Below, piece after piece: positions 1-64,000 of a stretch of 64,000 nt of DNA. The notes beneath the pieces were generated by a model. The model saw only the letters and a list, made by a program, of their open reading frames with translations, made no database searches and had not been told where the DNA came from. The DNA is from Deroplatys truncata (Eukaryota > Arthropoda > Insecta > Mantodea > Mantidae): the NCBI GenBank assembly GCA_030765065.1, contig CM060976.1, positions 56,218,539 to 56,282,538 on the forward strand, given 5' to 3'. Numbering within the stretch: position 1 is the first letter of the stretch; every line of letters starts with the position of its first letter. The position numbers were made by a program, and so were the translations under genes.

Positions 1-527
1 TATGACATAAATTGTGTGTTTTAATGAGATGTGTATTTTTTGTGTAGTAAAATTTTGTCCATCTCTTACGGTTTACCAGTTATGCAAAATTCATTCAGAT
101 GAAGATTTTTGGGAACATTTCCAGAAAATTCAAGATATACATTTCGATTGCCATGAAAATATCTTAAACATATGATACTTTAATCAAAATCGTTAGAACC
201 ATTTTTGAGAAAATCAAAATTTTCAAAAAATATTCCATGTAAAGGGAGTCTGGGGTGGGAGAATTTTCTTGAAAAGTTTCATGTCGCATCTTTGAAAGAT
301 ACTGAACCTAAATACCAAGTTTGGTATTTATCCTACTTTTCGTTTTTGAGTTATGCTGTTCACAGACACACAGACTCAACCGCGGACCTTTATCTAAAAA
401 TGCTTTGGGGGGGGGGGGTTCAGGGAGCCTCAAAACATATATTTACGGTGAAATCTCGATATCGAATGTTTTGTTGTAATTCAATACTTCCACTACTTAC
501 TACACGTGGTAGAGAAAGTAAAAATTG
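1..527 (-). repeat. R1 family copy, cut by the window edge
   Basis: Reverse-strand copy of the R1 repeat, the most frequent repeat in the window. The R1 head lies at the right (GTAGAGAAAGTA near 505-527) and the body runs left out of the window. Shared landmarks are the fully formed blocks seen in the 55.8-57.6 kb copies: the head hairpin, a TG/CA-rich stretch, and an AT-rich body. It abuts, and probably interrupts, the hAT relic that starts at about 525. R1 encodes no recognisable protein. Confidence 0.85.
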
Positions 528-1265
528 TTGGAGACAGTTTCCAGCACTAAGCCAACGAACTTCACCATGCAATGAAATATCACCATATTCAGCTTCCAAA
601 GTGTATTTGAGCTTTCTTTCCTCCTGTTATTTAATTTACAATATTTACAACAGTTTTCATACTGTCACTGATTCTCAATTTTAGTTTTCTCAGAGTGCCT
701 CCCTATGAATTATTCTATGAAAAACAGGCAATTATTCCTTATTCTTTAAAAAGTTCTACTGGACCATTTTTATGACCCACCATTGCTCTAGCTCCGTCTG
801 TTGTAATCCCAGAGCATCTCTCAAACCCTCCAAATTGAGAAACTGCACTATTCAGTGCATTAAATATGTTAATTCCTTTAGTGGTGGTTCCTAATTAATG
901 TAACTTCAGAACGTGTTCCAGAATTTCGAATTCAGAATTTATTGTTCTGACAAAAATAAGAAGCTGAATGACACAATTGTAGACTCATCTCCCAGGGAGT
1001 AGAATTCACAACTATTCAAAATGTCATGGAGAGATGCTGTAACTTCGCTTCCCATTTCATTTACTCTTATATCTGATGGGACAAGGAAAGTGTTTCACAC
1101 TTTTTTACCATATTCTTGTTTCCAAAGGCAGATGCCATTTTTATGGCACACATTTTAATAAGCTCTCCATCTCTGAAAAATTGTTTGCTCTTTACTAATT
1201 CTAAACACGCCTCATAAGAAGCTGTCAGATCTGTGGCGTTTGCTAGCTGGTGAAAGTATATTCAT
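525..1265 (-). pseudogene. hAT-superfamily transposase relic (ZBED/GTF2IRD2-like)
   Basis: Read on the reverse strand, conserved hAT-type blocks appear in order in shifting frames: a FRDGELIKMC-like block near 1160-1190, a segment ending FYSLGDEST near 985-1020 (family LALDEST), QLLIFVRTINSEFEILEHVL near 900-975, FNALNSAVSQFGGFERCSG near 815-870, ITTDGARAMVG near 775-810, and HGEVRWLSAGNCLQQF near 535-585. The order and spacing match the central catalytic part of domesticated and wild hAT transposases of the GTF2IRD2/ZBED type, which cut and paste DNA through an RNase-H-like fold. Frameshifts and stops are frequent, so this is a dead copy. No terminal repeats were found. The N-terminal BED finger and the C-terminal dimerisation region are missing. 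It could instead be a decayed host gene derived from such a transposon; the high decay makes a transposon relic more likely. Confidence 0.75.
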
Positions 1266-1731
1266 TTACTTGGTTAGTTTCTGCCTCAAATCACTGAACA
1301 TACTACTCCTTGCACCGCCATGGTATTTGTTATATTTAGTTTGGTACAGACCGGTGTAATGTCTGCTTAATTCAAACCTGATTTCCATATACCTGTGCTA
1401 AAAACTTATGTACGCGCCTATAACAGAAGTGTTCATTCCGACCTCGCTAATGCTCGACCATAATAATGTCATTTGTCCCCAATCTGCCAGTTTCTGTACT
1501 AGACTTGTAAATAGCTATTTTAGACGCTTTATCCGTGGTCATGAAGCAACTCGCCAACCACTGACAAGTAGGAGGTATTTTGTTTTGTTTTTAACCTTAT
1601 TGGTGGAATATAAATTGTCTTCTTGTAAGTTAATTGTCAAATAGGCATATATGATTGGCACTTGTGCAAGGGTTATGCCCAGCGGCAAACCGGAAATGTT
1701 TTTATGGACTAATTGGTTATTAAATGACCAC

Positions 1732-1772
<41 letters not shown>

Positions 1773-2064
1773 GCGCACTCGCATTCCCACACCAAACTCT
1801 GGTCATACTAAATCATCTTCTTGTTTTAAAGAACAATTTTCGTGAACATCCGGGAATCAAACCAAGACCATAAGCACAGCATGTGCTCTACCGACTGATC
1901 TACGAGACCAGTGAACCAGGGATTAAAATTTTGTGTATACAAGGTTGAACATCTGTCGATGCATTTCAAATTTGTTTGAAATCTGTACAAAATTAAAGGT
2001 AGTTCAGATGTTAGATGAATTAAGGGTAGTTTAGATTTGTGATAGATACAGTCCGAGGTAACGT
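1266..2064. other. Unassigned stretch with a (CA)n microsatellite
   Basis: No coding region is supported here. A pure CA/AC dinucleotide run occupies 1731-1771. A tRNA-like SINE head lies at 1846-1915 and is listed separately. The rest is AT-rich sequence without a repeat that I recognise. Confidence 0.6.
1846..1915 (-). mobile_element. tRNA-derived SINE head (fragment)
   Basis: The reverse strand carries a tRNA-like split Pol III promoter: an A-box-like TAGATCAGTCGGTAGAGCA followed about 25 bases later by a B-box GGTTTGATTCC. The stems that a functional tRNA would need do not pair convincingly, so this is a SINE head or tRNA fossil rather than a tRNA gene. Confidence 0.55.
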
Positions 2065-2640
2065 GTGAGGCTCACATTTGGTGAGGCTTAGATTTCCGTC
2101 GACCGGCCGCTCTGACATTGTTTTTTTTCGTGGTTTTCCTGGGTCGCTAGGCGAATGCTGGGATTGTTCCCCTTCTACAGCGAATTTCCTCTCCATAATT
2201 TCCTGTTCTCATCATTTCCTTTCATCTGTTTCATCTCTATTTTATGTTTCAGGATTGTAGGACCAGGCGACGGCAATTTGTTCTTTGTGGTGGGAGTTAG
2301 AATTTGCGTTATGTAAAGATTTCTCCCTGGCACTTGGTTGGCCGGCTGCTGTCGCTTCCTGGAGGCTCGTTCGTATCGGAGCATCCGGCTTGAAGATGCC
2401 GCAGGGAAACTCGAGCCAGCGTCAGGATTGGTGTCATTCTGGAATTGTTAGGGAGCCCGTTTTTGCTGGCGCACATCGTCGATCGGATCTGGTCGCTCTT
2501 CGGGCCTCCCTTTCATTCCTTCCTCCAGGATCACTTAAGCCACAAAGGGCCTACAATGGCGTACGTGCGTTGATGAGCTCCAGTGGCTGGGGTACCCTCC
2601 ATCTCACTAATTCTAAGATAAAGAGACTCTGAATCCAGGG
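2065..2640 (+). mobile_element. Long tRNA-type SINE, old copy
   Basis: It shares the body order of the better-preserved SINEs at 27129, 42905 and 58268: a 'tctgac' block, a gttttcctgggtcgctaggcgaatgctg block, a pyrimidine-rich stretch, then 'tgtttcaggattgtaggacc', and a GC-rich 3' half. The tRNA-like head is eroded. Peptides that can be translated across it are by-products. Confidence 0.65.
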
Positions 2641-2751
2641 TGCAGCTGGATATTTCCGAAAAGAGAAACTTTGCTAATTAAAAGAAATACTTCAGTTAAA
2701 CATTATAAGTAATTGGCCGCATGGGGGTGGAAGGAAACGAATAGGCTGTTT

Positions 2752-3587
2752 TTTTACTTTCTCTACTACGTATAGTAAGTAGGGGAAGTATTGTATTCCA
2801 CCCAAAAATTCGATACCGAGATTTCACCGGAAATACATGTTTTGAGACCCCCTGAATGCAATAAAAAGCAGTTTTATAAAAAGGGTCCCCGTCTGTGTGT
2901 ATGTGTGCGTGTGCGTGCGTGTATGAGTGAGTGTGCAACGTAACTCAAGCCAAACTTGGTATTTAAGTTTAGTAAATTACAAAGATATGACACGAAGAGT
3001 TTTAAGAAACCTCTCTATCCCCAACTACCCTTTACATGAAAACCTTTTCGACATTTTCTCAAAAATGACTAACGAATTTGATTAAAATACCGTATATTTA
3101 AGATATTTCATGGCAAATAAAATGCATATGTTGAATTTTTTGGGAGTAGCCTGTAAACTCCTCTTTACAAAGGGAACTTTGTATAATCTTCTCTAACTGG
3201 TAAACGTTAAGCGACAGATGAAAAGACAGACTGGATAAAAAAAACCTAGATCTCTTTAAAACACACGATTTATTTCAAATAATTTTTTGTGGCACGAGCC
3301 ATTTCCGAGGTATCCACCATCGCTGGTTTGAATTGCTCAATACTTCGCAATTCTTTCAAAGTCCTGTCAGTTGTTTCTCGCGACTACTCGGAAAGATATA
3401 AGGCCAGTATATAGCGCCGGTTCTGAAACATTCGACTATCGCTATTCCCTTTGCATTTATAACGAAATCTAGCTATTTCTGCAACGGTTTATTTCGAAGA
3501 AAATGAAGTAGACAGAAAAACAAGTTTGTATACCTAATAATAAATGATACAGATAGAGAAAGCCATGTGAATGTAACGCAACAAGTT
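2752..3587 (+). repeat. R1 family copy, nearly full length
   Basis: Begins with the R1 head hairpin (actttctctactacg ... tagtaagtag) at about 2752. It continues through the TG-rich stretch at 2890-2935 and the AT-rich body, and ends with the R1 tail gagaaagccatgtgaatgtaac near 3560-3587. It serves as a single-copy reference for the family (~835 bp). No coding potential. Confidence 0.85.
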
Positions 3588-4060
3588 TTTTATTTAGCTT
3601 TTATATCCCTTAGAAATGGAACAGCACCATAATTGAATCCAGGTCAACGGCTCAAACCTTGTTTAATGTGCTTATAGATTCCAATTCTAAACACATGCTG
3701 TGAGGGTAATGGTTTGTACTTGTGATTGTCAAGCGAGATATTGGATTTTGATTCCACATTGAATACTATATGTGAATGTATCTTATTATAAGCTTTAAAT
3801 ATATTCGATGCACTTTTAATTATCTATAATTGAAATTAAAGACACAGATACACGATTTAGTTTAAATGTATTGCCATGACTTAAGACTTCTTAAACTATT
3901 TCAGGTCCTTTGACATGCGCTCGGAAATACCAGATTTGCCTGGCCAACTCTTTAAGCTATTTTCAAAACTTAAAACTATAAAAATGCTCCATACACACAT
4001 TAAAACTCTCACTCACATTTCCAGACTTAGGGAGGATAAGGAAGAATCCTGGCTAAAGAA
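3588..4060. other. Unassigned stretch
   Basis: No feature recognised. A 91-codon open frame starts at 3915 but runs into the adjacent R1 copy and shows no known domain, so it is not called as a gene. Confidence 0.5.
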
Positions 4061-5110
4061 AAAATCTGATGTTTTACCTCACATGACTTTCTCTACTCTT
4101 ATACAAGCTATTTTTAAAAACGCTATTCTCCATATGCTTCATGTTAATCGAGATATCGAGATGTTAATCTTATTGCTAATTTTCTTGTAGATGCAAGGGG
4201 AATTGGTAGGCTTTAAGCTATAGTAAAATGTTTTAAGAGCTGGTTGCTATGTGGTTCTCTTTGCATTACCACGACAAAAAAAATATGATGTGTTACACAC
4301 ATGACTTTCTCTACTCTTGTACAAACTATTTTTACAAACGCTGATTCTCCACATGCTTCATGTTAATCCAGATGTTAATCTTATTGCTAATTTTCTTGTT
4401 GGTGCAAGGGGAATATGGTAGGCTTTAAGCGATAGTCAAATCTTTTAAGAGCTGGTTGCTATGTGGCGCATTCCATTCTCTTTGCATGTCCAGGACATAA
4501 AAAAATGAATAACGAATTCCCATTTTAGAAAAAGTATAAGTATTGGCAAAATTTAAGGGAATAACAAGCAATATCTAGAAAATGGTTCACCCAACAAAAA
4601 AGTGTATATGACATAAATTGTGTACTTTAACGCGATCTACATTTTTTGTACTAAAATCTTGTCTATCTCTTATGGTTTACCAGTTATGCAAAAGTCGTTT
4701 ACAATGAAGAATACAGAAAATTCGAGATATACATTTCATTTGTCATGAAAATAACTTAAACATGTGATACTTTAATCAAAATCGTTAGAGCCATTTTTGA
4801 GAATATTAAAATTTTCAAAAAATGTTCCATGTAAACGGTAATCTCGGGTGGGGATATTTTATTGAAAACCTTCGTGTCGCATCTCTGGAAGATACTGAAC
4901 CTAAATACCAAGTTTGGTGTTTATCCGACTATTCGTTTCTGAGTTATGCTGTTCGCAGACACACAGACAACACAGACACGTACATGTTGCCAAAAATGTT
5001 TTTTTTTATTCAGGGGATCTCAAAACATGTATTTCCGTTGAAATCTCGGTATCGAATTTTTGGGTGGAATACAATACTTCCCCTACTTACTATACGTAGT
5101 AGAGAAAGTG
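4060..5110 (-). repeat. R1 family copy with duplicated tail
   Basis: Reverse-strand R1 copy. Two tail units, each starting with cacatgactttctctactc, stand in tandem at about 4078-4290 and 4290-4500. The body then follows, with the head ending at 5092-5110 (GTAGTAGAGAAAGTG). The tail duplication parallels the ones at 57.1-57.6 kb and 5.9-6.6 kb. Confidence 0.85.
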
Positions 5111-5180
5111 AAAAATTCCCATCTTCCAACCGGAAATCGAACCGTGACCTCTGTATTTGGAAGCTTTTATTATTGGTCTG
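5111..5180 (-). mobile_element. SINE head fragment
   Basis: The reverse strand contains a B-box, GGTTCGATTTCC, near 5125-5140 in a context like the heads of the other SINEs. Only the promoter region is present, directly against the R1 head. Confidence 0.45.
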
Positions 5181-5235
5181 AACTGTCAAGTACTTTACAC
5201 TGCAAAATTATTATTCGTTTGATTTATTTATTGTT

Positions 5236-6575
5236 ACGTTCTGTAGTACGTACATAGTAGGTAGGGAAGATATTGCATTTCACCAAAAATTCGATGCCGA
5301 GATTTAACCGGAAATACATGTTTTGAGGCCTCCTGAATCCAAAAACGAAACATGTTTAGAAAAGGAACCGTGTGTTTGTTTATGTGTCTGTGTGTCCGTC
5401 TGTATGTGTATGTCTTTGAACAGCATAACTAAAAAACAAAAAGTCGGATAAATACTTTAATTTGATATATAAGTTCAGTATCTTCCAAAGGAGATACGAA
5501 GATTTTCAAAAAAAAATCTCCAAACTACCCGATGGATGAAACATTTTTCGAAGCTTTTTGATTTTCTAAAAGTGACTCTATTTTAATTAAATACCATATA
5601 TTAAACATATTTATATTACAAATGAAATATATATCTTGAATTGTCTGTAAATAGCCTAAATGCACTTCATTCGGAAGGATTTTGTATAACCTTGTAATCT
5701 AGTAATCGTTAAGGGATAGAAGAAAACGTAGTACACAAAAAAATGTAGATCCCTTTAAAATACACAATTAATTTCCAGTAAGATTTTTGTGGCATATTTC
5801 TGAGATGTCTGTTATTAATGGTTCGAAATTTTCATTTCTTGGTCATTCTCTTAAAGTCCTTTCAACATTCAGTTGTTTCGTGATTGCATGGAAACAGCAT
5901 GGAATTTTAAAGCCAGCATATAGCGTCCAGTCTCAAACATTTAACTATCGCTGTTCTCTTTATATTTACATCGAAATGTATAACGTATGTAGATATTTCT
6001 GAAAAGGTTTATTTGGATTAAAATGTAGTAGAAAAATAAGCTTTAATAAGAATGGTTTGTGTACCCACTAATAAACGATAGAGGGTAGAGAAAGTCATGT
6101 GAATGTATCGCATCAGATATATTCCGTGGTTATGCAAAGTGAACGGAATTTCAAAGCCAACACATAGCGACACGCTCTTAAACGTTTTGACTTATGCCTA
6201 CTGCATTCCGCTAATTTCCTTGTACCTACCAGGAAATGTGCAATAAAACCATATCTACAAATGTTTATCTCGATTAAGAGACGTAGATAGAAGAATAAGC
6301 TTTTGTAATAATAGTTTGTTGAAGAATAAGTAGAGAAAATGATGTAAATGTAATACATATTACATTTTCTTTCTTTGTTTCCATTGGGAGAACTTGTTAC
6401 CATGAATAAACATTTGAATGCTGCTTCCGCTTGCTCTAAGCTTGTGACTAAGCTGTTCTTGCTAATTGAAATAATTCCTAAGTAACTTACATAGATAGAG
6501 GAATTCCTTTCCGGATTTTCGTGAATATGTCATCTGTAGAAAAAGTCGTGTGAATGTCTTATATCATATATTGCT
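5236..6575 (+). repeat. R1 family copy with three tandem tails
   Basis: The head, slightly degraded, starts near 5236 and the body follows. Three successive tail units end near 6110, 6365 and 6570, each marked by agaaagtcatgtgaatgta-like sequence. The units differ from one another by many substitutions, so this tail amplification is old. Confidence 0.8.
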
Positions 6576-6659
6576 TAAGACACTCTGTGTATTTTATGAG
6601 TTTTAGCTCCGTACAACCAAAATGTTATTGAATATTATTAAGATATCACTCAAAACCCT

Positions 6660-7185
6660 TACATCCTTTTCACCGAGCGAGGTGGCACCGCATTCGGGAG
6701 GTCCGGGGTTCGATCCTCGGCGACGGCTCACTCTGACAATGGGTTACATGTGGGTACCGTCGGCCGTCAGGCAAATGCTGGGGTGGTTCCTCTTCTACTA
6801 TGACTTTCGTGCCTCTCATTTCCTGTACCCACCATATCCTTCATTGTTAACTGTTTTAGGGTTGTAGGACCGTCGACGGTGTTCGGGGTGTTGTGGCTGG
6901 GCGGTGGATGTGCGCCTTGTAGAGGTTTCTTCCCTGGAGTCGTTGCGGTACTGCTCAATTAGGACTCTCCTCCGACTGTGCTCCACCAGAAGGGACCGCC
7001 AGAAGTTAGGAGGCTTTTGCCTGGGCCCGGGCGACATCGGATGCATTTGAACTGAAAAGTTAGGGATCCCGTCCATGATTACGTCGCCGTCATCTGGATC
7101 TGGTCGTCCTTCGGGTCTCCCCCTCATCCCTACCTCTCAGGGGTCACGGTAGAAGCAAAAAGGGCCGTTGCGGCCAATCACTTTT
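6660..7185 (+). mobile_element. Long tRNA-type SINE
   Basis: A tRNA-like head (gagcgaggtggcaccg ... ggttcgatcc, 6675-6720) is followed by the shared body blocks 'aggcaaatgctggggtggttcc', a pyrimidine-rich stretch, 'tgttttagggttgtagg' and a GC-rich 3' half ending near agggccgttgcggcc. The ~500 bp length is long for a SINE but matches the other copies here. Confidence 0.8.
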
Positions 7186-8040
7186 AATGCTTTTCTGCGA
7201 ATCTTTGATGGAAAAAGTTACGGTTAATTTGAAATACAAGAAAAAAGTTATTGGATTAAATGCTGCAAACCGGCGAGCAAGTTCTATGAAATTTCCCCGG
7301 TAAAATGGAAGGTGGTCCATTATGCAGCGCTCTAATTATTTTTCCAATACCCTTGAAATGTGATTTTGCAGTTAAAAATTAAAATCATTACAGTAACTTC
7401 GGAGTGCAATGTTTAACATACACCTCTGCTCTCTCCTTCCTTCCCTTCCAGCTTCTTTTCATCCTCACGTAATGCGTTTTTAATGCTCCAAGTTTGCACC
7501 GATTTTTCAGCTCCTTTTTGCTTCCGTAATATTGATAACGCATCAGTTTTCAAAGTTATAGCATACAAAATCTCTTATTAGTGAATAGAAAAAGCCTTGG
7601 TAAATTTCTTGTGCAGAAAGAAGAAAAACTGAGCCAATAGATTTCCAGCACCATGAACCAATGAGTAATTAATCAAGAGCTCTGGGGATTATACTCCACT
7701 CCGAAACGATAGAAACCAATTTTGTGCAGAAAGGAATAGCTCCCATGTTGGCGTTGTAAAAAAAACATTCCATGCCCTATTTGCTTCCTTTATAGGTATA
7801 AACTTATGCCTCTTTTTATCCAGATTAGTTAAAGGTCAATCATTGATCGGTGGTAACGTTCAGGTTACTAATATTTGTTTATAAAATGTTTTTGTTTTGG
7901 GCTTCCGTATTCTAAAGCGTATTTGGTAGTGACTGTGATCTTAAATAAATGTTTATATAATCTATATTTATAGCCTTTATCTTTTCAGCATTAAACTCTT
8001 AGTGGTTTAGTTTATTATTTGAATTATATGCCTGTTTCTA
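7186..8040. other. Unassigned stretch
   Basis: About 850 bases of AT-rich sequence. No open frame, repeat or RNA gene could be supported. Confidence 0.5.
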
Positions 8041-8044
8041 GGAT

Positions 8045-8585
8045 ATAGGGTATGCAGCCTAACTCAGGTTTCTAAAACACAAAGATGGCTGATGTATGTC
8101 AAGTTGGTCAACGTTCTAACTTGAGTCACACGATATATAACCAGAGAAACCACCACACAACGTTTTTACAAAAGACGCACCTTTTAGATCTTCTGCTAAT
8201 ATTATAAGTCATTGTCATATCACATATACTGATCTGTAATATCTTTACTTTGGTGCAAAAATTTGATCACCATCTTCCTTTTCCGCAATAATCCCTGATT
8301 AACTATAACCTGGATGCATTTTAAGTGTTAAATTAACCACTAAACCTGCTATGGACCTAATTTATTAAACACACTATGTTATTAAACCTTTACTGTAATA
8401 ATATGAAGAAGAATTTATAATTACGTTTTAATATGATTTAGGCGAAGGTATTTACCGAAACCAAGCTATTAAGTTTCTTCGTTTTATTTTACGCAGATCT
8501 TGTTCCTCTAAAACCCACACAAACAGACAGAACACAAAAATTTTAAATTCCTGTTTAACTTTGAAGTTAAGACCCAATAATTATT

Positions 8586-8630
<45 letters not shown>

Positions 8631-9025
8631 CTAATAGACTCATAACCTAACCTAATAATGATTAATAATTAAATGTTCTTACAATTATCCAATTTGTATA
8701 ACTAATTTAATATAAATAGTTATATAATTAATACAACATAATCATAATATATATTCTAATTAATATTATAATCAGTGCATCACTTGGTGACTAAATGGTC
8801 GGCGTGCAAAGTTTGAATACCTGTGAATATAAAAATAGGGCGCCAACGTAACAGATACAATATAGAGTAGTTAACCTTCCCAATACACGTAAAAGGTGCG
8901 TATTTGCGGTGGAGTTGCCGGTTATGAATGGAACCTAACAACCCGAATATCACCAGATTCTAGTAATTTATCCCATAATGGTGGAAAAATGTCAAAGTTG
9001 CACTTAAGTAACATTTCGTAATTTC
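8045..9025 (+). repeat. Repeat A, left copy
   Basis: Defined by comparison with the reverse complement of 15296-16950. Matching landmarks, in order, are atgcagcctaactc (8051), agatcttctgctaatatt (8188), taactataacctg (8300), cgcagatcttgttcctct (8493), gtcggcgtgcaaagtttg (8798) and ccataatggtggaaaaatgt (8971). A (TAA)n run at about 8586-8630 is private to this copy. No coding potential and no clear terminal repeats, so its class is unknown. Confidence 0.7.
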
Positions 9026-9084
9026 GTAAACTCTATACCCAAAAAATAATTTATTTTATTCTTAAAATATGAACATACTTTTTA

Positions 9085-9905
9085 CTTTCTATACTACTTA
9101 CCTATAGTAAGCAGAGGAAATATTGCATCCCACCTAAAATTCTGATATGCATATTGTTATACGCCGGGGTGAAGCCAAAAGGTTTTGCAGCTAGATATTA
9201 AATTTAGTTACCCCGGCATAAACATTGGAGGACGTAGAGTCAGAGGCAGCGAGAGGACCAGGAACTTCAACTGTAGATTCTAAAGCAGGCGTAGGATATT
9301 CATAACAAAATACACATAATACCACAATTACTGTGGTTTATAATATATTTACCTTGGTGCCACTACATCATTCACAGAAGATTTCAGAACAGACATTGGA
9401 GGGAGATGTTCTACACACACGATCCATGCACTCCACATACACAATCACTCGCTCTGAAGAGACTCACACGTCTGACCAACGCTGTTAGACTGACGCCACT
9501 AGACAAAGAAGCTAGTCCCTCTACTTGTCCTAACCCCCTTTCCTCTCTCCACCCCTGACTAGGAGATAGGGAGAGAAATGCCGCGTCGGACGAAATTCAT
9601 ACTCCCAAACGAAATGATTATGCCCAACAATGTCATGCTACAAACCAATAATGTGTCGACGCAACAATGCACACACATACCTGCTACAATATATCAGTGG
9701 AAATACGGTTTAGGTTCCCCTGGATCCAAAACAAAAGCAAAAATACAATCTTGCCATTTAAGTTTAGCATCTTCCACGAAGCGACATGGAGATTTTCAAG
9801 AAAATACCCCCAAACTACACTTTACATTTAAATTTTTATAAAAATTTGGACTTTCTCAAAACGGCTCTAAGATTTTGATTAATATACCATATGCTTAAGA
9901 TATTT
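9085..9905 (+). repeat. R1 head/body fragment split by a solo LTR
   Basis: The R1 head (tttactttctatactactta ... ) runs to 9154. R1 then resumes at 9693 (cagtggaaatacgg, the 'caccggaaatac' block) and ends near 9905. Removing the LTR and one target duplication restores R1 colinearity. Confidence 0.75.
9155..9688 (+). mobile_element. Solo LTR (fossil LTR retrotransposon)
   Basis: A 534-bp segment with TGTTATACGCC at one end and GCTACA at the other (TG...CA), flanked by a 4-bp ATAT direct repeat at 9151-9154 and 9689-9692. A diverged second copy lies in reverse orientation at 15553-16010. No internal retroviral region adjoins it, so it is a recombination relic. The 4-bp duplication suits the Ty3/gypsy group. 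Confidence 0.75.
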
Positions 9906-9951
9906 TCATTATCGACTGATGATTTGTATTTCATACTTTACATATCGTGGG

Positions 9952-10312
9952 CGGCTCCGTGGCCGAGTGGTTAGACCGTTCACCTCTCATCTAGGCGGCC
10001 CACTTCAATACCAGGAAACCACATGTGGAATTTGTGGTGGACAAAGCGGAGTCTGGGCGGATTGTCTCCGGATTCTCCGGTTTCCCCCGCCATTCATTCC
10101 ACAAATGGATCCATCATCACCTTTCCTTTCATTAATCTCACCGACATTTCATATCATCTCCTTCCTCGCTCTCATACCTAGGTTCGAGCTGATCACCCAT
10201 TCTGATAGTTTTCTCTGGCTGTCTGCTCCTCGACAGGCGTCTGACCCCAGACACCCGCTTGTAAGTCCTGGGTGGGTGTAAGCCCTAACAACGCGGAGGG
10301 TAAGCAGAGAAA
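9952..10312 (+). mobile_element. tRNA-type SINE
   Basis: Begins with a clear tRNA-like A box (GTGGCCGAGTGGTTAGA, 9959-9975) and a decayed B box (acttcaatacc). A body unlike the other SINEs follows, then a tail of agaaagaagaag near 10300-10320. Confidence 0.75.
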
Positions 10313-10719
10313 GAAGAAGCAGAACATTACATAACTTTAAAATAATGTTATTAATAATAAAAAATTTTAAGGATTGCCACAAACAGCATTGAGCCAGTTC
10401 GTATGGCTTCATTCTCTTTAGTCGACGCACATCTTCATCCACAGGGCACACGGCTTCCATTTTAGGATTCATATGGATTTGAAGACGCTGATAGTGTTTT
10501 GCTACACAACTTGAAATTTCTTCACAAACTGTAGCTATTCCTAAATCACGAGGTGATGAAGATCATTATTGCAGATGTAGCAGAGAGCATTTACAATTCA
10601 ACGAAGTACTGTGTTTTCAGACGCCTGAATCATCCTAACATTGGATTTATTGGTACAGCCTCATAAATGGATCCCATATGTCCAAACAGGTTTCAACACC
10701 TGTTTGTAGATTAATAACT
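10313..10719. other. Unassigned stretch
   Basis: A 107-codon open frame on the reverse strand (10149-10472) overlaps the SINE and shows no known domain. Nothing else is recognised here. Confidence 0.45.
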
Positions 10720-11098
10720 TATACAGGGTGGATCATTTAAAATGAGACTGTACAATATCTCTAAAACTAAGTGTTGTAGAAAGAAATGACTTGAATAAAA
10801 GTTGCTTGATATCATGGGGGAAAGTAAATGCCATTAGTCGTGTTTTATTTAGAGGACGCTGTAATGATTATTTAGGGTCAATTTCATTCTTTTAAATTTA
10901 ATTTGACCCAACTGTAGGTTCCCATTTAAAAAAATTAAATGAACTCTAAAATGACTATCATAACTCCTCCAAACAAAACACGACTATTGACATTTACTTT
11001 CCCCCATAATATCAAGCAACTTTTATTAACATTTATTTCTACGACGCTTAGCTTTGGAGATATTGTACAGTCTCAACTTAAATAGTCCATCCTGTATA
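10720..11098. mobile_element. Fold-back (palindromic) MITE-like element
   Basis: The left arm starts TATACAGGGTGGATCATTTAA and the right arm ends with its near-complement, aatagtccatcctgtata. The two ~185-bp arms are complementary through blocks such as gactgtacaatatctc, taaaagttgcttgatat and gggggaaagtaaatg, leaving only a short centre near 10900. An RNA or single strand of this would form one long hairpin. The flanks look like TA/TATA. It has no coding capacity. Confidence 0.8.
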
Positions 11099-11205
11099 TG
11101 CGGTTCAATTTTGCAGCAGAGCTTACTGCGAAATGGGTAAAGCGCACTACTAAATGTTTTGGACCCAAACATCACACATTTGCATGGTAGTTACTAGCTC
11201 TTTTA

Positions 11206-11770
11206 GGGTGGCATGCACCAACCTAAAGTAAGCTCTACTTTCGTAGTAAACTACTACTCAACACTCGGTGACTTCCATACAAGAGTAAAGCACTTCCGAA
11301 GAATTTACTCCTTTCAGATACTCCCAAAATAAATTACCGCAGAAGTAAACGTTGAAGAGCACCGTCATGTGTTACTCTCTCATATGTTATAACGGGATAA
11401 AATAGAACAAAATATAGGTTATAATTTACTCTCGCAACCTGGATGGAGTAACTAACAGTCGATTGGACTACAATACCGTAACGTATTTGGAGGAATATAT
11501 TTTGACGTCTTCATGGATTGCTTAGATTAGACTGATGATTTTCATGAAGAAAAGAGCAATTACTCAGATTACATTGACGATCTTGATGAAGAACACAACG
11601 GGACTGCTACAATGGTATGCGAGATCCATATGATACTTATACAGAGAGAGAGGGAGTTCAGCGAACGTTTCGGTATTAAAAAAATCTTTTACATTCCTTT
11701 TGAATCGCTTGGAGAGCATTTATAACAAAACTCAGAAAGGAATCAGCTCTCTAATCCAAACTGCAATTAA

Positions 11771-11848
<78 letters not shown>

Positions 11849-12827
11849 GCGTCCTGCGAGTGTTTCGTACAGATGCATTTCAGATCATAAAGCTGGGATT
11901 ACGGAGAACTTAACGTAACGTGACGATCTAACACTTTTAAATGGAGCTATTTAGGATTGACTTAACGCGACGTAACTTAAGATTTTGGCAATGTCAAACT
12001 TTTCCTTCCCGTTACGTAAAGTTTGATATCACATGGTAATTAGAACCAATCGGCGTGAAGACTAGCAAGAAGTGGTAAAAAAAAACTACCAATCAAGAAT
12101 AATTTCCATTACGTTAAGTGCATCCTAATTAGACATTTAGTTTACTAGCATTTCTTAATTTCATGTCATGCTAAGTAAAGTTTATCGTAATTCCGGCAAC
12201 AGGCGAACTTATAAACATTCCTGCCGGTCCTATCTTTCATCGCGCTATTAGAGTGTTTTTTAGGTTAGGAGCAGGATATCTACATAAAATATCAGTGCAC
12301 GCATGTTCCTACTTTGTGCCTATCAGTCAGTGGATATGGTGAACTTTTCCGAAATCGGAGAGGGTATTTCTCCATTAACACACAAGTGATCTGCCATGCA
12401 AATATTAAGATTAGAAACGTTGTTTCCAGAATTTTAAGCTGCTCTTTAGTACGTTTCCCGTCCCTCGAAGCATTAAACTCGTCCCTCACGATTTCCAGAC
12501 ATCTTTATATCATGTCTTTTTCACTTATATTGTTTAAATGAATTTTTTTATCTCTAACAACAAACATTTATCTCTTTCGCTTACGCCCCCGCTTTTTCAT
12601 CGCACATAACTTTATCCATCATCGCCTCAAGTAAATCACGCAAACAAAGCAATACTCCGGGAGTAACGAGCTCTTACTTCCGTAGTCGTAACTAGTAAAT
12701 TGTAATTGAGCTCCCCAACGTTACTTCCGGAGCAAATTTCTCCCGTACTAACGTACTTCTGTAGTACGGATTTCTTTGGTAGACGTTACTTCCGAAGCAA
12801 TTTATTCCAACATGGTGCTCGCTGCCT
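11206..12827. mobile_element. Degenerate PIF/Harbinger-type DNA transposon
   Basis: Imperfect terminal inverted repeats, GGGTGGCATGCACCA on the left and AGGCAGCGAGCACCA when the right end is reversed, are flanked by TTA (11203-11205 and 12828-12830), the usual Harbinger target duplication. Subterminal blocks rich in 'acttcc(g)aag' and 'gtagtaa' occur in opposite orientation at both ends. A SANT/Myb-like relic lies inside at 12255-12535. An (ATT)n run at about 11766-11847 has expanded within it. The nuclease gene is not recognisable. Confidence 0.6.
12255..12535 (-). pseudogene. SANT/Myb-like DNA-binding protein relic
   Basis: The reverse strand encodes a stretch containing CLEIVRDEFNASRDGKRTKE followed by QLKILE. 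This resembles the 'EFN...R..EQLK..Y.N.K' portion of the Myb/SANT-like domain of Harbinger accessory proteins, which bind the transposon ends and help bring the nuclease to the nucleus. The remainder of the domain is not conserved. Its position between Harbinger-like ends supports the call. Confidence 0.5.
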
Positions 12828-12830
12828 TTA

Positions 12831-13199
12831 ATGTATTACTACGGCGATATTGAGCAGTGTAATCTTCTGCCCGCAACACACAATTAAAATACCCAGCAAG
12901 AATATAAAATCGCAGTAATGTACGTAAAACATAAGTAAGATCTGACTGAAAAACATATCCCTTTCCTTGTATATATTAATAAAAATAACATTTGTATATA
13001 CCCCAATTATTTCTCTTCCTGTGGGTATTTTTCAATTGAAGCTAACTCAGTGCCCTATTTTGTTAACGTACCAATGTCTATCGACTCACTTCCCATATTA
13101 ACATACGCATTATAGTTAAAGGTGGAAGAAAAATCTGTAGTTTTTATCTCCTGGAGAAAGAGCATATCTATGCCATGTATGTTTAAAAAACATTGCAGC
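12831..13199. other. Unassigned stretch
   Basis: AT-rich sequence in which no feature is recognised. Confidence 0.45.
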
Positions 13200-13297
13200 A
13201 TAGACATTTTTGTAGTCACTGGAATCTGGTGATATTTGGGTTATTAGGTTCCATTCATAATCGGCAACTCCTCCGCAGATACGTACCTGTTACTGCG
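13200..13297 (-). repeat. Repeat A fragment
   Basis: About 95 bases matching the inner end of repeat A in the same orientation as the right copy (gtcactggaatct, gtgatatttgggtt, ggcaactcctccgca). This third piece shows that A is a dispersed repeat rather than only an inverted pair. Confidence 0.7.
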
Positions 13298-13550
13298 TTC
13301 AGTTCTTTTTTGTGATTGCATGGAAATAGTGTGGTATTTTAAGGTAGCGTATAGCGTGCAGTTCTCAAACATTTGACCATCCTATTCCCTTTGCGTTTAT
13401 AACGAACTGTGTAATGTAGCTATTTCTGCAAGGTTTATCTGGATAAAGCTTCGGAAGCTTTCGGAAGATAAGTTTTTATACCCGTTAATAAATGATATAG
13501 AAGGCTAGAGAACATCATGTGAATATAACACATTGATCTTTTAAATTATT
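13298..13550 (+). repeat. R1 tail fragment
   Basis: Only the R1 tail is present (tgtgattgcatgg ... gagaacatcatgtgaatataac). It joins directly to the repeat A fragment. Confidence 0.7.
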
Positions 13551-13790
13551 TTGCAACTTTCAGTTGTTTGTTTTGTATGTTTCTTCTTTTATGAATCGGC
13601 ATGTGTATGACAATAATTATGAGTTTCCGTTAGAATTGTTTCTTAACTGAACTTATCTTGAAAATGCCAGGGTGTGGGCTGTAAAATAAGGCATTGAATT
13701 CTCTAGGAAATGCCTCATATGCGTTGGTAGTACGAATGATTTCAAATGACTGCTCCGTCCATATTGTAAGGGGAACATAAGCTCGTCAGA

Positions 13791-15118
13791 TACACTGCCG
13801 TTTGTGAAAATTGCAACATCAAGAAGGAAACGCATGAATTTAGTACCACAGGTTAGGTACATGACAAGTAACAAATGATAAACTTTGAAATCTGTACGTG
13901 ACTTTTGAGCCCTAATATTCAGTATTTGGTGTGGCCTACATGCACTGCAATTAGAGCTGCTATACGCCGTAGCATTGAATCAAAAAGGTTCTAAATAAGT
14001 ACCTGAGGGATTTCCTTCCACACACTTTTTATATTCGAGCCCACAAATCCGTGACAAGTTTACTGGAGGACCATGATGCACCAGGTGCCGACTAACCATA
14101 TCCCAGACATGTTCGATGGGCGACATGTCAGGCGAACGTGCAGGCCAGGGAAGCAATGGTACCCGTCGCTCTTCGAAGGCTTGGTCATTGTCCTGTTGAA
14201 ATGTGGCCTGTGGAGATGTCTGAACAGGGAGAGTACCTCAGGCTCTACAACCACCGTTAGGTACCGTTTGCTGTTCAAAGTGCCCTCAATTCGTAGGAGG
14301 TGACATTGGTTGCTATAACCAGTGGCGTTCTAAATCATCACATCTAATGTTTGTCCGCTATGCCGCTCAACAATGCAGCCCTCCAGGTTGCGCTCACCAG
14401 GGTACCGCCGGACACGCATGCTTTGAAGTGGGACTCGTTCGGAAAGACTACATTTTGCCACTCAGCACCCCAGTAACGGTGTTCAGTGCCCATTGCAGTC
14501 GGAGGAGCTTGTGGTTCCTGGACAATTGAAGCCGACGTAATGGCATGCATGCAACCAGTCCAATCTTCAGCAGACGGCGATGAACCGTTGATGCAGACAT
14601 GTTCACACCTGTTGCAGTACTCCAGCGTCGAGCCAACACTGTGGATGAAGCTGTACGGTCCGTTATGGCCATGCGGACAAGATGACGGTCATCTCGTGCT
14701 GTGGTCATATTCCGTGGTCCAGTACCCGCTCTTCGCTGCGTACTACCTTCATCTATCCACTGCTTCCACACACGCATGACTGTCGTAGCAGCATGCTCTG
14801 TACGAGCCGAAATGTCCCCCACTTACCGGAGACCGATCATTCTGCCCCGTTTGAACTCACTCACATGCCGATATGGCTCCCTTTGACGTCGACGCGGCAT
14901 ACTAGCACTTTCTTTATTCTTTCCACCTTGTTTGACAGCTCTGTACTAATTACACTGGGCGCAACACTGACCTTGTGGGACCGACACGAGAGAGCTCTGA
15001 TCGGCCTACGTGCAAACCTAATCACTTATTGCTTGCACACTCTTCTACACTTCCACCAAGTTTGAAGTTATTCGGGAAACTCTTTCTTCGTGTTGCAATT
15101 TTTACAAACGGCAGCGTA
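13791..15118 (-). mobile_element. Tc1-like DNA transposon, nearly complete
   Basis: Inverted repeats of about 35 bp bound the element: CACTGCCGTTTGTGAAAATT at the left and, reversed, CGCTGCCGTTTGTAAAAATT at the right. TA dinucleotides stand at both edges (13791-13792 and 15117-15118), the Tc1/mariner target duplication. The 1.3 kb length is typical, and one Tc1 transposase relic fills the interior on the reverse strand. The same left end recurs at 63983. Confidence 0.9.
13880..14900 (-). pseudogene. Tc1-family transposase, inactivated
   Basis: The reading starts at the ATG complementary to 14898-14900 (MPRRRQREPYRHVSEFKRGR, the usual start of the 'MPRRR' Tc1 group). A paired-like helix-turn-helix region follows (ARTEHAATTVMRVWKQWI), then the GTGPRNMT linker and HRRLL. 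The first catalytic block reads VVFPNESHFK, with N where the family has D. The second keeps QQDN. The third keeps PARSPDMSPIEHVWDM with its glutamate. Stops and frameshifts separate these blocks: one stop follows MIGLR early in the gene, and the downstream part lies in another frame. The protein would have cut and rejoined the element ends, but this copy cannot. Its good overall colinearity suggests moderate age. Confidence 0.9.
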
Positions 15119-15552
15119 TATACGATATCTAGTTGATACAGCGTTCAAGTTGTGGACATGTTGTCTTATTCTGTCATATAAAAAACAAAACAATCACTTT
15201 TATGTGGAGGTAAATAAAACTAACCAAAACAATGCGCAAGCTACTTACCAACGTAAGACGAATTATCTTTGAACACTCTTGCTAGGCCAATGCTTTGTAA
15301 CGGGTGCAAGGGTGCAACTTTGACATTTTTCCACCATTATGTGATAAGTCACTGGAATCTAGTGATATTTGGGTTGTTATGTTCCATTCATAGCTGGCAA
15401 CTCCTCCGCAAATACACAGCTATTAAATGTATTGGGAGGGTTAGTTGTGTTGTATGTTAGAGTGGCAAACGGTTTTGTATTCTCAGGTGTACAAACTTTG
15501 CACGCCGACAATTTAATCACCAACTGACTCACTGATTTATAATATTAAATAT

Positions 15553-16010
15553 TGTAGCGTGTATGTGTGTGCATTGTCATGTCGGACACATTATTGCTTT
15601 GTAGCATGACATTGTTGAACAAGTTATTTTGTTTGTGAGTTTGAATTCATGTCCGACGCGGCATTTCTTCCCCCACCTCCTAGTCAGTAGCGTGGCGTCA
15701 GTCTTGTGTGCGTCTTCAGGGCGAGTGGATGTGTATCTAGAGTGCTTGGACCGTGTGAGTGTGGAGTATCTCCCTCCAAAGTTTGTTCTGTAATCAGTTG
15801 TGAACAATTATTTAATAAACCACTGGTAATGTGTTGAATGTGAATTTAAGTGTATTATGGTATGAATATCCCACGCCTGCTTTAAATTTGTGCAGCTAAG
15901 TTCTTGGTCCTCTCGCTGCCTCTGAGTCTACGTCCCCCAATGTTTATGCCGGGGTAACTAAATTTAATATCTAGCTGCAAAACCTTTCGGCCTCATCCCG
16001 GTATATAACA
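15553..16010 (-). mobile_element. Solo LTR (fossil), same family as 9155-9688
   Basis: Reading on the reverse strand it starts TGTTATACCGGGATGAGGCC and ends GCTACA, with ATAT on both flanks (15549-15552 and 16011-16014). Shared internal blocks with the 9155 copy include 'ggttttgcagctagatatt' and 'gtcagaggcagcgagagg' (the latter as 'ctcagaggcag'). It is shorter than its partner. Divergence between the two indicates separate, fairly old insertions. Confidence 0.75.
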
Positions 16011-16417
16011 ATATATTATATTAATATATGTATAATTGTTATGATACAATTTATAATAGATTAGTTACAGTTATATTAATTGATTAATTATATGAGCATT
16101 TCATTGCTATTAGGTTATGTTATTAATTATTAGATCTTCCTTTGCAGTTTAATTGAAATTCGAATTGCTTTTGCAACTTATGTTGCAAGTGTGAGGTTTT
16201 ATTTTTAGACGAATAAGATCTGCGTAGAGGAAAACCTTGTTTAGTTAATCACACTAAATCATATTAAAACAGCATATAAGTTGCAGCATTACTGTACCTA
16301 CAGTAATTTACAAAGTTTAATAATATTCGAATGTTATACAAATTAAATACAATGCACGGTTCAGTGCTTAATTTTACACTTAAGGTGCCTTCAGGTTATA
16401 GGTGATCAGCGATTATG

Positions 16418-16708
16418 GCGAAGTCGCCTTCTGTGGTATAGGGTTACCATGCTAGACGAGTTCCGACGTCGCGGGTTCAAGCCTGGCGGAGGGCGATGGA
16501 TTTTTTGGGCGTAAAAATCATTAGCATGCCTTCCTTTGGAAGGGAAGTAAAGAATGTTGTAGATTTACGGCATGTAAAAAATCCTCAAGCCTGATAAAGA
16601 GGCCTCTGAGCAAAATTAGCGGTGTTTCACGCGCAATATAGAATGGGACGCAAAGGACCACATCAGTTAAAGAGCGCCCATAAATAAAACTCAATTTAAT
16701 TTAATTTT
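16418..16708 (+). mobile_element. SINE inserted in repeat A
   Basis: A tRNA-like head with B box GGGTTCAAGCC (16477) heads a body distinct from the long SINEs. The 3' end is A/T-rich (ataaataaaactcaattt). The insertion is flanked by a direct repeat ATTATG (16412-16417 and 16709-16714), and the left copy of repeat A has the matching empty site. Confidence 0.75.
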
Positions 16709-16950
16709 ATTATGATGAGAAGGAAGGCGATGAACAAATCGTTGCATCGAACTGAAGAAAACAATATTACAGAGCAATGTTTATGATATGATGACTACTA
16801 GCAGAAGATCTAAATAGTGCGTCTTTTATAAACAGCTTGTTGGTGAATTCTCTGGTTATATATCTAGTGATTCATGTTAGAACGTTACATGCGTCATCAG
16901 ACATCTTTGTTGTTTTTAGAAACTGGAGTTAGGCTGCATTCCCTATAGTT

Positions 16951-17506
16951 TACACCACATGCCTGGCCCGTTGAAACCGAGAACCCTAGAGTTGAATTGC
17001 TTTACCCCATGTTGACTCAATTACTTCATATATAGCAAGCTCGAAATCTGCTACTGTTTTTCTTAGGTTGAAGTTTCAACCCTAAACACTCCCACATTTC
17101 CTTTACGAAACACCAATAAAATGTATTTCTGCTTATTTGGTAATAAACAAAGTACTGCGGGAATTTAATGTAAATAGCTGTGTAAAATGTGTTGCCTTCT
17201 TGAACCACCTCTACGATGATCTTCACGAGTCCACCTCAAATATGTGCGTACTACTGAATGCAAACGCGCCATCTAGGAATGGTACACTAACACAGGCATC
17301 ATCAATACGTAGCTCTAAGGAGGCTTTACCTGCTCCGCTCCCGTTATAGTCTGTCTCTCTCTGAGCAACAGGCCGGTTTGTAAACTCAGTGGCGTTTCCT
17401 GTAACTGCACGGGAGTAACTTTGCGATACAGATTGATTTAATGTGCTATAATCTTATTTCTTCACGGAACTGTGTTGCTCATATGATAATACATTATTAT
17501 TATTAC

Positions 17507-17561
<55 letters not shown>

Positions 17562-18609
17562 GATGGTGGTGGTTGCCGAGACAGCATATAATACAATTAG
17601 CACTGTTCAATATGTTGAGACATAATTAATTTGAGCATTGCATCATAGGAGGAATTATACAAGAAAGAATAATAAGTTGTGTAATAAAAACACGATCATT
17701 CGTATGTTCAATATAAACAAGTTGTGAGTCTGACCAGCTTGAAAAAATTCAGCAATAGCCAATAAATTGTAGTGAGATAAAATGTACTGCACTTACATCC
17801 ACAGATATAAGTTGTACAGTCCAAACAAACATGGTATGTACAACAAACGTTGTACATTTTAGTTGTTGCAATAAAGCTCATCTTTTCTCCCCTTGGTATT
17901 ATTCATACTGATTCGGATGACAAGACGAATAATGGCTTTGCAGCTTAAACTTTTTATATACTTTTAACATCTTATTAGAAAATAAACAGTTTAAACTAAT
18001 ATATTGTGTTGGAATAAAATATGTTTCCTACTAAACAGGGTTGAAACTGGCTGGTGTTGTTGACCTACGCTTTGACCTACTCTCCTCCACGGTAAACAAA
18101 AGTTACTTGACAGAACACTTGATGCACTAAGGGAGGGTATAAATGAAGTCAACATTTTCCCCTTTGCTCCTCTTTCAGTTGCTCCCATCACGCTTATATA
18201 CTGAGTAGGCAAGCTCCCAAACAGTCTGCCCCATACTTGAACATGCACAAGTAGATAGAAGGATATTTGTGCGCTACCAACTTAAAAAAATATATTTAGA
18301 CAGAATTTCGTGTCAAAATCCATTCCCGTAACATATAATCGTATTCCTCAACCATAAAAAGGCAACAAATCTGGTACAAAAGCAATGTACCCTGTTTACA
18401 TAAAACTGATAATCTTGTACACTAGAAATAGAGAATGGAAGGCTCTTATCTTGGCCTGGTGAGAAAACCCATTCCGGATTTACGCACCAATAGCAGGACA
18501 GAAAAATGTGATCTGCTGCTTTCTCTAACCACTATCGTTGTTTTATATAGCTTCTACAAGGTTGTAGGTTCTAGGTACGAGGAGAGTACAGAAAACCGAA
18601 GCAATAGCC
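16951..18609. other. Unassigned stretch with (ATT)n
   Basis: No gene supported. A trinucleotide ATT run at about 17489-17561 dominates one part. Short open frames at 17026-17349 and 17991-18248 show no known domain. Confidence 0.5.
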
Positions 18610-19155
18610 AAATGTTTGAAATCTGTTAGCTATATGTTGGCCTTGAAATTTTACACTCTTTCCATGACATTGCGAGAAACAACGAATAGCGTCGACAGAA
18701 CTTCAAATAATAAGAAAAGCATTAAAACTTAAAATCAATAACTACAGATATCTCGGAAAAGGCCAATGCAATAAAAAAGTTATTTTAAATAAATTAATTT
18801 CTGATTTTGTGATATTCGATATAAAAGGAAGCTTTTGTGTATCTCTTATACAAAATTAAGCAAAATTCGTTCCGTATGAAAAGGACAGGCCATTTATAGA
18901 AAACTCGACATATACATCTTATTTTTGATGTAAATATCTTGAATATATGACAGTTTAATCAAAATCGTTAGCGGCGTTTCTGAGAAAATATAAAATAACG
19001 AAAATGTTTCCATGTAAAGGGAGTTTTTGGCTGGAGGTTTTTCTTGAAAACCTTCGCGTTGAATCTTTAGAAGGTACTGAACTTAAATTCGAAGTTTGAT
19101 ATTTATCTAAACATTTCGTTTTTTACTTATGTTGTTCAAACACACACATTGAGGT
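18610..19155 (-). repeat. R1 family copy, old
   Basis: Reverse-strand R1 tail and body: ttccatgacattgcgagaaac, taatcaaaatcgttagcg, ttccatgtaaagggag and ttcaaacacacacatt. The head is lost beyond the CA-rich stretch. It is more diverged than the copies at 55-57 kb. Confidence 0.75.
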
Positions 19156-19479
19156 AGTATTAATTTGACTACACCTTAATACTAGTGAAATATGATTATG
19201 TGACTTTAAGATGCCAAAATATGAATAAAACTAAACACAACATTACAGAATGAATGAAACAGACCCGTCATACGTGTAAATATAGACAATAATAAGAAGA
19301 GTATTTTATTGCAATCCTTATGATTATCTAGCAATAGGTTTAGCCTAAGGAGAAGAAAATCATTGCTAATAATTGTAACCAATGTAGAATCAGAGACGAA
19401 AAGCTGGCCTTCTAAATTGTTACGTACCCGAAGATAACGCCGGGGACCAATGTGTTGATAACATTTTCATTGTCTTCTT

Positions 19480-20468
19480 GAGTTAGGGACGAAGTTGCTG
19501 TCGAGTCGTGGTGGTGAGCGGACGTGTTTTGTGCAGTGCAGTAAAATTTCAGTAGCAATGGAGGAAGTGAAGCAGATGATAAGAAAGCTGGAAGAAGAAA
19601 TGAAGGAAGGCTTCAACAGGTGCTGTGGAAAGAAGTATTGCGTATGGAGGTGAGAGTGAGCGCTGCAACAGATATGGAGACAAATTAGAAGAAAAAGTGG
19701 ATTATTTGTAATATCAAAGTAGGAGGAATAATGCTGTTGTGTACGGGGTACATGGAGAAAGCAGAGAGACACAGGAAGACACAGACATGTTGGTGCGTCG
19801 AGTGGTGGCACAGGTAGGTATTATCAATGTGTCGACAATGGGCATAAAACGTGCGCACAGGGTTGGTAGATGGGGATAAAGAAATCGCCCTATTATATGC
19901 AAATTAACACACTACAAACTTAAGTGCGAAATTCTGCGGGATAGTAAATACCTTAGGGACACAGATATAAACATAGTGGAAGACCTTAGTGCCAGTGTTC
20001 GCCATGAGAGAAATTTCCTGAACAGACATATGGCCGAAGTGCAGAGGCAAGGGTGTCATACTGTTCTTCAATTTGATAAGTTAATCATAAGCAGAGTATG
20101 GAACAGGCATGCGTTGGGGAGGTAGAAGCACGCAGGCCGGACATCCCTGAACAGCAGGGGACAGAGGCGACCGAACATACAACAGCAACAGGAAGTGACA
20201 CACCCACCACGAGAGGTCGGCAGAAGTGCAGCATGTGCAGAAGTCAGGGAAGCTGAATGGCAGCCCAATACCTCCCCTCAAGCTCCTTCCGTGCCAGCGA
20301 GAAGGTGCAGAGAGAGTGGTCTGTCTTGAAAACTGCTCCAAGAAGGTCGCTACGCTTAGCAGAAACTTCAAAAGGAGGGCAAAAGAGTTTGGAAGGAGTA
20401 ATTAGGGGTTAGAAACCCTCCTCATGATAGTTCCTGGAATGTGGAAAGTGTTGTGAGAAAACTAAACT
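19480..20468 (+). pseudogene. LINE 5' part: ORF1 relic and start of ORF2
   Basis: A coiled-coil type ORF1 starts at the ATG at 19558 (MEEVKQMIRKLEEEMKEGF). After a frame change come SRRNNAVVYGVHGE, MGIKRAHRVGR, RPIICKLTHYKLKCEILRDS and HERNFLNRHMAEVQ. These are the RNA-recognition and C-terminal blocks of LINE ORF1 proteins, which coat the element RNA. Near 20430 a new frame gives SWNVESVVRKLN, the opening of an apurinic-type endonuclease (ORF2). Several stops and frameshifts are present. The endonuclease resumes at 22382 after two nested DNA transposons. Confidence 0.75.
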
Positions 20469-22381
20469 GCATTCACTCTTAAGCCCTGTCCACACTGGTT
20501 AACATTTAACAAAACTTGTCAAGTACAACATGTTAACAGTTTGCATGTTGACCAAATTTCGATGGCAGAATTGACTTAACATGTTAATCGAAAGAGTAGT
20601 GCTTGACAATTTTAACATGTTGGGTGTTTTCCACTTTTAATGGAAAACTTGTTAAGTCAATTCGCTCTCTGTGTATGTGATTGGGTGAACTTCAGAAGTT
20701 TCCTGACTGTAACCATAGCAACGGCATACTTCTGATTCCTTCACGCTATTGTGTTCAGTAGTTCCGTGTTCAGTCGTTTTGTGCTCGTATCATTGATTTG
20801 ATTTGCTTCATGTGAAGTTATGGAATGGAAGAAAGAAAAGGCACTTTCATTACTAAAATCTTTGTTGAGGCTATCATTATGGAACATTGTTATATATGTA
20901 ATAAAAAGGATGGACAATTATACCAAACAATGTGCAGTTTATTGTTGTTCCAGAAGTGTAATATCAGAAAAGAAAAATAGCTTCATTTTGTTAGAGAATT
21001 GCAACAAAAAAAAAGTCTCAAGTCTGATAGCTGGAATGGCTGCTCTCAAATGTGTTCCGTTTTGTGAATTATAGGTTAGAAACCTTACTCAAAGCCAAGT
21101 TGAAGTCACCTTGATTGTTCTCAAAAAATTGAAGTCAAACCTGCTCCGAATTTTAAACTCATTAAAAATATTTTCACTCCTGTGCCGGTTAACAAGATAG
21201 AGCCGCATCACCTTCTGCTTTTATTTTTATTACATATCAAGCACAGATACAAATAGCAATAGTCAAATCCTGATCACTGGAGTCCATTTTGCTTTTAGTT
21301 CAGACTTTGTTTTCCCAACAAGTCAACAGGTGTGGATGGAATGTTAAAGGTTCAGTTATAACATGTTGAAGGCATTTAACACGTTGAATGAAACATTTTG
21401 TTAATTGTTGAATGTTAACTGTTGATATGTTGAACAGTGTTGACTCACCTTTAGATTGATCCGCGCCAAAATAAACGCACGTGACCAGTGCACCATGGTA
21501 CAACACTGTAGCAATGCGTGCAGGAAAATAGTCCCATGCTAATAATCTAAATTTTGGAATGAATTTATGCTTAAATGGTATAATGTTCTATACAAATTCC
21601 TAAAAGTCTAATTAATGCTAATTTGTACCGTTAAACAGAGCTACAAGTCCCAACATGCAATTCATATAAGTACCTGACATCCGGGTATGCGCAGAATATT
21701 GTTTGTACCCAGAAACCAGCAGTTTCTGTTTAGCATCATGGCGGACGGCGATTTGCTCTTGCGTTTTTTGTCGACTTACGTAAAGCATAAGCGAACAAAC
21801 CATTGACTAGTGGCTAAAAAAGAATAGGGTTGGAAGTTTATTGTAAGTTATGTGAGAAACAACTAACATTTCCCGTGAGTTCACCGGTGTTTCGAGTACA
21901 AGTATAAAGAGTGCTCCTTAAGAAAAATCTGAAATGGGAAAGTGATTACACGCGGGAAAAACAGAAAGCGTGTGAAATACGCAATGTAAGAATGGGACAA
22001 GAATGCAATTCACGCAACATTATACAAATTCTTTTTTAAAAATGAGCCGGCAATAGTTAATAAAGTGCCGCTTTCAGAGAGCGAATAAATGTAAGATATC
22101 GGGTACCTGTTACTTTCTTTTTCGCTCGTTTCTTTTAGAATTAACAATTATTATATGTACAAACATTTATTTTGTTGCAACTATCAATCTTATCATCACC
22201 TTCAACCCTAATACAGTATGCTAATCACCGTTTAAGTTGTCGAACCGTGTTCTCTTTGACTGTACTTACATGGTCGTGAAATATGACAGTATTTCTGGTG
22301 CGAATGGCGGAAGGATATATTATAACGGTGCACTAGTCGCCTACGTTATGTTTTGGTGCGGATCAACCTAAGAGTGAATAC
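20469..22381. mobile_element. TIR transposon inserted in the LINE, itself interrupted
   Basis: The left terminal repeat begins CATTCACTCTTA (20470-20481), is broken by the 20482-21450 insertion, and resumes GATTGATCCGCGCCAAAA at 21454. The right end, reversed, reads ATTCACTCTTAGGTTGATCC. The arms pair over ~55 bp, ending in AGTGCACC. Once both elements are removed, the LINE reads through KLN|SLDRDYL without loss. The intervening ~0.85 kb has no identifiable transposase, so the element is non-autonomous. I could not fix its target duplication, and the superfamily stays open. Confidence 0.65.
20482..21450. mobile_element. PIF/Harbinger-like element nested in a TIR
   Basis: The termini AGCCCTGTCCACACTGGTTA and, reversed, AGGTGAGTCAACACTGTTCA are flanked by TTA at 20479-20481 and 21451-21453. 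Subterminal 'aacatgttaa'-type words are dense at both ends. A short open frame at 20820-21074 starts MEWKKEKALSLLKS, reminiscent of the N-terminus of MADF/Myb-type Harbinger accessory proteins, then loses similarity. No nuclease gene is present. Confidence 0.65.
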
Positions 22382-23270
22382 AGTTTAGACAGAGATTATT
22401 TAAGAAACTTTATAGGCACGCATGACATTTTCTGTATGACAGAAGGATCCAAGGATAAGTTAGATTTAAGGACTTTGATGTTTTTAATAAGAATAGTAGG
22501 GTTAGGGGAAAGAGGGGGAGATGGCCTGGGGGAATATCAACATTGTTTAAAACGGACATGGCGAGGGGGGTTAGGGAAATAGAATTAAACATGGATGGGT
22601 CATTATGTAACTATGTTAATGTTGGGAAGACAGCGTTCATAATTATTGCTGTTTATAATGCGACAACCGCATCCAAATATTGCAGTCCTACATTCCTTGA
22701 GGATTTAACAGAAAAGGTGTGGACCTACAGGAAATGCATTCCAATGCAATAATCATTATATTTGGGGATTCCAGTGCCATGATAGGGGGCGAGAACATCT
22801 CTTTGGTCATTTGGGGAAGGAAAAGAAGGAAATTAATAGCAATAGGTTATCCTTAGAATGAACGAAAATAAAATACGAGTAATAAATGCTGAAGGAAGGG
22901 AGCTGTTTATGTGATGCATTAGACTTAGAAAGTATGGTCAAGATCTACGGGGTGAACTAACATTTATAAATGCAAATGGGGAGAGTAGTGGATTATATCA
23001 TCTGCAGCTCAGAAATTATACCCTTAATTAGAGATTTCTGGGCATTTTCCTTTAGGTTTACGTATCGCAGTAGAAAAAGAAAGAGAGAGCGCCCCGGGGA
23101 TGGTAATACTGAAGACATTGGCCGACTAATAATACGATATCAGTGGAGTGAAGGGGAAGGGGAGGCATATCGAGAAACGTTGGGAGAAATTCTGGGTAAC
23201 ACTGGAGATCCCAGAAACACTGTACACCAATTGATCTTTGCAATATGGGAAGCTGGAAATTGCTTCTGCT
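22382..23270 (+). pseudogene. LINE ORF2 endonuclease relic
   Basis: Continuation of the LINE at 19480. Visible blocks are SLDRDYLRNF and DIFCMTEG (the endonuclease 'TET' region), LFKTDMARGVREIELNMDG, TAFIIIAVYNATTASKY, IFGDSSAMIG (family GDFNARIG) and VVDYIICSSEIIPLIRDF (the VDYI...S block). After 23050 only a thin trace of the linker to reverse transcriptase is seen (EAYRETLGEIL), and the element is lost near 23270. The endonuclease would nick target DNA to prime reverse transcription. Frames change several times. Confidence 0.75.
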
Positions 23271-24391
23271 TCACTGCTGTGAACACCCAGTTGCGATGTC
23301 AGTCTAATGATAAAATTGACATGTTTTATTATGCGTGAAGAATGTCCTTTATTCTGAGGAACAGTGATGCGGCTACAACAGAAATGTTGTAAAATTCAAA
23401 ATGCTTGGATATCAAGCCTCAGAGTCGGAAAGTTCAGCGATTATAACGACAGCAGTGAGTCTCTGGACGGGCGACGGTCGGTGTTAAGTTCCAGTCGACA
23501 AACAGTGGAATTATTACCTCTAACAAGAGAGTAGCCAACTGCCTAGGCTCTTAAGCATAGTGGCGGGCTATGGTTAGGGTAAGCATTATTCGAAGCCTTT
23601 ACCGGAAAGCGGAATTTGCTTTTTGCAAATTGAGTCGATGAATAAAAATTAAGTATTTCAAAAGTGAGGCAAAGAAATTTCCAGTAATTTCTAGTCATTG
23701 ATAGATAAACATAATATATTACACAAAGGAAGTGAAAATCCTATATAAAAGTGTTGTGCTGAAAAGAACAGGGATTGCCAATAAGTAGACGAAATCTCCA
23801 CACTTATACTACCGCCGTTTTATCTTCGACTCTGATATTTAGCGCGACAGAGAGAGGTAGTGTTGCCAATTCTTGCCCCTACTGTGAACACCTGTGTATA
23901 CCTGTGCCATCTCTTCGTAAAATGGAAACAATGAAATAGTTGCCTAGTTAGAGTATTTAAAGTATGGAGAAAGCATTTAAAGGAAACTTAAACAAGGATA
24001 ACGCAGTAAATCGCACGCGCACAAAAAACCAACTTCACTTGGACTAAAGCAAACAGCTACAGACGACACATGCTTCACTTCCAAGAGAATTGGCAACACA
24101 GTACAAAATGTAGTGGACGCACACGGAGAGGGAACCTGTAATTGGTCATAACAGACAACTTCCACCCTTTGCTGTGCGAGCCAACCCAGCACTGGAAGCC
24201 TTGCCTGATTTTCGATTCTTTTCTTTTGAGTTGTGTTTTGCGTGTAGCAAAGCTCTGAGCAACAACAGTAAAGTATATTTATTAAAACCTTACAAGAAAT
24301 CAAATTATAATCGCGATTTATCTATTGCAACAAATCAGAATAGCTTCCTTTAGTATGGAAATTCACAGCGCTAGTACTGTTAACGGTGGCC

Positions 24392-24454
<63 letters not shown>

Positions 24455-25009
24455 CCTATCTCTTTCTTTACTCTCGCGAAACGTCAGGGCCGGAGATACA
24501 GTGGCGTGGGTATAGAAATGTGATACAAAAAGTAATAGTGCGCAAATTGATAAGCAACGCGCTTCAGTAACTGCAAAGAAAACGCAGTCAACACTAGTTT
24601 GGAGACACTCCCACCAGTTGGTGCCAAGAAATAAAGTACTTTCCCTTCATACAGTGGCCACCGATGGATGCTCGCGCGTCAGCCGCTGCAGCTCAGACTC
24701 CCGCCTAAACAGTTATAGTACACCTGAAACCGCTCATGTTCTCATATTGACAGTTACAATTACAATGATAATAATTACATACCTTATCATAAGAGATGTT
24801 GAAAATTTCCTCCACTATTCACATATTTATGGCATGTTCTCAGAAATTTTCATTCACACTGGAGGGTTTAATATCGAAATTGAATGAATTTTCCCCTAAT
24901 GTTTTCTTTTGGTTATTACAATGCATGAGATTTATTGCATAAATCCTATTTTTCATTTGATCATCACAGTCGGGTAAAGTTCTATAATTAATTTTGCGAA
25001 ATTAGATAG
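23271..25009. other. Unassigned stretch with (TA)n
   Basis: No gene supported. A TA dinucleotide run lies at about 24397-24453. A 15-16-base word (gtgttgccaattctt near 23862) recurs inverted near 24085 (aagagaattggcaacac), which may mark the ends of a short unclassified element of ~240 bp. Confidence 0.45.
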
Positions 25010-25520
25010 TAATTTCGAACACGGGATTCCCTTGCATGGCACGAAAATTGGTGTGCAGTAAATGCATACAGAATAAAAGGACCTATATTTATTGAACAAA
25101 CAATAAATTCAGAGAGATGCAGGAAAATCTTACTCGCGCTATTTTTTGAACGGCTGACCGATTTTGATTGTGAATCTGTATTTTTCCAACAAGACTTTAC
25201 TACAGCGTATACAGCTGTAGTCATAAAATTTAATAAAAGGAAAATTTTGAAGATAGGATAATTAGTAGGGAATGAGGACCCTCACAATCCCCTGATTTAA
25301 ATGTATGTGATTTTTATATATGGCGGAGCTTGAAAAATAAGGTGTGCAACAAACAAATTTCCTGAAAATATGTCAGTAATATGCAACACCTCTTATAACA
25401 AAATATGTGCTTATTATCATTGTAACTGTAACTATGAGAACGTGAGGCGGTAGCGGGAATAGTTTAACTGTTTCGGCGACAGCCCGAGCTGCGACGGCCG
25501 GCAAGCGAGTACTCGTGCGG
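25010..25520 (+). pseudogene. Mariner/Tc1-superfamily (DDE_3) transposase relic
   Basis: Read forward, blocks of a DDE transposase follow in order: WCAVNAYRIKGPIFIEQTIN near 25045-25105, FFQQDFTTAYT near 25180-25215 (family WFQQDGATAHT, second aspartate kept), and SQSPDLNVCDFYIWRSLKNK near 25280-25340 (family PPRSPDLTPCDFFLWG). Frameshifts and stops intervene. A faint C-terminal trace (VRCPQC) follows a GC-richer patch near 25440-25530. No terminal repeats were found, so only the catalytic core survives. Confidence 0.7.
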
Positions 25521-25789
25521 TGTCCGCAGTGTTAAGAAAAATCACATATTACCATAAAAGTACTGTGTAGAAACGCTCATTTGGATGGTCAAAGTATTCC
25601 CTCTGAATTATTATACATAGAAAGTCGAGATTAAACTTTTCGGAGCGTTTACGAATTTAACTATTCTTAATATACCTCTTATTCCTACCAACTTCACTAA
25701 AACCACCATCCCTATTCACATCCATGCCTGAAGCAACGAGGCTATTACCATAGTTAGAAAGTCCATGTTCAACAAAAACATCAACATCC

Positions 25790-25995
25790 CCACCAGTGAG
25801 CCGCCGCTGAGGGTCGCGGGTTCGAGTACCGCCATGGGCATGGGTGCTTGTGTGTGTGTATATATATATATATATGTGTGTGTGTATGTGAGTGTGTTGT
25901 GTAACGGCGGTAATAAGCGGTAACGAAAACCGTAAAAACACAGTATCATAAACTGGGTAAAACAAGGAAACTTAAAAAAAAAAAAAAAAAAAGTG
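25790..25995 (+). repeat. tRNA-like B-box, TG/TA microsatellite and poly-A
   Basis: A B-box-like GGGTTCGAGTACC stands at 25819-25831. It is followed by alternating TG and TA dinucleotides (25849-25900) and a pure A run at about 25974-25992. This may be a short SINE head with simple-sequence growth. No body matching the other SINEs is seen. Confidence 0.4.
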
Positions 25996-26450
25996 CCCTC
26001 GAGACGAACCTCCTGTCGTTTGCTACTACTTGAAGCAGTACGTTTTTAATAGCTAAATAAAATTACGATCATACGGAAAATATATATTAATAACAGTAGG
26101 AATAGTATTGAAAAAGACTGGGAAGCGAATGTTACTAAACGTGAAGAAGGGTGAAACAGTGCCATCAGCGGCCGGAAACGGGTGGTTTTTCCTTCTATTG
26201 TTAAGTGTTCCGTTAGGTTGCCTGGAACGCAGATGTGCAGAAAAGGGTCAATGTTCGAAAAGCAAGATAGCTTTAGGCATCCAATGAAAGAAGCTAGAAA
26301 TCAGGTGATAGTGGAATGGGGAGATAGAAAATTTGAAATAGAGAAACAGAATAGTTTAGAAGACACTCTTGGTCGTGGTAGTTCCTTGGAGATGCTTCTT
26401 AGAAAATGTGTCGGCGGATAGGTGCGATGATATGAAGCGTAGCAATAAGG
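25996..26450. other. Unassigned stretch
   Basis: An open frame of 79 codons (26182-26421) has no known domain. I call no feature here. Confidence 0.4.
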
Positions 26451-26665
26451 AAATGCGCGTGTGTGTGTTGACGCAATAGCAGGAATCAGATGTTAAAACG
26501 GTGACGGGAAATAAACGAGCAGGAAATACAAAAGTCGTATTCACCACTAACCCGAGATACAAGATTAATGCAAAATCCCTGAGCTAGTACCGAACCCGGG
26601 ACCCTTCCGGAAAATCCCGTGCCGCCAAATAGCCACGTAGCCCCGCAAAGAGGAGCCGCCCAGCG
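26451..26665 (-). mobile_element. Probable tRNA-type SINE fragment
   Basis: The reverse strand has a tRNA-like arrangement, a ggggctacgtggctatttgg A-box region followed by GGGTCCCGGGTTCGG resembling a B box (26585-26600). The downstream body is not matched elsewhere in the window. Confidence 0.4.
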
Positions 26666-26816
26666 TGGGTCTAGAATAAAACCGACGGAAATACCGCCGC
26701 ATATTTCTGCACCATACAACAGTTTCGCGAAAGAAGCAGCAATGCTGAGCCACCATTTCAAGGGCGGTGCGTCAACATACAGACATTTTTCTAAAAAAAA
26801 ATTTCCTTTTTAATTC

Positions 26817-26885
26817 AAGGTGCCTGAAAACATGTATTTCCTGTGCAATATTGATATCCAATTTTGGGTGAAATGCAATACGTGA
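26817..26885 (-). repeat. R1 head fragment
   Basis: About 70 bases of the R1 head on the reverse strand (gaaaacatgtatttcc ... ttttgggtgaaatgcaatac). An (ATT)n run follows at about 26954-27013. Confidence 0.65.
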
Positions 26886-27128
26886 TAGACAGAAAAGAAG
26901 AAACTAGTTTACAGATGAACAAGTACTAAACGGGCTTTGGAATCTAAATATCGTTGTTATTATTATTATTATTATTATTATTAATATTATTATTATTACT
27001 ATTATTATTATCATTATGGCCCTAAAATACCTAACCTTTGTTAACTGGATTTCAAAGCCAACATTTTAAAGTAAAACAAACCAAATTGAAATTAAGAAAA
27101 TTGTGATTCAGAGCCGTTAATGAACATT

Positions 27129-27617
27129 GGATTGGATTGTGAAGCACAAAGGATTCGCCACCGATCGAGGAATGAGGAGGGCGCCTCCGGGAGCGAGGGA
27201 TGAGGTGAAGGGAGACGCCGGACGTCCGGAATCAAGAGTGACGCCATGGCAGTCTGATAGACAGGTGACCCCACCCCACACAGACTCCAACGCCCTCAAG
27301 GGGTGGTGCTTATACCCCGGCAACCAACCGAAGCCCGAGGGATAGAGAAAATTCACAAAAAGCATCCTTTTCCACTGCAACGCTGCACCGAAACATCATC
27401 GCCGACACTTCCAACCCTGAAACGGGGTGAAGGATGAATGAAATGATTAATGGAACGAAATGGAGGGACAATAAATACGGGGGATTAAAGAAACCACTAC
27501 AGCATTCGCCTGACGACCCGGGAAAACCCATTGATCAGAGTGAGGGGTCACCGGAAATCGAACCAGGGACCTCCCGAATACGGGCCAGAGATGTTACCGC
27601 CTGAGCCATCACGCTCA
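27129..27617 (-). mobile_element. Full-length long SINE with target duplication
   Basis: The best-defined SINE in the window. A perfect 13-bp direct repeat GTTAATGAACATT flanks it (27116-27128 and 27618-27630). The reverse strand begins with a tRNA-like head (TGGCTCAGGCGGTAA, then CCTGGTTCGATTTCC). It then carries the shared central block (gtttcagggttggaagtgtc, reversed here near 27400-27425) and ends in a simple (ggatt)n-like tail near 27129-27140. It is transcribed by Pol III and mobilised by a LINE reverse transcriptase in trans. The intact duplication suggests a fairly recent insertion. Confidence 0.92.
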
Positions 27618-27630
27618 GTTAATGAACATT

Positions 27631-28152
27631 AATAGCTATAAAATCGGTGCTAATGAATGTACTGATACTAATATAATGTATGAGGATATAATTTTTCTTT
27701 AGGCATTGTTAATTCTGGAGTATGTAAATCATAAAATGTTATCATATAACATTGCTGAAATTCAATACAAATCACTAAACCTACAAAAATTCAGCTTTGT
27801 AAGGTATTTAAAGGCCATACTATACTTTTTCCTTACTTTAATATCACACTGTTCCGAAACCAAAATTAAATTACCAGTTCCATTAAAACTGAAGCCTAAC
27901 TCTCAAAGCACAAAAAGCGCGTTCTGTGAGCTGATGAGAAATAAATAAGGTATACTACTGAAATTTTTCGCTGAGTTATTTTGAGAAGGTTAACAAATTA
28001 TAAACCTGTTGAGAATATTTTATTTTATTTATTTTTTTTTTTACCCTTGACTGTGTCTCAATGAAAATAATTTCGTATCGTGTGTAGGATTCTTTCCGTG
28101 AATGCTGCATTACCACGTGAGCCAGTTGAGCCTAAAAGTATCTGTTTTGTAC

Positions 28153-28206
<54 letters not shown>

Positions 28207-28575
28207 AGCAGCCTGATCAAAGTAGAAAGCGATTGTTAAAAGTAGGATGCATTTTCAAGTAGGAGTTTCCAAAAGTGTTATTGTATCATAACTTTCACCG
28301 TTTTGCTATAAAATGTTAACTGGTGTGAAATCGGAATATCTCTTGCATTGCCTCCCGCATTTTGTTAATTTATCCAATGAAAATGCAGACACTCCGTGCA
28401 CACAAATCATCCCACTTTCCCGAGAGGTGGAGAGTGTAATACAATTGTTCGCCAGTAGTCTACTTCCTGGCTTACTGCAAGGTATGCCGCGCGCTTAGTA
28501 CGTGGCCTCAAAATTACGACTTTATCAAAAATTCTAGGAAATTAACTTAAGATTTTAAGTACTCTTTTCGATTAC
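27631..28575. other. Unassigned stretch with (TA)n
   Basis: No gene supported. A TA run occupies about 28159-28203. An 80-codon open frame at 27706-27948 has no known domain and an AT-rich, unselected look. Confidence 0.5.
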
Positions 28576-29110
28576 CGAGCAAGGTGGCACAGGCGGTGGC
28601 GCGTGTGACTCGCATCTGCGAGGTCTTGGTTAGATTTCCGCAGCCGATCTTCCTGATCTATTGTAGGCGCCATGGGTTTTCTTGGATTTTCTCAGATCGC
28701 TAGGCAAATGCTGGGAAGGTTAATTACATCACCCTAATTTCCTGTCCCTCAATTTCCCTCCTTTCTCATTTCGCTTCACTTTTCACCTGCTTTGTTGTTT
28801 CAGGGTTGCAAGTGTCTCAGTACTGCATGGCAGGCAAAAAGATGCTCTCTGTAACACTTCGTCCACCGGAATGGGGGCGGTCATCAAGTCCCTCCCCTTG
28901 GCATGTGCAAGCCTGCAGGGGGAGCGGAGCCGGGTGTACCAGCTGCTTTGGGGAGTTTCCACCAGGAAAATGTAGGGATCCTGCCCTCTGCATTATCGTG
29001 CTTGTGATCCGGACGCCTTCTGTATCCTCTCACTTCACCCTCCCCTCCCCGAGGTGCCCTATTAGCGGCCTAGGCACAAAAGATCTCTTTAGATCGAGGT
29101 GCTAAGCCCC
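28576..29110 (+). mobile_element. Long tRNA-type SINE
   Basis: The tRNA-like head (ccgagcaaggtggcacagg ... ttggttagatttcc) is followed by the shared blocks gatcgctaggcaaatgctgg, a pyrimidine stretch and 'tgtttcagggttgcaagtgtc', then the GC-rich 3' half. It ends near the C run at 29107-29117. Confidence 0.8.
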
Positions 29111-29462
29111 CCCCCCACGCTCTTGGTCATACGTTATACTCGTTTCGATTACTTCTCTTAACAATTTAAAGGTTGACATCTTTATCATTTTCGCAGTGTT
29201 TACAAAACATATATATATAAATAAAAAAGTCTGCTTTCCGCTTTGAAGTGTTCCATCATACATGTTAAAATCGGTCATCATTTATAAAGGTCGAAAATTA
29301 TCACAAAACTTCGCTTTGGTTTCATCTAGATAAACAACAAGGTTCCAGGACAATATGTAGAATATAAAATAATCTGTAACAGATTTCCAACAAGCACAGA
29401 ATGTCTTTGGGGAAGGGGAAAGGGGACAGGCACACACTGAATGCTGCTAACAAGGACCACAA

Positions 29463-29915
29463 TTAGAGTTTTCCATTGCACTGCACATAATGGCTATATT
29501 TGGTAACAAGGTAGGAAGGAAGACTTGGATATTTTAGGCTAATAACGCCAAGCATCATCACATATGGAACAGCTAATATATATGCAACAAGTATCAACAG
29601 CACTTTCAGAGTCCCTGTGCCCCTAAACATATCACAGCAAATACCAGGTTTTAACCACAACAGCAGCGGCTCGGCCTCAAATTCCACGCCTTTTGCGTTC
29701 CTGGACGACCGCTGCTGCCACGTGACACCCGCCTGGAATAATGCAACGCTACTGTGGTAAACGTAATTTGGCGAGGGGTGAAGTTCACGGTGCGTTACGT
29801 CGTGTTTGTGCAAAAGTTTTGTGGCAGTCCCTCTTGTCCTAACAATGACATCATCGACCCAGAGTTGCCAACTCGGAAGCGCCAACTCTTTAACCTCTTT
29901 AACGTAGTGGGTCAC
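29463..29915 (-). CDS. Hypothetical ORF, possible membrane protein or 5' exon
   Basis: A 150-codon open frame outside any recognised repeat, the longest non-repetitive one here. I do not recognise it. The first ~95 residues are mixed and could be untranslated leader that happens to stay open. An internal methionine (MFRGTGTLKV) begins a strongly hydrophobic stretch, LLILVAYILAVPYVMMLGVI, that could be a signal anchor or single membrane segment, followed by ISLKYPSLPSYLV. The GC content around 29640-29890 is higher than its surroundings, with a CACGTG motif, which is compatible with a promoter or first exon on this strand. No convincing splice donor ends it. Chance openness is a real alternative. 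Confidence 0.25.
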   Translation of the reverse strand: MTHYVKEVKELALPSWQLWVDDVIVRTRGTATKLLHKHDVTHRELHPSPNYVYHSSVALFQAGVTWQQRSSRNAKGVEFEAEPLLLWLKPGICCDMFRGTGTLKVLLILVAYILAVPYVMMLGVISLKYPSLPSYLVTKYSHYVQCNGKL

Positions 29916-30976
29916 ATGAATAACTGAATAAAACTGAGTAAGCAGTTAAGACATATCTTTATCAATCTAGTTAACTAAAATTGTTAATTTCTACAAATTT
30001 CATCGTCACTGACTTGTTTAAAAACATGATGATGTGCTACATTCACGTCATGACATCTCTACCCACTATCGCTTATTAGTGGGTGAGGCAGTGTTTTTAA
30101 CACTTAAGTGATTTCCGTCACATATAATATATAAATTCAATAACAGCCTGCCTTAAAGCAATATGTGTATGTAACAAGATATAAAAAGTGTATATTACAG
30201 TCATTGTATATGTTTATGTTATTGTATACATGTGTAATAATGTTATGTTGTAATAATGTTATGTGAATGTGAGAATAATAGGTTAAAAGTTGCTAACAAT
30301 GAGGTAACCTTGAGACAATAATGAATTAGAAGGTTTAATAATGCTACTAGTCATTCTTGGAAACAATAATGTAATTTTGTGACAGCTTATAAAATAGCCA
30401 ATCAACAACCAGAAAAAGCTTTAGTTAAATTAGCCAATCAGAAACTAAAATGGAGCAAAATTTACGAATTCAGAAGTCAGTTGCTTGTAGGCAGCCAGGG
30501 GGGCCTCTTCCCGCTTCCCGCGCATTCACTGCTTGTCGAGCTGTCTGCTAGTGACGTCACGTGGAAGGTAGTAGGCATTGCTATTCCCATGTGGAAGCGG
30601 GGTTTACGATATAATTCAAATCCTGACATGCTTTCTGACATGATATGGTCACCTCAAGCAAATTTATTTGAAACAAAACTCTCATTCCGTAACACATAAA
30701 ATAGAAAAATAATACAGAGGAAGAAACAAAACTATCCATATACTCTATCTAACAGTTTGTCTTGTTAAACAACACATTTTTTTTTGCTTTAAATTTTTCA
30801 ACATTTAAGTTATAATTGCAATGCATTTCTTGCAAAATATAGCAAGTATTATTGACTTTTAAACACGTAATAAACGAATAGAGGGAGGGAGAGAGAGAGA
30901 GAGAGACAAGTGTGAAGCAAACCTATATTATATTAAAATAAAATAGAACCTTCAGGCTATGCACTATTTCTGCAAT
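29916..30976. other. Unassigned stretch with a GC-rich CRE-containing patch
   Basis: Mostly AT-rich. A GC-rich island at about 30485-30610 contains TGACGTCACGTGG (CRE plus E-box) and could be an unrecognised promoter or LTR part. A 106-codon open frame across it (30379-30699) shows no domain. A (GA)n run lies at 30885-30905. Confidence 0.4.
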
Positions 30977-31800
30977 TTTACTTTCCCTCCTATTTACTTA
31001 TAGTAAGTAGAGGAAGTATTGTATTCCACCCAAAATTTCGATACTGAGATTTCACTGGAAACACATGTTTTGAGACTCTTGAATCTAAAAACCACGTTTT
31101 TAGAAAAAGGTTGTGCATGCGTGTGAACAGCATAACTCAAAACGAAAAGTCGGTTAAATACCAAACTTGGAATTTAACTCCAGCATCTTCCAAGGATGCG
31201 ACATGATTTTTTAAGAAGATTCCGTATCACGAACTACTCTTTACATGGGAAATTATCCATTACTTTTCTGTTCTCAAAAATGACTAATACCATTTTGATT
31301 AAAGTGCATATGTTTAAAACATTTGCATGACAAATAAAATGTATATTTCGAATTTCCTGTAATTAACCTGTGAAAACTTCATTTGAATGGATTGGTAAAG
31401 GTTAAAAGATTAAAAAATTACTTTAAAAAGAAATAGATCTCGTTAAAGCACACACTTTATGCCAAATAAATAATGTTATGGCGTTAACCATGTAAAGGTA
31501 TTCTGTGTTACTTGTCTGAATGTTCAAATACTTAAACTTTTTTTAAGTGGTAAGTCGCTATTCGGCTTTTTTCCCCTCGTGGTCATGCAAAGAGCATGGA
31601 ATTTCAAAGCCATCACATAACGACACGCTTTATAATTTGACTATTGGTTTAGCTTTCTAAATCCTTCTTACGCATTCAACTAAATATGTAATTACAGTTC
31701 ATCTCTCTTTAACAAGTTAGATAGAAGAATAAACTTCTTTATGAATATTTTGTAGAAGAGTGTGCAAAGAAAGTCATGTGAATGTAGGAAATCCGAGTTT
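30977..31800 (+). repeat. R1 family copy, nearly full length
   Basis: The head is at 30977 (actttccctcctatttac ... agtaagtagagg), followed by the body with its short TG stretch (31110-31130). The tail agaaagtcatgtgaatgta ends near 31795. Clearly diverged from the 55-57 kb copies. Confidence 0.85.
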
Positions 31801-32640
31801 TATAATTACAGTATATATTGTGCATATTTTAACACTTTAAACAGCTATAAATAATTTTAGCTATATATGTTACGCGTTTTCAGAGATGACCACAGAGATA
31901 AAAGTAAGCTATAGAAACTCCTTATTTGAGGTTGTAAAATAATGTAATTTTATCGCAGATTACACTTTCTAGTTGAATGCCATCACAATGTTATATCATT
32001 GCAGTGATATTCCTCAGCATGGACCGAGTGTTTTTTCCCTTAAAATGGCAAAGAAAAGGGTTTTCTTATTTCGGATTTTAAAAGAGCACTTGCATAGGCA
32101 TACAAAAGTGTCATCAGCCTTTTTTCCACGTTATACCTGAGTTTCGAAATGATTTGGTATTTAAGGCCGTATATTACCCTAAGGCAAAGCGAAAATTATT
32201 AGATTTCGCCTTCTGTTATCTTTCTGTTGAACTTCTTGAAAGTTTTGGAGACGTTGTGTCCGAGTCCTTGTGCATTTGAAACAGCGTGAACATGTATCAT
32301 AATGCGTGCCAAATTACCCTATTAGGTGCATATGATTGCACGTGTTCACGCACTAATTTCTAAAACAGCATATTCCCTATTTTCTGGGGAAAAACCATTC
32401 TTAAATAACGCCTATATAATTATTTCGTGGAATCGCAGAACAACTCTTTAAATAATATTTTTCTGTAATGCGTTGTACTGACCAATCATGAGCAACAATT
32501 TTGTACTCCACAGCTGCAAACGTTGTTTGGTAAGCATAGTTGCTCACTAAATAAGAATGCTCTTTCCGATTACTTAGAAGTTAGTTCTAGTTGTGGATGG
32601 ATTTGGAAATACAAGTGTGGTGTGCATTCGTGTTCAAAAT
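31801..32640. other. Unassigned stretch
   Basis: AT-rich sequence in which nothing is recognised up to the THAP relic. Confidence 0.45.
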
Positions 32641-32940
32641 GAATGTTAAAAAAAAGTTAGCTGTGCTGTTGCGTAATGTTCTAATATAGGAACAAAAACC
32701 GCTGGAATTATGTATCATAGATTTCCTAAAATAATAAAGTAGGGCGCATATGGGTGTGTTGCTGTAAACGGAATGATAAATTCAACACTGATAATGCTCG
32801 AGTCTGCTCAGTATATTTTCGGCCTGAGGACTATGAATGGGACTTAAAAAATGAATTACTTGGCTTACCTCTACGGAAAAGTTTACGTGGTGTGCAGTGC
32901 CGTGTCTGCTCCCGATGATATGATTCCATGGCTTTCATAT
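32641..32940 (+). pseudogene. THAP-domain protein relic
   Basis: A THAP zinc-finger, a DNA-binding module of P-element transposases and many animal regulators, can be traced in two frames. First come CAVA and CSNIGTKTAGIMYHRFPK near 32660-32730, which hold the paired cysteines and the HRFPK block. Then KRNDKFNTDNARVCSVYFRPEDYEWD near 32775-32855 is split by no obvious gap (written here only as its key parts: KRNDKF, RVCS, YFRPEDY). LPLRKSLRG follows. The final histidine position (S.HF) reads YF, and the AVPS motif is not seen. At least one stop and one frameshift occur. No downstream transposase domain was found, so it could come from a P-like transposon or from a host THAP gene. Confidence 0.7.
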
Positions 32941-33239
32941 TTCAAATGTGTTAAGAGTGATGAAAACACTTAGCGACATAATTTGCTCTAAATTCCCTGA
33001 TTTCGACAAAAGAATTGTTTATATATATATATACGTCAGGACCTGCACATTAATTAGGATACGGCATTTGAATACAAAATTAAAAGCTGCAACCGTGGAA
33101 AAAAGAAATACAAGGAAATGTCAGCAGTGGGTGACATCTATTTCTTCTACAACAGCAGCATGGCCAGCCACTTCTAAATTTAAATCTACTTTTAAGATTA
33201 AACAAATAATAATTTGTTACTTTTTATTTTAGTAATAGT

Positions 33240-34070
33240 TTGGATGGTGGTGTTGATAAAATTGGTCTGTAAATAGTAGAATGAGTTGAGAAAAGTTTCC
33301 TATGCATTTTCAGTTAAAGTATCTTTCATAACATATGCCATTGCATTATGTTACACTTCCTTAATTACTGCTTAACCATTTACACAATGGGTATAACAAT
33401 CCGTGCCTTAAATTGTACGTGTTAAAACGGGTTTAAACCGTTCTCTTTCAATTACTATCCAAAGAGCGCGCGTGCTCTACCTTCCAGATGACGTCACAGG
33501 CGCGCAGCCAATGAGAGCGAAATGGCCGGAGTGGCCTACCTTCCCTATACTCAAGTTACCTTGGTAGGCAGCGTTTCTAACCGGATGCATGATACGTCCT
33601 CGAGAAGTTTAATGCGTATTCAGTGTCAGACGAAAATAGTTTACGTGTTAAAAAGTGCAAGTAATTAATAAAAAAATCTCACATCTCTCTCTATATCAGT
33701 GAAGTATTATTTAAATCGTGTTAAGCATTAATAAAAGGAGTGAAGTAAAATTATAATCTGTGTAAGCCTACATTCTTCAGTCGCACCACTCCCTGCTAAG
33801 ACATTCATGTCTCTAAAAAAAAAGTATAAATACTGATGCAGCCGAGGCAAACATAAATATATAATATTTAAAGAAACAGTCAAAAATTGCAAAGTTAATA
33901 TTTTTTTAAACATTTTTTGGGGCAAAGGCAACCGTAAAGTACATTTGGGGAGAAGGCTACTGGAAACTTTTTACCATACGTGCGGTTGCAACTACTTCAA
34001 ATCGGCTTTCCATACGTAGCAGCAACAAACCTTCTTCTTTAAAATTGGCTCCCAAAGTGTGGGGCAGAAA
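33240..34070 (+). mobile_element. Probable LTR plus primer-binding-site remnant (fossil)
   Basis: At 34043-34066 the motif attggctcccaaagtgtgggg closely matches the sequence that follows the 5' LTR of the element at 34666 (attggctcccagaacgtgggg), in the position of a primer-binding site. Upstream lie a GC-rich, CRE-containing promoter-like patch (tgacgtcac, 33487) and an AATAAAA signal (33728), as expected of an LTR. The left edge is uncertain and no coding part follows. Broken relic of a related Ty3/gypsy-like element. Confidence 0.4.
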
Positions 34071-34074
34071 CCAA

Positions 34075-34665
34075 CTACTTCATGGGTATCAAGTTATTCT
34101 TACGAAAGCTTATTTTCCTATCTACTTCATTTTAATCGAGATGAACCTTTCCGGAACTAGCTACATTACATATTTCTTATAGATACAAAGGTAACAGCGA
34201 GAGTCAAATGTTTTAAAACTGGATACTATACGCTGGCCTTAAAATTCCATACTCTTTCCATGACAACCAAGAAACAACTCGACAGGACTAAATGAATAGA
34301 AAGTATTGAACAATTCGAACCATTAATAACGGTGTCTCGCAAATGGCTGATGCCACAATACAGTTATTTGAAATAAACTGTGGATTTTAAAGAGATCTAC
34401 ATTTTTTGCGTGGTACGTTTTCGTCTAACGATTAACGTTTGCCAGTTATACAAGATTATATAAACTTCCTCCTGAATGAAGAGGACTTTAAAGCTATTCC
34501 CAGAAAATTCAAGATATGTATTTGTCATGCAAATATCTTTAATACTTGTATATGGCATTTTAATCAAAATCGTTTGAACCATTTTTAAGAAAATAACGTA
34601 AAGGGTAGTTTTGGGGTAGGCAAAATACCGAATCGAATTTTTGGTGAAATGGAATACTTCTCTAT
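34075..34665 (-). repeat. R1 copy interrupted by an LTR retrotransposon
   Basis: Reverse-strand R1 tail and body (gacaaccaagaaacaac, taatcaaaatcgtttgaacc), with part of the body missing before the head. It continues after the LTR element at 39019-39055 (ctatctaccttatatgtggtagagaaag). The head hairpin is thus split exactly at the CTAT target duplication. Confidence 0.8.
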
Positions 34666-35531
34666 TGAGGCAGTATTTTATATCACAACACTGTGAATGC
34701 CAGAGTGATTGTAGTGTAAATTAGCATTATTGTATGACAATGATTTGGGATGTTTGTCCATTGTTAGGAAATAAGTTTACACGGCCTCACTGAAACTGAC
34801 AATAGGAGCGGGTAACAATGTAGCGAGGGGGTGAGTTGTTGATCAATTAGAAGAGACAAACAAATGACGTCAGAGTAGCGTGCCTTTCTTTAGAAATGGA
34901 GGGAATATCTTCCCTAGAGCATATGTGTTCGTAATTTTGATTGGATATAGAAATAGACGCTAATGTTGGCGCGCTTTATTAACCAATAGCAGCTCTGTTA
35001 TAATGTTTAGGCATATCGGGGTGAGGAAGTATAAAAAGCTAAAGCCAGAGACGGGTAACGTTCAGTCCAACAGAATCATTCGCGGGTTATACGTCGCGCA
35101 GTTCTACAGAATAATTCACAAGGCAAACGTAGCCCAGTTCATCAGAAACATTCACGCGTTAAACGTCGCGCAGTTCTACAAAATCTCTCGCGTCGTAAAG
35201 TAAGTTAAAAGATGTGAAATACGCGAATTAATAATGTGCGGCAAATAAGTGATTATAGTTACATTCCAAAATATAACAGTTTAGTCAGGCATGTATCAAA
35301 AGTATATCTGTGAAATTAATGAAGTGTGACGGCAATAAAAGTGTAAAAACAAATTCTTTTATCAGTGTTATCTTTTAGTAACAACTCCTTTCCGTTTACA
35401 CACCCTGTTCAAGAGATTTGCTCGACTGAATAATAATAATAGCTAGCCGGAGGACAAAGAACTCAAAATTTAAAATAGTAAAACAATAACAGGCGCTCAG
35501 CAAATAAGATAACACGAACGATACCGCGACA
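34666..35531 (+). repeat. 5' LTR of the gag-only element
   Basis: 866 bp. It contains a CRE (tgacgtca, 34866), a TATA box (agtataaaaag, ~35027), three imperfect ~40-bp repeats around 35055-35185 (attcnc..gttaaacgtcgcgcagttct), and an AATAAA signal near 35333. These mark U3, R and U5 in the expected order. Confidence 0.85.
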
Positions 35532-35532
35532 A

Positions 35533-35556
35533 ATTGGCTCCCAGAACGTGGGGCGA
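35533..35556 (+). promoter_or_regulatory. Primer-binding-site-like motif
   Basis: TTGGCTCCCAGAACGTGGGG directly follows the 5' LTR, the place where a tRNA primes minus-strand synthesis. The priming tRNA was not identified. The related motif at 34043 supports its functional origin. Confidence 0.6.
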
Positions 35557-35770
35557 AATAACCAGGAAGGGACGAAAGAACGAGAACGTGGAACGAATGG
35601 AGCAGTGTAATTAACTACAAGACGCAGATCCCAGAAACAATCACCAGAACGACCGACGACTCGGATGAGAGGACATCGTAACTACGAGAATAGAAGGCAA
35701 CAGGGGAATTCGACTACAGGACACCAAGACAGCGAGACGACGCAGATCCATCGTAGTACAACGCAGAGGC

Positions 35771-35772
<2 letters not shown>

Positions 35773-35820
<48 letters not shown>
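35773..35820. repeat. (TA)n microsatellite inside the LTR element
   Basis: A pure TA run in the leader between the primer site and the gag-like region. Similar runs at 24397 and 28159 show that TA runs expand freely in this genome. Confidence 0.9.
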
Positions 35821-35822
<2 letters not shown>

Positions 35823-35929
35823 AGAGAGGGGCAGGAAGCTGGACATCAAAGCAACATCATCAGATAGCATCATAAAGGTTAGAAAATTGTAAATTTTTTG
35901 TGTATCCTAAAAAAATTGTGAGAAATTAA

Positions 35930-37350
35930 ATGTTCTTCAGAAGTGGTAGGATTAAGAAAACAATGTCTACTAATAATACAGAAGAAATAATCATGGAAGG
36001 GGATAATGTAACAGTTAGCTGTAATTCAATACAGGTTACAGAAAATAGCTCAAACAATGTAGGATTTGAGGGAGGAAATATTAGTGAAGAAAGTGAGAAT
36101 AGAAAAGCAGGAAATGTTAATTTTGATGCTGGTACGATGATGGAAATATTGAGAAATTTTGGTGAAACATTAAATAAGAGTATTAGGAGTACAAATCAAT
36201 TAAGGGAAGATATTGGTAAGAATAATGAGAAATTAGAAAAACTAACACAGAACATGGAAAAGGGTAATGAGAAATTAGAAAAAAATAGATCAAAACAGGA
36301 TATGGAAAAGAATAATAGGGAATTAAGGGAAGATATTGGTAAGAGCTTAGAACAAAACAGAGAAGAAATTGAAAAGAAATTATGGAGCTAGATAGTAGTA
36401 TGATAAGAATGAGAAATGAAAATCAGGAAATAATAGCAAGTAAGATAGGAAAAGTTTCAAAGAAAATGTCAGACATGAGCAGGGAAATATCTAACCAAAA
36501 AAGTGAGGTTAATAATAAAATTGAACATGTTGATGTAAAATGTACAGAGTTAGGTAGCCAAATGAATAGCACTTCAAGTGAGCTCAGAGAGATGATGGAG
36601 GCTACGAATGCAGATTTAATTCAGGCGCAAGTTAATTTCAGAGGGGAGATATCTGAAATTCGGAAGGAGTCGGAAACACAAAGAAATAAGTTGTCTGAAG
36701 AAGCTAAAGTTTTGTCTATATATTTGGATCAAAAACTAACTTCTGAAATTAACAAGCACCAAGCTGTTCACTATGAGAACAATAAAAAATTGGAACAGAC
36801 AATAGAAAATGTGCAAGGTACTGTAAATAGGTTAGAATTGAATTCAAGGGTCAATATATGTGATGTTAATGTATCTGATGTACAGAATAATGATAGAGTA
36901 TGACTAATAATGTGAGTGATGCGGCGGCTTCATCCATAGCTCACGCTGAAACTCAGAGTGCACAAGTAACGTTAGAGAATTTAAATATGGGAATAAGGGA
37001 TTTGCAAAACTATAATTATATCTTAAGTGATTTGCCACTTCCAAAATTTATTTGAAACTCCAATCCAGTACAGTTTATTGCAGACTTGTCAGAGTATTTT
37101 CAAATTAAAAAGATACCGGAAGAATTGAAAATGATAGTTGTCAAAAGAGGTTTGGACCAGAAAACTTTAGATTGGTTTCAAATGGTATCATGGGGTGAAA
37201 TGTCATATGAATCCTTTAAGAGGCTATTTATGAACAGGTTTTGGAAGGTTACGATACAGCTACGAGCAATGTTTAGCCATAGACAATTTAATCCAGGAAA
37301 GGGAATAGCAATGACCGCTAAAAAAAATGAAAGAATACCAAGATGATGAA
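35930..37350 (+). pseudogene. Gag-like region of the LTR element (fossil, broken)
   Basis: The first two thirds are Lys/Glu/Asn-rich and strongly coiled-coil in character, with repeated RELREDIGK and NEKLEK motifs. The last part (IKKIPEELKMIVVKRGL, WFQMVSWGEMSYESFKRLF) looks like the capsid fold of Ty3/gypsy gag proteins, which assemble the particle around the RNA. No zinc knuckle was seen. The region is interrupted, and no attempt is made to join its parts. Confidence 0.6.
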
Positions 37351-37922
37351 AAGTAGATTCAGGATAAGTAAAGCTGAACTGCAGAACAAAGTATTGGAAT
37401 GTAAGAGGGTTAACTATGTATATATGTCATAAGAAAAGAGAAATAAATTCAGGACAAAAATAATTGTTTAAAGGGGTAAAGATAATTAAAGCAAAACACT
37501 TATGGAGCGCACAGATAATATGAAATTATGTCTAGAATTAAGTGATGTAAATATATTTGTGTAGAGGATATGTTCAATAATTGCAATATGAACCAGGTTA
37601 AAAATCTTGAGTATATAATTTTTTTATGTCAATAATCTAAGAAAGTATAACCATTTTGTTATAGTGACGCAAATAGTTCAGGGTACAGTATTTGCTATAA
37701 AAAATTGTAATGTCAGATGTATGTATATAAACACATTAGACCCGAGCCAGTGAATAGTGGCGAGAAAAAAGGCAAAATGTATAACGTGTGTAAAATGCGT
37801 GTGCAGTGTTAAGTGCAAGTGATAAACACCGTGTGTTCCAAGATTCAGGAGATTAAAAACCCAATTATAAAATTTCCAAAAAAATTTGTAAATATTTATA
37901 ATTATGTTTCTAGTGGGGCATA

Positions 37923-38897
37923 TGAGGCAGTATTTTATATCACAACACTGTGAATGTCAGAGTGATTGTAGTGTAAATTAGCATTATTGTATGACAATGA
38001 TTTGGGATGTTTGTTAATTATAAGCATTGTTAGGAAATAAGTTTACACGGCCTCACTGAAACTGACAATAGGAGCGGGTAACAATGTAGCGAGGGAGTGA
38101 GTTGTTTATCAATTAGAAGAGACAAACAAATGACGTCAGAGTAGCGTGCCTTTCTTTAGAAATGGAGGGAATATCTTCCCTAGAGCATATGTGTTCGTAA
38201 TTTTGATTGGTTATAAAAATAGACGCTAATGTTGGCGCGCTTTATTAACCACTAGCAGCTCTGTTATAATGTTTAGGGGTGAGGGAGTATAAAAAGCTAA
38301 AGCCAGAGACCACTCTGTCTGCATACTCCCTTGCATGCAGGCGCCTTTTTAGAAATCACCCACTAACATTCGGTTTGCTTCGGCGGTACCGGACACCAGT
38401 TCACCTTCGACTTTCCCTTCCATCACTGTAGAGTAGTTAGTACATGGTAGGGGAGACGATGTATATCCCTTTCGGATGATCGTCACCTGGTGTGGCGGAG
38501 GCGGGGCCACACCCAAAAAAAAACGGGTAACGTTCAGTCCAACAGAATCATTCGCGGGTTATACGTCGCGCAGTTCTACAGAATAATTCACAAGGCAAAC
38601 GTCGCCCAGTTCATCAGAATCATTCACGCGTTAAACGTCGCGCAGTTCTATAAAATCTCTCGCGTCGTAAAGTAAGTTAAATGATGTGAAATACGCGAAT
38701 TAATAATGTGCGGAAATAAGTGATTATAGTTACATTCGAAAATATAACAGTTTCAGTCAGGCATGTATCAAACGTAAATCTATGAAATTAATGAAGTGTG
38801 ATGGCAATAAAAGTGTAAAAACAAATTCTTTTATCAGTGTTATCTTTTAGTAACAACTCCTTTCCGTTTACACACCCTGTTCAAGAGATTTGCTCGA

Positions 38898-38928
<31 letters not shown>

Positions 38929-39018
38929 GCTAGCCGGAGGACAAAGAACTCAAAATTTAAAATAGTAAAACAATAACAGGCGCTCAGCAAATAAGATAAC
39001 ACGAGCGATACCGCGGCA
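37923..39018 (+). repeat. 3' LTR of the gag-only element, with an insertion
   Basis: 1096 bp. It matches the 5' LTR throughout, except for a ~213-bp foreign segment at 38311-38523 and a longer (TAA)n run near 38900-38928. It is preceded by a weak purine-rich stretch (agtggggcata). Confidence 0.85.
38311..38523 (+). mobile_element. A-tailed insertion in the 3' LTR
   Basis: A GC-richer segment absent from the 5' LTR. It starts cactctgtctgc and ends gccacaccc followed by nine or ten A residues, like a retroposed Pol III-type RNA. It sits about 20-25 bases downstream of the TATA box, at or near the predicted start of transcription. No clear target duplication is seen. I could not identify the source RNA. 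Confidence 0.55.
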
Positions 39019-39204
39019 CTATCTACCTTATATGTGGTAGAGAAAGCAAAAGAAATATGTGTATACGTATAAGGACTCAAACACAACACGGATGCTTAAG
39101 TACCGAACTGTAAAGTCCTTCTTCAGGCTAAGAGGAGCTTAAAGTAGCATTTCTCTTAGCCTAAAGGCTTTATAGGGTGATATAAGCGAGCGAAATGGTT
39201 TCAC

Positions 39205-39350
39205 AGTAACATATGAGGTTCGCATTCGGGGGGTCCCGGTTTCGACTCCCGTCGACCACCCATTCTGACCTTGGGATTTTGTAGCTTTCCTTATTGGCAG
39301 GCACATGCTGCGGCGGATTCTCATCCACCACGATATCTTCTTCTTCTTTA
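39205..39350 (+). mobile_element. SINE 5' part
   Basis: The head and first body block (ttcgcattcggggggtcccggtttcgactcccg, with a tctgacc block and a ggcacatgctgcgg block) are present. The rest is replaced by the 3' end of the LINE at 39350. A 10-bp stem (aggctaagag / ctcttagcct) lies just upstream at about 39125-39163. Confidence 0.6.
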
Positions 39351-40320
39351 CTTCAAGGATTAGGTATTACACCTGTTCCATCCTTTTTTCTTACTCCCAT
39401 CTCTTTCTTGGGCGTCCGATGTCTCTTTTTCCTGGGGGTTTATATTTGTTAATTAATACTGCTATTCTATTTTCACTCATGGGGTTTATGTGCTCTTTCC
39501 AACAATGTTCATTTTCTTCAATTTTATCATATAATTTATAAATATTCAGTTCTTCTGTAATTGTTTCATTTCTTATTAAGCCTAATCTGGTGCATCCTTT
39601 AGTTCTCCATAAGAATCTCATTTCCGCCGATTGAATTTTACTTTTGTCCTTTTCTTTTATTATCCAAGATTCGCTGCCATACATGATCACCGGGACTGCC
39701 GTGGTCTTGTAGAACTTCAGCGTTGTTTCTTTCCTTGTATTATGTTGTAGAGTTCTTGTTATTGTTGAACAATAACATATTCAACATATTTGTTGAAAAT
39801 TATTTATCTTATTATCTATATACCTATCCACATCGAAACTTATGTCACAACCCAAGTAATTAAAATTCACGACTTGTTCCAGGATATTATTTCCAATGCA
39901 TATTTTTGTTCTCACTGGCTTTTTCCTTGGTGAGCCATTACTTTGGTCTTTTTTAAGGAAATCTTTAAATTATATTTGTTTCCTAGTTGGTACATTATAT
40001 AAATAGAGTGCTCTAGATTATCTTCGCTGCTCTGTAGTATTACTACACCATCTTCGTATAACATATTTAGATATGAATTCTGATTTAGTTGTGTTCCTGG
40101 ATGCACTTCCTTCTTCCATGTTTTATAACATCGTCTATATATATTGAATAAAGTGGTTGAAAGACTACATCCTTTTCTTACTCCTTGATTTGTTATTATT
40201 GGTTCTGATTTTGTTGCGCCTGGGTTTATAATAACTTTAGTGTTTGTATATATACTTTTAATACCTCTAGAATGTGCCGAGGATATCCCCGATTGTCCAT
40301 TGTTTTCCATAAATTAGTTC
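39350..40320 (-). pseudogene. LINE reverse transcriptase 3' part, 5'-truncated
   Basis: The reverse strand encodes the reverse transcriptase fingers and palm (GVRKGCSLSTTLFNIY; then LYEDGVVILQSSEDN, where the catalytic YADD has become YEDG and is dead; then KYNLKISLKKTKVMAHQGK). After a frame break come the C-terminal blocks MYGSESWIIKEKDKSKIQSA, EMRFLWRTKGCTR and GKRDIGRPRKRWE, common in insect endonuclease/reverse-transcriptase LINEs. The 3' end is marked by a short (GAA)n tail near 39340-39352, joined to a SINE fragment. The 5' end is inverted (next entry). Confidence 0.8.
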
Positions 40321-40440
40321 TGTTCATATCAGGTCAGAACTATTTTATGGAAAATAATGGACAATCGGGGATATATCAGGTCAGAACTAGTTTATGGAAA
40401 ACAATGGATAGTCGGGGATATCCTCGGCACAGGATATCCT
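40272..40440. repeat. Inverted and duplicated LINE 5' segment
   Basis: The LINE segment at 40272-40320 (gccgaggatatccccgattg ... ttagttctg) reappears inverted at 40331-40375, and again at 40376-40432 in a version that includes the gatatcctcggcac end. The result is one antisense and two sense copies in 170 bases. This fits twin-priming inversion at the LINE 5' end plus a short tandem duplication. Confidence 0.75.
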
Positions 40441-40445
40441 TTCCA

Positions 40446-41107
40446 TAATTTCCCTTTCATTACGTTTCCTTTTCAGCTTCCAAATGTCCTTCTAGGTTTC
40501 GATGCATATGGCAGTGACGGACAGATGGCGTGCATGCTTGCTTAAAGTAAAGGGTACTCCCCGTAGACACTAGAGGGCTGCTTGGTCGACGAGACGTATA
40601 GACGGCTCCAAAAGTTTTCCGTTGCACCGATAGCGGGGCAAGGGGTGCTTATCAAGAGGTTATTTCAGGTATCTTAGCTCATACCTGCTCTACAAGGAAG
40701 GTTAAGGGATGTAACAGGCTAAACAAAATAGCATTCCAAAACATTTCCCTTAGACTTGGCTGTAAGAATGTAATAACGTGAAAAGAAAACAGCAATAACA
40801 TTACAACACAGCGACATAAGCAGTATACAAACTAATTTTTAGGAATTAGAAGCATCATATAACAAGCAAGTGTTAAAACAAAATGGTTTGGTGTTCAATG
40901 TTTACTGCTTTCTCTACCCATTATCAACTAACATATGTTCTTTATTTTCATAATGTCCTTATGAAGTATGGCTTTTCTGTGCATCGTGACAGCAATTTAG
41001 GCCAGAAATTATTTAAAGTTACAATATAAGTTACACTTTTCCCAATTTGGTTGCATGCAAGATGCCGTAACGACAACCAGCCGCTTATCTATTTCACAAC
41101 TCATCGT
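40446..41107. other. Unassigned stretch
   Basis: No gene or known repeat recognised. A GC-richer patch at about 40510-40640 resembles a SINE 3' half in composition, but I could not align it. Confidence 0.4.
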
Positions 41108-42330
41108 TTTACTGTCTCTACTATTTACCTATAATAAGTAGGGAAAGTGTTGTACTCCACCCAAAAATTAAAAAACGAGATTCACCGGAAATACACTTTT
41201 TGAGGCCCACTGAATCCAAAGAAAGCATTTTTACTTTTCCTACTACGCACTTACAGTAAGCAGAGGAAGTATTGTATTCCACCCAAAAATTTAATAACGG
41301 GATTTACAGAAATCCACGCTTAGAGGCTCCCTGAATCCAAAGAAAGCATTTTTACTTTCTCTACCACGTATACAGAAGTAGAGAAAGTATTGTATTTCAT
41401 CCAAAAATTCAATAAAGAGATTTACCGGAAATACACGTTTTGAGACACCCTGAATCCAAAGAAAACATTATTACCTTCTCTACTTCATAGCTACAGGAGG
41501 TAGAGAAAGCATTGTATTCCACCCAAAAATTCGATAAACAGATTCACCGGAAATACATATTTTTAGACCCCCTGAATCCAAAGAAAGCATTTTTACTTTC
41601 GCTACTACGTATTTACACGAGGTAGAGAAATTATAGTATTCCACCCAAAAATTCAACGATATTCACCGGAAATACTCGTTTTGAGACTCCCTGAATCCAA
41701 AGAAAGTATTTTTACTTTCTCTACTACGTAGTTACAATAAGTAGAGCAAGTATTGTATTCCACCCAAAATTCAATAACGAGATTAATACTTGGAACGGAA
41801 ATACTCGTTTTCAGACTCCCTGAAACCAAACAAAGCGTTTTTACCTTCTCTACTACGTAGCTACAGCAATTAGAGCAACTACTGTGTTCCACCCAAAAAT
41901 TGAATGAGATTCACCGGATATACACGTTTTGAGACCCCCTGAATCCAAACAAATAATTTTTACTTTCTCTACTACGTAGCTACAGGAGGTAGAGAAAGTA
42001 TTGTTATCCACCTAAAAACTGAATAACGAGATTCACCGGATATACACGTTTTGAGATTCCCTGAATCCAAAGAAAGTACTTTTACTTTCTCTACTACATA
42101 GTTATAGTTAAGTAGAGAAAGTATTGCATTCCACCCAAAAATTCAATAACGAGATTCAACGGAAATACGCATTTTGAGACCCCTGAATCCAAAGTAAGCA
42201 TTTTTACTTTCTCTACTACGTAGCTATAGTAAATAGGGAAAGTATTGAGTTCCATCTGAAAATTCAATGTCCTAATTTCACCAGAAATCACGTTTATAAC
42301 CCCTGAATCCAATGAATTTATTTTTCGAAA
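41108..42330 (+). repeat. Ten-unit tandem array of the R1 head
   Basis: Ten head-to-tail units of about 119 bp begin near 41110, 41230, 41350, 41470, 41592, 41711, 41840, 41959, 42080 and 42203. Each opens with ttactttctctactacgta and carries its inverted partner agtagagaaagta (a perfect or near-perfect hairpin). Next come tccacccaaaaattc, caccggaaatac and cctgaatccaaag. Only the last unit continues into a normal R1 body. Confidence 0.9.
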
Positions 42331-42904
42331 ATGGTCCAAGTGTGTGTGTGTGTGTGTGTGTGTATCCACGAATAGCATAACTCAAAAGCAAAAGTTTGGT
42401 TAAAAACCGAACTTGGTGTTTAAGTACAACTTCTTCCAAGAATGCGACACTGAGATTATAAAGAAAATGCTCCACTCCAAACTAGGGTTTACATTTTTCG
42501 AAATTTTTATTCTTTCAAATATGACTCTAAGGATTTTGATTAAAATACATATGTTTAATCTATTTTCATGATAAATAGAATGTATATCTTTTATTTTCTA
42601 GGAATAGTCTCTAAATTGGTATTTATTGTTAATGACATTTGATAATTAGTAAATCGTAAGAGAGAGAGACAAAATCGTACCACACAACAACTGTAGATCT
42701 TGTTAAAGCACAAAATTTAAATCAAATAACATTTTTATTTTATGACAAATAACTTTTATATGTTACCTATTCTGAATGTTTCTTTGTTATTACTTTGAAT
42801 TTTCAAATACTTTATAGTTCTCTCTACTGCAAATCTATTGTTTTCTCTCTCTCTTTCTTTCTTTCTCTCTCGTGTTCATACAAAGAGAACAGAATTTCAA
42901 ATCT
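42203..42904 (+). repeat. R1 body interrupted by a SINE
   Basis: R1 TG-run (42340-42364), body and start of tail. It breaks at the 'aaatctatcacg' word (about 42899-42911) and resumes at 55098 with tatcacgtagcgatc, giving a 12-base target duplication (aaaKctatcacg) for the SINE in between. Confidence 0.85.
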
Positions 42905-43416
42905 ATCACGTCTGTGGCTCACACTTAGGAGCTCGTGGGTTGGATTCCTCTGGCCGAACTTCCTGACCCATAGGTTTTTTCGGGGGGTTTTCCCGGGGCG
43001 CCAAGCGAGTGCTTGGAAGGATTCTCACATCCCCGAATTTCCGGACCTCCATTTCATCTCCATTCTAATTTCCCTTCATCTTTCATTCGTTGGTCTCTTT
43101 CAGGGTTCGAAGTGTCGACGATGGTGTTTCGGTGCAGTGTGACTTTATCCGTCCCTCACCTTCTGGCTGGCTGTCCGGAGTATCCTAACTTCCTTGAGGA
43201 GCGTTGGACACCCTCTGTGCTGGGTGGAGTCCCCGGTCTACCTGTCCGTCTGACGGGGAGCCTCTATCTGAAAACTTAGGGACCCTATCATTCCTGTGCC
43301 GTTTTTCCTGGTTCCGGACGCCCGGTGTCTGTCCCGCCTCATCCTGCCTCCCGGAGACGCCCCCTTGTGAGGCGTAGGCACAATATCCACTATGTGGATC
43401 AATGCCGAGTCCCCTC
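42905..43416 (+). mobile_element. Long SINE, split by the Polinton-like element
   Basis: tRNA-like head (tctgtggctcacact ... gtgggttggattcc), the shared central block (tttcagggttcgaagtgtcg, 43099) and the GC-rich 3' half up to gagtcccctc. The last ~25 bases (cgtagccaaccaatccaaag) lie beyond the Polinton at 55078-55100 and match the SINE end at 58806-58838. Confidence 0.88.
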
Positions 43417-44297
43417 AGTAGCTTATATAGGACAGACCTGGAGCAGTTTTTTGGGCATATATGGGAAAGGATAGGGAAAACGTGACTGGATGGGGCGGTC
43501 CAAGGAGGAAAATGGGTTTATATGGGAGAGATAGGGAATACGACAGTATTAATAGAAATGTATGTTCAGAAACAAAGGAGATGTCGACAACTGATAAGGT
43601 GTAGTAATAGAAATGTATGTATTTCCCCTCACTTCCCCTCTTCCCCACACCCCACAGTAGATATATTAGGAGAGAGCCAGAGCACAGAGAGATGCCGACA
43701 AGTGATAAGCTTTTTGTTCTACGCCGACAAGCCCGCCGGCTCCCTTTGAGGCCTCACATGCCGCCAGGTCTCGTGTCGTTGGGCCCCGCCCCCTCTCTCT
43801 TTGTGCGCTTACCTAATGCCGACCGTGTCTGTGCCGACAGGTCCTACCCCCCTCCCCCATGCGGTCTAGTCGCGTGCCGTGGCGTCCTGACTTGAGGGAT
43901 TTGTTTTCTCGACGCCTGCCGCCCCTCGGCAAATCAATTAGGTAATGTTCGTTAAACATTTTTGAAAAAAAAAAGAATTGTCATTTTATGAGTACTAATG
44001 CATGCATATCTAAGGCTCCTCGAGCAATTAAGTTTTTTTGATTAATTAATTGTATATGAATTGACTCGAGCGCAAGTGGTAGCGTGTGTATAAGTAGCAC
44101 GCTCACGGAACAGTCCGCCATGTTATGAAATAAACCCCGCAACCTACTTCTGTCTGAGGATGACTGAAATGTTTCATGTATACATTAGCTGACAACGTTA
44201 GACGCTTTCACCACATTAATAGACTTTAAGATTGCATCCCGGATCTGTATACAGTCATTAGCGGGCAATGTCAGTAATTGTTTTCCTAAGTGCTCTG
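43417..44297 (+). repeat. Left terminal inverted repeat of the Polinton-like element
   Basis: 881 bp, reverse-complementary to 54191-55071. It contains a TATATAGG box near the outer end and an array of short words such as gccgacaagtgataag and tgccgac. The inner part is gattaattaattgtatatg and a gtgtataagtagcacgctc block. Confidence 0.92.
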
Positions 44298-44930
44298 AAA
44301 AACCCCCAGACACTCAATGTAAATACCTTTTAGCTCGTAGAATTTCCATCACAAACTGTGGTAAAACCCTAGTCTAGACAATTTTTTCCCTGATAATTAA
44401 TGATTAAGTTTCATAGCTCTTATTTCTTTCAATAAAATATTGCGAATAAAGTATTCAGAATTCAGATTGGCGGAAAGAAATATTATATACGGTATTAAAA
44501 ATAAATAAGCGTGGTGAATACTACATATGTTATTAAAAATAAAATAAATACGGATAACATTATAGTTAAATATTATAAATGTTATTAAAAAACTAAATGA
44601 TTCGGTTAACATAGTTGAATACTATATATGTTATTAAAAATAAATACGGTTAACATTATAGGTGAATATTACATACGTTATTAAAAATAAAAAATGGCCT
44701 CGCTGATCAATGACTACAATTAAATATTTTTTATTAATTAATTGTATATGAATTGACTTGCGCATTTTGGTTATTGCGCTATGTCTCCCTAACGTTTCCA
44801 GATCTAGGATCATTCCAGCTAGTTGCGCGCTTCTGCCGTCTACCTTCTAAAGTAAAGTTGCACGCTTCTACCATCTTCATTCTAAAGTAAAGTTATAGAA
44901 CAATGAGATAAAATCTAATCAATTCTTTAG
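44298..44930. repeat. AT-rich ~60-bp imperfect tandem units
   Basis: Within 44480-44700 the motif 'gaatactacatatgttattaaaaataaa...cggttaacattatag' recurs four times at about 60-bp spacing. At 44728 a second copy of the TIR word attaattaattgtatatgaattgac appears. Confidence 0.65.
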
Positions 44931-45830
44931 AATGTGCCGCGTCATTAGGGTATTGTTCCAAGTTATCCGTGATGCCTGGGGTCGAATCCTAGGAGTGATT
45001 ACAAATTCAGATTCTAATAACTCAGAGACTAATTACGATAAAGACGTCAAATAACGTTTATTACATTAAGGTCATTAGGTAGTTTCTTGTGAATGTATAT
45101 TTGGGTACCTGGTGTTCTGGGTTCGAATACCGATAAAATGTAATTTAATTATAAATTTAATAACTCCTAAACTAATTAAGATAAAGACGCCAAATAAACT
45201 TTATTGCGTTTATGTTATTAGGTAGTATCCTGTGGATGTGTAATTAGATACCTGACGTCCTGGGTTCGATCCTTAATTTTTAAATCACCATTATCTCAGA
45301 AACTAAGAGAGGCAGAGGAGTGGACCAAAGCATGATTGATAAGTTCTATACTGTGTGATTAACGCTGTATATAATTGCCAATCAGTTGTGCTTGATTCGA
45401 TTCCCCATCTTTTAATGACTTCATTAATTTTCCTCTGTACACTAGAATATATCACTTAGATCGATGATGTACCTACATACAGCTTTGTTTAACATGTTCA
45501 GCTAGTATCATAAATTATTTTGTTCCTGGTGTTCTGGTTTCGAATACCGATTCAATGAAATTTACTTACAAATTTAATAACTCGTAATCTAATTTAGATA
45601 GACATGTCAAGGTAAACGCAAACAGAGTATCTAGTCCTTAAATATCGTTATCATGACAAATATTACTTTAAAGTACTCAGATCGAATCCCGAAGGGATGA
45701 TTTCATATATCTTCAAGCCTATGGATCATATCAGGTTCTAATAAAGATTAAATACTTGATGCTGATGTGGGGGAGCTAAAATACATTTATTAAAAGTATT
45801 ACCGGGTTCGATTTAGAAGCTTAGAATCTG
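44931..45830 (+). repeat. Tandem units with regularly spaced B-box-like motifs
   Basis: Seven motifs of the GGTTCGAATCC type (near 44986, 45117, 45258, 45400, 45534, 45681 and 45808) are spaced 127-147 bp apart. They sit within imperfect units that also share 'aactc..aaactaatta.gataaagacg.caaataa'. An eighth, looser motif (aggttcaaatc) lies near 46438. They look like degenerate Pol III B boxes, but no paired A boxes or tRNA folds are evident. Confidence 0.65.
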
Positions 45831-46895
45831 TGTAACTATGGAAAAATTGCTTTTCTCGTGATTGTAGTGAAATGTAATCGTCTTCCTGTGAGAAGATTAA
45901 GGGAATGAAAACATGAGATAATGTAGTATATACATACATTTAACTAAATAAGGAGGAAAATCTTCTACGTTACCTTTTAAGCTTTTACTTTAAGTATTGT
46001 GATAATACAGCTGGAATTAACCATGGTACAATAGGTGGTGGTGGTGGTGGTGGTGGTGGTGGTGGTGGTGGTGGTGGTAGGCTTTGAATTTGAAATATAT
46101 GTCTGAATGAGCGTGTGAGAATGCTTCTCTTGCTGCTGTGACAGCATAAGCATTTAGTTATGAGACGAGTTTAAACGTGTTTGATGCTGTCAGACATCCT
46201 GTCTCTAGATGTGACGTCATAAACATCCTGCTTCTGGGCGTGAGCTTATATGGTTGAGATTAATACACGTTGAGCGATCATACACAGCTGGTTATGGAGC
46301 GAGTTTATGAATGATCTAAAAGGTTCGTGCTCCCTCTATAAATATGTTATAGGGAAAGGATGCTCTCCTGAAACATTAGGCATCTAGACAGAAATTGTTC
46401 ACAGAGACAGTAGACGTCAGGTTGAATGGGACAGACCTCAGGTTCAAATCTTTAATGGGGTACGGACCCCCGCCTTTTGCCTGTCATGTCTCCAAAACCA
46501 TCCTAACAGCGTAACATTACGTTACAACGCCACGTAACCACAACATGTCGAGTGCGAACATGGACAAAGGATGCTCTCTGGAAACATTCGTGGAAAAGGA
46601 TGCTCTCTGGAAACACTCGTCATCCGCACAACGGATTGTCCCCAACATTTCCAGATTTCGGACCGTTCAGCATCGTGGCGCGCCCCTGTCATCTACATTT
46701 CGATGAAATTTTACCTCCTGTATTAAAGTTTGGTGCCTTGTATAGATCTGCACAACTTGCATTACGCTGTGTGTCCCTAGCGTTTCCAGCTCCTGAATCG
46801 TTCCAGCTAGTGGACTGCCTCTACCATCTTCAAGTCAACGATCTGTTACTCTGAATTAAAGTTTGGTGGTCTGTATAGCTCTGTACAACTTGCAT
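45831..46895. repeat. Mixed repeats: (GGT)n and ~130-bp duplicated words
   Basis: A (GGT)n run occupies 46036-46079. 'aaggatgctctc.ggaaacat' recurs near 46377, 46567 and 46598. The words ccctaacgtttccag / cctagcgtttccagctcc and 'acaacttgcattacgct' recur at 44787, 46748-46800 and 46878. The last one leads straight into the 21-bp array. No coding region. Confidence 0.65.
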
Positions 46896-48357
46896 TACGC
46901 TAAGTAACAGCCTCATCACGCTATGTAACAACCTGATCACGCTATGTAACAACCTGATCACGCTATGTAACACCCTCATCACGCTATGTAACAACCTGAT
47001 CACGCTATGTAACAACCTGATCACGCTATGTAACAACCTGATCACGCTATGTAACAACCTGATCACGTAATATAACAACCTGATCACGCTATGTAACAAC
47101 CTGATCACGCTATGTAACAATCTGATCATGTTATGTAACAACCTGATCACGCTATGTAACAACCTGATCACGCTATGTAACATCCTCATTACGCTATGTA
47201 ACAGCCTGATCACGCTATGTAACAACCTGATCACGCTATGTAACAACTGATCACGCTATGTAACAACCTGATCACGCTAAGTAACAACCTGATCACGCTA
47301 TGTAACAGCCTCATCACGCTATGTAACAACCTGCTCACGCTCTGTAACAACCTGATCACGCTATGTAACAGCCTCATCACGCCATGTAACAACCTGATCA
47401 CGCTATGTAACAACCTGATCACGCTATGTAACAACCTGATCACGCAATGTAACAACCTGATCACGCTATGTAACAACCTGATCACGCCTATGTAACAACC
47501 TGATCACGCTATGTAACAATCTGATCACGCTATCTAACAACCTGAACACGCTATGTAACAACTGATCACGCTATGTATCAACCTGATCACTCTATGTAAC
47601 AACCTGATCACGTTATGTACCAACCTGATCACGCTATGTAACAGCCTCATCACGCTATGTAACAACCTGATCACGCTATGTAACAGCGTCATCACGTTGT
47701 GTAACAACCTGATCACGCTATGTAACAGCCTCATCACGCTATGTAACAACCGGATCACGCTATGTAACAACCTGATCACGCTATGTAACAATCTGATCAC
47801 GCTATGTAGCAATCTGATCACGCTATGTAACAACCTGATCACGCTATGTAACAGCCTCATCACGCTATGTAACATCCTGATCACGCTATGTAAAAGGCTC
47901 ATCACGATATGTAACAACCTGATCACGCTATGTATCAACCTGATTACGCTATGTAACAACCTGATCACGCTATGTAACAGCCTCATCACGCTATGTAACA
48001 TCCTGATCACGCTATGTAACAACCTGATCACGCTATGTAACAGCCTCATCACACCATGTAACAACCTGATCACGCTATGTAACAACCTGATCACGCTATG
48101 TAACAACCTGATCACGCAATGTAACAACCTGATCACGTTATGTAACAACCTGATCACGCCTATGTAACAACCTGATCACGCTATGTAACAATCTGATCAC
48201 GCTATCTAACAACCTGATCACGCTATGTAACAACTGATCACGCTATGTATCAACCTGATCACTCTATGTAACAACCTGATCACGCTATGTAACAACCTGA
48301 TCACGCTATGTAACAACCTGATCACGCTATGTAACAACCTGATCACGCTAAGTAACA
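46896..48357. repeat. 21-bp satellite array with higher-order repeats
   Basis: About 69 copies of ACGCTATGTAACAACCTGATC with single-base variants. Variant order repeats at a distance of 672 bp (32 units): the 'cgccatg' variant at 47379 recurs at 48051 (as 'caccatg'), and the one-base-longer 'cgcctatg' unit at 47485 recurs at 48157. Because 21 is a multiple of 3, both strands stay open for up to 200 codons, which is not evidence of coding. Confidence 0.95.
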
Positions 48358-48585
48358 ATAAATTTTTATGCTATGGTCTTTTAAGCATTCAAAATAATGG
48401 CCGAAATCGATTTTATCCATACCTGCCCTGGTGATGCCCTTAGCTTTCTTAATTGTCTGCCCTCCGTATCTGTATGCATATAACTTTGCTCTTATACCGA
48501 CATACTCCTCCATAACCAAACCGTCCAATTCATCCTTGAACAACCCAATCTTTTTCCTGTTGGCTTGCTTAATACCCTTTGTGGG
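48343..48585 (-). pseudogene. PolB-like DNA polymerase C-terminal relic (fossil)
   Basis: The reverse strand encodes GLFKDELDGLVMEEYVGIRA, then KLYAYRYGG and KKAKGITRAGMDKI. These resemble the C-terminal 'FKDE..G..M.EFVGLR.KMY ... KKAKG' segment of protein-primed type B polymerases of Polintons and related virus-like elements, which replicate the element DNA. Only this end is present, abutting the satellite array. It is a broken remnant. Confidence 0.6.
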
Positions 48586-49320
48586 TCACCTTTTTCCCAG
48601 AGTAGTCACCTTTTTCCCTTGAACGAGTCACCTTTTCCCTGAATACGTTACGTGATGGGCATGTCTAGAACATTGACATGAAACATATTTTCATGAAGTT
48701 CTCGCTTAAAGTCGCTTTCAAGGTTTAGTATCTCCCTCCTATTCCATATCTCTCCTGTATTTCTCAAAAATAGCTGTAACGATTTTGAGTAAAATATCAT
48801 ATGTTTGCAACACCACCGTCGCCGCCAGTGCCACCACCACCACCAACTACTACTCACATTTACTGAAGGCGGGTTGGTGATATGTGTTATGGCTGAAGAC
48901 AGCTCGTACCCCTGCAGGCTAGGCTGTTGGATAGCATCTAACACTCACCCTAGGGTGTTCTAGGTAAGGAATATATTTAATCTTGTTTTAAGATAAAAAC
49001 AGAAAGAAACGGGTCACCAAATGAAAATGAAGATTGTGAATTCTGGAAACATTATTCACGATTCAAGAAGGAAAGAATAGTGCAATGAAAATGGTGTAGT
49101 TTTCATTCTGTAAATGTTCTTTTGGCTCAGGTTGTATCTTATAGTGCATCTATCCTCTTTCCATAAACAGTAATTTTAGCGTTACCTATTGAAAGCTCTA
49201 TTACATTCTGAAATTATGCAATTAAATATTACAGTAATAATGAGATGCACAGATGCACAGGTATGTAAGCTTCAGCATTATAAATATAAAACTATTTAAA
49301 CGAATATAAAGAAAGAAGGA

Positions 49321-49355
<35 letters not shown>

Positions 49356-49444
49356 GGAGGGAGGCAGGGATGGAGAAAGGGTAAAATTCAATTTAATTTA
49401 GTTAAAATTTTATGATTTTTAAAAATTGGTTTACATGAATGCTG
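48586..49444. repeat. Short repeats, R1 fragment, (GAAA)n
   Basis: 'gtcacctttttccc' occurs three times within 48594-48640. An R1 body fragment (ggtttagtatctccc ... taacgattttgag ... atcatatgttt) lies at about 48718-48810. A CACCAC-rich patch follows at 48815-48846. A GAAA run occupies 49314-49356. No coding region seen. Confidence 0.6.
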
Positions 49445-49640
49445 TTTATCTACTTTTTCTAATATTCTAAGTCCTTTTTTTATTTTTTGCGTAAATATCT
49501 TTTTCATGTCTATTTCTGCAATATTTCCCGAAAGTGTAATTCCATACTTTAAGTATGTGCAAATAAATGATAGCGTAGTAGATCTGCTTAACAGTTTCTT
49601 TATCCATATTATTCCTTGCCTGTTTCATTACATTTTTTGT
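49445..49640 (-). pseudogene. LINE reverse transcriptase fragment
   Basis: The reverse strand shows, across two frames, ARNNMDKETVKQIYYA and YLKYGITLSGN, followed by a KKIFTQKIKKG-like block. This is the 'SYLKYGI.LWG ... LQKK' region after the catalytic palm in jockey/CR1-like LINEs. It is too short to classify further. Confidence 0.55.
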
Positions 49641-49764
49641 ATAAGTTATTAAAAACACTTAATTTTTCTGAGATTCTTTCATTTCTAGTCCAATTTCAAG
49701 ATATTCATTTTCACTGTGTACTCTTCTTCCAAACACTCAAGCCTCCTCTCATAAAAACCCTCCC

Positions 49765-50260
49765 TTATGCCATCTTTGTTCTTTTCAGGCAATGGAGTTG
49801 AAAGTTCTGTATGGGAACTGCAGACGCCACCTTTACACTTTCTCTTTCTTCAAATTCCTCACCTGTTATTAAAATTGCTGAAGGAAATGTTCGATCTGGA
49901 TTTACTATTTCAATGTCCTTCACTGTGGTGATTACTTCTGAATGGAATCCAGCTTCATCATCAAACTCATTGGCGATTGAATAGAAGAGCAACAATTGTT
50001 ATTTGGCTACTATTGTCTAAGAAAGGCGGTACATACATACGCCTCCAGTTTTGTACAATCGTACCTTGTCAATGGCATTTGCTTGCTTCATTATTTTCTT
50101 TATGTTCTCATAATATCATTTCAGGGAATTTAATTCACACTGGATGATCTTCCTAGAATTGTACTCATTTGCAATTTATTTCCATGTCTCTTCCTTACGC
50201 TTAGCAGAGCTATCACTCATTGTGTTCTGTTTCTTAGATATGAATTGATCCAAGCCTTTG
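49765..50260 (-). pseudogene. SANT/Myb-like DNA-binding protein relic
   Basis: On the reverse strand near 50060-50225 the N-terminal part reads SDSSAKRKETWK, IANEYNSRKI and ELNSLK, with YYENIKKIMKQANA and then VRLYKTGG. This is the trihelix of Myb/SANT-like domains ('W..IA.EFN.......L...Y.N.K......K.GG'). A more open C-terminal part (FDDEAGFHSEVITTVKDIEI, NPDRTFPSAILIT) follows at 49780-49990. Such proteins bind DNA and often belong to transposons. Whether this came with the Polinton-like element or as a separate insertion cannot be told. Stops interrupt it. Confidence 0.55.
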
Positions 50261-50289
50261 TTAATCCTTGAACTGCTAGTTTTCTAGTT

Positions 50290-50830
50290 TAATAATTAAC
50301 GCTAGGACAGCCCGACCTTTCCCTGTCCTCTCTAACATCCAGAGGATCATTTTGACCCCTACCATATAACATTAACATTCTGCATCATTATTTCAAATTT
50401 ATATTTGTATTCAATTAGTATATTTTAATGCTTTTACACGATTTATATGCCAGTTAAAATGCTGAATTGTGAATTCTGCAACAAAACACAAATAATATCA
50501 ATTATTAAAAAATAAATAAATGTCATTGAAACCCATAAAACCCAAACAAGAGTAAGCAAATCAGGGGTTTACTTAGTTTTAATTGCATAGAAAAATTGAA
50601 TTATTCATGTTTACAGCAATTTTAGCTAGTTCATACTCTACACAATTGACACATTTATAATCAGGTTTCTTTGTGCATTTTCTTACAAACAGTGCACTTG
50701 GAGGTAGTTTTATTACACTTGCAGAATTTAAGAACTTGACATTTATGGTATTTCTGTGTTATATCGTCTTCATTTTCATAATCGCCTGTAGTCCTACAAA
50801 GCGAGCGACTCTTCACATAGAGTGTAGTTC
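50290..50830 (-). pseudogene. Possible piggyBac-like 3' relic
   Basis: The word gatcattttgacccct (50345) is typical of piggyBac-like element ends. The reverse strand near 50690-50760 gives a cysteine-rich string CQVLKFCKCNKTTSKCTVCK, similar in spacing to the C-terminal zinc-binding tail of piggyBac transposases. The evidence is thin. An unrelated zinc-finger scrap is an alternative. Confidence 0.3.
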
Positions 50831-51000
50831 TTACGTTTTGTTACTTGGTTACATAGTTGCTACGTGTTGTTACGTTGTGTGACGTTTCTGGTTACGAGAT
50901 GTCACGTGATGTTGCGTGGTTATGCTACTTAGTATGACGTCTTGTCATGCTGTTATGTTACGTTGTGTTACGTCTTGTTACGTGGTTACGTTAGATGATG
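50826..51000. repeat. Imperfect TTACGT/GTTACG tandem words
   Basis: About a dozen 'gt(t)acg(t)' words at ~13-15-bp spacing (for example gttgttacgttgtg, gtgttacgtcttgttacgtggttacg). Similar to the GTAAC content of the 21-bp satellite, but a different unit. Confidence 0.7.
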
Positions 51001-51282
51001 ATAGGAATGATAAGATCTAGAACAAAAAGAATGTAGGCTTACAGAGATTTGTAGTTTTAATTCACTTCTTTTTATTAATCCTTGACACAAATTAAATAGC
51101 GCTTCACTAATATCCAGATCTGTGAGATTTTTTTTAATGTCTATTGTTTTTTTGTTTTTTGATGCCTTCCTTATACCTCCTAACAACTTCACTTGTTAGT
51201 GGTATTAGAGGCGGTAGCGGCGGTAGGGCTTGATATGTCAGCCGTCTCCTCACTCGTCTGTGGTATGGCTGGCTGTTGAAAC
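51001..51282. other. Unassigned stretch inside the Polinton-like element
   Basis: A 68-codon reverse-strand open frame (50986-51192) has no known domain. A ggcggtagcggcggtag word precedes the next array. Confidence 0.4.
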
Positions 51283-51291
51283 CGAAATCTG

Positions 51292-51324
<33 letters not shown>

Positions 51325-52107
51325 GTATAGCACGTGTAAAACAAGAACTTCATAAAATATTGAAAAATTCTTACCGCTCAGCGGTTGGCGAATTGTTGAC
51401 CCTCCTGGGAAACCGGGGGGCGCAGACGACTCGTCGCTACCTCCGTCAAAATAAAGACTAAAATCTGAAAATAATAATAATAATAATATAGCACATGTAA
51501 AACAAAAACTTCATAAAATATTGAAAAATTCTTACCGCTCAGCGGTTGGCGAGTTGTTGACCCCCCTGGGAAACCAGGGGGCGCAGACGACTCGTGGCTG
51601 CCTCCGTCAAAATAAAGATCAAAATCTGAAAATAATAATAATATAGCACGTGTGAAACAAGAACTTCATAAAATATTGAAAAATTCTTACCGCTCAGCGG
51701 TTGGCGAGTTGTTGATCCCCCTGGGAAACCAGGGGGCGCAGACGACTCGTCGCTGCCTCCGTCAAAATAAAGACCAAAATCTGAAAATAATAATAATAAT
51801 AATAATAATATAGCACATGTAAAACAAGAACTTCATAAAATATTGAAAAATTCTTACCGCTCAGCGGTTGGCGAGTTGTTGACCCCCCTGGGAAACCAGG
51901 GGGCGCAGACGACTCGTCGCTGCCTCCGTCAAAATAAAGACCAAAATCTGAAAATAACAATAATATAGCACGTGTAAAACAAAAACTTCATAAAATATTG
52001 AAAAATTCTTACTGCTCAGTGGTTGGCGAGTTGTTGACCCGCCTGGGAAACCAGGGGGCGCAGACGACTCGTCGCTGCCTCCGTCAAAATAAATACCAAA
52101 ATCTGAA

Positions 52108-52162
<55 letters not shown>

Positions 52163-52304
52163 TAGCACATGTAAAACAAGAACTTCATAAAATATTGAAA
52201 AATTCTTACCGCTCAGCGGTTGGCGAGTTGTTGACCCGCCTGGGAAACCAGGGGGCGCAGACGACTCGTCGCTGCCTCCGTCAAAATAAAGACCAAAATC
52301 TGAA

Positions 52305-52344
<40 letters not shown>

Positions 52345-52400
52345 TATCACATGTAAAACAAGAACTTCATAAAACATTGAAAAATTCTTTCCGATTGGCA
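51283..52400 (+). repeat. (TAA)n-linked tandem array of hairpin-bearing units
   Basis: Six to seven units of about 155-195 bp start near 51283, 51468, 51627, 51785, 51952, 52106 and 52305 (the last is a truncated variant). Each has a variable (TAA)n spacer, then gcac(a/g)tgtaaaacaagaac, then three potential hairpins in ~80 bp: ACCGCTCAGCGGT, CCCCCTGGGAAACCAGGGGG (8-bp stem, GAAA loop), and GCAGACGACTCGTCGCTGC. A diverged unit continues at 52376-52600 with another (TAA)n run. Length variation is mainly in the TAA spacers. Confidence 0.9.
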
Positions 52401-52407
52401 GATGCTC

Positions 52408-52464
<57 letters not shown>

Positions 52465-52600
52465 GTAGTATAGCATTTGAAAAACAGGAACTTCATAAAA
52501 TATTGAAAAATTCTTACAATTCGGTAGTTGCAGAGCGCTTGACCAGGGAAAACCGGAGACGCCGACGTCTCGAGGGCGTCTTCTTCAAAATAAAAGACGC

Positions 52601-54190
52601 TAGTAATTTACACGTTAGATTTTATTTATTTATTTACTTAGTTTTTAATAGAAAAGTTATATTATTAAGTTAATTTACTTTATTGCGAATAGCTTATACA
52701 GGGAAAATGTCGATGTATTTTTAAACACCTGAGAAATTTCTATTACAAATAAGGCACGTGTATTTCGCGACACAATCATGGAAAATATCTCTTTTCAACG
52801 TGATGGTTGCCTAAAATGAATACTTAACTAAACTGTTCACATTTCAGAAAAATTAAACTGTCTAGCTATTATCTTTTAGAATGCTCAGCTATTTACTTTA
52901 TTGCGAATAGCTTATACAGGGGAAAATGTCGATGTATTTTTAAACACCTGAGAAATTTCTATGACAAAATAAAGCACTTGTATTATTCGACACACTCATG
53001 GAAAATATCTCTTTTTAACGTGATGGAAACAGACTGGAAGTTTTTACTAAATAAAATGCACAAGAGGAATGAAACATTAACTGATGAATGTTCGATCATT
53101 GCATGCAAACATGAAGTCCCAGGATCGATTACTACCGGTTACCCTCGAAAGTTTTTAAACTCTGAAGAATGCTTACCATTCGGGTGTTCGGGTGCCTGAA
53201 TCATGATCGTATTTGAGCAACGATCCTGCAGCCGGTGGCGGGTATCCTGCTGGAGCTGGGTGGTCGCCTCAGCTACGTTAGCAGAACTGATTGCTGAAAA
53301 CGTAATTAATTTACGGGTTAGATTTTTATTTATTTATTTATTTATTTATTTACTTATTTTTTAAGAAAAGTTATATTATTAAGTTAATTTACTTTATTGC
53401 GAATAGCTTATACAGGGAAAAATGTCGATGTATTTTTAAACACCTGAGAAATTTCTATGACAAAATAAAGCACTTGTATTATTCGACACACTCATGGAAA
53501 ATATCTCCTTTTAACGTGATGGAAACAGACTGGAAGTTTTTACTAAATAAAATGCACAAGAGGAATGAAACATTAACTGATGAATGTTCGATCAATGCAT
53601 GCAAACATGAAGTCCCCGGATCGATTACCGCTGGTTACCCTCGGAAGAATATTTATACAGAACATTTTTTATTCGATTCGTAGGGTGTTCAAGTAATTGT
53701 ATTTTGTCTAGAAAGGAATATAATTCACTTGGTGAAAACACATATTTAAATATACGGAATAATAATTACTCAACAGGATGAGTACTTAACTAAACTGTTC
53801 ACATTTTTTGAGAATTCGCGCAGTTAGCTATTAAATGTAGAATAAGCTTGTCTAAAATGAATACTTAACTAAACTGTTCACATTTCAGAAAAATTCAACT
53901 GTCTAGCTATTAACTTTTAGAATGCTCAGCTATTTACAAATAAAGGTCAGTCATTAAAAACAAGAACGCAAATATAAGTTAAATGTACTAAGTAATAAGT
54001 TAACTTTTTAATGAAAATGAATTGGTGATACAACTTACCAGACATGATGTTCGATGAAATTTCACGTTGAAAGAATAAAGTTTGCAGAGTGCTTAGATCG
54101 CTGTGTTCTCACGATACTGTGAAAATGATTGGAGAAGCTGCTGCTTTTATATCATTTCCTCCGATAAATTCTGAAGGGGTGAGAGTTATG
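52601..54190. repeat. ~500-bp direct duplication and shorter repeats
   Basis: 'tttattgcgaatagcttatacaggg ... cacctgagaaatttct' occurs near 52678, 52898 and 53392. A longer unit including atggaaaatatctc and tttttactaaataaaatg is duplicated at 52890-53160 and 53388-53640, 98% alike by eye. 'gaatacttaactaaactgttcac' occurs near 52818, 53782 and 53857. Short open frames in the two duplicates are copies of one another, not separate genes. Confidence 0.8.
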
Positions 54191-55071
54191 CAGAGCACTT
54201 AGGAAAACAATTACTGACATTGCCCGCTAATGACTGTATACAGATCCGGGATGCAATCTTAAAGTCTATTAATGTGGTGAAAGCGTCTAACGTTGTCAGC
54301 TAATGTATACATGAAACATTTCAGTCATCCTCAGACAGAAGTAGGTTGCGGGGTTTATTTCATAACGTGGCGGACTGTTCCGTGAGCGTGCTACTTATAC
54401 ACACGCTACCATTTGCGCTCGAGTCAATTCATATACAATTAATTAATCAAAAAAACTTAATTGCTCGAGGAGCCTTAGATATGCATGCATTAGTACTCAT
54501 AAAATGACAATTCTTTTTTTTTTCAAAAATGTTTAACGAACATTACCTAATTGATTTGCCGAGGGGCGGCAGGCGTCGAGAAAACCAATCCCTCAAGTCA
54601 GGACGCCACGGCACGCGACTAGACCGCATGGGGGAGGGGGGTAGGACCTGTCGGCACAGACACTGTCGGCATTAGGTAAGGCCACAAAGAGAGAGGTGGC
54701 GGGGCCTAACGACACGAGACCTGGCGGCATGTGAGGTCTCAAAGGGAACCGGCGAGCTTGTCGACGTAGAACAAAGAAGCTTATCACTTGTCGGCATCTC
54801 TCTGTGCTCTGGCTCTCTCCTAATATATCTACTGTGGGGTGGGGGGAAGAGGGGAAGTGAGGGGAAATACATACATTTCTATTACTACACCCTATCAGTT
54901 GTCGACATCTCCTTTGTTTCTGAACATACATTTCTATTAATACTGTCGTATTCCCTATCTCTCCCATATAAACCCATTTTCCTCCTTGGACCGCCCCATC
55001 CAGTCTCGTTTTCCCTATCCTTTCCCATATATGCCCAAAAACTGCGCCAGGTCTGTCCTATATAAACTACT
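54191..55071 (-). repeat. Right terminal inverted repeat of the Polinton-like element
   Basis: 881 bp, the same length as the left arm, with about twenty visible differences. The outer end reads ...TATATAAACTACT and is followed by the CCCCTC duplication and the remainder of the interrupted SINE. Confidence 0.92.
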
Positions 55072-55097
55072 CCCCTCCGTAGCCAACCAATCCAAAG

Positions 55098-55853
55098 CTA
55101 TCACGTAGCGATCAGCTTTAGCTTAATATGTTCTGGTTATACCTACAACGAATTGTGAAAACAAGTGATGAAGTTTTATAGGTATTAACAAGAAACAGGT
55201 GCAAAATAAGCTTTTTAAGAAGAGTGAGTAGAGAAAGTCATGTGAATGCAACACATCATATTTTAGGGCAAAAGCTCCATATGCGTGCGTCTCTGTGAAC
55301 ATAAATACAAAGCGAAAAGTCGGTTAAATACCAAACTTGATATTTAAGTTCAGCATCTTTCAAAGATGTGACAAGGGTTTTCAAGAAAATCTCCCCATCC
55401 TGAACAACGCTTTACATGGAAATATTTTTGAAATTTATTTATGACTCTAATGATTTTGATTAAAATACCCACTGTTTAAAATATTTTCATGAGAAACGAA
55501 ATATATATTTTGAACTGCTGGGAAGAGCCTCTAAGGCCTTCTTCATTCTGAATAACTTTTGTATAATTGGTAAACTCTAACAGATTCGACACATTTTTGC
55601 TACAAAAGAAATGTAGACCCGTTAAAGCACGCAGTTTGTTATACATATATTTTATGAGATTAACTAATTCCCAGATATTTTTTGTTATTGGTTTGAATAC
55701 TTTTTGTAACTGAGAAGCCTGTATTCGTTTTGTTTTTGTCGCTGTCATACAACAGCATGGAATTTCAAAGCATCACGTAGTGACATGCGTTTTGAAAATG
55801 TGACTATCGCTTTATCTACATATACTACAACGAAACGTGTAAATGTGAACTTT
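55098..55853 (+). repeat. R1 tail (rest of the interrupted copy) and a following R1 body/tail
   Basis: The tail resumes after the SINE and ends near 55265 (agagaaagtcatgtgaatgcaac). A 5'-truncated R1 body starts near 55290 (tctctgtgaacataaatac) and runs to 55853, where a fresh R1 head begins. Confidence 0.8.
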
Positions 55854-55854
55854 T

Positions 55855-56639
55855 TACTTTCTCTACTACGTATAGTAAGTAGGGGAAGTATTGCATTCCA
55901 CCCAAAAATTCGATACCGAGATTTCACCGGAAATACAAGTTTTGAGACCTCCTTAATCCAAAAAAAGCATTTTTGGAAACATGTCCGTGTGTGTGTCTGT
56001 GTGTGTGTGTCTGTGTGTGTCTGTGTGTGTGTCTGTGAACAGCATAACTCAAAAACTAACAGTCGGATAAACACCAAACTTGGTATTTACGTTCAGTATC
56101 TTCCAGAGATGCGACACGAAGATTTTCAAGAAAATCCCCCCACCCCAGACTACCCTTTACATGGAAGATTTTTCGAAAATTTTAATTTTCTCAAAAATGG
56201 CTCTAACGATTTTGATGAAAATATCATATGTTTAAGATAATGTCATGAGAAATGAAATGTATATCTCGAAATTTCTGGGAATGTCTCCAAAAGTATTCTT
56301 CATTATGAACGACTTTTGCATAACTGGTAAACCATAAGAGATAGACAAAATTTTACTACACAAAAAATGTAGATCACGTTAAAATACACAACCAATATCA
56401 TATACATTTTTGTTGTTGAGTGAGCCGTTTTCGAGATATTTCTTGTTATTTCCTTAAATTTTCCAATACTTATACTTTTTCTCAAATTCGTTATTCATTT
56501 TTACTTTCCCTACTACGTATAGTAAGTAGGGGAAGTATTGCATTCCACCCAAAAATTCGATACCGAGATTTCACCGGAAATACATGTTTTGAGACCTCCT
56601 GAATCCAAAAAAAGCATTTTTGGAAACATGTCCGTGTGT

Positions 56640-56676
<37 letters not shown>

Positions 56677-57620
56677 TGTGTGTGTGTCTGTGAACAGCAT
56701 AACTCAAAAACGAACAGTCGGATAAGCACCAAACTTGGTATTTAGGTTCAGTATCTTCCAGAGATGCGACACGAAGGTTTTCAAGAAAATTCCCCCACCC
56801 CAGACTACCCTTTACATGGAAGATTTTTCGAAAATTTTAATTTTCGCAAAAATGGCTCTAACGATTTTGATGAAAATATCATATGTTTAAGATAATGTCA
56901 TGAGAAATGAAATATATATCTCGAATTTTCTGGGAATGTCTCCAAAAGTATTCTTCATTGTGAACGACTTTTGCATAACTGGTAAACCATAAGAGATAGA
57001 CAAAATTTTACTACACAAAAAATGTAGATCGCGTTAAAATACACAACTTATGTCATATACATTTCTTTTGTTGAGTGAACCGTTTTCGAGATATTGCTTG
57101 TTATTTCCTTAAATTTTACAATACTTATACTTTTTCTCACATTCGTTATTCATTTTTTTTATGTCCTGGACATGCAAAGAGAATGGAATGCGCCACATAG
57201 CAACCAGCGTTAAAATATTTGACTATCGCTTAAAAGCTACCATATTCCCCTTGCATCTACAAGAAAATTACCAATAAGATTGACATCTCATTATCTCGAT
57301 TAACATGAACCATATGGAGAATAAGCGTTTGTAAAATTAGATTGTACAAGAGTAGAGAAAGTCATGTGAGTGTAACACATCAGATTTTTTTATGTCCTGG
57401 ACATGCAAAGAGAATGGAATGCGCCACATAGCAACCAGCGATAAAATATTTGACTATCTCTTAAAAGCTACCATATTCCCCTTGCATCTACAAGAAAATT
57501 ACAAATAAGATTGACATCTCGATATCTCGATTAATATGAAGCATATGGAGAATAGGCGTTTGTAAAAATAGATTGTACAAGAGTAGAGAAAGTCATGTGA
57601 GTGTAACACATCAGATTTTT
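55855..57620 (+). repeat. Tandem R1: two head-body units and two tails
   Basis: Two nearly identical ~643-bp head-plus-body units (55855-56497 and 56498-57140) are followed by two ~228-bp tail units (about 57158-57388 and 57389-57620). These are the youngest, least diverged R1 sequences in the window. The two TG/TC runs (55988-56037 and 56633-56692) differ in length. Confidence 0.9.
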
Positions 57621-57629
57621 CTTTTGGTA

Positions 57630-57862
57630 TTTAATGAAAGTCCTTTAACCGGGTAGGCCATTACGGACGGTGAATGAACGAAATGGTTAAAATGATTATC
57701 AAATGGGCCCGAGGTCACTAGAAATTAGAATCTAACATTTATCTTCTCAGGATAAGAGGAAACCCTGGAAAAAACTTTACCCAGGTATTTCACTTTAACC
57801 GAGATTCTAACTCGGGACCTCTTGAATGTGAGGCAGACCCCCACACCACACAGATGAGCTAA
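57630..57862 (-). mobile_element. SINE, reverse orientation, 5' part
   Basis: The reverse strand has the tRNA-like head (tctgtgtggtgtgggggtct ... cccgagttagaatctc) and the first body blocks, then stops near the R1 boundary. It interrupts R1 tail sequence. Confidence 0.6.
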
Positions 57863-58165
57863 ATGTGATTTGCAAGTTTATCTGGATTATAAGAAGTAGG
57901 CAGAAAATGAGATTTAGAAAAAAGAATTTGTAGAATGGTGAGAAGAGAAAGTTATGTGAATGCAATACATTAGTTTGTTCAATTTAAAATAATAATTTAA
58001 TATATGTTTAAATATAATTCTTCCTAATAATAATTCTCGTGGTACTGCAAAGAGCGTGGAGTTTCAAAGACACCAAATAAAAATCTGACTATCGTTTGAG
58101 CAACTGCGTTCTTATACTTACGACGAAGTTTGTAATTGCAGTTACATCTCAATTAACAAGAAGAC
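57863..58165 (+). repeat. R1 tail units
   Basis: Two further diverged tails (agagaaagttatgtgaatgcaat near 57950, and the following unit to about 58165). Confidence 0.65.
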
Positions 58166-58184
58166 TCTTTCACTCAGCCGTGTG

Positions 58185-58262
58185 TAGGACAAGGTTGGAA
58201 AGATAGAATCAGATTGAAAAGTTCAATGTCATAGCCGAGATTTGAACTACGGATCTTCCAGT
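58185..58262 (-). mobile_element. SINE head fragment
   Basis: The reverse strand has gatccgtagttcaaatctcgg, a degenerate B box with the same spacing as in other heads. Only the head region is present. Confidence 0.4.
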
Positions 58263-58265
58263 TTA

Positions 58266-58840
58266 CATCCAGGTGGCGTCGCGGTAACGCGTGCAACTCA
58301 CATTCGAGAGATCGCTAGTTCGCTTCCCGGCTACCGCCCAATCTGACCCACGGGGTTTTTTTTTTCGAGAGTTTTTCCGGGTCGTCAAGCGAATGCTGAT
58401 ATGATTTCTCTCAGCCCCCGAATATCGTTCCATTCCTCATTTCATTCATCCTTAACCCCGTTAGGTCTGTTTCAGGGTTGGAAGTGTCGGCGATAGTATT
58501 CCGGTGCGGCGTGGCACAGAAAAATGATTCTCTCTGTGGAACCTTATCCGTCTCTCGGTCTTCGGCTGGTTGCCAGGGCATAAGGACCGCGTTGGAGGGC
58601 GTTGGACCCTCTGTTTGGCGTCGGGTCCCCGGTTTGCCTGCCCAACTGTCAGGGCGTCTCAATCTGGAAAGTTGAGGAACTTTGTCATTGCTGTGCCGTC
58701 ACTCCTGGTTTCGGCCGCTCGGTGTCTCTCACCGCGTCCCTCCCTTACGGGAGCGCACCCTCGAGGGGCACAGGCAAAATATCCTCATTCACTGGATCGG
58801 GGTCGAGTCCCCTCCGTTACTCAATCCATTCCATTCTACA
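58266..58840 (+). mobile_element. Full-length long SINE
   Basis: tRNA-like head (ggtggcgtcgcggtaacgcg ... ctagttcgcttcccgg), a tctgacccacgggg block, the central 'tgtttcagggttggaagtgtc' block (58470), a GC-rich 3' half, and the simple tail caatccattccattc. The best sense-strand reference for the SINE family. Open frames of up to 123 codons across it are by-products of its GC-rich half. Confidence 0.88.
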
Positions 58841-60590
58841 CCAGAGAAGAGAAGCATTTTAAGAATTCAGAACGTGAATCGTAATACAAAGTCTTTTTTG
58901 GGGGGTGGCATCTTCAGATTTGTAACTTGGAAGCAATTTGGTTTTCAGAATAGAGTGCTTTCAAATGAACCAATTGCAACAAAAACACCTCAACCTATCT
59001 GCATTAACACTTCGGATCACTATTTTGAAAATTTAGCTTATATGTTATCCTAACCGGATAAAACAGCTATATAGAAACTGCATATTTTGCGCTAAACGTT
59101 GTTTCCTCACATCTATTAACATTTTGCATACAATACCTAAATAGGTGTTTTTACTCTACGTCCATTATACGGCACGGTTTTTCTTCTTTTCTCTTGTGAG
59201 TGTGCATGTAAGGGGAATTATGTTTCAAATAAAACAATCTTTATTCGTTCTTCAGTAACGAACGCAAAATATATCTTATTTTGAAGAAAATTTAGTTGTA
59301 CTTAATTGTTCCCAAACTGCTTCAACAGTTTGACATTAATATTACTTTTTCTGCCATGTTTTAAAACATTACTTGGATATTATCAGAACTGAATGTGCCA
59401 ACTGTATGGAACTACACACTTAGCGCTAAACGTTGTGATCAATATCTATGACAATTAAAAAGCAAAGCGAACTAATATTCAAGGTAATAAATACTCTCGG
59501 AGTACGCGTAGAACATTCTATTGGTGATAATTATGAAACTATTATTATTAATATTATTATTTATTACTAGCAACAAACGTTAAAAACAAGATATACATTA
59601 TGCGAACCTTATTTCTCAAGAAAATTACTGAATCCTAAACTTGTGTAGCACCCGCATAAAGAGTGCAATATTTGATTTTTAAACAACGTATTATGTAAAT
59701 AATATGTTAATTTATTTCGCTTCAATAGTTATAGTAAAGAGAAAAGTATTTGGTTTCGTCTTCTTTATTCTTAGAGTCAGGTCGCTGAATGCATACACAG
59801 AAGTAAATGTGACCTTTGAGACGATACCGGCACGCTGACTATAGCCAGGCATGACTAGTGGAGAAGAAATTTCTTCCCCCTCTTCGTCTACACCCCTTGG
59901 CCCATCGGAAAACATTTGGAGCCCGCTGTACATCGCCCTCTTTAGTCAGCTCCAGCAGTGGAACAGGCCTTCGAGCCTGGAACTGTTAGAGACTTCCGAG
60001 TGTCTCTGTGGCCTGCCTGCGGCCTATAGCCTACTGTGGTTTCTTCACGTTATCCCCTCCTTTCGTGAGGTGTTAGCCACAATAGATCTATGTAGGTCGC
60101 AGTGCACTAGGTGTATCCCTCGTACTATAAATTATATAATATGGTGGGATACATAGACTTTGTGTCCTATGTTTTTATTATGTGCGAGACTATCTTTAAT
60201 CCTTTATCTGGCACTCATGAAAAAATGAAGCAAAATATTTTTTGGGGATAGGGAATGAAGAAAATACCTTTTATATGTTTTTCTAATAGTTTAATTATTG
60301 TTTACAAAAAATCAAGAGCACCATACCCATACAAAGATTAGTCAAAATGCTTCATTATTACTTATTACTTTTTGTGAAAGTTCTAAAACAATTCCCCTTA
60401 GGAGCAAACGTAGTTCTTGCATATAACACACGATAAACCGATGTAGCTTGTGAGCGACATTACCAGATAAAGCGTTAAAATAAGTACGTTTTAGTATTTT
60501 GCCGCTGTAGCGCTGCAGTCGCGGTTTTGAACATGTGCAATCACTTCCTCTATTCATTAGAAAGCCAGATGCAGTTGTGAGCGATCGTCA
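58841..60590. other. Unassigned stretch
   Basis: Two overlapping open frames around 59712-60156 lie in a GC-richer patch (59870-60070) without a recognised domain. I see no splice context strong enough to call an exon. An ATT/TAA-rich patch lies at 59540-59565. Confidence 0.45.
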
Positions 60591-60594
60591 CTTT

Positions 60595-61000
60595 GTGTTT
60601 TCCTGTTGTTAGAGCGTTCCGAACGACCCGCCGTTTTTGAATGGTACGCCAGCAAACATTCCTCGCCAATTGTGTGAGATTTATGGGGAAACAATGATGA
60701 GTGACAATGTCTGGCCAGACACAGTCAAACATGCTGAAGATCTGATCGCATCATTTGGTTGAAAACAATTCGACCAACCTCCATACAGTCCGGATTTGGC
60801 ACCAAGTGATTTTCATCTGTCTCTTCATCTGAACAAATTCCTTGATGGAAAACATTTCAACGACGATGGTGTTATGAAACAAGAAGTGTAGACTTGGCTT
60901 TCATCACCGGCGGCATCATTCTTTGACGAAGACACACAAAAACTTGTTTCGCGGTAGGACAGGTGCCTGAATAACAGCAGTGAATATGAAGGGAAGTAGT
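60595..61000 (+). pseudogene. Mariner transposase, internally deleted
   Basis: The forward strand reads NIPRQLCEIYGETMMSDNVW (60655-60715), the helix-turn-helix region near the mariner N-terminus. With almost no gap it then gives HAEDLIASFG, QFDQPPYSPDLAPSDFHLS and LHLNKFLDGKHFNDD. The PYSPDLAPSDFHL block holds the third catalytic aspartate of the mariner D,D34D triad. AASFFDEDTQKLVSR and DRCLNN complete the C-terminus. The first two catalytic aspartates are therefore deleted, and stops occur after SFG, QEV and SR. Terminal repeats were not located, so the limits are approximate. Confidence 0.8.
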
Positions 61001-61639
61001 GTAAGGTAATGAATGATAATAGAGTGTTTGGAAAATAATGTTCTGTTATTTTTTAAAAGCTATCAGTACTTACTTTAAAAACACATGCTCGTACATGCTT
61101 AACCAACTTCTTACAAGTAGCTTTTTAAACTCGAATGATGATTTAATTAATTGTATTTACCTCTACCCGTTCTTTATGAAATTATTACACAATGATCTAG
61201 AAGACCTTTTTATGATGATCCTCCCCTTTACCATAATAATTGTAATTTCCTACAGACCTGGCTATTCCTAATAATGAACGAATAATCCCCCGATATCCAC
61301 AAAAAAGAATGTGAAACATTTCCGAACGTCTCACTTCCTTAACCACCCCCATACGGCCTTACCAAGTTTTGGAAGAGCTGCATAGACTATAAATTCCCGT
61401 TGGCGGTGGAGAAATAATCGATCTGAATGTAACTTTTAGATAATCACAGTATATAATTACGTTTTACACTTTGTACCTTCCCTTCTCATTACCAGCAGTA
61501 AGTTAATAACATAAAACCTACATAGTTTTCACATAATACATAGATCCTTAACGCATACAACGAAGCAGATGTGAAGCTGGTGAATATAAGGATTATTCAC
61601 TCCTAGACCATAAACTTAACCGCTTTGACGTATAGTCTG
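61001..61639. other. Unassigned stretch
   Basis: AT-rich. An open frame at 61038-61271 is hydrophobic by composition only. No feature supported. Confidence 0.45.
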
Positions 61640-62288
61640 TGACCATAAAGGAAAAAAAATATATACTTCTTCACTTTCCCCTGCTGCCTTTTGCCGTCAG
61701 GTCTTTTATCCATTTTCTATACTGTTTTCTATCTTGTGCCATTTTCTTCAAAGCATTCATTTCTATCCCTCTGTTTCTTCCTATCAATCCGACGTATTCT
61801 TTCTCTTCCTTTCTCGGTCTTTCCCGTCTCCTGCGTGCCTCCGATCTTGCTTCAAATACTTGTTTTGTTTTACGCAGACCATTCATTCTGATAGGTGAGC
61901 ATAGCATTTTAAGTTTCTTCTCTCTATCTCTTTTATTGGCGGATCCATATTTAGGCTTTCTCTAGTGGTTTTATTTCTAACCCTATCTTTCCTTGCTTTC
62001 CCCTCATTTTTTCTCAAATATTTCATTTATGAGGATGTTAATCTTTTTTATGTTTGTCTAACATCACCCACGTTTTCGCTCCACACAATAAGGCGGGTAA
62101 ATTACTCTTTTATTTATTTTAATTTTTACGTTTTTTTATATTTCTTTCTAATTATTGTATAACAGATATGGTAATAGATATTGTTGATTTGTTTGCTCAG
62201 TTATTTACTTCATCTCCTGTATCATTACTGGAAATTACTATACCTTTGATTACATCTACTTATCTCAATTTTTCGTATTTCTATTCCA
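61640..62288 (-). pseudogene. LINE ORF2 C-terminal part
   Basis: The reverse strand contains ALLCGAKTWVM near 62060-62095 (family LLYGAETW), then after frame changes the C-terminal ARSEARRRRERPRKEEKEY, NALKKMAQDRKQYRKWIKDL. These are typical of the GRPRKR...DR..WR end of insect endonuclease/reverse-transcriptase LINEs. The reverse transcriptase core continues at 63789 after a mariner-type insertion. Confidence 0.7.
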
Positions 62289-62290
62289 TA

Positions 62291-63786
62291 CAGTAGGGAC
62301 GATAGTTCTGTGCCGGTGAAGCCTAGATGTGCACTGGTCAGCTGGACAGTGAACGAGCCCCCATTCTCGGGCATGCGCAGTGAGTGCAATCAGTTCAGTC
62401 TAGCGGTAGCAGTAGTCCGAGTAACATCTCTCTTGCCAGCGTCTGTTTATGACTTTATGCTATCTTGAACTTTCCTTTTATAAATTAGTTTCTCTATGTT
62501 CCTGTTGGAGCGTATTTCAGTTTCTGCAAGATTGCCTGAAGCAGTTTACCGAGCTTTCTTGTGGTTTTTAACAATATATTTGGCCTAAAAGAAAACAATC
62601 TTGTATTTTTTAAATGTGAAACATTTGTATTAAAAGTACAGATATAGTTTTTCTTTTGGTAGAGCAATAATAACTAGTAACCTAATTATTTCTTTTAACT
62701 TAGGGGGAGGGGGTAATTGACCCTCTGTCCCCTAAATGACGACCGTATGTTTCTGTAATTAAACTTAGATTGTATATATTGTGTATTTTGGTTGTTTATT
62801 GCAAGTTCTTGCCTTGTGCGAATTTTTAAGTAAAAATAAATAGGTTAATATCACCACAAAATAATGGGTAAAAACACAAGAAAGGGCTAATGGAAAAATT
62901 AATTCTTATCTTGTCTTCCAGATTTGTTTTGGTGACTGATAACGCACCGTGCCATCGTGTGCAGCTGGAATAGGCCCCAACGTCTCATACCAAAATAAGA
63001 TGCAGGACTTGCACCATTCCATGAAAGGATGCTAAATTTGGAGCTTTACATCCTAAGTAAGGGTCAAAGCCTGTTCCGAAATTACGTTGACAGTTTGTAG
63101 GCCATGCACTCAGTGTTCTCCAATTACCGCCTTATTCATCAGTCTTAACCCAGTAGAACTCATCTGGGCTGATATAAAGCAATGGGTAGCTTGGTAAAAC
63201 ACAACTTTTAAATTAGATGATGTTATTTATGAAGTTTCGCTAACATGTCGACATTAGCGTAGAAAAGTGAGAAAATGCCTGTCAAAATGTTTTAAGTAAG
63301 AAGACAAATATACTGAAGAAGAAGAAGAAGAAGAAGAAGAAGAAGAATTGTATGAAAATGACTTAGAAAGTTTTGTAATCCAAGGTAGAGAATATAGTAA
63401 CAGCGAAGGAAAAGAAGAGTGAAGACGATATACGGGAAATTTCTGAAGAAGATGAAAGGAGTCCTGCAGACGGAAACGACGATGTTGATATTTCGGGTGT
63501 ATAGTGTTTATCACACTAAAAAATCCTCTGCTAGTTTAAGACAACACAATCGCTGACAAGGTTTGTGTATAATGTGTAAATATAAAAGAATGAAAGAATA
63601 ACCTGAACATATTGACCTGAACCAGTCATCCAGTAATGTGGTGACATGTTTTATGTCGTGTCAGCACAGTCCCACGTCTTCCAGCAGACAAACAGCCGCC
63701 TGTAAGAAAGTAACTGGCATTAGGCATAGACTCACCTCAATGCGCTAGGAAAGTAGATCACTGGCACAGAACTATTGTCCCCACTG
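62291..63786 (+). mobile_element. Mariner-type DNA transposon nested in the LINE
   Basis: A 1,496-bp element with ~24-bp inverted ends (CAGTAGGGACGATAGTTCTG on the left; CAGTGGGGACAATAGTTCTG from the right, reversed) and TA on both sides (62289-62290 and 63787-63788). The first ~600 bp are non-coding, where the DNA-binding half of the transposase should be. The catalytic and C-terminal parts remain at 62925-63504. Confidence 0.85.
62925..63504 (+). pseudogene. DDE_3-type transposase, 3' half
   Basis: The forward strand gives VTDNAPCH (second catalytic aspartate), VQLE and APTSHTK in one frame. LNPVELIWADIKQWVAW follows in another (third acidic residue in PVEL). Further downstream an acidic tail begins with a run of about eight glutamates encoded by (GAA)n at 63315-63345, then LYENDLESFVIQG, and ends EEDERSPADGNDDVDISGV before a stop near 63504. 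This matches the C-terminus of arthropod mariner-like transposases with acidic tails. The N-terminal half is missing, and stops and frameshifts split the rest. Confidence 0.75.
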
Positions 63787-63788
63787 TA

Positions 63789-63982
63789 TTTATATCTTCT
63801 CCAATCTTCATTATTTTACACTTATTTATATTTATTTTCATACCTCTCTCTTCAAGTGAACCTGCCCATTCTATTATCCCTAGTTGTAAGTCTTGAGCGT
63901 TACTATTATTTAATGGTATATCCTCAGCATGAACAAGCGGTTGTAAATATGTTGCTCTCAAGTTCCAATTTCCCACTTTAAA
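63789..63982 (-). pseudogene. LINE reverse transcriptase palm fragment
   Basis: The reverse strand encodes KVGNWNLRATYLQPLVHAED, where the catalytic YADD has become HAED, followed by GMKININKCKIMKIG. This is the next-upstream part of the LINE at 61640-62288, separated from it by the mariner-type insertion and cut on its other side by a Tc1 end at 63983. Confidence 0.75.
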
Positions 63983-64000
63983 TACACTGCCGTTTGTGAA
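63983..64000. mobile_element. Left end of a second Tc1 copy
   Basis: TACACTGCCGTTTGTGAA is identical over 18 bases to the left terminus at 13791-13808, including the TA target. The element continues beyond the window. Confidence 0.85.

Follow-up and report, generated by a model that had tools for sequence, protein, structure and literature searches.

A probable non-autonomous Polinton with tandem arrays and gene-rich relatives in the genome of the mantis Deroplatys truncata

Known systems and the element in the window

Elements of the Polinton family end in AG...CT. To our knowledge, Polinton replication and jumping have so far not been seen directly and are deduced from the genes. Protein-primed linear genomes are found in adenovirus, where defective forms carry one end copied in inverted orientation onto the other; adenovirus defective genomes with duplicated ends were reportedly described by Daniell in 1976. 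In Galileo, of the P superfamily, nearly complete copies are a minority, 10 of 170 in a table of PMC3573991. Tlr elements of Tetrahymena were once proposed as non-autonomous Polinton derivatives, and PMC4028283 argues that Tlr has a capsid gene of its own and diverged in ancient times. A comparable family was not found in the literature searched by title and start of abstract, a scope outside which Repbase, Dfam and most subscription journals lie, and this absence is weak evidence of novelty.

The window is the whole 64,000-nt stretch of D. truncata DNA that was analysed, and its positions 43417-55071 form one element of 11,655 bp. This element is very probably a member of a non-autonomous Polinton (Maverick/adintovirus-like) family that would be copied and inserted in trans. 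A Polinton-type, non-autonomous insertion had been proposed in an earlier note on this DNA and is supported by the ends, by a 6-bp target duplication and by a tblastn comparison that found only 73 polymerase residues. The element is composed as follows.

43411..43416, no strand: left copy of the target duplication CCCCTC, read in the sequence; single copy at 5 of 5 uninterrupted target relatives read
43417..44303, plus strand: left terminal inverted arm (block A, 887 bp), first bases AGTAG, from the arm alignment
44304..46540, plus strand: block B, whose first 289 bp are the content inside the arm away from the polymerase in three gene-rich copies
44515..44691, no strand: 47-bp tandem array of 3.6 copies within block B, from the tandem-repeat listing
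46541..46877, plus strand: block C, which adjoins the 21-bp array in all three siblings (block comparison)
46878..48358, no strand: 21-bp tandem array of 70.6 copies, from the tandem-repeat listing
48358..48576, minus strand: relic of 73 residues from the polymerase gene, matching positions 1186-1258 of a 1,310-aa ORF at 97% identity
48577..51026, no strand: filler block M, whose junction with the polymerase relic recurs at at least 44 loci
51027..51314, no strand: block N, from the block comparison among siblings
51315..52344, minus strand: array of five units of about 155 bp, akin to the sequence that precedes the polymerase gene (51315-52120, extending to 52344 in overlapping rows)
52345..52599, no strand: runs of AAT plus a single degenerate unit where the 155-bp array ends, from the tandem-repeat listing
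52600..53151, no strand: block E, ending in 261 bp that repeat part of block R (self-comparison)
53152..54184, plus strand: block R, which sits inside the polymerase-side arm in gene-rich copies (comparison with these copies)
54185..55071, minus strand: right terminal inverted arm (block A), last bases CTACT, from the arm alignment
55072..55077, no strand: right copy of the target duplication CCCCTC, read in the sequence; single copy at 5 of 5 target relatives read

The two arms (43417-44303 and 54185-55071) are identical in 867 of 888 aligned columns and differ by nine transitions, ten transversions and two single-base gaps, so that the earlier estimate of 881-bp arms with about 2% difference was essentially right. 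AGTAG...CTACT are the outer ends, and the AG...CT ends and CCCCTC duplications reported before are both present. A second AGTAG at arm position 240 is the point at which the arm of the C7 sibling starts; both arms of the window element carry an extra outer 238-239 bp, whereas the siblings do not. Genome searches covered the 4.29 Gb of the host, with the best 23-150 candidates scored per search, and all counts are lower bounds; block A gave 73 matches (best 40 of 6520 candidates scored).

When the flanks were joined over one CCCCTC and used as query, the empty junction was crossed by 40 of 40 scored genomic matches (the best of 6,647 candidates), and CCCCTC occurs once, at the exact spot, in all five uninterrupted target relatives read from the nine best rows. 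Empty sites thus exist among genomic relatives of the target, and because these relatives cross the junction with a single CCCCTC, a chance origin is excluded. The target is a dispersed repeat, in which insertion of the element duplicated 6 bp. The insertion had been called recent, and this stands in a relative sense only: since the divergence of the arms (2.1%) is close to that of M blocks between copies (2.3-3.2%), insertion probably occurred at about the time at which the family spread.

Interior of the element and gene-rich relatives

The tandem arrays announced by the earlier note are present (47 bp, 21 bp, about 155 bp, AAT runs and shorter ones), but the cargo is not almost entirely satellite DNA, as nine array intervals total 3,152 of 9,881 interior bases (32%). 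That all arrays are foreign is not supported either. The unit of the 155-bp array reads as an in-frame 90-nt mini-exon with a GT-AG intron, in tandem, and a gene-rich copy has a matching array of mini-exons and introns ahead of its polymerase; the 155-bp array looks like copied pieces of the relatives' own polymerase gene and not like a foreign satellite. Block M had the look of relics of other transposons, and the pieces of it that were tested had no Pfam match over the cut-off. Rfam and tRNA scans of the window gave no matches.

The PolB-like relic noted earlier is real. It was identified solely through the search of the host genome, where its 73 residues could be traced to the 1,310-aa ORF elsewhere in the genome; comparison of its 80-aa ORF with Pfam, PHROG and PDB, and of the 1,310-aa ORF with PDB, gave nothing useful. 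The polymerase matched neither PF03175 nor any other polymerase model in Pfam, PHROGs and NCBIfam, and is called PolB from its neighbouring genes and from the strings DINNLY, NNAVYGK and YMDTDS, which we take to be PolB motifs. Scans of viral contigs yielded seven pattern matches for the relic and two for part of the polymerase, none of them confirmed, and no match for a degenerate motif. When eight proteins of gene-rich copies (the integrase one incomplete) were compared with the window element by tblastn, only polymerase residues 1186-1258 were found; by this comparison the element lacks its own integrase, complete polymerase, ATPase and capsid genes.

Gene-rich copies with arms of the matching kind, for which a search had been proposed, exist in the host genome, and their gene set comprises integrase, packaging ATPase, phospholipase, capsid and polymerase. 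The copy at C16:406453097-406469868 (16,772 bp, duplication TGTAAG) has profile matches to rve (9e-11), Pox_A32 (1e-6), PLA2 (8e-13) and a double-jelly-roll capsid (2e-109), and carries the arm with R on one side and the arm with B on the other. Its arm is only 77% identical to that of the window element (positions 270-847), and the arms of copies on C9 and C13 are 88-89% identical. Judged from 2-kb pieces, the C9 and C13 copies hold 667 and 665 polymerase residues, respectively, and the C9 copy also the first 176 capsid residues. The C16 copy, the one whose structural genes were read, is thus the less close to the window element in its arm.

The asymmetry of the ends (arm plus B versus arm plus R) is common to the window element and the C16, C9 and C13 copies at arm identities of 77-89%. 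Since some copies have block B in each of their arms and others have R in each, the window element was at first suspected to be a chimera of two subfamilies; this was abandoned once a gene-rich copy proved to have R within the arm on one side and B within that on the other. From these comparisons, the window element appears to have kept both distinct ends of the gene-rich form, one with B and one with R plus the mini-exon array, and to have lost every tested gene except the 73-residue polymerase scrap while gaining filler and arrays.

Spread of the gene-less form and alternative origins

Several copies with a common interior were indeed found: the same parts stand in the same order at at least three loci, the window copy on C2 and the siblings C7:23869746-23881645 (11,900 bp, target duplication matching at 5 of 6 positions) and C6:32731714-32743607 (11,894 bp, perfect duplication TATCTA). 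A pattern across the junction of polymerase and filler block M gave 59 matches at at least 44 loci (reversed control, 0), with genes or fragments of genes retained at some of them; therefore one deletion product was multiplied. Fifteen of these 44 loci have a pair of inversely oriented junction copies, and the six axes that were read are palindromes with nearly identical breakpoints, all six continuous. The halves beside these axes are 94.9-97.8% identical and M blocks of six elements are 96.8-97.7% identical between any two elements; the six palindromes are therefore not fresh, as their halves resemble each other no more than separate elements do. Both ends were read in 18 elements, of which 12 have a perfect 6-bp duplication, four match at 5 of 6 positions and two have none, and 12 have symmetric ends. 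A constraint by packaging length was considered and dropped, since these elements span 11.7 to 20.8 kb.

The gene-less form seems to have spread through the host genome by borrowing the enzymes of its gene-bearing relatives. Polymerase and integrase of the gene-rich copies would recognise the common ends of the gene-less element, which would be copied as linear DNA via protein-primed replication and then inserted. Fold-back during such replication could give rise to the palindromic relatives, which resemble a fold-back product, and copying of one arm from the other may account for the outer extension that distinguishes the window arms from those of the siblings. The window copy itself is asymmetric and does not have the palindromic form with one end duplicated in inverted orientation.

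Decay in place of a single gene-rich Polinton inserted at the window, by deletion and growth of arrays, with the siblings as independent decays, would preserve the asymmetric ends and agrees with the variable array length (1.5 kb in the window element, about 3.3 kb in C6). It is nevertheless very improbable: three loci with different targets have an identical block order, and independent deletions would not repeat the breakpoint shared by at least 44 loci, which refutes it unless these loci are one segmental duplication. The long arms and the palindromic relatives could also suggest that a long segment was duplicated in inverted orientation, or that this is a foldback element from some other superfamily, yet such an origin has next to no probability left in view of the 6-bp duplications, the AG...CT ends and the rve integrase and capsid genes of the gene-rich relatives. 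The junctions of the three sibling loci, when compared, share no flank, and the gene-rich relative with matching ends together with the empty target sites already refutes it. Following the earlier note, the arrays could be seen as foreign cargo, satellite DNA that a Polinton shell had captured. The arrays do exist and the 21-bp array could still be foreign; however, this explanation is improbable, given the resemblance of the 155-bp array to units that precede the polymerase of a gene-rich copy, the share of arrays in the interior, and the position of the 21-bp array beside family blocks in all 19 places checked out of 23 listed (best candidates scored).

A stronger but still rather unlikely proposal traces the palindromes and the matching arms not to replication errors but to recombination on the chromosomes and gene conversion among Polinton copies, processes described in the cut-and-paste transposon Galileo. 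It concerns the origin of the variants, and the element stays a non-autonomous Polinton under it. Galileo has deletion derivatives, TIRs extended from inner segments and tandem repeats in TIRs (PMC3573991), and conversion could explain why paired M copies inside the palindromes C16:398 and C12:192 are 99.6% and 100% alike. Against recombination, seven of the 12 symmetric copies have perfect target duplications and were thus probably symmetric already at insertion, and the six axes read share breakpoints, which points to one event that was later multiplied.

Implications and relation to known systems

Trans-mobilisation of the window element remains the preferred reading. Beyond it, it is possible, and we put it forward tentatively, that the genome holds inherited, multiplying defective Polintons, namely gene-less and palindromic forms born by fold-back, which are copied and inserted by helpers and drain helper enzymes as virus satellites do. 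If true, replication intermediates of a virus-like transposon would be preserved in the genome as fossils, and mini-exon amplification would be a source of the transposon's tandem arrays. Gene-rich, polymerase-less, palindromic one-end-duplicated and gene-less copies with common breakpoints would make the replication model testable by sequence alone. The 155-bp array further suggests that some "satellite" arrays of transposons arose when exon-intron modules from a gene of the transposon itself were amplified.

The link between the Polinton forms and adenovirus defective genomes may be drawn as an analogy; the latter arise in infected cells, whereas the Polinton copies are inherited insertions with target duplications. 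Tlr differs from the window element in encoding a capsid protein, according to PMC4028283. Galileo is alike in its gene-less copies, its TIRs extended by inner segments and the tandem repeats in its TIRs, but has another transposase, 7-bp duplications and cut-and-paste movement (PMC3573991), while the Polinton family probably copies itself as linear DNA by its own polymerase. The closest system is Polinton/Maverick (polintovirus, adintovirus-like), with which the window element shares the 6-bp duplication, the long inverted repeats and the AG...CT ends, and whose representatives in the same genome carry rve integrase, A32-like ATPase, PLA2 and double-jelly-roll capsid genes. The window element differs in showing none of these genes in the tblastn comparison, with only 73 polymerase residues, filler and arrays in 11.7 kb, and its family differs in having multiplied as a defective form.

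Structure and insertion of the window element

The window lies at C2:56218539-56282538 of the searched host genome, G000 (4.29 Gb, 818 contigs; C2 and similar handles denote contigs, and short forms such as C6:32.7 denote loci by Mb). The element under study, its two siblings and the gene-rich copies with comparable ends are as follows.

Principal copies and their ends
Window 43417-55071: window element, 11,655 bp, CCCCTC on either side
C7:23869746-23881645: sibling, 11,900 bp, duplication ACCTTC/ACCGTC (5/6 positions)
C6:32731714-32743607: sibling, 11,894 bp, TATCTA on both sides
C16:406453097-406469868: gene-rich copy, 16,772 bp, 756-bp arms 99.07% identical, TGTAAG on both sides
C9:191857037-191874998: copy with the same asymmetric ends
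C13:215954487-215971792: copy with the same asymmetric ends

The inverted arms (A) of the window element measure 887 bp and are identical at 867 of 888 aligned columns. Its block order is A, B, C, 21-bp array, M (a filler block), N, 155-bp array, E, R, A, and a 73-residue polymerase relic (48358-48576, minus strand) lies at the left edge of M. Arrays make up 3,152 of the 9,881 interior bases (32%); the interior is therefore mostly non-tandem, and the satellite-filled cargo described in the earlier note does not hold as stated. The non-autonomous Polinton family proposed in the same note is real and well supported by the siblings, the founder junction and the gene-rich copies with like ends; its series of defective forms is unusually full.

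A 600-bp query, in which both flanks of the window element were fused over a single CCCCTC, aligned straight through the junction at 40/40 scored genomic places with 84-89% identity (best 40 of 6,647 candidates). Five empty places, read from the nine best rows, contain CCCCTC once, at the exact junction point. Thus, the window element inserted cleanly into one member of a dispersed repeat, with duplication of 6 bp. Both ends were read in 18 elements, of which 12 carry perfect 6-bp duplications (CCCCTC, TATCTA, TGTAAG, CACGAA, ACAGCT, AATACG, CTCGGA, GAAGAC, GATGTA, AAGGAG, CTCCCG and CACAAA), four match at 5/6 positions (C7:23.8, C16:6.7, C16:469 and C2:78) and two (C16:332 and C16:500) show no duplication.

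Both siblings share the block order of the window element; their array lengths vary, they have additional partial R copies, and the C6 sibling has a deletion inside M. Comparison of the window, C7 and C6 flanks revealed no match at the three junctions. The sole flank matches, between window and C7, start at least 218 bp from the window junction and 1,761 bp from the C7 junction, in a dispersed repeat; for the C6 flanks (714 and 593 bp), no match to the window or C7 flanks emerged. The C7 sibling arms start at position 239-240 of the window arm, where the window also reads AGTAG, and the C6 arms do likewise; thus, the same additional outer 238-239 bp are present in both window arms. Copying of one arm from the other during replication would produce this state.

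Several other repeats were observed. A 122-bp array, together with direct repeats (window 41107-42739 and 55851-57071; 73% alike across the flanks, 95% within the right flank), forms part of another dispersed repeat, also present beside the C7 and C5:193 copies. Inverted repeats of 585 bp (79%) lie beyond the C7 sibling ends (C7:23868917 and 23882382), so this sibling may be nested within another inverted-repeat element. Elsewhere, the window holds relics of a Tc3-type transposase helix-turn-helix (14448-14822, minus; PF01498, 9.5e-15) and a reverse transcriptase (39912-40313, minus; PF00078, 4.8e-9). One 36-bp unit recurs in two short arrays separated by about 3.4 kb (35091-35184 and 38563-38650), between which overlapping ORFs (35930-36391 and 36373-36903) had no Pfam match over the cut-off.

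Gene-rich relatives and the 155-bp and 21-bp arrays

Across its 73 residues, the relic shares 97% identity with positions 1186-1258 of a 1,310-aa ORF on C3, and many scored matches in the genome (best 150 of 11,436 candidates) sit in open frames of 1,256-1,362 aa. Searches of Pfam, NCBIfam and PHROGs matched this protein to no polymerase model; we name it PolB, as suggested by its motifs, which we take to be those of PolB, and by the neighbouring genes. A PF03175 search of the genome gave 152 matches (best 76 of 11,882 candidates), with many long open frames beyond the studied family that possibly represent other Polinton-like lineages.

The gene-rich C16:406 copy carries R inside one arm and the first 289 bp of B inside the other. 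Its ORFs, in the 8 kb read, matched rve (9e-11, in an ORF truncated by the stretch end), Pox_A32 (1e-6), phospholipase A2 (8e-13) and a double-jelly-roll capsid domain (2e-109). The arms of the C9:191 and C13:215 copies are 88-89% identical to the window arm across most of its length; the pieces read contain 667 and 665 polymerase residues, respectively, and, in C9:191, the capsid gene start. Since gene-rich copies have R at one end and B at the other, a chimeric origin of the window element was ruled out: it kept both end types and lost the middle.

On the minus strand, the 155-bp unit comprises a 90-nt putative exon up to GTAAGA, followed by a putative intron with an ATT run ending in CAG. 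Three of the four inter-intron intervals in the window array are 90 nt, the fourth (245 nt) spanning a unit with an altered donor, and the 90-nt putative exons encode FGLYFDGGSDESSAPPGFPGG or a near-identical peptide in the same phase. A like arrangement lies upstream of the polymerase in the gene-rich C3 copy, where three of four intervals (129, 120 and 120 nt) are multiples of three, open and in one phase, each peptide beginning SGLYFG, with putative introns of 79-85 nt in between; the first interval, of 331 nt, does not fit the exon pattern. The last putative acceptor connects in frame with the polymerase ORF. Most likely, therefore, the 155-bp array is a piece of the region upstream of the polymerase that was amplified. 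At 19 of the 23 places listed for it, the 21-bp array does not appear to be a free satellite: at nine, known family blocks are found no more than 12 kb away, and another ten have such blocks in the adjoining stretch.

A founder deletion and palindromic relatives

A 26-bp pattern across the polymerase/M meeting point (up to two mismatches) matched the genome 59 times and its reversed control 0 times; grouping matches up to 25 kb apart gave 44 loci. M is 96.8-97.7% identical between any two of six elements. This pattern points to a single founder that subsequently spread. Intermediate forms were also found. In C16:6743990-6761782, genes for integrase, ATPase, phospholipase and capsid persist, some split into two frames, with M replacing the polymerase body. 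C16:398179219-398196598 holds a 96-residue integrase piece between two inverted M copies, C12:192 retains 16 integrase residues and C6:92 retains 41 residues of another ORF.

Of these 18 elements read at both ends, six have asymmetric ends (window, C7, C6:32.7, C9:191, C13:215 and C16:406), eight have B inside both arms (five of them with a 92-135-bp R piece between arm and B) and four have R inside both. Two junction copies, invariably in opposite orientation, occur at 15/44 junction loci, with the same geometry and a spacing of 523-560 bp at ten. All six axes read among these ten are palindromic through the centre. Counted from 48340, M ends at 539-540 on one side of every axis, and on the other at 476 in five and 461 in one. 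These near-identical breakpoints argue that the palindromic subfamily was founded by a single fold-back, its loop measuring about 64 bp; such an axis is expected if a displaced strand folds back onto itself. Adenovirus defective genomes offer a parallel, and none of the papers listed in a literature search links such axes with them. The halves beside the six axes (94.9-97.8% identity) are no closer than M between elements, so the age of these palindromes appears to be about that of the family. C16:398 and C12:192 differ from these six in their axes; their paired M copies show 99.6% and 100% identity, respectively. Perfect duplications flank 7/12 symmetric copies, which therefore probably entered the genome in symmetric form.

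Proposed mobilization, age and known systems

The window element inserted cleanly, the gene-less form multiplied, and gene-rich copies have the same kind of ends. We infer that helper polymerase and integrase would act on these common ends. Polintons are described as combining protein-primed replication with an rve-type integrase (PMC6431247, PMC5718144, PMC4028283). The window arms diverge by 2.1% (19/886 ungapped columns) and M by 2.3-3.2% between elements, which suggests roughly equal ages for the window insertion and the family's spread. A literature search on non-autonomous Polintons/Mavericks found no paper, and a broader one, by title and abstract opening, found none describing such a family. 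According to PMC3573991, Galileo copies, which belong to another superfamily, comprise a similar set of structural classes.
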